A DNA stretch of 64,000 bases, taken from Mactra quadrangularis. Taxonomy: Eukaryota > Mollusca > Bivalvia > Venerida > Mactridae. A program made the translations under genes and the position numbers. Below, in pieces: positions 1 to 64,000 of the stretch; position 1 is the first letter of the stretch; every line of letters begins with the position of its first letter. The DNA is taken from the NCBI GenBank assembly GCA_025267735.1, contig CM046309.1:36803202-36867201 (forward strand), in the 5' to 3' direction. The notes under the pieces were generated by a model. The model saw nothing but the letters and a program-made list of their open reading frames with translations. It did no database searches and had not been told where the DNA came from.

Positions 1-1100
1 CCATGGCAATTATTTTGCCACTGTCCGTTCCGGGGTGGAAACTCCTTTTGTTCTTATTTTTGTTATTTGTTTGTGATGTCCCTTTTCTAATAGAAAATCC
101 AAAAACATTTTCACCTTTGCTTATCTAGCTGTGTGGTGGGTGGGTGCCTTTTTGACTGTCCCTGATATTTGCTTACCCCCTTTTTAGGGCGACAGAAAGC
201 CCTAACGGGACACCGTACATAAATGTAAACATTATCTGGTGTCCTGGTGTCTTTTAAAGGCAGTAAAATATGATAACTTACCAGTACAAAACAATCATCA
301 TTAGAAGAGAATAGAACAGAACAAAGACATTTATAATTATCGGAACGAGTGTTAAATAGGCGTCTTATATATCGAACAAAATATAAAATGTTCCTTGCAA
401 AAGTTTTAGATACCGAAACATTGAAAATAATATACAGTAAATATGTGTATGTGTTTTATTGGCTAACTTTATAATAGCTCACATATCGAGAAATAGAAAA
501 CATTTGAGTATGGTATAAAACAGAAAACAGTAAACATGAATAATTTTGAATAGTTATTTGATACATCTAGATGTTTGACATATAATATCTATGGGCGTGG
601 TTAATATGCATACAGTCAATGTAAGGTCTACGCAAAATATCGGAGGATTTTGAAATATATTTGTTTTGAGTGAATCAAACGTAAGCGGACCACATATTGT
701 GAACCAGTGTTGCACTTAGAGTTCGATTTTATAATTTATACTAAGTAGATGATTACAAAATATAATTTAAAATTAAACATTTAATGGTCTTTAAAAACAC
801 TTGTCTTCTCATAAAAGTGTCAGTCAATACACATATTGTAACAATTTACGTAAGATGATAAGGTAAAATTAAATGCACTTCCAAATGATTCTAATTTTGG
901 CACTAATTACAAAGACATTGGTATACAAAGCCATGGCCTTTTATAAATATACATCTCCCTAAAACTAGAGCCCCTAATACCTACCATTATTGACACCAAG
1001 AAATCATGCCTTAATAAAAACAGACATTCATTTAAAATGATGATGAAACTAATTATGCTCAAAGCAATAGTGGTGATGACGAATGTGATAAAGAATATGA
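1..1100. other. AT-rich intergenic DNA, no gene recognised
   Basis: I see no convincing exon, RNA gene or repeat array in this stretch. Frames are short and broken by stops on both strands. The first ~240 bases are richer in G+C than what follows but I recognise nothing in them. Confidence 0.5.
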
Positions 1101-1115
1101 GACCTGTAGGTTTAT

Positions 1116-1500
1116 TTGTCAGATGGTGATAATAACGATATTGTTTGCAAAAATAATTACGAAAAATACGATGATGATAATAATAATGATGATGAAGACG
1201 ACGACGAAGCGATGATGAATCTAACGATTCAAACGATTGAGATAATAATAATGCGTCTTAAGAACCTGATGATAAGGATGAAGATGATGTTAATGTTGAT
1301 GATTAATGCTATGGTGATAATGATGATGACGAGGATGGGTGCTTGGTACGAAACAGATGACATGATTATGATGAAAAAAAAGTGATTACTGCTGATAATT
1401 GAGCTTTGATAATGATGATGGTGGCGATAATGATGAAGGTCATGGAGGTGATGATTAAAACGACTAAAACAATGATGATGGTGGTGTTAATGATTATCCT
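1116..1500 (+). repeat. Imperfect GAT trinucleotide-rich microsatellite
   Basis: Dense GAT/GAC/AAT triplets (gatgatgat, gatgaagacgacgacgaag and similar) run through this stretch. An 89-codon frame rich in Asp, Asn and Met lies over it, but the residue bias is that of the triplet repeat. There is no sign of a protein family, so I treat it as a degenerate microsatellite. Confidence 0.7.
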
Positions 1501-2515
1501 AATTTAGACAATGTCTTAAGTTGAGGATTACGAAGCTAACAATTATCGAATCAATTGTGTTAGTACTTACTAGTAATTATAGAGTTTAATACTTGTTGAC
1601 CTTGTTTATATTTGATGACTGAATATAAATTGAGATGACCGGAAACACTGTAGTTATGGTCACTTTAAGAGATACTAAATACAATAATATCTTCTTTACA
1701 TTAGAGTACAGTTCATTGTATTGAATATAGCTTTTACATTTTGTAAGCATGTTCCATCGCTCTGATTTAGAAAGGTATAATGTTTGGTTTGTTCATTTTA
1801 ACTTTGTAGATGCTTAGATGGTGTACCTAAATCAAACTATAAAGGTCTTGTTAATTGTACGACCTGTAATTGTCTTTAACAGTGTGATTTATCCATATTT
1901 AGAGTTTTTATTCTATTTTTTTTATTCAATTATTTTCATGACCTATTTACTATCCCTCTACGGTAAACTCGTTGTGTATCGAATGATAAATTATCTAGAG
2001 GTTGGGGATTTTGATTCCAGGAGGTCCCTCACATAACTTCGGAAGTTTGGGCAAGAACTATACATTACATATTCAAATAATATGGTAATTACACCTACAC
2101 GACAATATTTGTTTAGTTTCGACCCGTAGACTACATTGAATTGTGGCATTTCATTACCAACTTCTTGTTGATTTTACTAAACGGGCGGAACATTAAACGG
2201 GTGTAAATATTATTTATGTATAACTTGTTATGATGGACTAAAGTTTAACTGTTAAATATTGATACCACAGCAGCAGTGTTATATACTTAACGAAACTTTT
2301 AAGGACCCCGAATTCAATATTATAGGAAATGTTTATTTTTCAACATTTATGTCTGATTAATAATGGAATTATGTATAGGACCATTCTGACCTTTGCTTGC
2401 ATGGCTTTTATGCTGCTTATCGATGCAAAACCGTTTGGTCGTGCATGCGTTGATATGGAAAGATTTCTAATTGCTTGGATTTAACAGTTAAATAGCACTT
2501 AGAAATCTTAACCTG

Positions 2516-2582
2516 TATGTGACGCACCGCCTTGTAAAAGACCTTTGACAATTTCTCGTTCTTGAAGCGACATTCGAGCCAT
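2516..2582 (-). pseudogene. Possible N-terminal scrap of a Tc1-like transposase
   Basis: Read on the minus strand from 2582, about 22 codons begin MARMSLQEREIVKGLLQGG. This resembles the start of the helix-turn-helix region of Tc1-like or IS630-type transposases ('REIVxLxxxG'). The frame is lost downstream after ~66 nt and nothing recognisable as a DDE domain follows. The match is short and from memory, so it may be chance. Confidence 0.3.
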
Positions 2583-3501
2583 TTCTTGATTTTTCGTTGT
2601 GCATATCAACACACTAATGATTTTCACCAAAACTGACCACGGTGGGTTTTTGCACGAGAAGCACGTGTCCATTTCCGCTTTTCATCGCATGCAAGACAAA
2701 ACCAATTTTGCATCTATTCAAAAACATAAAATTCATGCAAGCAGAAGACAGTATAGTCCTATACACAATTCCATTAACGATCGGACATTAATAATGAAAA
2801 ATAAAAATTTCCAACAACATTGAAATCGGGGCACTTAGAAGTTTCGTTAAGTATATACATTGTAACTTAAAATAGAGATAGGTTTATTTTGAAATAGTGT
2901 AAGATTATTTCAATATTTATTAAAATGATTTATGGATATCACTCTAGATCCAGAATGGTCTGGTTGTTTCTGTTTATAACGTACATGTTTACAACGTCAC
3001 TATTAAAACGAGCGAAGGCGTATCTCAATCTAAAAACTATTTCAACCAGCGTTATTTTAAGTTTCAGTTTTGGATGGTTTAAAATACCGTAATCTGATAT
3101 TTTGATTTATTTTCAACGTAATAGATAGTTAACATTTTAACATTTGCTTTGTGGTTATTTTCAAATTATTTTGATTAGAAATAAATTGAGTAGAATACAG
3201 ACGAAGAGACAATGTATGAAGTCATATCCTTATACAAAACCGCATCATACTTTATATGAAGCTTCATTTATATAATATGTACATAATATGTCAAAATTGT
3301 ATTACAAAACATCGACTAGTAGTAGGTCCGTAGAAAGTGTTTAATATTGTGAACTGTGCATCTATACTAGAGGTAGACATCTGGTCTAACATAATAATTA
3401 CTATGAATTATTTTGATATATAAATGACTATTTGTATTGCAAACCTATACCTTAGATAGGCTGTGGCAGCCGTGGCTGCATTTTGTATGTGAATAATCTA
3501 T

Positions 3502-3510
3502 GTGAATGAT
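3502..3510. repeat. Left target-site duplication of the giant foldback element
   Basis: GTGAATGAT lies immediately outside the left terminus AGGTCTGTGAAG. The identical nine bases lie immediately outside the right terminus at 11484-11492. Confidence 0.85.
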
Positions 3511-3889
3511 AGGTCTGTGAAGTTAGCTATCTATTGTCTATTCTCTATTCAAAAGTCTATTCGCACAATAGACAGCTATGTATTGAGAAATCTATTCATT
3601 CAGAAGTCTATTCGCATTTACTGTATACATAAATATAGGTAAGTTCAAATATCTGTACAAAAATCTGTTCACAAAATGCCGAAAAGACAGCTGTCTATTC
3701 GGAAGTCTATTCAGAAGTCTATTCGAAAAAAAGTCAGTAGTGCAATCAAACAGATTTAAAAGTCTTTTCATGGAATACGTAAAGAGACAAATGTCCATTC
3801 AAAAGTCTTTTCAGAAGTTTATTCGCAAAAACATAGTAGTGCAATCTGAATGAGCAAGGTTTCTATTCCAAGAATGCAAGCGACAAATG

Positions 3890-6870
3890 TCCATTCAAAA
3901 GTCTTTTCAGAACTCTATTCGCAAAATCATATATATGCTTTAAGAATGTGTCTGTAGTCTATTATAAAGTTTCCAATAGAGAGCTGTCCATTCAAAAGTC
4001 TATTCAGAAGTCTATTTGCAAAATCATATATATGCATTAAGAATGTGTCTAAAGTCTACCATAAGTTGCGAACAGACAGATGTCCATTCAAATGTCTATT
4101 CAGAAGTCTATTCGCAAAATCATGTATATGCATTCAGAATGAGTCAGAAGTCTTTTATAGAGTTTCGAATAGAGAGCTGTGCATTCAAAAGTCTATTCAG
4201 AAGTCTATTCGCAAAATCATATATATGCATTAAGAATGTGTCTAAAGTCTACCATATAGTTGCGAATAGACAAATGTCCATTCAAATGTCTTTTCAGAAG
4301 TCTATTCGCAAAATCATGTAAATGCATTCAGAATGAGTACGAAGTCTTTTAATGAGTTTCGAATAGAGAGATGTCCATTCAAAAGTCTATTCAGAAATCT
4401 ATTCGCGAAATCTGGTAAATGCTTGCAGAATGAGTCAGAAGTCTTTTATAGAGTTTCGAATAGAGAGCTGTCCATTCAAATGTCTATTCAGAAGTCTATT
4501 CCAAAAGACTAAGTAATGTAATGCAATTTAAACAGATTGAAAGTCTTTTCGCGGAACATGAAAAGAGTCAAATGTCCATTCAAAAGTCTATTCAGAAGTC
4601 TATTCGCAAATTATATTATATGCATTAAAAATGTGTCTAAAGTGTACTATAAAGTTGCGAATAGACAGATGTCCATTCAAATGTCTTTTCAGAAGTCTAT
4701 TCGCAAAAATCATGTATATGCATTCAGAATGAGTCAGAAGTCTTTAATAGAGTTTCGAATAGAGAGATGTCCATTCAAAAGTCTATTCAGAAGTCTTTTC
4801 GCGAAATCTGGTTAATGCGTTCAGAATGAGTCAGAAGTCTATCATACAGTAGCGAATGCAAAGCTGTCCATTCAAAAGTCTATTCAGAAGTCTATTCGCA
4901 AAATCATACATATGCATTTAAAATGTGTCAAAAGTCTATTCAAAGAGTAGCAAATGGATAATTGTCCATTCAAATGTCTATTCAGAAGTCTATTTGCCAA
5001 ATCATGTATATGCATTCAGAATGAGTCAGAAGTCTTTTATAGAGTTTCGAATAGATAGCTGTCCATTCAAAAGTCTATTCAGAAGTCTATTCGCAAAATC
5101 ATATATATGCATTAAGAATGTGTCTTAAGTCTACTATAAAGTTGCGAATAGACAAATGTCCATTCAAATGTCTTTTCAGAAGTCTATTCGCAAAATCATG
5201 TATATGCATTCAGAATGAGTCAGAAGTCTTTAATAGAGTTTCGAATAGAAAGATGTCTATTCAAAAGTCTATTCAGAAGTCTATTCGCGAAATCTGGTTA
5301 ATGCGTTCAGAATGAGTCAGAAGTCTATCATACAGTAGCGAATGCACAGCTGTCCATTCAAATGTCTATTCAGAAGTCTATTCGCAAAATCATATATAAA
5401 CATTAAGAATGTCTGAAGTCTATTATAAAGTAGCGAATAGACAGATGTCCATTCAAATGTCTATTCAGAAGTCTATTCGCAAAATTACGTATATACATTC
5501 AGAATGAGTTAGAAGTCTTTATAAAGTAGCGAAAGGCAGCTGTCCATTCAAAAGTCTATTCAGATGTCAATTCGCCAAATCGTATATATGCAGTTAAAAT
5601 GTGGCAGAAGTCTATTTAAAGAGTAGCAAATAGACAATAATTTTTGCAAATGACTTTTCAGAATTATATTCGCAAAATCATACATATGCATTTAAAATGT
5701 GTCAAAAGTCTATTCAAAGAGTAGCAAATAGATAGCTGTCCATTCAAATGTCTATTCAGAAGTTTATTTGCGAAATCATGTATATGCATTCAGAATGAGT
5801 CAGAAGTCTTTTATAGAGTTTCGAATAGATAGCTGTCCATTCAAAAGTCTATTCAGAAGTCTATTCGCAAAATCATATATATGCATTAAGAATGTGTCTA
5901 AAGTCTACCATAAAGTTGCGAATAGACAGATGTCCATTCAAAAGTCTTTTCAGAAGTCTATTTGCAAAATCATGTATATGCATTCAGAATGAGTAGGAAG
6001 TGTTTTATAGAGCTTCGAATAGAGAGCTGTCCATTCAAAAGTCTATTCAGAAGTCTATTCGCAAAATCTGGTAAATGCGTTCAGAATGAGTCAGAAGTCT
6101 TTTATACAGAAGTAAATACACAGCAGTCCATTCAAATATCTATTCAGAAGTCTATTTGCAAAATCATATATATGTATTAAGAATGTGTCAGATGTTTTTT
6201 ATATAGTTGCGGATAGAGAGATGTCCATTCAAAAGTCTATTTAGAAGTCTATTCCAAAAAAGTCAGTAATGCAATCAAACAGATTTAAAAGTCTTTTCGT
6301 GGTATACGTAAAAAGACAAATGTCTATTCGAAGTGTATTCAGAAGTCTATTCGCAAAATCATATATATATGCATTAAGAATGTGTCTAAAGTGTACTATA
6401 AAGTTGCGAATAGACAGATGTCCATTCAAATGTCTATTCAGAAGTCTATTCGCAAAATCATGTATATGCATTCAGAATGAATCAGAAGTCTTTCATAGAG
6501 TTTCGAATAGAGAGATGTTCATTCAAAAGTCTATTCAGATGTCCATTCGCGAAATCTGGTAAATGCGTTCAGAATGAGTCAGAAGTCTTTTATAGAGTTT
6601 CGAATAGACAGATGTCCATTCAAATGTCTATTTAGAAGTCTATTCGCCAAAAAACTCAGTAATGCAATCAAACAGATTGAAAGTCTTTTGCGGAATATGA
6701 AAAGAGGCAAATGTCCATTCAAAAGTCTATTCAGAAGTCTATTCGCAAATTATATATGCATTCAAATGTGTCCTTAGTCTATTATAAAGTTAGAATAGAC
6801 AGCTGTCCATTGAAATGTCTTTTCAGAAGTCTATTTGGAAACTTATGTAAATCGATTCAGAATGTGTCAG
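3890..6870 (+). repeat. Left arm: ~97-bp tandem repeat array, about 30 copies
   Basis: The core ATTCAGAAGTCTATTCGCAA recurs roughly every 97 bp (for example near 4100, 4198, 4296). Between cores are short variable segments containing ATATATGCATT(A/C)AGAATG. Inside each unit, words such as GAATAGAC and GTCTATTC are themselves inverted, so units can pair locally. The many 60-100-codon frames ending in ...RSLFAKS... are the repeat read in one frame and are not genes. Confidence 0.9.
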
Positions 6871-7410
6871 GTGTAATTGTGATAGACCTGCCAAGTTTAT
6901 TGAAGTTTGCGTGCTTTGCCTGAATTAAGTAAGTTTCTTAACTCTCGTAAACATAAATGAATCTCCCGAATATTTCGGCAATTGTAGGTGAAGGTCGAAT
7001 TTGCCTTTTCATATCGTTGTAATTTTGCCGTTTCTGTAAACCAAATCGAGCCGGTAAATCTGGTTCAAACATGGTCACTGTACCGTAGATTACACAAGTG
7101 CAAATTCAAATACGGTAACCAGTGCTGGTTTTATTCGAGGAAGCGCCATTGTTTGAGACATGCTAATATTTCGAAGTTTGTAGGTAGAAACCTTTGAATT
7201 TCATATTAAATCGTAAACAAAGTGTTATTATCCACAAGAAAAATAAGCGCCAAAAGTAACTACTTTACATTTACATTTAAGTGATTGAGCCTGTAAAAAT
7301 GATTATTTTTGTTTTATAAGAAACACAATTTTACGCCATTTTGTTAAGTTCTTTTGTCGGTGCAACAGCGTGACGTCAATCGTGGTGTTTTCTCACAGGT
7401 CCGTGCTTGT

Positions 7411-7412
<2 letters not shown>

Positions 7413-7445
<33 letters not shown>
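7413..7445. repeat. (TA)n microsatellite
   Basis: About 16 uninterrupted TA dinucleotides lie next to the palindromic element that follows. TA tracts are common insertion targets for TIR elements. Confidence 0.9.
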
Positions 7446-7446
<1 letters not shown>

Positions 7447-7448
7447 GT

Positions 7449-7520
7449 CATTCGGAACTACCTCGGCGATTTTCCACGCAAATACAAATTCGTAGATGAT
7501 CGCCGAGGTCGTTCCGAATG
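7449..7520. mobile_element. Short palindromic MITE, CATTCGGAAC family, copy 1
   Basis: Arms of 22 bp (CATTCGGAAC(T/G)ACCTCGGCGAT, one mismatch) face each other across a ~28-bp loop. Related termini occur at 39231-39301 and inside the larger palindrome at 59292-59566. It sits in the spacer of the foldback element. Confidence 0.75.
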
Positions 7521-7829
7521 ATATAATGTATTCATCTTGTAACCGAAATGAAAAGGGCAGACAAAAACCAATTAGAAGTATTAATCTCATGCCAATAGTT
7601 GTTTTTAAAAGTCCGTAAGACCTGATTACAAAAAAAGAAGTAATTCAGCTGCCGAGAGAAGACTTACTACCAGGAGAAAAATAGAAATCTTGCTTTGAAT
7701 AGAAAAAAGTAGACCTTCTTCAAAGAGCATGTCTATTCACAAACCCAGCAAATAATTCTGACACATTAAAAATGCATATGAATGATTTTGTTAAAGGACT
7801 TCTAACAAATAATTTGAATATGTTTATTT

Positions 7830-10800
7830 ATCACTTTTCAAAAAGAAACTTCTGCTACATTCTGAATGCGAACTACTGTTTGCAAATAGGACAGCAGTCT
7901 ATTCCTAACCCTACCTTTGACTTGTGACACATTCTTTATGCATATAAAAGATTTTGCAAATCGACTTCGGAATAGACATTTGAATGGACAGCTCTCTATT
8001 CGCAACTTTTTAATATACTTCAGACACATTCTGGAATATTCTAACTGCATATATATAATTTTGCGAATAGACTTCCGAAAAGACATTTGTATGGACAGCT
8101 CTCTATTCGCAACTTTATAATAGACTTCAGACTCATTCTGAATGCAAATACATGATGTTACGAAAAGACTTTTGAATAGACATTTGAATGGACATCTGTC
8201 TATTCGCAACTTTATAATAGACTTCAGTCACATTCTTAAGGCATATATATAATTTTGCAAATAGACTTCTGAATAGACATTTGAATGGACAGCTCTCTAT
8301 TCGCAACTTTATCACAGACTTCAGTCACATTCTGAATGCATAAATATGATTTTGCGAATAGACTTCTGAATAGACATTTGAATGGACATCTGTCTATTTG
8401 CAACTTTATAATAGACTTCTGACTGATTTTGAATGCATATATATGATTTTGCGAATAGACTTCTGAATAGACATTTGAATGGACAGCTCTCTATTCGAAA
8501 CTCTATAATAGGCTTTAGACTCATTCTGAAGGTATATACATGATTTTGCGAATAGACTTCTGAATAGACATTTGAATAGACATCTGTCTATTCGCAACTT
8601 TATCATAGACTTCAGTCACATTCTTAATGCATATATATGATTTTGCGAATAGACTTCTGAATAGACATTTGAATGGACATCTGTCTATTCGCAACTTTAT
8701 TATAGACTTCAGTCTCATTCTTAAGGCATATATATAATTTTGCAAATAGACTTCTGAATAGACATTTGAATGGACAGCTTTCTATTCGCAACTTTATAAT
8801 AGACTTCAGTCACATTCTGAATGCATATATATGATTTTGCGAATAGACTTCTGAATAGACATTTGAATGGACATCTGTCTATATGCAACTTTATAATAGA
8901 CTTCTGACTCATTTTGAATGCATATATATGATTTTGCGAATAGACTTCTGAATAGACTTTTGAATGGACAGCTCTCTATTCGAAACTCTATAATAGGCTT
9001 TAGACTCATTCTGAAGGTATATACATGATTTTGCGAATAGACTTCTGAATAGACTTTTGAATGGACAGCTCACTATTCGAAACTCTATAAAAGACTTCTG
9101 ACTAATTCTGAATGCATATACATGATTTTGCGAATAGACTTCTGAATAGACTTCTGAATAGACATTTGAATGGACATTTGTCTATTCACAACTTTATAAT
9201 ACACTTCAGACACATTCTTAATAATTTTGCGAATAGACTTCTAAATAGACTTTTGAATGGACAGCTCTCTATTCGAAACTCTATAAACGATATCAGACTC
9301 ATTCTGCAGGCATATACATGATTTTGCGAATAGACATCTGAATAGACATTTGAATGGACATCTGTCTATTTGCAACTTATAATAGACTTCTGACTCATTT
9401 TGAATGCATATATATGATTTTGCGAATAGACTTCTGAATAGACTTTTGAATGGACAGCTCTCTATTCGAAACTCTATAATAGGCTTTAGACTCATTCTGA
9501 AGGTATATACATGATTTTGCGAATAGTCTACTGAATAGACATTTGAATAGACATCTGTCTATTCACAACTTTATCATAGACTTCAGTCACATTCTTAATG
9601 CATATATATGATTTTGCGAATAGACTTCTGAATAGACATTTGATTGGACAGCTCTCTATTCGCAACTTTATAATAGACTTCAGTCACATGCTTAATGCAT
9701 ATATATAATTTTGCGAATAGACTTCTGAATAGACTTTTGAATGGACAGCTCTCTATTCGTAACTCTTTATAAAAGACTTCTGACTCATTCTGAACGCATT
9801 TACCAGGTTTTGCGAATAGACTTCTGAATAGACTTTTGAATGGGCAGCTTTCTATTCGAAACTCTATAAAAGACTTCTGACTCAATCTGAATGCATATAC
9901 ATAATTTAGCGAATAGACTTCTGAATGGACATTTGAATGGACATGTTTTTATTTGCAACTTCATGATAGACTTCAGACACATTCTCAATGCAAATATATT
10001 ATTTTTCGAATAGACTTCTGAATAGACATTTGAATGGACAGCTCTCTATTCAAAACTCTATAAAAGACTTCTGACTAATTCTGAATGCATATACATGATT
10101 TTGCGAATAGACTTCTGAATAGACTTCTGAATAGACATTTGAATGGACATTTGTCTATTCGCAACTTTATAATACACTTCAGACACATTCTTAATAATTT
10201 TGCGAATAGACTTCTAAATAGACTTTTGAATGGACAGCTCTCTATTCGAAACTCTATAAACGATATCAGACTCATTCTGCAGGCATATACATGATTTTGC
10301 GAATAGACTTCTGAATAGACATTTGAATGGACATCTGTCTATTTGCAACTTTACAATAGCCTACAGACACATTCTTAATGCATATATATGATTTTGCGAA
10401 TAAACTTCTGAATAGACTTTTGAATGGACAGCTCTCTATTCGAAACTCTATAATAGACTTCTGCCTCATTCTGAACGCATTTACCGATTTTTTCGAATAG
10501 ACTTTTGAATAGACTTTGAATGGACATCTTTCTATTCGCTACTTTAAAATAGACGTCAGACACATTCTAAATGCGTATTTGCATATGATGTTGCGAATAG
10601 ACTTCTGAATAGACATTTGAATGGACAGCTGTGTATTTGCTACTGTTTGTTAGTTTGACTCATTCTGAACGCATTCACCAAATTTTGCGAATAGATTTCT
10701 GAATAGACTTTTGAATGGACAGCTCTCTATTCGAACTCTATAATAGATTTCTGACCCATTCTGGACGCATTCACCAGATTTTGCGAATAGACTTCTGAAT

Positions 10801-11170
10801 AGACATTTAAATGGACATCTGTCTATTTGTAACTTTAAAATAGACTACAGACAAATTCTTTATGCATATATATGATTTTGCGAATAGACTTCTGAATAGA
10901 CTTTTGAATGGACAGCTGTCTATTTGAAAATCTATAATAGAATTCTGACTCATTCCGAATGCATTCACCAGATATTGCAAATAGTCTTTTGAATAGACAT
11001 TTGAATGGATATCTATCAATTCCCAACTTAATAATAGACTTCAGACACAGTCTTAAGGCACATATATGATTTTGCGAATAGATATCCGAAAAGACATTTG
11101 AATGGACATTTGTCCCTGGATTTTTGGGAATAGACATCTTGATCATTAAGATTTCATTACTATGTTTTGC
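7830..11170 (-). repeat. Right arm: ~97-bp tandem repeat array, inverted
   Basis: The same ~97-bp unit as the left arm appears here as its reverse complement: GATTTTGCGAATAGACTTC recurs about every 97 bp (near 8350, 8447, 8639). There are about 33 units, some nearly identical to each other: the segments near 9060-9330 and 10030-10310 match over ~250 bp. That implies recent duplication or gene conversion within the arm. Confidence 0.9.
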
Positions 11171-11483
11171 GAATAAACTTCTGAATAGACTTTTGAATGG
11201 ACATTTGTCTATTTATGTATTCTATGAAAAGACTTTTAAATCTGTTTGATTGCATTACTGGTTTTTTTCGAATAGACTTCTGAATAGATTTCCGAATAGA
11301 CAGCTGTCTTTTCGGCATTTTGTGTACAGATTTTTGTACAGATATTTGAACTTTCCTATATCAATGTATACAGTAAATGCGAATAGATTTCTGCATGAAT
11401 AGATTTCTCAATACATAGCTGTCCATTGAGCGAATAGACTTTTGAATAGAGAATAGACAATAGATCGCTAACTTCACAGACCT

Positions 11484-11492
11484 GTGAATGAT
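11484..11492. repeat. Right target-site duplication of the giant foldback element
   Basis: GTGAATGAT follows the terminal AGACCT directly and is identical to 3502-3510. The next two bases (AG) also match the bases after the left copy, so the duplication could be read as up to 11 bp. Confidence 0.85.
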
Positions 11493-12530
11493 AGCCTTGT
11501 AAATATTATGTTTACCTTATCGGGGCTAATTACAATCCAGATTGGATTCCTGACCCTAACTAGGAAGATGATGATAAGTGACAATATTAGTGACTCGCCA
11601 ACCCCTATACTTTTGTGTGAGATGGCAGTCTTGTAGAACAATCTATGTAAATGTTTGATATATAAATATTTTGTAAATCTTAAAGATGATACTATTAAGG
11701 ACTCTCCTAATTATTAAGTGTGAGGAGAAAGCATTTTAATTTTAGAACTAGTAATGTATATTACATCCTTGTCCGTAATATGCAAACCTTATAGTGGCGA
11801 TATTATTAAGCCTTCCCCACCAACCTCCTGCCTCTCTAGTTACTACGCCCTTATTACATATGTACCTGAATTTTATAATTCAATCTGAATACATGTAACA
11901 TGAAACCTACTGTGAATACATTGTATATTGATGTATGTAAACATAAAAAAGCTTATACATTTCACGTATGTATTATATATACGTATATTAAGTCACGAAA
12001 TCCTTTAAAAATATTGTCACTAAATACGTCCATGTGGTACATATTGTCATCAAAAACCAACTTAATCAGAACGATTTCTCAAATCTCGATTGTATCAGGG
12101 GTGCATGTAACAAGACAGTACATTATAGTTTGTTAACATCGCATCTTCGTTTTGTTGTTTGTTTACATTGACTTGTGACACCAAAAGGAAGGAATGTCCT
12201 CTTCTTCATATTAAGAATCATTGCAGCATATTACCAACAAACTTACGACAATTTAGCTAATAAATAACGACTAAAATCAGTCGTAAGACATTTGATAATA
12301 CGGACCCATTTCCTGTGTTGCATAATTAGATATAATATTATGCAACATGTGTTTTAATGAAACCAGACAGGTTTATAAACGTATTATTTACAAAAACAAT
12401 GTGTAATAGTTGCTCTTGTTTGAAAATTCTCAAAATGACTTGAGAGAGCATTGTTTTCACATTTCTTAGATGTACTTGTTAGTCTGTCAATTTGATCATT
12501 TCATTAATATGTTTATCCTAATTTATACTA
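11493..12530. other. Intergenic DNA, no gene recognised
   Basis: AT-rich sequence with short frames only. CTTACGAC / GTCGTAAG words near 12243-12290 resemble the TIR of the MITE at 15405-15645 but have no clear boundaries. Confidence 0.5.
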
Positions 12531-12539
12531 GCAAGACTG

Positions 12540-12727
12540 CACAAGTTCTTACAACTTATACCAATCCCTTTCCTGACCGCTTTCTGGTCCCCAAAACTGA
12601 AGTAGAAGGATAAGTTTATTTTATCAAGGAAGCAATGGGGTAGATTTTCGATGTAAATTGAACCAACGCGGAGCTGTCAATCAAATAACTACTAGTCCAA
12701 CATCGTAACCACTCGACCAGGCTCTCT
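12540..12727 (-). mobile_element. Degraded tRNA-derived SINE (family B), copy 1
   Basis: On the minus strand a tRNA-like head (GAGTGGTTACGATGTTGGAC) is followed by a body ending in GGGGACCAGAAAGCGGTCAGG. The same head and GGGGACCAGAAAGC body occur at 37435-37603. Both copies are diverged and lack clear target duplications. Confidence 0.55.
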
Positions 12728-13205
12728 TCACGCGCTTACTCGATATCAAAGTAATAGAGAACTTGTAACCCTGGCTATCCTAAGTTAGTTCGTTTCCACA
12801 TACTAAGCCTTATGATATTTTTTAACTCAAAACTCTATATATAATACAATATTTTAATAAAGACATAATATTATTTACAAAAAAAGAGAAGAAATATAAT
12901 ATATAATCCATGACCTTGAATGGGTCGTTTCATAAAATCTACATACCAAGATTATGTCACGTTTGTGTCATTCAAACATTAAAAGAGAACTTAAAATTAT
13001 GAAATATATATGTTATTACCATGCGTGACTATATTAAAGTAAACAAAATTGCACACATATCTGTTTTATGATTAATTTATGAAATCATGCAAAATGATTA
13101 TCATTGCGAAGGTTGTATTAACACCTACATTAGGTATAAATATATTTTAAATTTATGTTTTCATTATGGTAGCCTGTTCCACTTTGCTGACATTCAGGGG
13201 ATATA

Positions 13206-13451
13206 CAGTGCCCTCCAAAAGTTCTTGGACAAAATTCAGTGTTTTCAGATAAACTGATTCATTTTTATTCATGAATTTAAGGAAAAAAGAGTCATCTGAG
13301 CAAATTCTAAAGTCAACATTGATTAGTTTATTAACATATGATTAAAAAAATGTAATATGGATAAGGTCTTATATGATAGTTATTTTATTTGAATTATGCA
13401 TGATCATTTTTCTCAAAATTTCATCTGTCCAAAAACTTTTTGAGGGCACTG
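13206..13451. mobile_element. Tc1/mariner-type MITE with TA target site
   Basis: The ends are CAGTGCCCTCCAAAAGTTCT and, inverted, CAGTGCCCTCAAAAAGTTTT, about 25 bp with two mismatches. TA flanks both sides (13204-13205 and 13452-13453). At 246 bp with no open frame it is non-autonomous. Its interior (GTCATCTGAGCAAATTC) recurs as a fragment near 26720-26770. Confidence 0.85.
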
Positions 13452-13453
13452 TA

Positions 13454-15400
13454 GTATTTTACTTTTTAAGATTTAATCTGTTCAATACCTGGATGAGTTA
13501 CCCCAAAGAAGACACCTTAAAATTTAAATAACAAAAATATGCATTTTATGTATGTATTTATTATATGTTTTTATGATTGAATTATACATTGAGTATGTAA
13601 CGTTCTACATTGAAGTAAATGGATTAATATTTAATGCACAGGGAAAAGTTATTGAGTTTAGAACTACGATTACTGTAACGTTTCGTTCAGTTAATTCACT
13701 GGTATACAGGACAAAGGAATGACAAAATATTTCATTCTTAAAAGAATGTTAACTCAAGTATGTCCAAAGAACGACAGAAATGATTCATTCTTGTAAAAAT
13801 GATTCTAGGTATGTTTAATGGAGCAGTGTTTTATGGCATTAAACTACCTGACAACGTACTAACTGAAATATATCTTTATTTATTCTTTTACAAAAACACG
13901 TCATACAAGTACGATGGCGGGAAGGCATCAACAAAATAAGTGAACAATATCAAAGTATCCTGATGTTCATTTGTATGTACATAATACGCCTATATTTATA
14001 ATTAAACTATTTATATGACAATGTGTTTCAATCATTACAAATGCCATGAAATTTATGCAACGATTTACTAAACTAGAAGATAACTGGACATGTTAACCAA
14101 GATATTTTTATCTACTAACTACCATCTCAATATTGGTTGATGAGGAAATGGAATTATATGAAAAAACTATGAAAAGTCAGAACTTGTTTAAAAACAAAAG
14201 TAGTGTTATGCTTGACAACGATATGAACAATGACGAACAATTGAATGCATAGTTTTCAGTAGTCCATACACTGTTATAAAATTTGGCAATTTTGTCGAAT
14301 TTCTTCCGTTTATGGAGAAATCCGCTCTGTACAGAATGAGTAAAGCTATAGTTAAATGTGTCGACCGCCGTACGTAACTCATGAAAATGCCAATGAACGG
14401 TGTAAAATTCAAAAATTTTAATTGACTTTAAAACGCGTACACCTGTACACCAAAAAACTGGCACATTCTGACTGACTCTGCATACATTAATACGTAATTT
14501 CAAAATTGTAAAACATAGTATGACTTACCTATACATATAAATACATAGCAAAATAATTCCCGTCGTTCATCCATATTTGTTGTTGAAAAATATACACTTA
14601 AAATACACAAACATTTTCTATAACATTTTCATGAACGTAATAAACATCCGTGCCCGGATACGGTCACAAAAGGTTTCTAGTACATCCAAAATTGGGTGTA
14701 GTATAATTGACATGAAAGTCGTAAACGTTTACAACTTGAAACATAAATAAATACCCTAACGTTGTATTTCTACCCTAAAATAAATCCATACTCGAATGAT
14801 CGACCTAGTTTATTCAATACATAAAGTGAACGAGTCATGTTTGTTCATTCGATCCAACTTAATCAAATGAAGTGAAAAATGAATTTGAAAACGCCAATAA
14901 TGCCGACGCGTTTATTAAGTTTGATATTGCAAATAAAGTAAGCGTTGTTTTTAAAAAGTGCGTAGTAGAGCCAGTTAATGCCTTTAAGTAAAAATATGAA
15001 ATGTGTCAGTCCGTATCCTAACACGATCAAAGTCTAGTATTACAAACATATAATGTTTTTTTGTTATAAGGATATTAAGTTAAGTATAGGGCGGTATTTT
15101 CTCCAAAGTAGAGATGAAGATGGGAGAACTATACATACTTGTATCAACCACATTGTATTATAATTGCTAATGTCGAGTGGCCATTATAAGATAGATAATT
15201 TGTTGTATTCATTTAAAATCCTTTTGTTATCTTATCTATGTATTGACCATATTTTGTATGGTAGTTTCGAATAGGTTTAAATACTTAGTGTTGACCATAT
15301 CTGAACTTATTCAATAGTTGATAATCATAAGTGTTGGACCAAACAGACAGCTGTTTATAATTTCAAAATGTATTAATAAAAAGCACATTATACCATTAAA
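13454..15400. other. Intergenic DNA, no gene recognised
   Basis: A 108-codon frame lies on the minus strand at 14177-14503. It matches no family I know, overlaps another open frame and has no splice context. I see nothing firm here. Confidence 0.45.
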
Positions 15401-15404
15401 ATAC

Positions 15405-15645
15405 TATGGCGCGTTTCACAAAAAAACTTACGATAAAATCATCGTGAGTCAAAAACGAAAAACATTAATAGTATGGTCATTTCTTGGCCAATCAATTCCA
15501 AATATTACTGAATTGTGTAGAATAGTGTATGTCTTTAAATATCATATCATACTTATGTTTATTATCCCCTAACTTTGAACTGCAATATTTATGAAATGGA
15601 CTTACGATAAATGTTTTCGTAAGAGAATTTGTAAAAGGTGCATTG
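15405..15645. mobile_element. MITE with CTTACGA-type inverted repeats, copy 1
   Basis: The left end GCGTTTCACAAAAAAACTTA and the right end (reversed, CCTTTTACAAATTCTCTTACG) are imperfect inverted repeats of ~40 bp. The interior (CCAAATATTACTGAATTGTG...TATCATATCATA) is shared with the element at 56839-58464, where a mariner interrupts it. It codes for nothing recognisable. Confidence 0.65.
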
Positions 15646-15990
15646 ATATTGTTTTACGTAACATTGTACGTATTGTGGTTGATAGCATTTTGCAAATTTC
15701 ATGTCCAGAGGTTATCCTATGTGTGCGAGAATGCTTTCAGCATAGAATCTGTTTTATTTTTGTAATTAAAAAATATCTAAAAGGGTTATTTTTTATCAAA
15801 AACACTAACTGTTTAGAATTGTCGAAGTATTACTTATTAACAACAAATATGGTATTGTCTGCTCAGTTCTTAAGTTTGTACTTGTCTATAAACACTCAGC
15901 ATGACCTTGTATAACTAAGTTAATAGTTGTACAATGCATTCTTCGTCACGAATCACTTCTTCTGTTGCACTTACATGTCGAGTACTTAAC

Positions 15991-16042
15991 GAAACACTAT
16001 TGTAACTTCATATAAAAGTAAAGGAAGTTACAATAGTGTTTC
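15991..16042. repeat. Perfect 19-bp hairpin
   Basis: GAAACACTATTGTAACTTC at 15991-16009 is exactly inverted at 16024-16042 around a 14-base loop. It is too short to classify; it could be the core of an old MITE or a structured RNA. Confidence 0.75.
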
Positions 16043-16059
16043 ATTGAGCTCTCGATGTT

Positions 16060-17500
16060 ATATAACCATAATGTAGTACTTGGCTTATAGTGGGTGTGTG
16101 AACGATGACACGGCATGTGATGTTATATTAAATACTTATTATGATACAATTATGAATGATACAAACTACTTATAAGTATATTTAATGGTGTGTTCGTGTA
16201 CGTGGTAACTCAAGTACACATGCACCTATTTAAACATGTCAACATTACGCATCAGCCAAGTAGTCCATTTTTTTTTAATTTATTACTTGTATTTAGCTGA
16301 AATCGTTCTTGGTAAAATTTGAGACCATTATGAGAGTGATCTACATGTACCTATATTGGCAGTTTTACAAGTCAATAGAAATGGGGGAATAATTATCGTA
16401 ATCTATCTAGTGTTAGATTACGATGGTCTTACGATCAATTTTAGTCGTAAACCTTCAAGTATTATCATATATGTATTATAAAAATATGTTTTCATAACAT
16501 ATGATGTTCTGGAATTAACGTTTTTACAATTGGCATCTGAACGAGGCGTCGAGGTCTCTGTATATTGTGGGCCCATGACAAGATATTGCGATTGAAAAAT
16601 CAAACTATAATTTCAACACGTTAGCCATTTATCAAGTATTTTATTTGCATGTACGTATACTAGTATCGTTCTTAGTTGACTTGATACTATAAAAAAGCGC
16701 AAATATATAAAATGAGATAAGAATGACAACTCTGTCAATATAAAAATTATTCTTGTATGGGTAGTGTCCCCTACATTCAATTTTATCGGTAAACCAGTAC
16801 ATATTCATTTGTTAAACATTCTTATTACTTCAGCATGATAATAATAAAATAACATGGGAGTACAAATAATCAATTACCACATAGTCTTTTTTTTAAATAA
16901 CTTTTAATTTTCAAAAAATACATGCATGCAATTCGAGATTTGTCAAATTATACATTAGAGTGAATTCACTCTTGTCGATGACTTCTGAATAACAGCCACT
17001 CCCTAGCCACAATCCCACAGAGTCAACGTGTCCTGTTTTATAGTTTAGTGTAATTGATCCTATTTACAACAGTCATCTCTACATAACAATACATTTAACA
17101 TACCTTAGTATATGTCTTTTATTAAGAGGTTTCGCTAATTTACTTGATTGAAATTGTACTGTTAACTCATTTAAGATAAATTAAAACACTACAAATAACT
17201 AATAAGTCTGTACATGGACTTGTAGTCATTGTGTTCATGGTCAAGTTTTATTAACCCGCCCCAGTGAATACATTAAAATAAAACATATCGAATGAACAAT
17301 AAAACATGAAACTACCGCATGGTTAAAATGCAGACAAAGGCCTACATTTGACCATAAATCATAGTATGCCCTATTGATTAGTTGACACTTATTTAGTGTG
17401 ATCTATTCGTATAGGTTATTAATCCTATTATGACTATAGTCTTAAATGAGGCTTTTTAAAGTAACTATTAAACTATTACCTATAAACAACCTTTATCTCG
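16060..17500. other. Intergenic DNA, no gene recognised
   Basis: AT-rich, with scattered short frames. Nothing with splice signals or family resemblance was found. Confidence 0.5.
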
Positions 17501-17513
17501 CCGCATTTAAGAA

Positions 17514-17586
17514 GCCTCCATAGCTCAGTGGTTAGAGCACTGGTCTTGTAAACCAGGGGTCGTGAGTTCGATCCTCACTGGGGGCT
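17514..17586 (+). tRNA. tRNA-Thr (anticodon TGT), copy 1
   Basis: The 73-nt sequence folds as a standard cloverleaf. Acceptor GCCTCCA pairs with TGGGGGC (one G-T), followed by discriminator T. The anticodon arm is CTGGT-CTTGTAA-ACCAG with TGT at positions 34-36. The T arm is GTGAG-TTCGATC-CTCAC. Box A (TAGCTCAGTGG) and box B (GGTTCGA-like, GAGTTCGATCC) are intact. A T-run (ATTTTT) about 9 nt downstream can end Pol III transcription. CCA is not encoded, as expected for a nuclear gene. Confidence 0.95.
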
Positions 17587-18103
17587 GGACTGTATTTTTG
17601 GTTTGCCTGACACTGTCACATTTTTTCTGACAAAGTGATTACATGTGCATTGTATTTAAAATATCGTAAATATATCCCGAAGGTTTGTATTTTGTTTGGA
17701 TTCATTTTTTGTTATGATTACTTTCATACCAAATATTTTTATTAAGTACAGCCAAGTTCTTCTATAAAGAATTGTATTGTTATTCGAAATTATGTGACTT
17801 TTAAGATTTAAAGTTCCATATAGTTAATCTGAGAAGAAAAATGTCCATTATTGTAATTTGGACGGCAAAATTGCAGTGTATTTGTTTTGTTTTCGAGCTC
17901 ATATATGTACCTAATAAAACTATTTTATAGAGATTTTTAATTGAAATTATAAAAACAACCAAAGTTACGAGACAAAATAGAAGTTTCTTGAATATTTTTA
18001 TGTAATTATAAGAGTATACGTACATGTTCATATTTTGGTAGAAAAAATGAAAAACATTCCTAGTGTTGAGCCAACACAATGGCATTGGCAAAAGATATTG
18101 TCC

Positions 18104-18176
18104 AGCCCCCAGTGAGGATCGAACTCACGACCCCTGGTTTACAAGACCAGTGCTCTAGCCACTGAGCTATGGAGGC
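18104..18176 (-). tRNA. tRNA-Thr (anticodon TGT), copy 2, inverted
   Basis: Reverse-strand copy of the same 73-nt tRNA, differing from copy 1 at a single D-loop position (GGCTA versus GGTTA) and identical to copy 3. All stems pair and the anticodon is TGT. Its upstream flank contains TGACGTGGCA(A)GATAGCT, also found upstream of copy 3, so flank and gene were duplicated together. A TTTT follows the 3' end on the minus strand. Confidence 0.95.
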
Positions 18177-18593
18177 GCTACGATAATGCACAATATATTT
18201 ATTACTTTGATATATAGCTATCTTGCCACGTCATTTGATAGTAAATCTAATATATTTTAATAGACTTCAGTGTAGTTTTACGGTATAAAGAAAATTTAAT
18301 TTAGTTGTTGACAATGCAAGGATATCTTAATTTAATAAATGGGTCAATAGTGAAGACAATGATTAATATTGTGGTTGTATTATCTGCTGTATAAAATTAT
18401 GAATCTGTTTTCCTGTGATTTAAGAATTAAATGGGTTTTTTGTCCATAATCAGGTCTTAATCTGAAAACCCTGTCTATAATCATTACAGGTTATGTTTTG
18501 CGTAGTGCCAATTTTACTAATATCCAAAAAAATATTAGTGACTTATGGTTAATATAAAAGGCACGTAAACTTAATCTTTCGATACAAATAATA

Positions 18594-18850
18594 TACTAGG
18601 ACGAAAAAGAAACGCCGGGTACATAAAATATGCAACACATGTCCGGCCGTGTTTCGCAAAACAAGAAGGGTCATCGTTAAAAGGGGGTATTTTTTCACAT
18701 AATCAGCATCGGAAATCGATTGAAACTTCAACAGCTGGTTCCATACAGTTGACATTTCATACAAAAATAAATATAATAATCCAATAATACAATTTATCCC
18801 TTAAAACAATCATTATATAGGTTACCCGGCGTTTCTTTTTCGTCCTAGTA
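18594..18850. mobile_element. MITE with perfect 28-bp terminal inverted repeats
   Basis: TACTAGGACGAAAAAGAAAC... (continuing GCCGGGTA) at 18594 is inverted without mismatch at the right end, 18823-18850. Both ends are embedded in TA/TATA, consistent with a TA target. It is 257 bp and non-coding; the perfect TIRs suggest a recent insertion. It lies between tRNA copies 2 and 3. Confidence 0.85.
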
Positions 18851-19267
18851 TATAAGACTACCATTTTATGTATTATTACTATCATTGTAATGTCAATAAG
18901 AATCTTTCCTTTCACTATCAAGGGCCGGGTCCAGAAGGGTCGTGGGAGGCACCGGAGAGATTGTGTGAAGTAGTATCCTTTCTAGAGGTGGCAATAATTT
19001 TTTTCAAATGTCAAAGATGCAAAACAGAATTCTTTAAAGTTAAAATAAATTGTGAAAATAGGGATAGGTATTGTTATTAACCAAAAGTTGTATACTTATG
19101 TTAACTTTGATGTCAACTGTTATACAATCTCACACTGATAACAGGCATGTAGTGACAGCTGGTCATTTAACCAGTTATTCAATGAAAATTATCATAGATC
19201 TACAATTAACTGACGTGGCATGATAGCTTTATAACATAGATGAGAATAGTCTACGCTTTATTGTAGC

Positions 19268-19340
19268 GCCTCCATAGCTCAGTGGCTAGAGCACTGGTCT
19301 TGTAAACCAGGGGTCGTGAGTTCGATCCTCACTGGGGGCT
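19268..19340 (+). tRNA. tRNA-Thr (anticodon TGT), copy 3
   Basis: A 73-nt cloverleaf identical to copy 2, preceded by TGTAGC and the conserved upstream block TGACGTGGCATGATAGCT about 60 nt away. A TTCTTTTTT run within 12 nt downstream is a strong Pol III terminator. Box A and box B are intact. Confidence 0.95.
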
Positions 19341-19527
19341 GGTCCTTCTTTTTTCCTAATTATTTTTCATTTTTATCCGTGATAAAGAAAGGGATATACA
19401 GGCAAAAGTTCAACTTCATATTTTCTTGATTTTGAATTATATTTTTTATAACTGTGAATGCAACAGGCACACTGTTATATTACTTCGCAAAATATTTCTT
19501 TATTTTCTCGTAATATTTTGGGTGTTT

Positions 19528-19556
19528 CCTAACTAGACCCACGTGGGTCAGGTTAG
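19528..19556. repeat. Small palindrome with CACGTG core
   Basis: GACCCACGTGGGTC is a perfect 14-base palindrome, and the flanking CTAAC / GTTAG extends the symmetry imperfectly. It could be an E-box type site or a cruciform; no gene is adjacent to support a regulatory role. Confidence 0.5.
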
Positions 19557-19949
19557 CTAAAATAGATTAGTGTTAAAATAAGCATATACTGATGAGAAGA
19601 CACTAGAGCTTGTTATTGTGCAACATTAGTATAATTTTATTAAAAAGATATCCTAACCACCTAAGAATGTTGAAAAGACAAGAAGCGACCAATGAAAATG
19701 TTTAATTTCAGCAAGTACGACATATAACAAATCTATAAATAGATTGGTGATTCCCTATCTATTTTACTTTCGTTTTCAACATAGTGTATGCCACACGATT
19801 TAATTCGTTCAGTTGAATGTTATAAGTGACAAATGTTATTACATGTAGTAAGTGATTTCCTACGTTCTTAATACTGTTTTAAAGAATAAACTTGGTTCTA
19901 TACTTTTGGCACTGTCATTTGCCTGTATATCCCTTCATATATTAATTAA

Positions 19950-20066
19950 CTGTCAGTGGTGTATACAATTACTTTGCTGGTTTCAATTTAATTTTATCGA
20001 TCGTAAGTACAGAAGTTCTATAATAAATATTCAAATCGGCGGGGTGTATATATGCGCCCACAGTTG
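19950..20066. mobile_element. Palindromic MITE related to the one at 25554-25715
   Basis: CTGTCAGTGGTGTATAC at the left and the inverted, diverged GTATATATGCGCCCACAG at the right enclose an interior with TTTTATC...AGTACAGAAGT. The same order of words is found at 25554-25715. This copy is the more decayed. Confidence 0.55.
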
Positions 20067-20069
20067 AAT

Positions 20070-20930
20070 ACAGTATAACTATACAAGCTAACTGACAATC
20101 CGTCCCGAAAGCTTGCTAAGTCAGTACTAACTAGAGCATTCGAAACAGAACTCAATGTATCGATTCCTTCACTCAGAAGCTGACCTACGGCTTACAGTAA
20201 GGGACTGTAGTCAGTTATTTCCCCTTGTTCTTACCTCTTCAAATAGGTAGGTCCTATTAGTTGGATTACTCGGATTTTACCCTTACTTTTGAATGTCAAT
20301 TTGCCAAAATTAATCTTAAATAATTTTTTTGTAAATCATTTAATTTGTTTGAAATTCAAGCTAAGTATTTTTAGGCTTAAGTACTATCTAAATTTCATCA
20401 CTTCTGTTAATATCTTAATTACCAAAAAAAAGATATTAGATGAAATATTTTGTTATCTTTACATAGGAATTCCATGGTAAATCCGAGGACTCCAACTGTA
20501 CGGACCTACTTACCAATTGGATTGCTTCAGATTTTATCAGGGAAAGATAACTATCAAAAGTCCCTAATTATTTTGTTTAAAGTACTATCTGAGATCATCC
20601 CCTCTCATCTCTTTGTCGTGTTAGGGGGTTGTCAGCTACTCTAGTAGGTGAAAGCTTGGTACTGGTTAAATGCTTTATGTATAGACATACGTCTCTCGAG
20701 TACTTAGATCGACTTTCTCGCGATACTGAAATATGAAAACATTGACAATACCAATAAGAAAAAATTAAAAAAGATGATGATTTAATATAATACATATAAT
20801 TATTCCTGTTTTAGTAACAATGTTACACGTTTTAAAGATATGAATCTCCACCGACTTTAAGATACCGTCATTCAATCCCATGAATAATGAATGTTTTGTC
20901 ACATTTGTCCGACCAACTTCTTTGGCATCC
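20070..20930. other. Intergenic DNA, no gene recognised
   Basis: Short frames on both strands, none with splice signals or recognisable domains. Confidence 0.45.
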
Positions 20931-20934
20931 AGAT

Positions 20935-21420
20935 GAATGTCACATTCGCCCAACCAAGATGAATGTTCTGTCACTTTCGCCCAACCGAGCCTTATAAACT
21001 TCGCTCAGATGAATGTCTTGTCACTTTCGCCCAACCACGCCTTACACACTTCACTCAGATTAATGTTTTGTCACATTTGCCCAACCAAGATTAATGTTTT
21101 GTCACATTTGCCCAACCAAGATGAATGTTTTGTCACATTTGCCCAACCAAGATGAATGCTTTGTCCATTTCGCCCAACAACGCCTCAAACACTTCACTCA
21201 GATAAATGTTCTGTCACGTTTGCCCAACCTCACTTTAAGCACTCACATAAATGTTTTGTCAAGTTTGCCTAACTAAGCCTAAACACTCAGATGAATGTAA
21301 TGTCATATTGTCTCTATCAATAAGTTCAGCATCAAGATGAATGCATTGTCACTATTGTCCCACCAAACCCCACGTCTCTAAGATAAACCTGATTCACATT
21401 TGCCCTAACAAATCACAGTC
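20935..21420. repeat. Satellite with a 31-bp core unit
   Basis: GTCACATTTGCCCAACCAAG...ATGAATGTTTT repeats; exact adjacent units start at 21070 and 21101. Other units are lengthened by ~24-bp inserts of the form CGCCTTA...ACTTC(A/G)CTC. About a dozen units can be counted, decaying to the right. Confidence 0.85.
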
Positions 21421-21459
21421 TACTTTTTTCACCGACCCGCCTATTACTCACACACATTG

Positions 21460-24400
21460 TATGTCTGTTGCCTTCATTGCAACTTAGGATCATTTTTGCC
21501 CTTATAGTTTCATTGTGTAGCTTTCCACACGTAAATGTTGATTGCTGGTTGCCTTCATAGAACTATGAGACCATCTTTGGTCTACTTGTTTCATTGTGTA
21601 GCCCTCCACACATAAATGTTGCTTACTGGTAGTCTTCATTGCAACTTGTGACCATCTTTGGTCTTATTAATTCATTATATAGCCTTCCTTACATAAACGT
21701 TGCTTGTTTTTCATTGCAACTTTGAACCATCTTTGGTCTAATTTTCTATAGTGTAATCTTCCACACATACATGCTGCTTGTTGGTTGCTGTCATTGCAAC
21801 TTGGGATTATGTTTACCTTTTTTTTAATTGTGTAGTCTTCCACAAGTAAAAAGTACTTGCTGCTTGCTTCATTGCAACTTGGGACCATCTTTGGTCTAAT
21901 AGTTTTATTGTGTAGTCTTCCAAAATTAAATTTGGTTGCCTATTGCCATTGTTGCGACTTGGGACCATCTTCGGCCTTATTGTTTCATTGTAAAGCCTTC
22001 CACACAATTATACTGGTTGCCTTAATTGCAACTTGGGACCATCTTTGGTCTAATTGTTTAATTGTGTAGCCTTCCACACAATTATACTGCTTGCTGGTTG
22101 CCTTCATTGTAACCTGGGACCATCTTTGGTCTAATTGTTTAATTGTGTTTCCTTCCACACAAAAATGCTGCTTGCTGGTTGCCTTTATTGTAACCTGGGA
22201 CCATCTTTGGCCTAATTGTTTAATTGTGTAGCCTTCCACACAAACATGCTGCTTGCTGGTTGCCTTCATTGCAACTTGGGACCTTATTTGGCCTTTTTGT
22301 GACATCGTGTAGCCTTTCACACAAACATGCTGCTTGCTGGTTACCTTCATTGTAACCTGGGACCATCTTTTGCCTTTTTGTGACATTGTGTAGCCTTCCA
22401 CACAAAAATGCTGCTTGCTGGTTGCCTTTATTGTAACCTGGGACCATCTTTGGCCTAATTGTTTAATTGTGTAGCCTTCCACACAAACATGCTGCTTGCT
22501 GGTTGCCTTCATTGCAACTTGGGACCTTATTTGGCCTTTTTGTGACATCGTGAAGCCTTTCACACAAACATGCTGCTTGCTGGTTGCCTTTATTGTAACC
22601 TGGGACCATCTTTGGCCTAATTGTTCAATTGTGTAGCCTTCTACACAAACATACTGCTTGCTGGTGGCCTTCATTGTAACCAGGGACCATCTTCGGCCTA
22701 ATTGTTTAATTGTGTGGCCTTCCACACAAACATGCTGCTTGCTGGTTGCCTTCATTGCAACTTGGGACCTTATTTGGCCTTTTTGTGACATCGTGTAGCC
22801 TTTCACACAAACATGCTGCTTGCTGGTTGCCTTCATTGTAACCTGGGACCATCTTTGGCCTAATTGTTCAATTGTGTAGCCTTCCACACAAACATACTGC
22901 TTGCTGGTGGCCTTCATTGTAACCAGGGACCATCTTCGGCCTAATTGTTTCATTGTGTAGCCTTCCACACAAACATGTTGCTTGCTGGTTGCCTTCATTG
23001 TAACCAGGGACCATCTTTGGTCTAATTGTTTAATTGTGTAGCCTTCCACACATACGTACTGTTTGCTGGTTGCCTTTATTGTAACCTGGGACCATCTTCG
23101 GCCTAATTGTTTAATTGTAAAGCCTTCCGCACATACATGAAGCTTGCTAGTTGCCTTCATTGTAACCTGGGACCATCTTCGGCCTATTGTTTAATTGTGT
23201 AGCCTTCCACACATACATACTGCTTGCCGGTTGCCTTCATTGTAACCTGGGACCATCTTTGGCCTATTGTTTAATTGTGTAGCCTTCCACACAAACATAC
23301 TGCTTGCTGGTTTCCTTCATTGTAACCTGAGACTATCTTTGGCCTATTGTTTCATTGTGTAACCTTCCACACAAACATACTGCTTGCTGGTTGCCTTCAT
23401 TGTAACCTGGGACCATCTTTGGCCTATTGTTTAATTGTGTAGCCTTCCACACAAACATACTGCTTGCTGGTTGCCTTCATTGTAACCTGGGACCATCTTT
23501 GGCCTATTGTTTCATTGTGTAGCCTTCCACACTAACATACTGCTTGCTGGTTTCCTTCATTGTAACCTGAGACCATCTTTGGCCTATTGTTTAATTGTGT
23601 AGCCTTCCACACAAACATACTGCTTGCTGGTTGCCTTCATTGTAACCTGGGACCATCTTTGGCCTATTGTTTCATTGTGTAGCCTTCCACACAAACATAC
23701 TGCTTGCTGGTTGCCTTCATTGTAACCTGGGACCATCTTTGGCCTATTGTTTCATTGTGTAGCCTTCCACACTAACATACTGCTTGCTGGTTTCCTTCAT
23801 TGTAACCTGGGACCATCTTTGGCCTATTGTTTAATTGTGTAGCCTTCCACACTAACATACTGCTTGCTGGTTTCCTTCATTGTAACCTGGGACCATCTTT
23901 GGCCTATTGTTTCATTGTGTAGCCTTCCACACTAACATACTGCTTGCTGGTTGCCTTCATTGTAACCTGGGACCATCATTGGCCTATTGTTTCATTGTGT
24001 AGCCTTCCACACTAACATACTGCTTGCTGGTTTCCTTCATTGTTACCTGGGACCATCTTTGGCCTATTGTTTCATTGTGTAGCCTTCCACACTAACATAC
24101 TGCTTGCTGGTTGCCTTCATTGTAATCTGGGACCATCTTTGGCCTATTGTTTCATTGTGTAGCCTTCCACACTAACATACTGCTTGCTGGTAGCCTTCAT
24201 TGTAATCTGGGACCATCTTTGGCCTATTGTTTAATTGTGTAGCCTTCCACACAAATATACTGCTTGCTGGTTGCCATCATTGTAACCTGGGACCATTTTT
24301 GGCCTATTGTTTAATTGTGTAGCCTTCCACACAAACATACTGCTTTCTGGTTGCCATCATTGTAACCTGGGACCATCTTTGGCCTATTGTTTAATTGTGT

Positions 24401-24630
24401 AGCCTTCCACACAAGCATACTGCTTTCTGGTTGCCTTCATCGTAACCTGGGACCATCTTTGGCCTATTGTTTAATTGTGTAGCCTTCCACACAAACATAC
24501 TGCTTGTTGGTTGCCTTCATTGTAACCTGGGACCATCTTTGGCCTATTTTTTAATTGTAAAGCCTTTCACACATACATGCTGCTTTCTGGTTGCCTTGAT
24601 TGCAACTTGGCACCATCTTTGGCCTAACAG
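21460..24630. repeat. Satellite array of 80/81-bp units, about 39 copies
   Basis: Each unit reads approximately GTAACCTGGGACCATCTTTG - GCCTA(A)TTGTTTAATTGTG - TAGCCTTCCACACAAACATA - CTGCTTGCTGGTTGCCTTCA. Units from about 21985 to 23160 are mostly 81 bp; from about 23180 to 24560 they are 80 bp because TAATTG becomes TATTG. The 81-bp block keeps one minus-strand frame open for 391 codons (27 residues per unit), while the 80-bp block does not. Within the 81-bp part a three-unit higher-order period of 243 bp is visible (repeat starts near 22241, 22484, 22727). The left edge (21460-21980) is diverged. Confidence 0.92.
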
Positions 24631-24639
24631 GATTTCCGA

Positions 24640-25550
24640 GTAGTTAAACAAAGGGAATATAGCCGTTGACCTATGAATAGGGGCTTAAGTCAATTAATAG
24701 GGCTTGACCATCATCTTAATTTGGATACTGTAACCGTCCGTAATGTCCATAACAAAAACGTAACTTTTTCCGTCAGCATATTTGCCACTTACAATATAAC
24801 CAGTCATAAGATAAGTTTTGGGATTATCAATTTTTTGATATCAGATCAGTCAAACGTCTGGTCATTTGTGCCAGGAGATGTATGGCTATTCTTTTTGAGA
24901 AAATGTTTTAGAAAAAATGCCCATAAAAGTTGCAAATATAAAAATAAGCACTAAATTTACAGGTAAAAATTTCTTACTTAAGACCAAAAAAATATTGCTA
25001 AAAATTGTGAAAAAAATTTGGAATGTTGAAACTTGTTGATAAATTTGTTGGTAATATGTTTAAAAATGGAACCACGGCTTGTTGAAACTCCTAGGGTGTA
25101 ACATGGCACGGGGCATGCTGGGAAAATGTCCTTTGAAACAAGTTGCCAAGAAAAGTGATAAAAGTAATGCCAGGGAAAAAACTAAGAAAGAAATCGTAAG
25201 GTGAAAATAAAGATGGGAAAATTTTGTTAGGGACCGACTGGGAACAAACTGGTGATATTATTTATAATGGAAATATTTCAGAAGGTAATTTTGCTGGGGA
25301 TTAATGTGTATACATATATAAATCTGTAACTTACAGGGTATGTCATATAGAGATAAAATTAGATGTCTAACTAAATAAAAAACGAGTAAAAATATGTATT
25401 ATGTCTTGACTTTTTATTAAAAAACGATTGTGATTGAGATGTTATGTACGTGAAAGTATTGAAAACCATTAAAATTATTGAAATAGAAGTATATACCACA
25501 TATTAATAATATTTTGTTTCCATTAATGCATTTGGAAATGATTCCAACTT
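24640..25550. other. Non-coding DNA including one arm of an inverted duplication
   Basis: AAAATGTCCTTTGAAACAAG at 25124 and AATGTGTATACATATAT at 25301 recur, joined and inverted, at about 25745-25797, downstream of the protease-like gene. The left version is interrupted by ~150 bp. A 93-codon frame at 24673-24954 matches nothing I know. Confidence 0.5.
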
Positions 25551-25553
25551 TAA

Positions 25554-25715
25554 TATTGTTAAATTTTATTACACTTTCAGTGGTGCATACATTAACTCCG
25601 TTGATTTAAATTCAATTTTATTGACAGAGAGTACAGTGCAGAAGTACTGTAGTGGGAATTTAAATAAGCGGGGTTAATGTGTGCACCACTGACAGTTGAA
25701 TAAAATTTAACAATA
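25554..25715. mobile_element. Palindromic MITE with ~45-bp inverted repeats
   Basis: TATTGTTAAATTTTATT at the left is inverted at the right, followed inward by (A/C)A-ACT-TCAGTGGTGCA on both sides. A related decayed copy is at 19950-20066. It lies just 3' of the minus-strand gene ending at 25810 and may be within its 3' untranslated region. Confidence 0.75.
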
Positions 25716-25809
25716 GGAAAAAAATATGTTTGGTTATATGACATACCCCTAAGCAGACATATATGTATACACATTAACTTGTTTCAAAGGACATTTTAAA
25801 ACGGAAATT

Positions 25810-26380
25810 CTAACAGCCTCCCATCAAGCCGACATAGGGGGACTCTATGTCGTCTTCGTCAATGAACGCAGATGGTGAGATTTTGTTTGTATTGAAAATA
25901 GGATTTACTGTGGGACGGTCGTTTGATGTGGATAAAATGCAAGGTCTGTAAGAGTAAGAGCAAGGTAGTTTGGGTCGTGGTTTGCTTTGTCTTAAACCTT
26001 GGCATAGTGTGTGATCGCGTGTGGACATTGGTTCCTTATCTAAGACGTAGCTGATAATAGGTGCAACATCACACTGACATTGTAAGCCATACATGCCCTG
26101 GAGCATGCCAATGAGTCCCTGTAGTCTTTTAAAGGTGATAACCATTCCCCTGTTAACTACGAGTTTATCCTGGAGCTTTAGATGGCCATGGCTATCAAAG
26201 ATATGGAATCTGTCCTCATCTCTGATGATAGCATAGGTGAAACACTTGATGGTTACAAGGAAACCAACCCTATTTATTGTTGGTTCAAAAGTTTCCAGGT
26301 ACTCCTGCAAAATATGTCGAGAGAAATTACCATTAAGATAATGCCAACTTAATGCTTTCCATGAGTCTTTGGACAAAATT
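25810..26380 (-). CDS. Last exon: His/Asp part of the protease-like domain and C-terminal tail
   Basis: The acceptor is CTTAATACAG at 26381-26390. The frame requires one leading base, so the previous exon must end with two bases. The open frame runs ~190 codons to a TAG at 25810-25812. It contains GFLVTIKCFTYAII, then HIFDSHGHLK, then a hydrophobic stretch (LQGLIGMLQGMYG) that would fit the end of a papain-like fold. The last ~75 residues are Pro/Ser/Thr/Asn-rich and likely disordered. An upstream TAA in the same frame lies just before the acceptor, which supports splicing at this site. Confidence 0.8.
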
Positions 26381-29300
26381 CTGTATTAAGAATAAACCGA
26401 CCTTCAAATTAACCAACCCGGGTCGATAGCGCAGTTAGTAGCGCACCGGGATTTGGAATCTCGTGCCCGATGGGGTGAGAGTTCGAATACCACCCGCGGA
26501 GATTATACCCTTCCATGAAAATTTGACAATATCGTCGATTTTCTTCATTTATTACATAATATGGAGAAGTTTCCAGTCTTGTGGAAGCGTAGGTGAGTAC
26601 TGGTTATAGACAATGGTCTAGGAAAGCTAGGTTAGGTGCGCTGGACGCCGTAAAATGACCTTAAATGTGTTGACATGGCGTTAACTCAAATAAATGAATA
26701 GATCAATTCAAATTAATCAATGAAGAAAAAAGGCTCATCTGAGCAAATTCCAATATCAACATTAATTAGACTATCAGTATGTATTCCTAGCTATGATAAT
26801 TTGGCACGGCTATGAGTACAATAAGTTCACATTAAGTTTCATATCGAGTAATAAATACTGAAATTCATTTAAATCAGACAAAAGAAAATAATTATGTTGG
26901 TCTTCAGCATAACATTGAACTATCAATAGCAGACAGTTACAATAAATACACCTCTGTAAAAAGACACAGAGTTTGTCATACACAACTTACTGAAACTTAA
27001 CGCATTAGCAGGATGAAACACAAAAGCTATATCATGTTGATGAAGACAAGAAATGATTTAAGACACGTTCAGTATTGATGAGCACAGATTTAGAGAATAT
27101 TAACAATGAAGATAAAGCTGACTCATTTTAACCATAAAACAAACGTAATACCATTTATATTGTCTCTGAAGTTTATATTGTATTTCTATTGTACAGCATT
27201 GATTGTATCAATATTGATGCAACAAGACTGTGACAGACTGATTGTGACTCCCAACTTAAGTCATAATTTAAATTCATAATGATTGTATTGTGAACGTATG
27301 GTGTGTTAAGCTTGAGATGACTCTAGACAAAAGGTTTGGGCCAACATTTTGTTAAAAAAAAAGAAAAAGTAATTGCATTTTATAGTCTAAGTTTCATGCT
27401 TACGCACGTTCACCGACTTTACAGCTATTACCCCTGGTCATTGGGCTACTGGTATCTATCTATTAATCTTTCTGGGAAGTCTTTTTACTCCGCTTATTAG
27501 TGCAGCCGACAAATTGGCGCAACGGAATTATACCACCCTTGCAAGTACCCATTTACACCTGGGTGGAGTGAAGCAATGGCAGGTAAATTTCTTGCTCAAG
27601 GAAATTAGCAGTGCCCCTGGTGGGATTCGAACCCAGGACCTCTCGATCCCTAAGTGCGCGTCCTACCACTGGACCACTGCTCCATTGTTAGTAAACTGTA
27701 GTAGATTGACGTCTTTATAAGTCATAGCATTTTATGTACAACGTTGGAACTAGGTACCCGTGATCTTGTCTGATAGTTCTTGTTTTTAACCATTTGAAAT
27801 ACACGACCGTTGTATTTAGTATAAGAACTGAACAGAGCAGAACGTAAATTCATAGGACAAAATGTGAGCTATGAAAACCATAGAAACAATTACTGACCTT
27901 CAGACTTTGAAGCCCAAAGTTTGCAGCATATTCAGATGTAAGCACTGGCACAGATTCAGTGGCAAGTCGGACTCCCATGTCTTTAGTAAAGACATTGTTC
28001 AATCTTACCATACCATCGTGAGGAAAATCGCTTATCCCAACCATACCGTCTCTTATACGGCCGAATCTCTTCATTTTCCTAAAATAATAAAAAGATATTC
28101 ACAATTCTGTGTATTTATTGTATTTTCCTTGGAATAGAAGCATTTATGGATTTGTAAACAATGTATGAAGTAATCATAAAAATAAAACAAAAAAAGTATG
28201 TAAGTCAGTCAAGTGTACACTTCAACAATAAATTAGAAAAAATAACTGTTTGTACTTTTCCATACAAGGGTTGTCTATTTGATGAGTACATACATGTAAT
28301 TACACAAGTTACGTAATTATCCCGGTTATTCGTTGGCTTCAATTTCTTTTCGAATGTATTAATCTTATTCAAGCAAAATGCCAGTTAAGTACCAAATCCT
28401 TAACAGAATCAAATTCTTTTTTAAAACAAATGTTACGGAATAAAAAGGCCATACGATATCATTGGACATCCTGTATGAATATACAAAATATGTTACATGA
28501 TTTTTAGAATGTATTAGCTTTTCATCCAAATAAACACTGCGGGAAAGTCGTTTGTAAAACATGTGTCTCTGTTGATTAATAGACATGTCGCGAGCTTAAC
28601 GCAAAGAAGTCGTAACTTAGTTTATACCTAACTTGAGTTACGACTGCTTTGCGCTAAGCTCGCGATATTTGATCAAAAAAGATTAGCGTAAAAATATTGG
28701 CAAGCACAGTGAGTATTAAACTATATCAAATTAAGCCAGTTGAAATGACAGACATCACTATACACGAATGTATAGTGCGTACAAATTGACCCCGACCTGA
28801 CCTTTATGCGAGAATATTCATTACATTGAATACGAGTGTAGTATTAAATCTCGATAACAATCGGATTATATCGTCGAGGCTCGAAAGTAACTATAACACA
28901 GGGATTAATTTTAAAGTTCATTCAAAGCGTACAACGAGTGTTTATTACACATGGACTGGACCAGATGATTATACTATGAGGCTAGCTACCAATTCAAAAG
29001 TTGTGGGTTTTAGCCCCACAACCGCCATCCCCCATCCATTTATTATCAATTATATTCAAAAATGTAAGAACACGAGTTTCCCGTTTGATTGCATTTGAAT
29101 CGTGAGTTGTTTTACATGCGTGATGTGTATACTTTATACATGTCTTATTTTATCTTAAACACGTAACGAGCCGAAGCATACAGTAGGCGTGGTATTGATT
29201 TTCGCCGGGATACGTGTAAATGATAATTAGATGCAAATGAGAAAGGTAAGGTCGGGTTCAATGTGTACGCACTATATAACATTTTGTTACATTATGTCTA

Positions 29301-32300
29301 ATCAGATACAGTTTAATACAGCAATCAAGCAGGGGCAACAACGATGGTGTTGCTATGATGATATGGAACGTCGATGTCGCATTTATTATTACCTTTATAT
29401 TCTGCATTTGTACAGCGCTCATTTCATATTGAATATATGTTCCAAAGCGCTTCACAATCATATGCATAATTAGTAAATACTTTATTTGACAATTTTTAAG
29501 ACCCAATGACTGAATTCGTGAACAAAGTGGTCTCTATAATAAGACCGTTTCGCTATTAAGACAATTGATTTTGCTGGTCTGAATAGCGGAAATTTACTGT
29601 ACGAATTTAAATGAAAATGGTTAAAAGATGATAAAATATAAAATGAAGACTAATATAAAATTTAGAAATAGTAATCAATAAAGTGCTAATAGTAGTTTAA
29701 AACCACGACAACAAAACAAGTGGATTTTTAATTTGATTTTATATACTACAATAGGAAGACTGCATACATCTAAATCATCACTTTCAGACCAAGTTTGCAC
29801 TGCATGAATAATTTACCTTAGGCGGGCATGTAAGGAATGGCCTTGTACTAAGACCTTGTTGACGTCATGTGGTCTGAAATTCTTTCCATGCTCTTGAGTG
29901 TACCAGTAGAGAATAGCAGATAGTGACATGGTGGTACATTGTAAACCAGCATATCTACCGCCCATTTGTGCTTGGTTGCAATAGCCGAACGCTACACGAG
30001 GTCCGTCTAGAAGGATAGAGGAGGAAGAAAAGATAGAAAGAGAGTAAAGATAATAAGAAAAGATGGAAAGAGAGTAAAGATAATAAGAAAAGATGGAAAG
30101 AGAGTAAAGATGAAAAGAAAGTAAAGATGAAAAGAGAGTAAAGATGAAAAGAAAAGATGGAAAGAAAGTAAAGATGAAAAGAACGTAAAGATGAAAAGAG
30201 AGTAAAGATGAAAAGAAAAGATGGAAAGAAAGTAAAGATGAAAAGAAAGTAAGGATGAAAAGAAAGTAAAGATGAAAAGAGAGTAAAGATGAAAAGAAAA
30301 GATGGAAAGACAGTAAAGATGAAAAGAAAGTAAAGATGAAAAGAGAGTAAAGATGAAAAGAAAGTAAAGATGAAAAGAAAAGATGGAAAGAAAGTAAAGA
30401 TGAAAAGAAAGTAAAGATGAAAAGAGAGTAAAGATGAAAAGAAAAGATGGAAAGACAGTAAAGATATTAAGAAAAGATGGAAAGAAAGTGAAGATTATAA
30501 AAAAGATGGAAAGAAAGTAAAGATGAAAAGAAAGTAAAGATGAAAAGAGAGTAAAGATAAAAAAAAAGATGGAAAGACAGTAAAGATATTAAGAAAAGAT
30601 GGAAAGAAAGTGAAGATTATAAGAAAGTAAAGATAATAAGTAAGTTAAGATGAAAAAAGTAAAGGCGATAGAAAAAGAATGACATAAATAAAATGTGGAT
30701 AAATGGAAAAAGACAATGAAGGAAATAATTTGTGAATAGGAAGAAAAGCGAGTAATAATTTGTTTGGGAGAATAAGGAAAATGATATTAGGGAGAAATTG
30801 TAGGACGGAAAAGGTTTGAAGTATTTAAACCTGAAGTTGGAATAAAATTGCAGATTGAGAGATTTACGAAGAAATGTCGTGTAGAAATGAATTTCAGATA
30901 GGAATAATTTGGAAGAAATACCAAAGTGGATAATAATGACATGCCTGATTGAAAGCATTAGGAATCAATGACAGGACGGAACATGAACTGTAACATATAA
31001 ACATGAATTGTAGAAGAGACAAAGAAATCGTGAACATAAACCACAGTATACGATATACTCGTACATATATAAAACTCAAACATGAAAATGTATTGACAGA
31101 AATGAGAACAAAAGAAATGAAATAAATTAACTAGGAAAACAATAGACTTGTACAATCGGGTTAGATTTAACATGTCCTGATGTTTAAGAAAGCATGGCGG
31201 AGACATACAAAGAGCGGTAGAAATAAAAGAAAAAGACGAAAACGATTAATTAGAAAGTAAGATGTTTTGAGAAGTAATTGTGACATAATATACAACAATG
31301 AAAAAACAAATACACATGTGCATTGATAATGATCTTGAAAGTACTTACCAACTCGAGCGACTCCACCTTTGCACTGAAAACAAAAAAAAGAAGAATTTAA
31401 GTTTGTTACATTCATTGCTAGTGTTGCATTATAATGACATTGTAAAATGTTCAGTGGTTTCAATTACTAAGGAAAGGTAACTCTGACAGGGCAAGATATG
31501 AAGAAGGTGAGATAGGTATGAAATGATTACTGGTTGTTATGTGTTATCTCCCCTGAATATTATCAATAATCTAGCTCTTTCACCGGGGCCCTTTTTCAAG
31601 AGGCCTTCCCCAGATGGTCTAACTTTCTGAGAAGTCCCCCTTATACAGGTAGTTCTACTTTCTTTGGTTTACCTTTCCTGAGGACTCAAAAGCCTTTTCC
31701 TTAGTCTCATCAGATGTGCCGTTCTTGGGAGAGACAGTTCTCGCCCTTAATGGGGGAATTTGCTTTTTTATATTGCAATTTCCATCGACAGTTAAGGGAA
31801 AGTCTTGGGTAAGGTACCTTCCTGACGGAGAATGCTCATCCTAAAGGAGGGAAATCAAAACTTAGGTCCAGAAAAAACTTCATTGAGACCCTTGTAAAAC
31901 TTCCCCAGTAAGGGTAGAAGTTTAACTTTCACTCATAAATATACCAGGTGTGAAACCTTGGTTAGTTCAAACTTGTCACATTTCGAATTTGAAAATACAC
32001 ATATTTAATATTCTGATAAAAATCCCGTATTCCGTAATTATATTACCGCAGTATTGTAAGTCAAACTTTTATCGTTGTAATCAGTATAACGAAATACCGC
32101 ACACATTTATTATGTCAATATTTAAATAAATACATTTGATTTCGAATTTCCTTACGTACCTTAAATGAGCATTGAGTTCATGAACAATGAGTTAATACAA
32201 TAATTTTGAAACACCATCATAGTTTAAGATCTGTACTCGAACCTTACATACAGTGTTCAGTCACTGTACGTCGGTGCCCAAGACTGGACCATTAAATTAA

Positions 32301-35300
32301 TTGAAAGAGTGGGTAATGCGAGGAACTCTTCACACCTTTCAGTGTTTGAGTCACTAGCAGTGGTTTAGTCTTGAATGTTGTGTACAGCACATATAGAATG
32401 TAATGGCATTATTTTACACCGATAATAATACTTGCCATTCTCAAACAGTACATGGACATAAAATTCGTTGTTGTCTAGTCAAAACCTCGTAACTTCCATT
32501 CAATAAAGGTAAAACTACGAGGTTTTGACTAGACAACAACGAATTATACGTGTAGCTATGATTTACTAAATGATAATCACTCAGTTTGATATTTATTTTT
32601 AAATGGAGTGTCAAATACCAAATATCAATCTATCTTTACGCACATGAACTATTATGTAGTTTGAGAACAGAACAGAACAGATACTACATATAGTTTATGT
32701 ATAGCTGATATGCAAACCATCATCTAACCAAATTAATGTAGATCTAGTTCATTTACTTAACTTTGTTCCATAAATGAAAGACATAATAATTTGAAATTAA
32801 AGCATCAGAATGAAGGGGTAAAAGTGCACAGACTTAGGTGAAATCTGATCATCAATACGTTAAATTGGATTTGAAGATGTATCAAAACTAAGACAATGTA
32901 TACATTTGTCTACTTAAAACATTTTACAGGGGGGTGGGGGCACCAGGATTTTTATTTAAGGGGGTGGGGTCCGAACTGTTTCTATGGGGGTCCAAACTTT
33001 CGAACCACAACCACATTACACACATTTTGCAGAATAATGCACAATATTAATTATAAAAACTGCATAGCCATCAAATATTAGTTAAGCACCGAGGAAAACG
33101 CTTCATGCTACTTAAGATGACATACAGTAAAAAAAAAAAACTAATGGACAGGTACATTTTGGAAATTCAAGGGGGAGGGGTCCGGACCCCCCTGAACCCC
33201 CTAGATCCGCATGTGTTTTAGACAAACTCTATGAGGACTGATCGTATACAAAGATATACTACTAGTAGTTCATAGTAAAATATATGGGCATACATGTTAT
33301 TAAAGTCTGAAGCTTAACAATTCAACTCGTAGTTTTACAATGTATGACTATTTACCGACAATTAAAATCAGATCAACTCGATTCAATATAATGTTGCACT
33401 GTCATGTAAACAGTTAAATTCAATTATAATATTCAAAATGTATAAATTTAATATTTATTTTCATTGTCATTAACATTTAGCAGAAGTACTTGTTTATGTG
33501 GTAACGAATAAAACATTCTTTTTTCAAAGACTGACATTAGAAATTGCATAGTGATTTGACCAAGTAGATAAATATTATTAATCGTCGAATAAAATAATTA
33601 TAAAGTAAAATGTTAAAGATGTTAATGATAATAAATATAAAGTAAAAAATATCTAAAACACATAATTGTCATGGTACAGTGTGTGGGAAAAATATAATGA
33701 AAAACATCATGCCATATACAACTATGTCAAGGATGACACAAAAAAGTTAAATAGTTAAACATAAATAAGCATAATGATGGGAAAATTAAATAATAATAAT
33801 GATGATATATTTTTAAAATATGAAAGTTATTTACGTAGAAGAATATTGCCAATTGTATTACGTACATCAAGATTCGTATTTCAATTTAGAATATTCATTC
33901 ACGATAACTCGTTATGCGCATCGTCGTAATCATACATATGTAATTATCATACATTGTATATTAAATCGTTAATTTAAATTGTTTAATATTATATATATTT
34001 ATTATTATATTATATACAATATTTAGTATTAAATATGCTTAATATTATAGACTTGGTACAAGGCAAACTACTAAGTCGCCAAATTTAACATGTAGGCCTA
34101 AACATAAAATACCCGGCTTAGTTACGCTTTTATACTGTACTGTACGCGAAAGAAGGAGAATTCTTAGTAGAAGCAGTAGAAAAAAAGGAGCACTGATTGT
34201 TATATTCATCAAATGAAGTTATTGTATTGTTTTGATAGCACCATAAGACATGCTATCAAACCTCCACCAACATTAGACGTCCTGCTTAGTCACGCTTTTA
34301 TATTGAAGTTTGTGTCGTGAAAGTAGCAGAAATCTTAATAAAATTGGTAAAGAACAAGTAGCACAAATTGTTACGTTTATCAAATGAATTCATGTCAATG
34401 TTATGATTATTAAAAGCATCAAAATTAATGTATTATTATTTATTGTATAATAAGGCCGCCGGCCCATACACATAGACAAAGTATACATATAGTAGACAAT
34501 GTACATAAAGTTACATAACTAGCAGACAATTTTATTTAAATTATTATTACATTATGGATGAACCACATGGTATTAACTTACTTTGGTAAGCATAGTTCGA
34601 CAATTTCAAATATTATTTAGCCACATTCTACATAATAGTTACATAAAATGATACATAATTATAAAAATCAATCACTTACATACTCATTTCTCTAATCAAA
34701 AGCATGATAAAAAAACATTGATAAATTGAGAATATTCTGATGGTTCTCATTTCCCATCCGATTAATAAAATGTTCTAATGATAAATAAGAATTACAAAAT
34801 ACAGGCAAATATTTTTGTCTTAAGTTATTATACAATGGACAACAGTCTAGCATATAAAATGTAGCTCATCCTCTAAGACTATTTCACAATAAGGACAATA
34901 TCTAAAATCACGATCTACATTAAAATGTCGACCTTTTTCAACCATTAAATCATGGAAAGAACTTCTAAAATTTGCCAAACATTTTCGAAATTTATTGTTA
35001 AATTAAAGCAACCGTGCCACAAAATTTCACTTCTACCTTAGACGCCCTGTTTAGATAGTCTACGCTTTTCGATTTAAGTTTGCGTCACGAAAGTAGGAAA
35101 ATTCTTGAGAAAATACGTTAAAAGTATAGCATTATTTGTCACATTCATTAAATGAAGTCATATTATTATAATGATGACCATTAGCATCAAAATAAAAGCT
35201 AACATTCCGCAAACATTTAAACGCTCCACCACAGACGCCCTGTTTAGTTACGCTCACCTATCAAAGTTTGCGTCGTATAATAAGGAAAATCTTTTAAAAA

Positions 35301-35466
35301 ATGTAGAAAAAGTAGTTCTTCGTACCTTGCTTGAAATTATGATGTACGGTTCATCTTTCTTCTTGTCGGTGATGTAATCCATCACTTTTTCATGAAATTT
35401 GTTTATCCGATCTTTAACTTGGTCCATAGCGACGTTGTAACTATGACGTCGTGATTCGGAATGCAT
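25810..35466 (-). CDS. Split gene for a papain/OTU-fold cysteine-protease-like protein (gene span)
   Basis: Five exons are supported on the minus strand: 35326-35466, 31349-31373, 29817-30006, 27898-28078 and 25810-26380. All have AG/GT boundaries, and the first four join in consistent phase (0, 1, 2, then 0). The protein shows a Cys in AGLQCTTMSLSAILYWY (about residue 79) and, in the last exon, HIFDSHGHLK. A Cys preceded by Gln plus an Asp-Ser-His-Gly motif resembles the catalytic Cys and His/Asp of papain-fold deubiquitinase-like proteases (OTU, or the C76 peptidases of herpesvirus tegument proteins). DVNKVLVQGHSLH after the Cys also fits that pattern. Family placement is by eye. The gene has introns and a G+C-richer 5' end, so it looks like a resident host gene, perhaps of ancient viral or transposon origin. 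One internal exon between 26381 and 27897 is missing from this model because the phases there do not match. Substrate and location are unknown. Confidence 0.7.
26417..26706 (+). mobile_element. tRNA-derived SINE (family A), nearly full length
   Basis: The tRNA-like head carries box A (TAGCGCAGTTAGTAGCG) and box B (AGTTCGAATACC). The body contains AGGTGAGTACTGGTTATAGA and GTGCGCTGGACGCCGT, and the tail is CGTTAACTCAAATAAATG. A 14-bp target duplication with one mismatch, TTCAAATTAA(C/T)CAA, flanks it at 26403-26416 and 26707-26720. A second copy is at 60913-61173. It is intronic, on the strand opposite the gene. Confidence 0.88.
26721..26775 (+). mobile_element. Fragment of the 13206-type MITE interior
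   Basis: GAAGAAAAAAGGCTCATCTG and AGCAAATTCCAATATCAACA match the inside of the MITE at 13206-13451 (GTCATCTGAGCAAATTCTAA...GTCAACATT). The terminal repeats are not preserved here. Confidence 0.6.
26780..27450. other. Intron DNA; expected location of a missing exon
   Basis: By splice phase, an exon of length 3n+2 is expected between 27897 and 26381 on the minus strand. I examined this stretch and found no block with acceptor, open frame and donor that I would defend. Confidence 0.4.
27453..27684 (-). mobile_element. tRNA-derived SINE (family D)
   Basis: On the minus strand the head reads GAGCAGTGGTCCAGTGGTAG with box B GGGTTCGAATCCC. The body contains CCTTGAGCAAGAAATTTACC and TGTAAATGGGTACTTGC, the conserved block found in several widespread invertebrate SINEs, and ends in a short ATAG tail. 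It is intronic, in the same orientation as the host gene. No clear target duplication was identified. Confidence 0.8.
27898..28078 (-). CDS. Exon 4 of the protease-like gene
   Basis: The acceptor is TTATTATTTTAG just above 28078 and the donor is CTGAAG|GTCAGT at 27897. It is 181 nt: one base completes the Arg codon split with exon 3, then 60 open codons follow. The peptide includes FGRIRDGMVGISDFPHDG and a hydrophobic/acidic stretch ending EYAANFGLQSLK. It probably forms the region between the catalytic Cys and His. It ends in phase 0, which does not match the start of the last known exon. Confidence 0.8.
28588..28665. repeat. Long near-perfect hairpin
   Basis: TCGCGAGCTTAACGCAAAGA (continuing AGTCGTAACTT) is inverted with two mismatches over ~31 bp, around a ~16-base loop. 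It is intronic. Likely a short palindromic MITE; transcribed, it would form a strong RNA hairpin. Confidence 0.8.
29817..30006 (-). CDS. Exon 3 of the protease-like gene: catalytic Cys region
   Basis: The acceptor is CCTTCTAG at 30007-30014, preceded by a very long pyrimidine tract, and the donor is CTAAG|GTAAAT at 29816. It is 190 nt: two bases complete an Asp codon from exon 2, then 62 codons, then two bases carried to exon 4. The peptide contains GGRYAGLQCTTMSLSAILYW. Q-C at the head of a hydrophobic helix is the usual catalytic-cysteine arrangement in papain-fold enzymes (inference). DVNKVLVQGHSLH follows. Confidence 0.88.
30010..30665 (+). repeat. Purine-rich minisatellite (AAAGATGAAAAGAAAGT-type)
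   Basis: Units of about 15-17 bp built from AAAGATG, AAAAGA(G/A)AGT and GATGGAAAG repeat for ~650 bp with almost no pyrimidine other than T on the plus strand. On the minus strand, the sense strand of the gene, this is a C/T tract running directly into the 3' splice site of exon 3 at 30007. Such purine/pyrimidine asymmetry can form triplex DNA. Confidence 0.92.
31349..31373 (-). CDS. Exon 2 of the protease-like gene (25-nt micro-exon)
   Basis: A polypyrimidine acceptor TTTTTTTGTTTTCAG precedes it and a consensus donor GTAAGTAC follows. Its 25 bases encode CKGGVARV plus the first base of an Asp codon. The phase fits both neighbours exactly. The small size would hide it from most predictors, but the sites on both sides are strong. 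Confidence 0.75.
31540..31950. other. G+C-richer intronic segment, unclassified
   Basis: Short related words such as CTTCCCCAG and AAGTCCCCCTTA recur in both orientations, which suggests an old inverted-repeat element. No boundaries or coding frame could be set. Confidence 0.35.
32462..32545. repeat. Perfect 30-bp hairpin
   Basis: AATTCGTTGTTGTCTAGTCA (continuing AAACCTCGTA) at 32462-32491 is inverted without a mismatch at 32516-32545 around a 24-base loop. It is intronic in the minus-strand gene. No target duplication is obvious. Confidence 0.9.
32927..33205. mobile_element. G-rich interspersed repeat, probable DNA element
   Basis: CAGGGGGGTGGGGGCACC at the left and, inverted from the right, CAGGGGGGTCCGGACCCC define G-rich ends. 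GGGGTCCGGACCCC is a perfect palindrome. Two clustered G-run pairs near 32930-32970 could form a G-quadruplex. Classification is uncertain. Confidence 0.45.
34114..34435. repeat. Two diverged direct repeats related to DNA at the exon 1 donor
   Basis: Copies start near 34114 (GGCTTAGTTACGCTTTTATA) and 34272 (CTGCTTAGTCACGCTTTTAT). Two more start near 35036 and 35232, the last ending at the exon 1 splice donor. Shared words include GAAAGTAG, AAAATTCTT and TCATCAAATGAA. They are old tandem copies, split by a LINE insertion. Confidence 0.6.
34436..35015 (-). mobile_element. 5'-truncated LINE (CR1/L2-like) 3' fragment
   Basis: On the minus strand about 100 codons match the C-terminal end of CR1/L2-type reverse transcriptase proteins as found in molluscs: FRSSFHDLMVEKGRH, then the Cys pair YCPYCEIVLEDELHF, then CPLYNNLRQKYLP and a stop at 34692-34694. 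An extra AT after ...ELHF shifts the frame. The reverse transcriptase core is absent. The 3' UTR ends in GGCCGGCGGCC...ATACAATAAATAATA. It is inserted between repeat copies of intron 1. Confidence 0.75.
35036..35325. repeat. Third and fourth diverged direct repeats next to exon 1
   Basis: GACGCCCTGTTTAGATAGTC at 35041 and ACGCCCTGTTTAGTTACGCT at 35235 begin ~196-bp copies. The final copy abuts the donor GTACGA of exon 1 at 35325. Confidence 0.6.
35326..35466 (-). CDS. Exon 1 of the protease-like gene (start codon)
   Basis: The start ATG at 35464-35466 begins a 47-codon frame (MHSESRRHSYNVAMDQVKDR...), charged and probably helical, ending DEPYIIISSK at the donor AAG|GTACGA. Phase 0 matches exon 2. 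DNA upstream (35467-35620) is CpG- and G+C-richer than its surroundings, as expected near a transcription start. An alternative first exon lies at 35499-35600. Confidence 0.7.
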
Positions 35467-35498
35467 TGTCGTCGCGATCCGACGCTATAGACGCTTAC

Positions 35499-35600
35499 TT
35501 TTCGCGGATAAATTCGACGTCGTCCGGTACTTCCGGAAACCGGGAGTAACATCAGATTTTCTTTACCGCGGATTTCAACGGTATTTTTGTGCGATTTCAT
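35499..35600 (-). CDS. Alternative first exon candidate
   Basis: An ATG at 35598-35600 opens 34 codons (MKSHKNTVEIRGKENLMLL...) that end at AAA|GTAAGC, also in phase 0. It could therefore splice to exon 2 in the same frame as the downstream ATG exon. It may equally be 5' untranslated sequence. Confidence 0.35.
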
Positions 35601-35984
35601 TACTGCCTACCAATATAACAAGGCGTTAAAATTAATGTAAACGTCCATTAATAGTTCAGATATATTCAGCGCCATTTAAGACCACAAAGGAAACAATGAC
35701 TAGTTATTTTTGTGTTATCAAGTGGTATTTGGAAGCATGTCATGGTACTATATTCAAATGCATTTTTGCATGTTCTGTTTTAAGGCATTGTCTTAGTTAT
35801 TAGAACCATATTTCATATTCATATTCTGTAAGAATGTATTAATTGTACCATTATGTGTTACATAATGTCGAAATAAATTTATCGAAATCTATATGTATTC
35901 GCCCATATTCAAATCAGACTCTGAATATTGAATGATTTGATATTTCAACGAATGACTTTACAAGGAATGCATGCCTGTTTTATG

Positions 35985-36040
35985 ACCCCAAAAATCAGTA
36001 GACTTGTGCGCAACCAACTGAACTAGCCTGGCGGCGAAGA
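35985..36040 (-). mobile_element. Head fragment of a family C SINE
   Basis: AATCAGTAGACTTGTGCGCAA and CAACTGAACTAGCCTGGCGGC match the tRNA-like head of the SINEs at 53580-53918 and 54415-55122. The body is not preserved. Confidence 0.5.
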
Positions 36041-36404
36041 ATTTCCAGACAAACCTGCCTAATAAGCCAAGTATATAACGGTTCTGACAACAAATCAAGA
36101 TGGATACCCAGCAACTGCCATTCTTCCGCCAACCTTTGTAAAATAATAAAACAGATTTTTGTAATCTAAGGTTGGGTATGACAGTATGCTAAATACATGG
36201 TAGCAAAGTTGAATAATGTCACTATGACTTTGTGTTCTTCGTCTAACACTCGTGATACATGTAATGTGATAGCATGTATTCAATAACCATGATATTATTC
36301 AAATTTTGACGATTAAGAAAAAATGACTCTGGTAATGATGCAGAGTATGTAAAGTTGTGTTGATGAAAAAATATGTGACAATATTATATGAACGTAAAGT
36401 TTGC

Positions 36405-36555
36405 AGACTCAGCAGACACAGCAGACACAGCAGACACAGCAGTAGGAACGATCCTTCTGCTGTGTCTGCTGGCAGAAGGATAAATCTACAGCAGAAGGAT
36501 CAATCTTTCTGCTGGGTCTGTTGGCAGAAGGATTGAATTATAGGAGAAGGATAAA
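36405..36555. repeat. Short array of CAGACACAG and CAGAAGGAT words
   Basis: GCAGACACA is repeated about four times, followed by alternating CAGAAGGAT and its inverse ATCCTTCTG. The inverted words let the segment fold into several short hairpins. Confidence 0.75.
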
Positions 36556-36559
36556 TCCT

Positions 36560-37420
36560 TCTGCTGGTTTTGAAAGAAGAAATAAAAAAACATTACAGCG
36601 GTTTGGTAATACTACGGTGGCCGGTACGGTATATAATCAAAAATACTAAAGTGGTTTTTATTCAGGACCGTGCTAGACACCTGTGGTATGAGATATGTAC
36701 AGGCTCTTTTTTCCAATTGTTTGCCCATTTTTCACGATTAGACATAATAGCTACGAACATTTTACTAAACCATAAACAAATAAATAAAATCTCGCATAAT
36801 GAGTTAATAACTTGGTTGACTTTCAATTGTCATTTTCGTTTAATGTCCCAGCATGGTCTTATATTCGTGAAATCGTTTTTATGTATTTTTTCTTGATTAA
36901 CTGTGATGTTTCTTACTATGTCAACTGTAGTATATGTTTTCATTTTTCTCTCTTTCTCACTAGCATTGACTTGACCAACACTTGACTTAACCAAAAAACT
37001 TGAAGCTGAGGCTCGTGAAAATAACTTCGTGGTTACCTAAGTAGAGAAATATTATGTTATGTACAGTGCTTTATACCACACTAGACTACTACCAGCCATA
37101 ATTATTGTGGTGATCAGTCATCCTACTAATGAGTCCCATTCTAGTTGAATTGATGATCTTGATAAACTCAGGGTACGAGTGATTGGTCCTAAATAGATCG
37201 AGACTTATGGGACAAGGCTTTAACCTAGAACCCTGCACATATCCTAGCACACTGTGACCCAAGTCGATCGGTTATCCGTATAATTTGTACATGTATAATT
37301 ATAATCTCAAGCTAGTGACCAGTGGTTGGCAACTGCCTTACTTGCAAGTGTTAGGCAGGAAAATAGGTGTACATACATGTATACTAATATATTTTAGCTT
37401 GACTGTGAAACAAGTTCTTA
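36560..37420. other. Intergenic DNA, no gene recognised
   Basis: A 108-codon plus-strand frame at 36570-36896 has no recognisable domain, no splice context and AT-driven composition. I do not call it a gene. Confidence 0.45.
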
Positions 37421-37434
37421 CATCTTAAGAAAAA

Positions 37435-37603
37435 TTTCTTACAAGCGTGCTTTCTGGTCCCCCAGTATTGAACTATTAGCGTCAAGTTTCTTGCTCAAGG
37501 AAATAGCTGTGTAGATTTTGGATGGGATTTCCAACTATGGAAGACCGCTATCCAGTGATTACCAGTCCAACGTAGTAGCCGCTATGCCACCCCTGCTCCT
37601 ACG
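37435..37603 (-). mobile_element. Degraded tRNA-derived SINE (family B), copy 2
   Basis: On the minus strand: CATAGCGGCTACTACGTTGG (head), then TTTCCTTGAGCAAGAAACTT and GGGGGACCAGAAAGC. It shares head and body words with the copy at 12540-12727. Confidence 0.6.
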
Positions 37604-37619
37604 TGGTTCTTAGTCAGGA

Positions 37620-39220
37620 CATCTTGAGAATCAAACTCAAAACCCCTGGATTCTCAGTCAGACTAAAACTGACTGAGCGAAGTTGGTGGAGTTTAAAAAT
37701 TTGATTATTGGTCAACATGATAATCTGGTCTAAAACTTTAAAAACATTGGTTCAGGCTAATTCAGGAAATGCAATGCCTGTCAGCAGATGTGTGAAGAAA
37801 TAAAGAGGAATATATGAAATTCACACATATATCTAATTATCAAGTCCATACACTGGTTTTATTGATCATTGCTGCACACAAAGGGAAGCAACTCTGATAA
37901 ACTTAACAAATATTAAAGATCGAATTACAGAGTTATCTACCTTCCAGTAATAAGCAAGAATAAATTTGACTGGAACTCAAGTCGAATGGATTATCCAAAG
38001 TATTTCAACTCTTCTACACTTAAAACATTTTCCAGTTTTTAAAACATAGTTGGTTTTCAAAATATGTATACATGTAAACAATCAAGAAAAGCATAAATGC
38101 TTATAAATAATTAATGTTTATTTTAATGTTTAAAGTACTGAAACTTACAGAAAAACACTAGTCTAGCCTAATATCTTTTATGATCAAGACAATCAAAAAG
38201 TCGTAAATAAATCAATCAAGTATTCAACTTATTTATTGTGAAACTACATAAAAGATTGTTCATGAATATCAAAAAAATACTTATAAATGCAGGGCATAAC
38301 ACTAATTTTTTAACTAGGTTGCCAGAGTGGACAGCCGCCTTTATTTTCAACTAGCCTGAAACATAATCTGAAATAGCAGAAAAAAGTTGCCAAACCAAAA
38401 TATAGGAAAACAGTGACAATAGAACGACTATAAATGTCGAGCCCTGCTTATGTTTGGGCCTCAATAAATTATTTGCTTGATTCAAATATTGCATTGAAAT
38501 TAACAACATACAGGGTAGATATTTACTACATGAAACACCATCGTTCGTAGTTGTTTGTCAATTTACATTAAAATTATCGTTATCAGAACACTACTTTCTT
38601 GCTTCCAAAAATACTTCCATAAAATTAATCTGAGCTTGAACTAACTAATTATAATAATTACACACTTCACTTTCATTAAATCGATGCGTAAGCATCTATA
38701 TGATTATACAAAAGTTTGTGACAACCTATGCAACTATAATTTTATATCAATTTTGTCAAAATGGCATGCACTTCTGCTTTTAACTTTGGAATCATTAGTT
38801 TTGGGGGAACTCGTAAGTCGGCATTTTTGTAGCAATATTTCAAAGTATTTATTCTTATGAAAATAGAATTACATGTTCAGTATGTGTATTTTGCCGAAAG
38901 TTTCCGATAAAGCACAATTTACAAACGAAGACAAAAATAGACTGTAAAAACTGAGTTGAATATATTTTTGCACAAAAGTCAAGCTTAGGTTAATATTGTC
39001 GGACTATAGCTAATATCATTTGAAATGTCTCTGTATTTACTGCTACTACTTTCTTTTAAACAAGTCAGCATAATCTATAAAGATTATCTCAACAAACGAT
39101 GTTAAAAGAAAATTAATATATTCCTACAACAAATGAAAGAAAGAGACCGTAGACAAGTACAGAACGTTTTCTGCTCGGTGTCCTAAATCTTAATCTCTTG
39201 AAAGTGGCGGTGTATGCTAG
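37620..39220. other. Intergenic DNA, no gene recognised
   Basis: AT-rich, no convincing exons, arrays or inverted repeats found by eye. Confidence 0.45.
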
Positions 39221-39230
39221 TCTTATAAAT

Positions 39231-39301
39231 CATTCGGAACATCCTCGACCTTTCATGAATGAATAATTATTCGTAGCGAATGGCCGAAGATGTTCCGAAT
39301 G
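39231..39301. mobile_element. Short palindromic MITE, CATTCGGAAC family, copy 2
   Basis: CATTCGGAACATCCTCGACC and its inverse (AATGGCCGAAGATGTTCCGAATG read back) form ~22-bp arms. It shares its terminal words with 7449-7520 and 59292-59566. Confidence 0.75.
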
Positions 39302-39516
39302 TCTTATTATCAACGCACCTGTGCGTTGATATAAACAATTATCAAGATTTGAGCATTTTGTAGTCGACACCGGTTGTCTTAAGCCAATCAAAACTATGCA
39401 TTTGAGGTCACATGATAAGAAAATGGCCGTGAAAAAGTAAAAAAAGGGGTGTGATAATGGACTCGTCTAGTTGTTGACTAAAATCAAGCTGGCGCATAGT
39501 CAATAGCGGGCATTAG

Positions 39517-39640
39517 CGGATGTTTAGGAAGGCTGCACACTACTAAATATTTTAGCGGACGGCGGAACGATTTACCACATACTCCCCATACTTATTGTAT
39601 GTTTAGGAAGGCTACACGTCACTAAATATTTTAGTGGACA
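39517..39640. repeat. Two-copy direct repeat of ~42 bp
   Basis: ATGTTTAGGAAGGCT(G/A)CACA/G..ACTAAATATTTTAG(C/T)GGA occurs at about 39520 and again at about 39599. The copies are ~80 bp apart and ~90% alike. Confidence 0.7.
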
Positions 39641-40600
39641 TAAACATTTTCACGCAAGTATTTTTGATCGGAAATAAGTAAAATTTACAAAGATAACTAA
39701 TGAATAGTAAATAGAATTGTTCATCGAAATCAATATGTATTTTATATTCATAACATCCGCCCCGTTAGCAAATGAATATTAACCACAAAATATATACATC
39801 TATGGAGAAGAAATCAAACACGGCTGAGCGTTGATTTCAAGCATTTTTGGAAATGCTAATACTTGTAAATATGACGATGCATGTTTTTGTATGCGTGTAA
39901 TTCACCTTTCGTGAAAATTAAGGACATGCGTATTTTGAATACTATTCATATTTTTTGTAAGTACCAGACAAGTATGATAAGATCTAAAGAAGCATAGTAC
40001 CTTGTTAGATCAGGTAGATTAAATTGTTAAATATTTGACAAGCCTGATATAGTTTGGACTTTCATATTTTTTACTCTTTAATACTATTTGTAAAAGACTT
40101 CATCCAAATTTTGGAGTTGAAACTGTATTAAAGCAAAGATACGACAGTGGCCGAAAAAAGTCGATCTTTTCCGAGTGCTCTACACATGGTCTTACTTGAT
40201 TGATTTCTCTTTGTTATTTGTGTAAAGTTTTACTCCATTGATAGAGTGATTTCAACGCAAACCCCGTGTTTTACATACCTGAGTAATCACGTGGTTTATA
40301 GGATTGAATCTGATTGGCTGGTATTTTGTCGCTCAGTAAGCATGACCCGAGGTGTTGAACGCATATCGTGGTTGATTGAACATTTAAAGTCTTATCATTT
40401 TGTTGTGCTTGGATATTTTTGGAATTTTGGTAAGTTTTTAAGTGTTTTATTTCTCTCTCTATATATTTATCTGTAAATTTGCATTTTGCTATGCCGTGTA
40501 ATCTCATCTTTCCCCCAAATTGACCAATTTTAGATTAGCTTCGATCCTCTCTCGATTCGTACACACTGAATGGTTACTGCAGTGTACACATCTTGATCGG

Positions 40601-41692
40601 GGGCCACTTTCACGAAACAACTTAAGTTCATTTTTAAACTTAAGTTGTTGCTTAAGTCGAGTTTTTATCTTATCACTGTTTCACAAAATAACTTAAGTCG
40701 ATTTTGAAACATAAACTTAAGACAAAACTTAAGTCACCTAGGGAGGTGACTTAAGTAAAAAAAATGTGACTTATGTCAGAAATTTCAATATGGCTGCGCC
40801 CAATGTTTTAATTCGAAGATGTCATTTGAGTAGGCCGCGAATATTTAGAATATATTTCACCCATTAGAAGTGTTTGACGACCAATACTTAATAAATATGT
40901 ATAGGTCATCTAGACTAGCAAGTTACCGCAAGGCCATTTAGTGCGACCTACAAGCAGGTTACATAGTTTGCCAATTTACATGAAAGTTCTTGTTGCATTA
41001 AAATTCTATGCTACGGGTAATTGTAACAGAATTCAAATTGCATGACTCATAGAATAAATGGCATTCAAATTCATATATGTACCACTATTTCTATGAAGAG
41101 GAGAACAAATAAAATGCGTGTGAAGACGATTAAAGCTATCTGACAACAAATTTGAGGTTTGAATGCAAAATAAAAGCAAACAATTTAAATTATGTATCAG
41201 TGAATTTTAAAAAGCAACGGAATGCAGAATTTAGATAAGAAAATATTGATTTACCTTTTCAGTGATAGCCTTACAAATCCAGATATTTGGCTGCCTTCTA
41301 ATTAGTCATGAAAGCTTTGCCTACAGTGTGTTTTTGTTTTGTTTTTCAAGCTCTACATACATGTATATATTACACAAACCTCTTTTTGGTTTACTTTCGT
41401 TCCCTGCTTGTACAAGGATAACACGAGGACATCATGTATTGATATTTAATGTGTTCGTGTGAATTGTATATACGTCATTGCTAAAAGATTGTACATGTAT
41501 TACATCATACTATTGATGATTTACACATAACCGGTAAAAATTGACAGATTTAACAGCGTAGCTATGAAACATTGATACAGTCAAAACTTAAGACCAGACT
41601 TAAGTCAGGAACAGATAAGATTGTCTTAAGTTTTTTTGAGAAACTCACTTAGTAAAAACTTAAGTTCACCACAACTTTTAACTTAACCCCGG
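40601..41692. mobile_element. Candidate TIR element with CTTAAG-rich ends
   Basis: Both ends (40601-40760 and 41580-41692) are packed with ACTTAAGT/CTTAAG palindromes and TTTCAC(A/G)AA words in inverted relation, enclosing ~820 bp without these motifs. Exact termini and target duplication could not be fixed. No transposase frame is visible, so it would be non-autonomous. Confidence 0.5.
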
Positions 41693-42104
41693 GACCTAGA
41701 CTTGGTTGTTACCATAGCAACCATGTGATTAGGTTTGTCATGCTCATTGCCACTCAGCAGAGAGGAAGGGGGGGTTCCATGATTAAAATGTATAACCAGG
41801 AACACTGTCTGGGGCATGCTTTTATTGAGTCGTCAAAAGAGGTGGTGTATCGAGACCTATGACTTATTATGCGTGAAAAATGGGGGAATGACTAGAGCAT
41901 AATTATGATAACATTATTTATTATTTAAAGGGAAGCCGAGGAAACTTGTACAAAATATTAATGAATTTCTTTCAATTTTTTTTGAGTGCTTATTATGTCA
42001 AAAGTATTTTTTTTCAAATGATAAACTTTTTGCATGATAGAATCTAGTGCCTGTCTGTATATTCAATCATTTTGGTCTATAATATATTTTGTGAATACAA
42101 ACAG

Positions 42105-42310
42105 ATGCTTGGTTTGGCTGCAGAACATCCTGGCAATCAAGCTCTTGGACTCCATGCTTGTTTCAATCAATTAAAATCAGTTAGATACCTGGAACTTAAA
42201 CTATAAAGGGAGATTATGAGTTATGCTCCTTTATACTTAAATACTAAATATAAAAATTTGTTCAAATTGAAATGTCTTCAGTACTAATAAAGATGTTCTA
42301 ATGAAAAGTT
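42105..42310 (+). CDS. Candidate terminal exon with polyadenylation signal
   Basis: After an acceptor-like AATACAAACAG, 33 open codons (MLGLAAEHPGNQALGLHACF...) run to TAA at 42204-42206. The residue mix is protein-like, not repeat-like. AATAAA at 42286-42291 could direct 3' end formation. A possible upstream donor is TTTTG|GTAAGT at 40429/40430, in DNA with a GATTGGCTGG (CCAAT-type) motif. No family is recognised; the acceptor lacks a strong pyrimidine tract. Confidence 0.35.
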
Positions 42311-42583
42311 GTTTGTTTATTCATTGATACTACATAGATGTATGCTTTTGGTGTTATGCCCTTTCATCTTTAACAAATATGATTTGTAATTATTTTTGAC
42401 TGATTTATTTCCTTAGGAAAGCTAAATCCTGTCACGATAGCACTTTTATTTAGAGTTAAGTCTTGCCATGAGTAAAAAACTTGAAAAGTCAAAAGTGCTG
42501 TCCTTTGACTGAGTAACATATTGATCATTTTTTTTAAAATTTCATTAGCACTGCACAATCAGCACTTTGATTTATTATTTCAG

Positions 42584-42660
42584 ATATACAATATACCTGT
42601 GAGGAAGATTGATTTAGATGATAATGATCAGGAAATGAATGGTCATCAGAAAGAAGATAA
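42584..42660 (+). CDS. Candidate coding exon
   Basis: A good acceptor (GATTTATTATTTCAG) starts 77 nt that read IYNIPVRKIDLDDNDQEMNG... in one frame, ending at a GTACAG donor. The peptide is acidic and Asn/Asp-rich. It lies beyond the polyadenylation signal of the preceding candidate exon, so it would belong to another isoform or gene. Confidence 0.35.
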
Positions 42661-42700
42661 GTACAGTTATTTTATTATTTTTCAATTAATTTATCGTAAC

Positions 42701-43192
42701 CAGGGGTGTAACGGTTAACCGATATACTCGTTAATATTGCAATGCGAATTTTAAAGGTTTTTAACCGGTTCGTTTTTCCTTGAACCGGTTTTTGTAGTCA
42801 TATGTTACACTGTTCGTTTTGAACAAAATCTTAAAGTTAAATGTTAAAATTAGTATTAAAATGTGTTGAATACTTGTAATCATCCTACTGTGCCTAAAAG
42901 GATAAACATCTAGTCAATTGAGAGAAAAAAACATCTTCAAAAGTCTGTTTCAAAGTATTCATTTTTCTTACATATAGATCATTTTATAAAAGTAATTGAA
43001 ACATTTGAATAAATATCATTAGAAAATACACATATGCATGTAATGCTGATCCAACTAAAGCGATGCACATGCATTATTTCGGGCTTTGCATGTCTGCCCC
43101 AAAAACCGGTACGTATTGCATTATATTGCAATACGGGTTTTGCATATTGCAATATATTGCAATACGTTTTTTACCGTATTGTTACACACCTA
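42701..43192. mobile_element. hAT-type MITE with 8-bp target duplication
   Basis: The ends are CAGGGGTGTAAC and, inverted, TAGGTGTGTAAC. ATCGTAAC is duplicated exactly at 42693-42700 and 43193-43200. An 8-bp duplication with CA(G)GGGTG-like ends is the hAT signature. The interior is AT-rich with repeated ATTGCAATA words and no transposase (492 bp). Confidence 0.9.
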
Positions 43193-43434
43193 ATCGTAAC
43201 TCTTATAAAGCTTGATTGTAAAGCAGAGTGATTAAGTGTTGATATTTAAGCCTTATTTTCATGATTCAGATATAGAACAGAATAATAATTTATTTCAGTA
43301 GCGTATACATAAGTATCTTGTTACTAACAAATAAATATAACAATGTATCAGTCACCCAACACACAACATCAAACAAACACTCACAAACTCACATATATAA
43401 GGCTGGTGGTTCGGCTAACCTTCGATCCTGGAAT

Positions 43435-44760
43435 TCATCAGCAAACATAGCATAACAGTTTTGATCATAATTTTCTTTCTTTGTCACTGTTTGACATTTA
43501 ATAACTCTGTCAGTATTTTAATAGCAAACATAGCAAAACTGGTTTGATCATTTCTGTCTTTGTCGCTGTATGACACATGATAACTTGATAAGTATTTTAC
43601 AAGCAAACATAGCAAAACTGGTTTGATCATTTCTTTCTTTGTCGCTGTATGACACATAATAACTCTGTAAGCATTTATTGAGCAAACATAGCATAACAGT
43701 TCAGATCATTTCTTTCCTTGTCGCTGTATGATACATACAAACTCGGTAAGCATTTTACAATGCAAATATGGCAAAACAGTTTTAATTCATTTCTTTCTTT
43801 GTCGCTGAATGACACATAAAAACTCAGTCAGCATTTTGTAAGGCAAACATAGCAAATTTGTTTAGATCATTTTTTTCTTTATCATTGTATGACACATAAT
43901 AACTGGGTAAGTATTTTATAAGCAAACATAGCAAAACTGGTTTGATCATTTCTGTCTTTGTCGCTGTATGACACATAATAACTCGGTAAGTATTTTATAA
44001 GCAAACATAGCAAAACTGGTTTGATCATTTCTGTCTTTGTCGCTGTATGACACATAATAACTCGGTAAGTATTTTATAAGCAAACATAGCAAAACTGGTT
44101 TGATCATTTCTGTCTTTGTCGCTGTATGACACATAATAACTCTGTAAGTATTTTATAAGCAAACATAGCAAAACTGGTTTGATCATTTCTGTCTTTGTCG
44201 CTGTATGACACATAATAACTGGGTAAGTATTTTATAAGCAAACATAGCAAAACTGGTTTGATCATTTCTGTCTTTGTCGCTGTATGACACATAATAACTC
44301 GGTAAGTATTTTATAAGCAAACATAGCAAAACTGGGTTGATCATTTCTTTCTTTGTCGCTGTATGACACATAATAACTCTGTAAGTATTTTAAAAGCAAA
44401 CATAGCATAACAGTTTAATTCATTTTTTTCTCTGTCACTGTATGACACATAATAAATCTGTAAGCATTCTATAAATCAAACATTGGATAACTGTTTTAAT
44501 AATTTATATTCTCATCACTGTATGACACATAAGTACTCTGTAAGCATTTATTGAGCAAACATAGCATAACAGTTAAGATAATTTCTTTCCTTGTCTCTGT
44601 ATGACACCTACTTAAACTCTGTAAGCATTTTACTTCTTTGTTGCTGTATGACACATAATAACTCTGTTTGCATTTTATAAAGCAAACATTGCAAAACTGT
44701 TTAGATCATTCTTTCTTTATCCCTGTGTGACTTGCTATAAATCTGTAAGCTATTCATTTA
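43435..44760. repeat. 79-bp tandem array, about 17 copies
   Basis: The unit contains GCAAACATAGCAAAACTGGT - TTGATCATTTCTGTCTTTGT - CGCTGTATGACACATAATAA - CTCGGTAAGTATTTTATAA. The central units (43920-44370) are nearly identical with exact 79-bp spacing and the outer ones are diverged, the usual pattern of unequal exchange. Confidence 0.92.
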
Positions 44761-45059
44761 GCAAGCATAGTACATGTATATCTGTTCCGATTATTTCCCA
44801 TCCTCAGCGCCAAACATTTTTCAACATCAAATTTTTTATATGAAACTATTTTATAATTATTGTTTATATTCCATTTCAAAGTCGCTATTGACACTGGAAA
44901 ATGTTCAAATAGAGACAATAATCATGGTGTGGTCACCTTATTCTTTCGTATTGATAAGGAGTTTGTGATGTGCCTGAATATTTCCACTTTATTTTTGTAA
45001 AATATTTGTTTACTTTTGCTAGTATGTTATTTTTTTGCAGTAATGTAGGTTATTTTTAC

Positions 45060-45156
45060 ATTTTATGCCATAGACACTAAACACTGGTCAAATGATATAT
45101 ACGGAGTCTGTGATGTATTTGGATGTTTTTTTTCTATTATTACTTTTTTGTTATTA
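45060..45156 (+). repeat. Diverged first unit of the 259-bp array, interrupted
   Basis: CATAGACACTAAACACTGGTC and CGGAGTCTGTGATGTATTTG match the 259-bp unit imperfectly. The unit is broken at 45157 by an interspersed repeat and resumes after 45431 (TTATCAATTATTTTGCTAGT). Confidence 0.7.
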
Positions 45157-45431
45157 TACCCCCGCTTCGAAGAAGAGGGGGGTATACTGTTTTACCCTTG
45201 TCCGTGCGTGCGTGTGTGCGTCCGTCCGTCTGTCCGTTACAAAATTTCCGTCGCAGTTTTCTCAGCAACTATAACATGCAGCAGCCTAATACTTTGCATA
45301 TTGCTTCAACCCATAGTCCCATGTGGTGTAAAGCGATTTCATGCTCCTTGCTCATCTACTTCCTGTTTGTCGCATATTTTTAGATTTTTGCGGGGGTATC
45401 ACTAGTGAGCATTAGCTCACAGATTTACTTG
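45157..45431 (+). mobile_element. TACCCCCGC interspersed repeat, copy 1
   Basis: It starts TACCCCCGCTTCGAAGAAGA and ends TTGCGGGGGTATCACTAGTG - AGCATTAGCTCACAGATTTA - CTTG. TACCCCCGC is inverted as GCGGGGGTA near the 3' end, and GTGAGC...GCTCAC forms a small hairpin. A ~97% identical copy is at 63686-63941. This type is abundant in bivalves in my recollection; class unresolved. Confidence 0.8.
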
Positions 45432-45459
45432 TTTTTCTTTTTTATCAATTATTTTGCTA

Positions 45460-48400
45460 GTAGCTTAATTTTTCAATCATAGAATTTTGCCCGTAGGTTA
45501 TTTTTTACAGTTGATGTAGGTTTTTTAATTAGACTTTGTCATTTTTGTTTCCCTTTTTTAACAATTTTTCTTGTAGGTATTTTTTTGCAATTGATGTAGG
45601 TTAATTTTACACTTTAAGATTTTACTATTTTTACTTTTCTTTGTTAATTTTCTTTTCTTATTTATCAATTATTTGCTAGTAGGTTAATTTTTCATCATTT
45701 TTTTTGCTGGTAGGTTATTTTTTCAATTTTAGATTTTTGCTGTAGGTTATTTTTTCAGTTGAAATAGGTTATTTTTTTACAATTTAAGGTTTTACATGCG
45801 ATAGACACTAGGCACTGGTCAAATGGAGATTGGTCGATATGACTTGGTCACGGAGTCTTACCTCTCCAATTGATGTTAACAGAGTTGGTGTTGTGTTTGC
45901 ATGTTTTTTTTTCTACTTTTACTTTTCTTTGTTAATTTTCTTCTCTTTTTTTCACTAATTATTTTGCTAGTAGGTTATTTTTTCATTTTAGATTTTTGCT
46001 GTAGGTTATTTTTTCAGTTGAAGTAGGTTATTTTTTTACAATTTAAGGTTTTACATGCGATAGACACTAGGCACTGGTCAAATGGAGATTGGTCGATATG
46101 ACTTGATCACGGAGTCTTACCTCTCCAATTGATGTTAACAGAGTTGGTGTTGTGTTTGCATGGTTTTTTTTCTACTTTTATTTTTCTTTGTTAATTTTCT
46201 TCTCTTTTTTTCACTTATTATTTTGCTAGTAGGTTATTTTTTCATTTTAGATTTTTGCTGTAGGTTATTTTTTCAGTTGAAGTAGGTTATTTTTTTACAA
46301 TTTAAGGTTTTACATGCGATAGACACTAGGCACTGGTCAAATGGAGATTGGTCGATATGACTTGATCACGGAGTCTTACCTCTCCAATTGATGTTAACAG
46401 AGTTGGTGTTGTGTTTGCATGGTTTTTTTTCTACTTTTATTTTTCTTTGTTAATTTTCTTCTCTTTTTTTCACTTATTATTTTGCTAGTAGGTTATTTTT
46501 TCATTTTAGATTTTTGCTGTAGGTTATTTTTTCAGTTGAAGTAGGTTATTTTTTTACAATTTAAGGTTTTACATGCAATAGACACTAGGCACTGGTCAAA
46601 TGGAGATTGGTCGATATGACTTGGTCACGGAGTCTTACCTCTCCAATTGATGTTAACAGAGTTGGTTTTGTGTTTGCATGTTTTTTTTTCTACTTTTATT
46701 TTTCTTTGTTAATTTTTTTCTCTTTTTTTCACTAATTATTTTGCTAGTAGGTTATTTTTTCATTTTAGATTTTTGCTGTAGGTTATTTTTTCAGTTGAAG
46801 TAGGTTATTTTTTTACAATTTAAGGTTTTACATGTGATAGACACTAGGCACTGGTCAAATGGAGATTGGTCGATATGACTTGGTCACGGAGTCTTACCTC
46901 TCCAATTGATGTTAATAGAGTTGGTGTTGTGTTTGCATGTTTTTTTTTCTACTTTTATTTTTCTTTGTTAATTTTCTTCTCTTTTTTTCACTTATTTTTT
47001 GCTAGTAGGTTATTTTTTCATTTTAGATTTTTGCTGTAGGTTATTTTTTCAGTTGAAGTAGGTTATTTTTTTTACAATTTAAGGTTTTACATGCGATAGA
47101 CACTAGGCACTGGTCAAATGGAGATTGGTCGATATGACTTGGTCACGGAGTCTTACCTCTCCAATTGATGTTAACAGAGTTGGTGTTGTGTTTGCATGTT
47201 TTTTTTTTCTACTTTTATTTTTCTTTGTTAATTTTCTTCTCTTTTTTTCACTTATTATTTTGCTAGTAGGTTATTTTTTCATTTTAGATTTTTGCTGTAG
47301 GTTATTTTTTCAGTTGAAGTAGGTTATTTTTTTACAATTTAAGGTTTTACATGCAATAGACACTAGGCACTGGTCAAATGGAGATTGGTCGATATGACTT
47401 GGTCACGGAGTCTTACCTCTCCAATTGATGTTAACAGAGTTGGTGTTGTGTTTGCATGTTTTTTTTTTCTACTTTTATTTTTCTTTGTTAATTTTCTTCT
47501 CTTTTTTTCACTTATTATTTTGCTAGTAGGTTATTTTTTCATTTTAGATTTTTGCTGTAGGTTATTTTTTCATTTGAAGTAGGTTATTTTTTTACAATTT
47601 AAGGTTTTACATGCGATAGACACTAGGCACTGGTCAAATGGAGATTGGTCGATATGACTTGGTCACGGAGTCTTACCTCTCCAATTGATGTTAACAGAGT
47701 TGGTGTTGTGTTTGCATGTTTTTTTTCTACTTTTATTTTTCTTTGTTAATTTTCTTCTCTTTTTTTCACTTATTATTTTGCTAGTAGGTTATTTTTTCAT
47801 TTTAGATTTTTGCTGTAGGTTATTTTTTCAGTTGAAGTAGGTTATTTTTTTACAATTTAAGGTTTTACATGCAATAGACACTAGGCACTGGTCAAATGGA
47901 GATTGGTCGATATGACTTGATCACGGAGTCTTACCTCTCCAATTGATGTTAACAGAGTTGGTGTTGTGTTTGCATGTTTTTTTTTCTACTTTTATTTTTC
48001 TTTGTTAATTTTCTTCTCTTTTTTTCACTTATTATTTTGCTAGTAGGTTATTTTTTCATTTTAGATTTTTGCTGTAGGTTATTTTTTCAGTTGAAGTAGG
48101 TTATTTTTTTACAATTTAAGGTTTTACATGTGATAGACACTAGGCACTGGTCAAATGGAGATTGGTCGATATGACTTGGTCACGGAGTCTTACCTCTCCA
48201 ATTGATGTTAACAGAGTTGGTGTTGTGTTTGCATGTTTTTTTTTCTTACTTTTATTTTTCTTTGTTAATTTTCTTCTCTTTTTTTCACTTATTATTTTGC
48301 TAGTAGGTTATTTTTTCATTTTAGATTTTTGCTGTAGGTTATTTTTTCAGTTGAAGTAGGTTATTTTTTTACAATTTAAGGTTTTACATGCGATAGACAC

Positions 48401-49330
48401 TAGGCACTGGTCAAATGGAGATTGGTCGATATGACTTGATCACGGAGTCTTACCTCTCCAATTGATGTTAACAGAGTTGGTGTTGTGTTTGCATGTTTTT
48501 TTTTCTACTTTTATTTTTCTTTGTTAATTTTCTTCTCTTTTTTTCACTTATTATTTTGCTAGTAGGTTATTTTTTCATTTTAGATTTTTGCTGTAGGTTA
48601 TTTTTTCAGTTGAAGTAGGTTATTTTTTTACAATTTAAGGTTTTACATGTGATAGACACTAGGCACTGGTCAAATGGAGATTGGTCGATATGACTTGGTC
48701 ACGGAGTCTTACCTCTCCAATTGATGTTAACAGAGTTGGTGTTATGTTTGCATGTTTTTTTTTCTACTTTTATTTTTCTTTGTTAATTTTCTTCTCTTTT
48801 TTTCACTTATTATTTTGCTAGTAGGTTATTTTTTCATTTTAGATTTTTGCTGTAGGTTATTTTTTCAGTTGAAGTAGGTTATTTTTTTACAATTTAAGGT
48901 TTTACATGCAATAGACACTAGGCACTGGTCAAATGGAGATTGGTCGATATGACTTGGTCACGGAGTCTTACCTCTCCAATTGATGTTAACAGAGTTGGTG
49001 TTGTGTTTGCATGTTTTTTTTCTACTTTTATTTTTCTTTGTTAATTTTCTTCTCTTTTTTCACTTATTATTTTGCTAGTAGGTTATTTTTTCATTTTAGA
49101 TTTTTGCTGTAGGTTATTTTTTCAGTTGAAATAGGTTATTTTTTTACAATTTAAGGTTTTACATGCGATAGACACTAGGCACTGGTCAAATGGAGATTGG
49201 TCGATATGACTTGGTCACGGAGTCTTACCTCTCCAATTGATGTTAACGGAGTCGGTTATGTGTTTGCATGGTTTTTTTTTGTACTTTTACTTCATTTTTG
49301 TTTTTTTTAATCAATTATTTTGCTAGTAGG
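45460..49330 (+). repeat. 259-bp tandem array, about 14 copies
   Basis: TAGACACTAGGCACTGGTCA recurs at 45802, 46061, 46320, 46579 and so on to 49169, an average period of 259.0 bp over 13 intervals. Each unit has a unique half (GGTCACGGAGTCTTACCTCT - CCAATTGATGTTAACAG) and a T-rich half with repeated GTAGGTTATTTTTT. Inner copies differ by only a few bases, mostly in T-run length. The 65-codon frames in it are not genes. Confidence 0.95.
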
Positions 49331-49339
49331 TTATTTTTT

Positions 49340-50490
49340 TTAATCGGTTAATTCTGCATTAATATAATTTTTAAGTTTATTGTTAAATCATTGTTTTATC
49401 ACACATGAATTCTACTTATTTTTAGTAAAAGCATGTTATATATTTTGGCTTATTTATCTTTATTTTACTAGTATAATTCTTATTTCGTCATATCTAAGTG
49501 CAGTTACAATATCCTATGATAAATGTTAATATTAAAACTGAAAGGAAGTTAACAATTGTTTTTATTTGAAGGTTTTATGAGTGAAAGACATTGCACGGAC
49601 ATCTTGACTCATCGTCCAGGAAAGCACCTGTCATTGTTCTGAACACTCAATTTTTACGGGTGGTCAGTAGGTCTTATGCTTCCTTATTGCTCATTGCCAG
49701 TAATAGGGTGGTATATTTTTTGCCGGTCAGCATGACTAAGACAGTACTGGTAGATTAATTTGTCTTGTCAATCACTTGCAAAGCCATTTTGTTTTTGTTT
49801 TGAAAACTCATAGAACGTAATTTGATATTTTTTCATTAAAATGTGTCAATAGTTCTAAATCAATGTATAATTCAATAAGACTTGGTAATCAGCACATTCA
49901 CTACTACTTATTTTTTGTGTTTTTGAAGTTGGTTTGATAATATTTCCTGGTAAATTTTTTAATGCTTTCTATATTTTTGTATTAGGATAGAAGCAATTTA
50001 TGTATCTTTGGATTTCTATTTAATAGGTTTATTTTGATTTGATTTTATTTTATTTTGAAAGTATATCAATCTGAAGTTCAAAGATTTCATGGTCAATTAC
50101 CTTAAGGGTTTAAAATTTGTCCTTGTTATTCAATACTAATTACCTTCAAAATGCAAAGTCAGCATTTTTTGTTTTAACATCAGTAACTTAAATCATTGTT
50201 TGAAATTAGTTGAACAATATAGAGCCATCATTGCCCTCTTGTCAAATGTTCTACTGCAGCATGAAGTCTGCACAGTCAACCAAGCCAGCAACAAATTAGT
50301 CCAAAAAGTGCTTACTCTTCTTCTTATGCTGATTTTTCTGAAACTTCTGGTTTAAGCCATCTGGTTTGCTATACACTATTCACATTTTACCCTTACCCAT
50401 TCCATGTCATTGTTTCTATGTCTAATGAATATATGTCAGAATTAATGCATTGTGATTTATACAAACTTAATCTTAAAGATACTAATAATT
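49340..50490. other. Unassigned DNA with coding-like stretches
   Basis: Near 49577-49650 (after TTTTTATTTGAAG) and 50208-50356 (after TTTGAAATTAG) there are plus-strand stretches whose conceptual peptides look protein-like (MSERHCTDILTHRPGKHLSLF split across; EQYRAIIALLSNVLLQHEV). Donors and frames are ambiguous, so I do not annotate exons. They may belong with the decayed gene at 51552-63389. Confidence 0.3.
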
Positions 50491-50492
50491 TT

Positions 50493-50880
50493 CATGTGGA
50501 AGTATTTGTCTTTCTTACACTTTTTAGGGAAATATATGTCACTCTTACACTTTGTATGGAAGTATACGTCAATCTTACACTTAACATGGAAGTATAAGTC
50601 ACTCTTACCCTTAATATAGAAGTATATGTCACTCTTACACTTTATATGGAAGTATATGTCACTCTTACACTTTATATGGAAGTATATGTCACTCTTACAC
50701 TTTATATGGAAGTATATGTCACTCTTACACTTTACATGGAAGTATATGTCACTCTTACACTTAATATGGAAGTATATGTCACTCTTACACTTTATATGGA
50801 AGTATATGTCACTCTTACACTTAATATGGAAGTATATGTCACTCTTACACTTTATATGGAAGTATAAGTCAATCTTACAC
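50493..50880. repeat. 30-bp tandem array, about 13 copies
   Basis: The unit ATATGGAAGTATATGTCACT - CTTACACTTT repeats at exactly 30 bp. Because 30 is divisible by three and the unit lacks stops in several frames, frames stay open on both strands (143, 85 and 73 codons). These are repeat artefacts. Confidence 0.95.
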
Positions 50881-51551
50881 TGACACATATGTGACTGATG
50901 TGCAAATTACTAATTCTGTATACATACAACAGTTTTTCCTTTGACCATACCAAATAGCTTATTTGCTCATCTCACCCCATGTACCAAGTCATGCCCTACC
51001 TTACTCTACATCATGAAAACTGTTATTGAATAGCATACTATCCTAGTTATCTTTTTACAAGCCCCTAATTGAATCACACAGCATATACACATGCACACAC
51101 ATTGAAAAAATACTTAATAATAATTGCAGACGCAACAAAGTCATTTACTTGTACAAAAACATGCAAAATAACAATTGAAATCTACATGTGATGTATTTAC
51201 AGACCCACTGCATTAACTCAATAGGTAGAACATCTTAGATACTAGATAGATTAATTTCCACACAGTATGTGTACCGTTTCACTAGTAATCAAGACATGTT
51301 CAGTAAAAATTCCATTAAGTAAACCATTATATGCGCACCAAGGCCAAAGTGCTCAATTGTTAACACATCGTTGTTGTCTAGTGTATGTTATATTATCATA
51401 ATTCATGTCACAAACTTATGGCACAAAAATATGTTTGTTTCTGGTTCTATCTTCCTAAAATTTTAGTCTCTACATACAAATTCATTTTATTTTTTAACTT
51501 AACAAGAAACAGTTCTTTTCGGTTTCTCTTCTCTGTTTTTATCTATTTCAG

Positions 51552-51620
51552 GTTGAAGTTATTACTTTAGACATGAGGTATGTGGGAGAAACAAGACTCT
51601 CAGACAAAAACTCAGTAACA
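51552..51620 (+). pseudogene. Exon-like block 1 (open)
   Basis: The acceptor TTTTTATCTATTTCAG has a long pyrimidine tract and the donor is ACA|GTAAGA. It has 69 nt, 23 codons: VEVITLDMRYVGETRLSDKN... No stop. An internal GTATGT after ATGAG could act as an alternative donor. Confidence 0.5.
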
Positions 51621-51777
51621 GTAAGATTGATTATATTGCTTTATTTTTTCTAACTGCTGGCATCACAGGAGTAAGATTATACTTACTGCTGTTACTGCTA
51701 ACTTCACATCTATTCCATTACATTTCTTTCTCATTAAGACCCTCTAGAGGGAAAATGTTGACATGCTTCATAAACAT

Positions 51778-51860
51778 TAGGGATGAGATGATATGGTAAT
51801 ATGTCGATACTATATCGATATGTCTGTCACTAATCTGTCACTGACCCATCACTAAATATT
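51778..51860. mobile_element. Possible hAT-related MITE remnant
   Basis: TAGGGATGAGATGATATGGTAATAT followed by cATCGATAT words and ATTGCAATACGACC resembles the ends and interior of the elements at 42701 and 54575. No second end or target duplication was found. Confidence 0.3.
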
Positions 51861-52856
51861 GCAATACGACCTTAACATTCATGAATGGGCGAAGTCACTG
51901 TCTGATATCAAATTTTCCCCTTGCAAACTTAATTACGACAGCAGTCTATTGGATATCTGCAGCATGTTCAGTTACCTTGAACGTTCTGGAAAAGTCCATA
52001 ACATTAGGTTTGGGACTACTCAACCTGAGAAAATTCAATACCTTACTCACAGTTCGAGTCAACTTTGGCTTGAGTTATCTATGGGTTGAGTTGTCTACCG
52101 GTTGAGTTTTTATCTGATACCTGTAATGTTTGCTTCCAGTCTTTACTGAACATGCAGCCGTTTACTGAGAATGCCTCTTGGGGTGACTTTATGTAACATA
52201 CAGGTTTTAAACTATAAAATTGTTTGATTACCCCTGAAAATCTGCTATCAAACACATGTATTTGATGGAGGCAAGTTAAACATATAACTGGTTGTACAAC
52301 CTACTTTGAAAATATTAATGTTTAGTCCTTATAAAAGATCATTAAAATATGAAAGAAATGTTGATATATTTAATTCATTAGGAATTTTGTTTTCAGATCT
52401 GAAACATTTTAACAAAGATAAGTTTATTGATCTGCTATAAATATATGTATGTCAGAATAAAAGGTAGATAGTAACTATTGCTGGTTTCTGTTCTGGCTTA
52501 CATGCTGCACATTCTTAGTCTTATGTAAGTATTATATTTTTATATTTGTTCATTATTGATTATAGTTTCAAGTAAATTACAACATCTCATTTTAGTATGC
52601 ATACAATGAAATATAAAATTCATGTTCAGTTATTTATTTTTTAAGTATAGCAGCCAACTCACCTGACCAGGTTTTGCAGGCACTACTTTACCTGCACTTT
52701 CGAACCATTTCACTTTTGAAAAAAAAAAAATTTCATGAATGAATGGTGCATATCTTAATTCTGAAAATAGCATCATAAAAAGACTAATATATCAGCATAA
52801 TTTATCCTAAAATTTAAAAGCAACAAACATTAACTAATTTGTTTCTAATAAATTAG

Positions 52857-52931
52857 GTAAATGGTGACATCACAGAGTTGGTGAAGACTGCATGCATACT
52901 AATCACTTTTTCAGATGTTAATGAAGACAAA
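52857..52931 (+). pseudogene. Exon-like block 2 (open)
   Basis: The acceptor is TTTCTAATAAATTAG and the donor AAA|GTGAGA. It has 75 nt, 25 codons: VNGDITELVKTACILITFSD... with a hydrophobic stretch and an acidic end. Phase 0 on both sides joins block 1 in frame. Confidence 0.5.
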
Positions 52932-53396
52932 GTGAGATTGATTATAAAAGTGTATATAAATAGTGGCCTAGTGCTTGACATCTAGATATTTAACATTATC
53001 AGCTGTAGTCTGAATTTCTACTGTGATCCTGTACAAGGCAAGAAAATAGTAAGAATTTTACTCATTCAAATTTATTTCTTTTAACTTAAATTAAGTAATT
53101 AATTAAGTAATAGCTTGAATTGATTTGAGCAGTTTTTCATTTGTTTACTGAGGATGGCATTCTAGTACTGGTGCTTTCCAGGAAATGCCGTCTTATTAAA
53201 TTGTTCTTATCTTATGATAGAACTCGCATGCTTAATTTGTAGTGATGTAAAAATGGAGATAACTTAGTGAAAACAGTAATACATTGTTAAAGTCTGTTTG
53301 ACAAACTTTTTGGGCGATTTGCTTTGATGCTGGACTCCTACATTGGAATATCAGTATTCATTTCAAATCACCTAATAACCTTAGTGTTGTTTTCAG

Positions 53397-53517
53397 ATCA
53401 TTCGTTTCTAGGAGCCTGATGTTGCCAACCTGCAATGTGTTCAATACTTGAAGCAACATGTTAGTCACCTAATATTGTGTTTGTGTGAACAGTTCAATGT
53501 TTAAACTATAATTTCTG
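53397..53517 (+). pseudogene. Exon-like block 3 (two in-frame stops)
   Basis: The acceptor is GTGTTGTTTTCAG and the donor TTTCTG|GTAAGT. In the frame from block 2 it reads IIRF, stop, EPDVANLQCVQYLKQHVSHL..., stop. A second acceptor (TTTCTAG at 53405-53411) would skip the first stop. The block ends in phase 1. Confidence 0.45.
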
Positions 53518-53579
53518 GTAAGTGTATAAAAAGATATTCCTTCCATTCACTAGTCTGGATGCTGTTTAGCCTTTTGCTA

Positions 53580-53918
53580 ATTTGTTTGGTTGGGTTAAAT
53601 TTGTAGCAACACATTAGATATGTCACATTATGGCAGCCAATCAATCTACCGGGTACTCACAATTCCTAGAAAGGCTAAATCTACCGGGTACTCACAATTC
53701 CTGGAAAGGCTAAATCTCTTCATCAAGATGTAACCTGTTACTAGATGTATACCTCCATCACTGACTGACAACTGTCATTAGTGGTTGGAGAGAGAGTGGC
53801 CATAAAAAATATTTCATGAAAAAGCTCCATAAAGGTTTGTGCAGTCTGGGAATTATACTACAGATGACACTTTGATCAGTAGACTTGTGTACTACCGACT
53901 GAACTACCCAGGTAGCTC
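53580..53918 (-). mobile_element. tRNA-derived SINE (family C), copy 1, with internal duplication
   Basis: On the minus strand the head is AGCTACCTGGGTAGTTCAGTC and the tail TTTAACCCAACCAAACAAA. A 35-bp segment (CTACCGGGTACTCACAATTC...) is tandemly duplicated at 53646-53680 and 53681-53715, which other copies lack. Confidence 0.8.
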
Positions 53919-54069
53919 TTAAATTCTTATGATAAAATCATTGCTTTGAAGACCAAACTATTAATCAGGCTTAATAAAATTAATAAATAAACCAAAACAA
54001 ACAATTTATTAAACTTCAATTAACATCCTCGTTGGTTATCCCACAATACATTACCCTGCTATATATGTA

Positions 54070-54332
54070 CCGTGGGCCATTTGATAATTAATGAGGCATT
54101 TTTGTTGGTTCGCAAGAAAACCACTGCGGAAAACTAGCCAATGAAATTACGGAACCATTTTTTGAAAATAAACGTGTGTTGGTTTCTATTTTAGTAAGAT
54201 AAAACCTAGTAAGACGTAATTGTTGTTGAAGAGTATTAAGTTGTAACATGCAGTTTCATTGGTAGAAGATTGGTCTCCCCTGCCTCATGCATATTTATGG
54301 AAACAAGATTTTGCCTGTCAAATTGCCCACGG
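54070..54332. mobile_element. MITE with CCGTGGGC ends and TA target
   Basis: CCGTGGGCCATTTGA and, inverted, CCGTGGGCAATTTGA (one mismatch in 15) bound 263 bp. TA lies on both sides (54068-54069, 54333-54334). No coding capacity. Confidence 0.8.
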
Positions 54333-54450
54333 TACGTATGAAGTGTAACAGAAAAAAGAACTGTTGTTGCTGACGATGAATTTACATGTGATAACATCAA
54401 ACTTAGTAATACAAGATTTGTTTGTGTTTGTTGGGTTCAATGCCATAGTA

Positions 54451-54515
<65 letters not shown>
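54451..54515. repeat. (CA)n(TA)n microsatellite
   Basis: About six CA units are followed by roughly 25 TA units, inside the 3' part of a SINE. Confidence 0.95.
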
Positions 54516-54517
<2 letters not shown>

Positions 54518-54574
54518 GTTAAAATATAATGGCAGTCATTCAACCTACTCACTGTTCTTTGAAAGGCTAATTTC

Positions 54575-54903
54575 TAGGACAGTCACGATAAACTGGTATA
54601 TTGCCATTTGCAGCCACGGCAATACATACTGCAGTACGAATTTAATGCACCGTTATTTAGCGATATTTTATTTTCATTGAAAAATTCTTCTTTTTGCCTA
54701 ATGAAAGTAGCTAAACGTCAGTTTTCCATGGTTCATTCTATTAAAGCTTAAAATAAAAGAATTAAACTGATCTGGATGTGACTTTTGTTTGCAAACAATA
54801 TATTGTGGTAGGTATCATGGTACATGTTGTGGTTCGTATCGTGATACGCTGCCACACATCGCAATACATCGTGATACGCTTCAGGCGTATCAGGACAGCC
54901 CTA
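54575..54903. mobile_element. hAT-type MITE inserted in a SINE
   Basis: The ends are TAGGACAGTCACGATAAAC and, inverted, TAGGGCTGTCCTGATACGC. An 8-bp duplication CTAAT(T/C)TC flanks it at 54567-54574 and 54904-54911 with one mismatch. It is 329 bp, with ATACATCGTGATACG words inside and no transposase. Confidence 0.85.
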
Positions 54904-55343
54904 CTAATCTCTGGATTTAGTTGTTAACCAACAACAAACACATATCTATATTAGTGACTGACAACTGCCCTCCATGAATAAGAATCATTGGTAGGAGGGA
55001 GAATGGCAATAGAAATCATTTCACGAACATGCTCAACATAAGTATGCCCCACCCAGGAATCACACCCAAGACCTCTTGATTAGTAGACTTGCATGCTACT
55101 AACTGAGCTAACCGGGCGGCTGTATTTACAAGACATAGACTGTATACCTTAGCCGTGTAAAGTACTAAGTACCAGTATTATATTGAGGAATCAACATAGG
55201 TAGGACTATCACTAAGTTTGGAAATTTGGGTTCCGACCCAATTGTTATTGTTATTTTAATTAAAAAATGTTAAAAAAATATTTTTTATCAAATGCAGGCT
55301 AAAGAATTCTATTAGAATTTTTATTATGAATTTATGTTTTCAG

Positions 55344-55484
55344 GATGTTAACAATATGCTGTCATATCAAGAAGTGTGCAATCTTTTGGACTAATGGACT
55401 ATAATCAATTCACTTGAGGACTTGAAGGAAGGAATTGGAAGACCAGTTTGCTTGAACCAGCTCAGTTACAGAGAAGAAAACATG
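55344..55484 (+). pseudogene. Exon-like block 4 (one in-frame stop)
   Basis: The acceptor is TTTATGTTTTCAG and the donor AACATG|GTAAGA. It has 141 nt, 47 codons in one frame: DVNNMLSYQEVCNLLD, stop TAA, then WTIINSLEDLKEGIGRPVCL... to the donor. A single stop in an otherwise protein-like exon is typical of early decay, or marks a true terminus in an alternative transcript. Confidence 0.45.
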
Positions 55485-55489
55485 GTAAG

Positions 55490-56835
55490 ATCTTTACATT
55501 TACTTCTAGTTTTTGCCAAGTCAATGCTGTCTTTATATAGTGATATCTGTTGACCCATTTTTAGAAAGGTTACTTTACTATATTCAAAGCATATTTAAGA
55601 AATTTTACGTGATCATTTCCCCTTCAAATCTGAATTCATTGAAATATCTATTTGTCATAATTATTTCGCCAAATTCAATGTATGGTAAATTTGAAGTTAT
55701 TTGTTCTAAAGTTGCTGTCTACTCTAATCAATAAAGGAAAAGTGCATACCACTTAGGGCCTCGATCTTGGTCTAATATTGACCGACCAGTCGGCCATTTA
55801 ACATATACTATAAGTAAGTATGCTGACTGGGAGGTCACTATTAAACCAGCAGGCGCCCAGTGGTGAGTACTATTTCTTATATTAATTTATACTGCACAGT
55901 TTTACTCTTGTTTTTTGCAAAAAAGCAAAATAATAAACATTGTTTACAAGGTGCAGAAAATTTTGCTCCGTGAAAATTGATTACATGTCACTAAGTAAGG
56001 GTTTAATTATATCGACTTGATATGACCTCAGCAGGCCACTACTGTATCAGTGGTCCAATATCAAATTATAATGACCTGCTGCAAAAATATGGTGAAATAT
56101 CACTGGCTATTTTGTATATACGTAAAGAAAAAGTAATTTTATATATTAAGGTACAATGTATATTATATGAAAATGTATAGGTTTAAAGCAATGGCATGAG
56201 AGTACTGGTTAATATTGCAAGTTTTCTTTGGTTTGGTGTAAAACTGGCAATCTTTCTTTTTTATTGAAGTCCAGTAGTTGACTAGATTAGTTTGCAATAG
56301 TTATGGCCAAAACTTTTAGCCGGAATTTTCAACGAAAAAATTCGACTAATAGTTCTGCAAAACACGGATGGGCAGGTGGGCGTAAGGTCGTGGGATAACC
56401 GACGATGATTAAATACATTGGAATTTATTCTATATCACAAGTTTTAAGATATTATTTACTTGGATACTTTTTGTAACAGTGCTTCAGTTGATATCATGAA
56501 AGAGAATTTGCAATTCATTTGAATTACATATCATCTTTCATGATGTATAATCTGAGTAATAAAGCTAATTAACAAACTTTTGGATACACTTTTATCATTA
56601 TGTAATAGACAGTATTTGACTTGGATATTTCTCTTATTTGTTTGCAATATTATATATCATGGTATCTTGTTAATTTAAAAGAGGAAACTCAGCTTGACTA
56701 TTTGGAGAATAGTGGGGCTATCCTACTCTGTTGTGGATTATTCAAATTATTTTTCGGTCCCTTTGAATTGGGATTATCGAAATTTAACTGTACATTGTAT
56801 ACATCTTGATGATTTAATTACGAGAGTTATTTAGT
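55490..56835. other. Intron/intergenic DNA, no gene recognised
   Basis: Palindromic words such as GACCGACCAGTCGGCC near 55780 hint at an old inverted-repeat element, with no defined ends. No exon was found. Confidence 0.4.
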
Positions 56836-56928
56836 TATCAGTAGTGCTTTTCACAAAAATTCTTATGAAAAAATCTTTGTAAGTCAAAAGCAAGAAACGC
56901 TCATTTTTTGGCTAATCTATTCCAAATA

Positions 56929-58320
56929 TGAGGGTTGTTCCAGAAAAAAGTGGAATAACGTTTGTAATTCCTAAAATGAATAGTGTACGCTAATACAAAT
57001 TTAATAGGTTATAAATTGAAGTGTTAGCTACTCAGTGGTAAAATTTGAAGTGTGTATCTCCAAGATTAAGAAAGATGTATAGAAAATTAGCTTACTAGTG
57101 AGTGTGGGTCGGCACACTATAACAAAACTTCATTATTTTTAAACTTCATGTTGACTACGGTATGTCATTCTATTTTAAAGTAACATCCTTGGTGTTCAAA
57201 ACACTTTCTGTGGCACTCTACCAATTTTTCATAAACATTCTCAAACCATTGTTGTCCTAAACTCTTGTTAAAACCATTAAGTGAATGTCTAATTTCCTTT
57301 GAATGATATTTTGCGTTGATTGTTTGACCTTTTGGCTCTGTGTGCGTTTGTAGAATACCCTGCCAATCCATAAACACCTTAAGCATCACCTTCCCGATGG
57401 ACTGTGAAAGTCTGGCCTTTTTTGGAGGGGATGTTTCAGCTGATTTTCATTTTGCTGACTGGCGCTTGCCTTCGGGGCTAAAATAATGCACCAATTTTTC
57501 GTCCATTGTAACAATCTTATGTAAGAATTGTTAATTGCGTAAGTTTCTAATTAAAAAAGTTTTTCGAAGCTAAAACACATGTTTTCATCCCATCTTCAGT
57601 CAAAAGTCGAGGCACCCACCTCCCAAACTCATGACTCATCTGTAGATTTCTCACAATTAAGCGCTGAATAGCCGACTTACTCATTCCTGTCTTTTCTGAA
57701 AGTTCACGAACTGTTTGACGTTGGTTGACGTCAAAAACACTTTTCAATTTTTCAGCCTCTTTGGGCTTACATTTCTTGGGTCATCCCCTATTTTCTGCCA
57801 ATGTAGGGCCTAAGCTTTGACCCTTCAGAAAAATGTTTGTGCTACTTAAATACACATACAAATGTGTGAGACGCACTCTTGAAGCATTCTGTAGATTCCA
57901 TTTCTTTTTTTGTTTGTGTCAGTGTCATTCCTCTCTCAACAGTGTATTTTATGACAGCTTTTTGGGCCGCAGATTTTGCCAACGTCGCCATTTTAAAAGT
58001 AGTTGCTATCGAATATTTAGTAACAATGTCAACATTTTGACGTCAACTGCATAAAACACCAACATTTACGCGCCGTTGCATGGGTTTCACGCAGATGTAT
58101 TTCTTATGCCGTTATTTTTTCAATGACCTTGCCATTTATGGCTCATACGAATGTTGGTCATGCACCTCAACCGTGCATGCATAATGATGTAATATTATGT
58201 ACAAAAAACATTGTTTTGATATAAAATATATGTGAAACAGTGTTAAATTGTTGAAAATACATCAGACGTTGTATTTGCAAGTTATTTAAAAAGTCCCACT
58301 TTTTCTAGGACAACCCTCTT
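56929..58320 (-). mobile_element. Defective mariner transposon (1.39 kb)
   Basis: The terminal inverted repeats are TGAGGGTTGTTCCAGAAAAA and, from the right, AGAGGGTTGTCCTAGAAAAA. TA is duplicated at 56927-56928 and 58321-58322, and the uninterrupted target is preserved at 15495-15505 in a related element, which confirms the boundaries. The size is close to a full mariner (~1.3 kb) but the transposase is broken (see 57165-57991). Confidence 0.92.
57165..57991 (-). pseudogene. Mariner transposase pseudogene
   Basis: It starts at ATG 57989-57991 (MATLAKSAAQKAVIKYT...). A helix-turn-helix region at 57747-57547 reads TVRELSEKTGMSKSAIQRLI followed by RWVPRLLTEDG, diagnostic for mariner. The first catalytic Asp survives in DEKLVHYF near 57502. 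KVMLKVFMDWQG and the linker PKGQTINAKYH follow, then the C-terminal end QWFENVYEKLVE...GCYF. The block that should carry the second and third Asp (HDNA...PH and the DD34D partner) is deleted, and there are in-frame stops and shifts after ...FVCVFK and ...QSAK. It cannot be active. Confidence 0.9.
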
Positions 58321-58469
58321 ATTATAGAATTGTGTAGAATATTGTATACCTTTTGAATATCATATCATATTTATGCTTATTATCCAACTGACTTTCAATT
58401 GTTAATCATATGAAATTGACTTAAGAAGATTTTTTTTGTTAGAATTTTTATAAAAGCACCACTGATGTT

Positions 58470-59290
58470 TATTTTCCAGTATGCTGGTAGCCTATCAAGT
58501 TTGGTCTCTAAATATTTTTGAGGAGTTCACCTCTGCATCCACTGGCTACAAAGTTAGCTTTGATAGATAATTTGATGGTTCAAACGATATATGAACTTTG
58601 ACAATTTTCATGCATACTCAAATGAATTGCATGTGTACTTATCACTCAACTAGCATGCAGTGGAAAAATTCCCTAAAATTTATAATTGTACTGTGAGACC
58701 GTGTTTGCTATTCATTTGTTCATGCATTTCATTGCATAATCTGTGACAAAATAATTGAAATGTTCTGATTTGTTTTGAATTGACTTGATATTATGAATGT
58801 TATACTGTTTTTTGTTCTCTAAGTTGCTTACTAATACAACTGTACAAAACAGAATATTTTTATGTCAAAATCCGACAATAAGGACATTTAAATCATAAAT
58901 ATTGATCCGATTTAGGTTTGTATGTTTGATTATAAAAGGATGCTCATACAGTGTTATATATTCTAGTCCAATTTTATTCAGTGAGCCGTGACTACACTTC
59001 TGTATTTTTAAAGTTTTGGAACATTCCTACAAAAAAGGTAACACAGCTTATTTAACCAACCAACTGATTACACAGGTTTGAACCACAGAGTAATATAAAT
59101 GCATGGTACATATTTTACCGCTTTGTTACCAACTGCACTATTTAAAACAATGGTTGAAGAACTACTTTATCAAGCGTCTTCATATTTGAAATATTATAGT
59201 CTGTATAGTTTGTATCATCATGGTTTTGATTGAACTCTTCCAACCTGTCACTGCTCACTGAGTAAAATCAGTAGGGAGTTCAGTTACAGG
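58470..59290. other. Intron/intergenic DNA, no gene recognised
   Basis: No exon, array or inverted repeat was identified by eye. Confidence 0.4.
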
Positions 59291-59291
59291 G

Positions 59292-59566
59292 AACGTTACA
59301 GAACGTTTCGTAACGATACATTCGGAACTCCTCCATTTGCTGCGAATAATCTCGGACATATTTAAACGATATTTTGAAACTACCCGGTGTTGAAGAAAAC
59401 AAATATATGATTGTTTAGGCAATGAGTGGTGTTTCGTTTTTAGTCCGTAAATTTTGAAACATCACTCATTGCCTTAACAATCGCATATTTGTGTATCAGA
59501 TAAGATTATTCACAGCGAATGGCCGAGGAGTTCGGAATGTATCGTTATGTAACGTTCTGTAACGTT
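59292..59566. mobile_element. Large palindromic MITE, CATTCGGAAC family, copy 3
   Basis: Outer arms AACGTTACAGAACGTT...GTAACGATACATTC and an inner pair ACAAATATATGATTGTTTAG / GGCAATGAGTGGTG are both inverted, so almost the whole 275 bp can fold on itself. CATTCGGAACTCCTC links it to the smaller palindromes at 7449 and 39231. Confidence 0.8.
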
Positions 59567-59832
59567 TTGTGTAATTGAACACGCTACAGGATATACTGCA
59601 TGTGAATTCAAATCCAATCATTGTCACAGATCCTCGAGTTTATTGAAGATTTATGATGGAACAGTAGTTCTAATGAGTGGCTGGGGGCAGGATTTAGGCA
59701 TTTTTTTGAAAAAATCTATCCTTACAGACTTATTGTTAGTCTTCTGATCAATTTCCTCTCTAAAGTTACAAGATAATGTGATTTATAATGCTTGATAGGA
59801 AATGTTTGTAGTGAATTTCATTGTATTGTATT

Positions 59833-60057
59833 AGGCCACAACAAGTTGATGAAATGTTCTACGGATTTTTCTAGAAAAAAATGGGGCAAGCGAGCAAAGA
59901 AACAAATAATAAAAAAATCTTAATTCAGTTGCTTTATATAGCGGTTTGACCAATTTTTATGAACGAGCGAGGAAATAAAAATATTTTTTTTTGTAAAAAC
60001 TTTCAAAATTAAGGTGCGAGCGAATCCATAGAACATATGATCAATTTGTTGTGGCCT
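59833..60057. mobile_element. MITE with AGGCCACAAC ends
   Basis: AGGCCACAACAAGTTGATGA and, inverted, AGGCCACAACAAATTGATCA are the start of ~35-bp TIRs. Inside are three copies of an A/GCGAGCGA-like word (near 59890, 59965, 60016). It is 225 bp and non-coding; TA-rich flanks make a TA target possible. Confidence 0.75.
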
Positions 60058-60351
60058 TATATTTATATTGATTTTATGTAGGCTGTCAACCAGGTCCAAT
60101 ATTCCTATATTGTTCTATACTTTGGATTTCATTTTCAATATTTTAAAAGGTATCCTATATTCTTAGTATTATCCTATATTTTGTCAATCTATTATATATT
60201 TTTGAGAAATTTAACTTTGAACATATTGAGTAAGTTTGTCTTTTAAAATCACTCAAAACTATTTTTCTATATTTCTTATTAGTCCTCTATTTTCGAAAAA
60301 AAAAATTTGAACATGTCCAGTAAATTTGAACATATTTTTAAGTTACAAAAT

Positions 60352-60634
60352 GCTCATCAGTTGATAACGCACAAGTCTTTGGATCGAGGGGTTGTAGGTT
60401 CGATTCCCAGGTGGGGCGTACTTTCGTGGGGCTTGGTCATGAAATAATTTTCTATGGCCATTCTTCCTCCTACCACTGATTTCTAAATCATGTTGGGCAG
60501 AAGTCGGTCACTGACGAAAGTAGTAATTGGTTAACAGCTAAACTCCAGAGATTTAGTCTTACGAGGAGCAGTGAGTGGGTGGACTGTCTGCCATGATATA
60601 GTGGGTTGCTACGAAGTTAAACCCAACAAAAACA
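60352..60634 (+). mobile_element. tRNA-derived SINE (family C), copy 3, intact structure
   Basis: The head contains box B (TAGGTTCGATTCCC). The body contains TCGTGGGGCTTGGTCATGAA and GTCGGTCACTGACGAAAG, and the tail is TTAAACCCAACAAAAACAAA. The target duplication AAGTTACAA(A/G)AT lies at 60340-60351 and 60635-60646 (one mismatch). It serves as the reference for the two disrupted copies upstream. Confidence 0.88.
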
Positions 60635-60912
60635 AAGTTACAAGATACTATAATGTTCTGCTCTGCAGTAATCACTTTTCTATTATTTCAAGAATTCAGT
60701 TATGAACGTGTCCAGTATGTTTTTTATTCTCATTAAATAGATAAATACATGTATTAAATATTTTGTCTCTGTCTCCTCTTACACAGCTTACTAATCAGCT
60801 GTGTTATCTTCATGTAATTGCTAACGATTTTGTTAGGTCTTTCAGTATTCAAGTTCAAGGTAAAGGTACTCGTTCACTGATTTCATCTTAAGCATTAACT
60901 TTTAAAAGTTTT

Positions 60913-61173
60913 GGATACTCATGCCCGAGGGGGTGCGGGTTCGAATCCCACCCCGGGAGGTCATACCCTTCCATGAAAATTTGACAATAATGTTGATTTT
61001 CCTCCATTGATTAGATAATATGGAGAAGTTTCCGGCCTTGTGGAAGGGTAGGTGAGTACTGGTTATAGACAATGGTCCAGGAAAGCTAGGTTAGGTGCGC
61101 TGGACGCCGTGAAATGACCTAAATTGTGTTGATACGGCGTTAACTCCAATAAATAAATAGATAAATAAATAAA
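60913..61173 (+). mobile_element. tRNA-derived SINE (family A), 5'-truncated copy
   Basis: It matches 26417-26706 from the middle of the tRNA-like head onward: box B GGGTTCGAATCCC, AGGTGAGTACTGGTTATAGA, GTGCGCTGGACGCCGTG, then a (AAAT)n tail. A perfect 12-bp target duplication TTTAAAAGTTTT is at 60901-60912 and 61174-61185. Box A is missing, so this copy is probably transcriptionally dead. Confidence 0.92.
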
Positions 61174-61189
61174 TTTAAAAGTTTTATGA

Positions 61190-62020
61190 AAGTATCAAAA
61201 TTGTTTTTAGCCGAAAATTATTGATTTGATTATGACAATTTTAGTGCAAACTGACATACACGTATAAATGATGGTGTTTCAAGTAGTAAAAATATACCAC
61301 GTATGTCATAGTATAGACTATTTTTGTTCATTTTTGTGACTCTTATTATATATTTCTTGCAATCAATAGGTCAGTTTGTCCTTAAATATCAAGACTTAAT
61401 TTTTGACACAATTACAGACAATGAATGGTAAATTGAATATATTGAAAAATCTTAACCAAATTTGTGAATTAGTGCCAGTTTAACTGTACGTTTTAGTTCT
61501 CAAAAAATGGGTGTGCCATAAATTGGAGTGCAACTTGTAATCATTTTCTTGTAAACACTGCATGCTCATATTAAAATACTTTGAAATTGATTATGTCATT
61601 TAAAGGTTGAGTTCTCTTCATTAAATCAATCTCAAAAAGCTTTGATCAAAAACTTTTTTTTAAATATTGAAATACAATAAATAACATGTAAAAAGAAGGA
61701 CTTGACAATTTGTTCCTTTGTTATTGTCATTTGAAAAAATATGCCCTTGTTAAAATCATACCAACTTTGATCTTTAATTTATTTTGCAGTTCATAAGCAG
61801 TTTAGTCTTGATGTAAATTATGGGTCTTATTAATGCATCAGAAAATCAATTAAAAATCCTTCATCCTTTACTCATGTTTCTCTATGTCTGTATGGGCAAT
61901 GTTTTTTTCCACTAATTGGGGAATATGACCCATTCCCCCCAGAAATGTGAATTTCATCGGCATTTTGGTTTCAATTGGAGTGAAATGTTGTGCAATTTAA
62001 TAACAATAGCAGTTTAACAA
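61190..62020. other. Intron/intergenic DNA, no gene recognised
   Basis: AT-rich with homopolymer runs. No supported feature. Confidence 0.45.
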
Positions 62021-62037
62021 AGTTTCAAGTTTCAAGT

Positions 62038-63016
62038 AACAAAGTCCGTCCATCTGTCCGTCCATTTGTCAGTCCGTGGACAATTGCTTGTCCGGATGAT
62101 AACTAAAGAAAAGATGTACCTAGGTTCCTCAAATTTTATTTGTGGATAGTTCTTGGGTGGAGGAGGTTCACTATTGATTTTGAGACCCAAGGGTCAAAAG
62201 TCAAGGTCACTGGGACTTAAAATAGGTAAAACTTATCCGGACAATAACTCAACAACGACTGTACCTGGGTTCACCAAATTTTATGTGAGAGTAGCCCATG
62301 TGTCAAGGATGTTCCCTGAAGGTTTTGGGGCCCCTGGGTCAAAGGTCAAGGCCACAGGGGCATCATATTGAAAAACCTTGTCTGGACAATAACTTAACAA
62401 TGAATGTACCGGGGTTAACCAAATTTTATGTGGATCAGCCCATTTGTCAAGGAGAAATGTGTTGATAGCTCTTTGGTAGAGGATGTTCCCTTTTGATTAG
62501 GAGACCCAAGGGTCAAAAGTCAAAGTCACTGGGACTTAATTTATATTGAAACATTTTCCGGACAATAACTCAATAATGATTGTACCTAGGTTCACCAAAT
62601 TTTATTTAAGGGTAGCCTAAACGTCTAGCATATGCCCCTTTGGTTTTAGGCCCCTGGGTCAAAGGTCAAAGTCACTAGTAAATCATGAGGAAAAACCTTG
62701 TCCAACAACCAACTTTATCTAAGATCACTAAATTTTATGTATCAATACTCTTTGGGTCAAGTGTGAGAACTTTTGGTTCTGAGGCCCCAGGGTCAAGGTC
62801 ACTGGAAGTTTGTATTGGAAAATTTTGTGCCCGTGATAACTCAACCATGGCTGTACCTCGGTTCTCAAAATCTTTGCTTTGGATAGCCCTCCAGTTAAGG
62901 ATGGGACCTATGCTGAGATCCCCGGGTCATTGGTCAAGGTCACAGGGAATTCATATGAGAAAGAACACAGCATGGACTGCACACAGGCGTATAATGCCCC
63001 ACCCAGCGGAGCTCTT
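62038..63016 (+). mobile_element. Interspersed repeat built of ~150-190-bp monomers (GGTCAAGGTCAC type)
   Basis: Monomers recur with CCGGACAATAACTCAACAA, CACCAAATTTTATGTG and GGGTCAAAGGTCAAGGTCAC. It begins after CAAGTAACAAAGTCCGTCC and ends AGCGGAGCTCTTGTTTCAAG. GTTTCAAGT at both edges (62029-62037, 63017-63025) may be a 9-bp target duplication. Open frames of 72 and 120 codons within it are repeat artefacts. This repeat style is common in bivalves. Confidence 0.8.
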
Positions 63017-63332
63017 GTTTCAAGTTAAATTAGGAATTTTGGATTGAAATTTGGGAAAAAAGATATGATTTTAGATTGGGAATATAGCCCATAAGTGGCT
63101 ATAAAATTGACAAAAAATAAACACTGATGGTAGAACTAAATAATTGTAATGGCGACAAACATGTGTTCTGCTAAAAAAGTTCTGTTCTATTTTGTTTTCC
63201 AAAAGTCCCATATTTTGAAAATACAATTACCTCATGTAAAGAAATTGCTGTTTTCCTGGTTGACAGTCTGTTTTATGTATACATTGCTGTAAGATGATAC
63301 ATTACTTATAGTTTTACCTTATTTATTTTCAG

Positions 63333-63389
63333 TATGAAAAAAGTGTCAACCTGAGTATCACACAAGCTACAAAACATCAATGTATCAAT
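63333..63389 (+). pseudogene. Exon-like block 5 (open)
   Basis: The acceptor is CTTATTTATTTTCAG and the donor AAT|GTAAGTAA. It has 57 nt, 19 open codons (YEKSVNLSITQATKHQCIN), phase 0 on both sides. Its link to blocks 1-4, 8 kb upstream, is inferred only from strand and splice quality. Confidence 0.4.
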
Positions 63390-63685
63390 GTAAGTAAATT
63401 ATCATTTATTTTTTCTGAACGGGGTTGAAATTGCCCTCAATTAATATTGCTTCTCAGTTGCATGCTATGCTGGCTAGCTTCGTAAACCATGTGTTAAGTT
63501 TATTATATAAACCAAATAAATATATCTTAAGTTTTGTTTGTTTTCCAAATCAATCCAGTATCAATATGAAAGTAAGATCTGCCTTAATGAGCTTCAATAA
63601 TGATAAATACCTTAATATATATTATATTTAACAAAATTTCTACCGATAAGTACCCTGATTTCTATGTTGTTAACTTCAATTTTTA

Positions 63686-63941
63686 TACCCCCGCTTCGAA
63701 GAAGATGGGGGTATACTGTTTTACCCTCGTCCGCTCGTCTGTCCGTTACAAAATTTCCGTCGCAGTTTTCTCAGCAACTATAACATGCAGCAGCCTAATA
63801 CTTTGCATATTGCTTCATCCCATAGTCCCATGTGGTGTAAAGCGATTTCATGCTCCTTGCTCATCTACTTCCTGTTTGTCGCATATTTTTAGATTTTTGC
63901 GGGGGTATCACTAGTGAGCATTAGCTCACAGATTTACTTGT
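63686..63941 (+). mobile_element. TACCCCCGC interspersed repeat, copy 2
   Basis: Same start (TACCCCCGCTTCGAAGAAGA) and end (GCATTAGCTCACAGATTTAC...TTG) as 45157-45431, with ~97% identity over the shared part. It is shorter by a ~17-bp GCGTGCGTGT-like expansion near the 5' end. Apparent frames here are artefacts. Confidence 0.8.
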
Positions 63942-64000
63942 TTTATTTTTCAACATTTTTGTCCCATTGTTAATGGAAAGGTATATAGAACACACGCTGT

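Follow-up and report, generated by a model that had tools for sequence, protein, structure and literature searches.

A satellite-armed foldback transposon in the genome of the bivalve Mactra quadrangularis

Introduction

The Foldback elements of Drosophila (FB/NOF) have inverted arms built of subrepeats and a 9-bp target duplication, as does the element described in this work; their subrepeats are short, and the likeness is drawn from structure. Galileo, also from Drosophila, makes a 7-bp target duplication. The Helentron/Helitron satellite carriers of oysters are not known to have target duplications or terminal inverted repeats of the type reported here, whereas the present element has target duplications as well as inverted ends.

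Elements of the present kind are already known from insects and nematodes (Tetris, Tm1, and Rehavkus-1_TC), and it is arm length and copy number that stand out in the Mactra family. Tetris, from Drosophila virilis, shares an outer unique flanking domain, tandem repeats in the arms, a variable non-coding middle, target duplications of 8 to 10 bp, and a non-autonomous character with no transposase found; the Mutator superfamily was suggested for it (PMC4079207). Its arms reach at most 1,735 bp with ∼220-bp repeats, compared to up to 4.5 kb with 97-bp repeats in the Mactra copies measured, and only three structurally complete Tetris copies are described, versus hundreds in the present family (PMC4079207). 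Rehavkus-1_TC of Tribolium castaneum (9.5 kb, 164-bp unit) likewise carries satellite arrays in its inverted termini, mostly as five and eight monomers rather than the ∼33 per arm seen here (PMC10218199). Rehavkus elements, for which arthropods and annelids are the hosts named, share the 9-bp target duplication (PMC6446971), but their transposase has a PHD finger and no transposase was found in the present element (PMC10218199, PMC6446971).

Tm1, a Mutator/Foldback family of root-knot nematodes, shares composite inverted repeats in which the number of tandem motifs varies, target duplications of mostly 9 bp (8 to 10 bp in 45 of 53 elements), and similar ends, with 93% mean identity between the two ends of an element (PMC3169594). 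It differs in its 7-bp tips, which are asymmetric and lie outside the inverted repeat, in the existence of copies with a Phantom-like transposase, and in its 14-bp motif, no 97-bp unit being mentioned in the text consulted (PMC3169594). Galileo, of the P superfamily, shares long inverted ends and internal tandem repeats that expand and contract, and these repeats hold further transposase binding sites; its transposase, in contrast, is P-type with a THAP domain, and its arms measure 0.5 to 1.2 kb (PMC3688188, PMC3573991). For bivalves, the original prediction had known of no described element of this kind. In the open literature, searched by title and beginning of abstract (a scope outside of which lie subscription journals and Repbase), no bivalve or mollusc element of this plan appeared; for the plan itself, given the insect and nematode elements, a claim of no described kind would be too strong.

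Results

The DNA analyzed is a stretch of 64,000 nt, referred to here as the window; besides the arrays described below, it holds other satellites. Positions 3511 to 11483 of the window (+ strand) are one inserted unit of 7,973 bp, delimited by inverted tips and by ends that recur in the genome. The 9-bp target site duplication GTGAATGAT lies on either side, at 3502 to 3510 and 11484 to 11492 (both +); these are its only + strand occurrences in the window, and it is absent there as a reverse complement. The 17-bp tip AGGTCTGTGAAGTTAGC has a single occurrence in the window, at 3511, as does its reverse complement, at 11467 to 11483. With this exact tip included, the left outer end (3511 to 3855, +) matches the inverted right outer end (11139 to 11483, −) over 345 bp at 94% identity, with 323 identities, 20 mismatches, and 4 gap positions.

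The structure is that of a foldback element, in which a middle domain lies between long inverted arms that consist mostly of tandem repeats, and the arms account for 7,103 of the 7,973 bp (89%). The left arm (3680 to 6870, +) comprises ∼33 tandem 97-bp units, each with three GTCYATTC motifs spaced 12 bp apart as its core. The right arm (8038 to 11213, −) comprises ∼33 units in inverted orientation, with repeat-like sequence from ∼7915. Counting partial ones, 35 and 39 matches to the 97-bp unit were recovered in the left and right arms, respectively, in agreement with the original prediction of a single unit with oppositely oriented ∼97-bp arrays. The right arm includes an internal duplication (9089 to 10351, −), in which 290-bp copies at 9089 and 10062 (spacing of 973 bp) are identical at 288 of 290 positions. 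The 870-bp centre (6871 to 7740) is non-coding, with a longest stop-free frame of 83 codons, and contains a small nested hairpin element (7448 to 7521) flanked by TATAATG direct repeats at 7441 to 7447 and 7522 to 7528.

For spans of 100 to 12,000 bp, this is the single place in the window where an exact 9-bp direct repeat flanks an 8-bp inverted repeat; lowering the inverted-repeat minimum to 7 bp gave seven further rows, six of which lie inside a tandem array. In first-order Markov shuffles, a 10-bp inverted repeat paired with a 9-bp direct repeat was obtained in 2 of 20 cases, so that such a pair alone is expected ∼0.1 times per window by chance; the ends of the present unit, however, match over 345 bp. 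Two random 9-mers drawn from the window are equal with a probability of 7e-5, and two drawn from its non-tandem stretches with one of 1.4e-5.

Across the 979-Mb genome, the exact 17-bp tip has 786 matches, whereas a backwards control has none. Among the first 100 of these tips, 84 form 42 facing pairs 2.7 to 12.3 kb apart, which extrapolates to about 330 elements, or ∼0.3% of the genome. For the left 390 bp, 40 genomic matches over the full length have 99 to 100% identity (the window's own included), and the right-end 184 bp (11300 to 11483) gave a 100% full-length match in all 40 scored of 941 candidates. Detailed comparison rests on 20 two-ended copies, namely, the window copy and 19 others; because these were chosen as the best left-end matches, the sample is biased toward young copies. 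One locus, L024, was excluded from these counts, as its right tip lies outside the fetched 9.6 kb. All 19 other copies terminate at the same base pairs as the window copy, so the predicted boundaries at 3511 and 11483 are shared. Matches of the tip 17-mer in viral (2) and prokaryote (4) collections were read as chance, since the best four BLAST rows for these six loci span only the 17- to 18-bp tip; a 20-mer of the motif had no match in viral contigs.

These recurrent ends bear on the reading that two unrelated satellites, a segmental inversion, or an assembly artefact mimic one unit. Tandem arrays do assemble poorly, and satellites are present elsewhere in the window, but the 42 facing pairs and the 19 further copies with target duplications of their own run counter to this reading. 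Furthermore, beyond the outer 345 bp the two arms diverge by 13 to 19%, which indicates that they are not the product of a hairpin read; the original prediction had named an assembly artefact at the inverted junction as a potential refutation. With ends that recur hundreds of times, the artefact reading was rejected, and we regard it as extremely improbable. Similarity of the two flanks to each other, or of the right flank to the element start (families D12 and D13), was likewise rejected: the flanks compared to each other scored 30, where shuffles averaged 23.6 and 4% of 300 scored as high, and the other comparisons were at shuffle level.

Target duplications in the 20 two-ended copies comprise 14 that are exactly 9 bp, 2 of 9 bp with one mismatch, and 4 that are exactly 8 bp (13, 2, and 4, respectively, without the window copy). 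Within the window, a symmetric 11-bp duplication (element at 3512 to 11482) fits equally well; the other copies exclude it and fix the length at the predicted 9 bp, sometimes 8. Three short copies selected by size have weaker duplications (one exact 9 bp, two with 5 of 9 positions).

Evidence of movement comes from individual copies. L026 and L027 are identical over 9,624 of 9,624 bp and have different target duplications, and their left flanks are unrelated (85 of 300 positions equal), pointing to recent movement. In L030, the flanks, once joined, match part of 32901 to 33300 of the window (75%) and a flank of L032 (77%), with both alignments running through the junction. Both of these unoccupied sites are paralogous and contain the target once, thereby providing, for one copy, a paralogous counterpart of the empty site that had been proposed as a check.

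Comparison of eight colinear copy pairs (96.5 to 98.5% identity) revealed 47 gaps of at least 25 bp, of which 44 deviate by no more than 0.1 from a multiple of 97 bp, so that most length differences between copies amount to whole 97-bp units. Arm length differs by repeat number, both between copies and between arms, as in foldback elements. Among the 20 copies, left arms range from 1,217 to 4,518 bp and right arms from 2,636 to 4,435 bp, with a correlation of 0.18; exact arm length is therefore not critical. Such wide variation favors an alternative in which the arms are passengers, i.e., tandem repeats that were acquired or amplified between functional ends measuring a few hundred bp and that have no role in transposition. 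Two further observations agree with this alternative: L036, a copy of only 3.2 kb, has an exact 9-bp target duplication, and conservation between the arms is higher in the outer 345 bp than in the array.

The distribution of the motif, on the other hand, argues for a function of the repeats. Allowing one mismatch, the motif has a density of 39 to 41 per kb within the arms, compared to 1.3 per kb in the remaining window; across the copies, an arm contains about 40 to 150 motifs in the main orientation. The motif is also present in the ends themselves, at distances of 26, 33, and 45 bp from either tip. The best 33-bp core of the unit, based on the 65 of 73 aligned rows with at least 80 columns, has 95% consensus compared to 86% elsewhere in the unit (permutation P value of 0.0026), although this conservation could reflect homogenization of the array instead of binding. 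Every copy read contains arrays, none being array-less. Weighing both sides, we consider passenger arms a serious possibility, somewhat short of even.

A transposase-bearing relative, which the original prediction had suggested looking for, was found neither in the copies scanned nor at 11 of the 43 MULE-type loci. In 20 of 20 two-ended copies, no stop-free frame of the centre exceeds 110 codons; centre identity was computed over the 15 of these 20 that passed a length filter. The window centre had no Pfam match in six frames. Pfam scans covering the L024 insert and four centres (window copy, L020, L023, and L039) returned no THAP match and, as would be expected for non-autonomous copies, no transposase or PHD match; the L020 and L023 centres, longer by ∼320 and ∼545 bp, respectively, had no Pfam match at all, nor did the L039 centre. 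Candidates for an autonomous copy were rejected. One, L024, has a ∼8-kb interior with only four Pfam rows, all below the cutoff; since this interior interrupts the left arm, with left-orientation motifs on both sides, it is read as a foreign insertion. The others were the two tip pairs of greatest length among those listed (12.3 and 11.2 kb, examined over the middle 7.5 and 5.0 kb); they contain a diverged version of the centre (79 to 89% identical), an extra stretch, and longer arrays, with no stop-free frame of at least 130 codons.

Matches to PF10551 (MULE-type) mark 43 places in the genome. Four of these (L038 and L041 to L043), read over 7 to 7.5 kb, showed no arms, tips, or end similarity, and seven more, on contigs C1 to C3 (where every tip was listed), lie farther than 300 kb from any exact tip; the ends were thus found at none of the 11 places checked. 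This position check excluded the tips of C9, which has no MULE place; for 8 of the 43 places, the contig is one without any tip in the list.

Discussion

Our best reading is that the element is a real, recently mobile, non-autonomous foldback transposon without a detectable enzyme of its own. We regard this reading, with movement in trans by cut-and-paste, as very probable; the element is probably of a Mutator/Rehavkus-like type, and its arms may act as arrays of sites. A transposase encoded elsewhere would bind the element ends and cut at the AGGTCTG tips; insertion into a staggered cut of 9 bp (sometimes 8 bp), followed by repair, would duplicate the target, and the 97-bp arrays would travel as part of the mobile unit. 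By analogy with Galileo, the three GTCYATTC motifs at 12-bp spacing may serve as repeated transposase-binding or synapsis sites. Lengthening and shortening by whole units may proceed through unequal exchange, slippage, or gap repair.

With regard to superfamily, the target duplications fall in the MULE range of 8 to 11 bp, usually 9, a range that is not MULE specific, as Merlin, hAT, and P elements produce 7 to 9 bp. Galileo and the P superfamily have 7- to 8-bp duplications, whereas the present copies include 4 of 20 at 8 bp and 14 at exactly 9. With Rehavkus, the element shares the 9-bp duplication (apart from the four 8-bp copies) and satellite repeats in or near the inverted ends. The same transposon could instead use a transposase from another superfamily with 8- to 9-bp duplications (P/Galileo-like, Merlin, or hAT), its foldback arms being convergent; the four 8-bp duplications fit such an origin, and Galileo provides a precedent for foldback arms outside Mutator (PMC3688188). 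Yet 16 of the 20 duplications are 9 bp long, 14 exactly and 2 with one mismatch, and this is the usual Mutator/Rehavkus length (PMC6446971). We therefore consider a different superfamily unlikely and a Mutator/Rehavkus-like one most likely. Of the Foldback/Mutator-like affinity originally proposed, the foldback structure and 9-bp duplications hold, and the Mutator assignment is probable rather than firm.

In Pacific oyster, scattered satellite-like arrays have been attributed to Helentron carriers (PMC7492417). Here, satellite arrays are carried by a foldback element with inverted ends, which constitutes one route by which satellite DNA spreads. We tentatively suggest, at a little less than even confidence, that the satellite arms are a working part of the element, that array length tunes competition for transposase, and that selection on a gene-less parasite thereby builds a satellite and spreads it across the genome. 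Intermediates are available in the form of two identical copies at separate targets, a paralogous site devoid of the element, and length changes of mostly whole units, so that satellite origin and turnover can be traced stepwise. In addition, several hundred 8-kb copies, each with inverted arms, would offer substrates for inversions and ectopic exchange.

Structure of the element

At window positions 3511 to 11483 (7973 bp) lies a genuine foldback transposon with satellite arms, non-autonomous and recently mobile. The 17-bp tip that begins at 3511 on the left recurs as an exact inverted match at 11467 to 11483, and GTGAATGAT lies directly outside both tips. A 9-bp and an 11-bp duplication are indistinguishable from the window sequence by itself. 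Aligned inward from the tips, the ends are alike for 345 bp, with 323 identical positions, 20 mismatches, and 4 gapped positions. Inward of these ends, the arms consist of 97-bp tandem arrays with 35 and 39 unit matches, partial ones counted, and arm-to-arm identity in register drops to 81 to 87%. The inverted ends, repeat arms, and flanking duplication described in the original prediction are thus all present in the window. The right arm additionally carries a 290-bp internal repeat at a distance of 973 bp (288 identities).

Within the 97-bp unit, the best 33-bp core shows 95% consensus versus 86% elsewhere (65 near-complete units; permutation p 0.0026) and holds three GTCYATTC motifs spaced 12 bp apart. 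Counted with up to one mismatch, this motif reaches 39 to 41 per kb in the arms versus 1.3 per kb in the remaining window. Most occurrences within an arm share one orientation (110 versus 22 in one arm and 123 versus 32 in the other), and the outermost lies 26 bp from either tip. For the three units tested, z scores of -2.2, -3.1, and -1.4 weakly suggest that an individual unit can fold into a short hairpin. The centre (6871 to 7740) contains no exact copy of the counted motifs and gave no Pfam match in a six-frame scan. A nested hairpin element with CATTCGGAAC near its ends lies within it and occupies, together with the TATAATG repeats flanking it, positions 7441 to 7528; look-alikes are located at 39231 to 39303 and 59261 to 59597.

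Other repeats are found elsewhere in the window. A 259-bp satellite at 45702 to 49289 (13.8 copies, 98% matches) forms a very homogeneous array with internal 31-bp repeats, and an 80-bp satellite at 21467 to 24626 has higher-order periods of 160 and 240 bp and contains a 391-codon open frame on the minus strand. Three tRNA-Thr(TGT) genes lie at 17513 to 19340, the second and third inside a 175-bp inverted repeat (83%), and perfect 31-bp inverted ends bound a 263-bp stretch at 18591 to 18853. On the minus strand, a Mariner-type transposase remnant at 57168 to 57780 comprises a PF01359 match (57168 to 57446) and a helix-turn-helix-like piece upstream, and a 191-codon open frame at 25813 to 26385 has a weak, sub-threshold Herpes_teg_N match (E 0.0018).

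Copy number and insertion sites

The window sits on contig C17 of a 979-Mb genome. The left 390 bp of the element gave at least 40 full-length matches at 99 to 100% (the window's own included) and 2 partial ones, a lower bound because only 40 of 1889 candidates were scored. The right 184 bp matched 40 places among the matches listed, all at 100% (40 of 941 candidates scored). Genome-wide, the tip 17-mer is present 387 times in forward and 399 times in reverse orientation, and a backwards-read control gave none. Of the first 100 tips listed (contigs C1 through part of C4), 84 can be matched up as 42 facing pairs with spans of 2,707 to 12,286 bp (median, 8,765), and 16 are unpaired. Extrapolating to the 786 exact tips, we estimate a load of ∼330 two-ended elements, counted from exact tips only, or ∼2.9 Mb and 0.3% of the genome. 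On contig C11, two tip pairs of equal length (7,490 bp; 46560102 to 46567591 and 46574830 to 46582319) lie 14.7 kb apart, which suggests a segmental duplication carrying the element.

Twenty of the best-matching copies were extracted; in 19 of these the extracted sequence reaches the right tip, which together with the window copy gives 20 two-ended copies. The element is mobile as a single unit with constant ends and makes 8- to 9-bp target duplications: the predicted boundaries, 3511 and 11483, are shared by all 19 other copies, so that 20/20 have the same first and last base. The predicted 9-bp duplication is exact in 14 copies and matches at 8/9 positions in 2, and the remaining 4 have an exact 8-bp duplication; the duplicated sequences vary from copy to copy.

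The element moved very recently. Two of the copies, L026 and L027, are completely identical across 9,624 bp and carry the target duplications TAAAAAAAA and TCAACAAGG, and their left flanks are unrelated (85/300 positions equal). For L030, one of the two copies with a mismatch in the duplication, the two flanks, placed together around a single copy of the target, align over the junction with a repeat within window 32901 to 33300 (75% identity) and with a repeat in the flank of L032 (77%), neither of which contains the element. The target is single at both sites: AAAAATGAC at L032 is identical to the left target copy at L030, and the window repeat differs from the L030 target by 1 mismatch and 1 gap. 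The search for empty sites proposed with the original prediction yielded element-free sites with a single target, but these are paralogous sites, not an empty allele of the same site.

Variation among copies

Mean pairwise identity is 99.7% for left ends (which were selected for similarity), 98.1% for right ends, and 98.6% for centres (15 copies), whereas the two ends within one copy average 91.5%; the two ends therefore stay distinct and are not homogenised within the element. Changes in element length mostly amount to whole repeat units. Eight pairwise alignments, one of them without any gap of ≥25 bp, contain 47 such gaps, of which 44 fall within 0.1 of whole 97-bp units (1 to 7 units) and the other three measure 32, 302, and 2150 bp; the 47 gaps are not independent, since aligned pairs have copies in common. 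For 50/65 units, the closest relative lies in the same arm.

Three loci chosen for size (L035 to L037) are shorter, more diverged relatives of 2.7 to 3.4 kb, with ends 77 to 94% identical to the window's and no match to its centre; the duplication is an exact 9-bp one in L036 and matches at 5/9 positions in L035 and L037. In the middle parts of the two longest pairs examined, L039 and L040, the arrays are longer, and the centre is a diverged version of greater size. At three places (C1:20397651/20399158, C2:22547123/22548631, and C4:12116796/12118304), a further tip, oriented like the first, lies 1507 to 1508 bp off, and the left arm of L023 contains another left end (element positions 1398 to 1741). 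These perhaps represent a subfamily with doubled ends.

Transposase and relation to known elements

No centre among the 20 two-ended copies has a stop-free frame longer than 110 codons. Pfam scans returned nothing for the centres of the window copy, L020, L023, and L039 and only sub-threshold matches for the L024 insert. Such an element would move by cut-and-paste transposition, with a transposase supplied in trans. The genome holds 43 MULE-type matches, all over the Pfam cut-off. Seven of them lie on C1 to C3, contigs for which all tips were listed, and none has an exact tip closer than 300 kb. Among the tips listed, which are partial beyond C4 and leave 8 MULE places on contigs with no listed tip, the closest to any MULE place is 71 kb away. 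Four MULE loci, inspected across 7 to 7.5 kb each, lack such ends or arms.

Tetris of Drosophila virilis has the same layout and likewise no known transposase (PMC4079207), Rehavkus-1_TC of Tribolium castaneum also has inverted termini with satellite arrays (PMC10218199), and Tm1 of root-knot nematodes shows the same spread of 8- to 10-bp duplications, with ends 93% identical (PMC3169594). The element is most likely Mutator/Rehavkus-like. Among the papers listed in searches of the open-access literature, no title or abstract opening presents a foldback element in bivalves or molluscs. In two oyster satellitome papers, one of which assigns two of its satellites to MuDR by similarity, and in a further bivalve-satellite paper, the word "foldback" is confined to the references; a bivalve transposon survey lists MULEs and contains neither "foldback" nor "Rehavkus." Elements of the foldback kind are already known, and this one is notable for its arm length, its copy number, and how cleanly it records insertions and the turnover of repeats.
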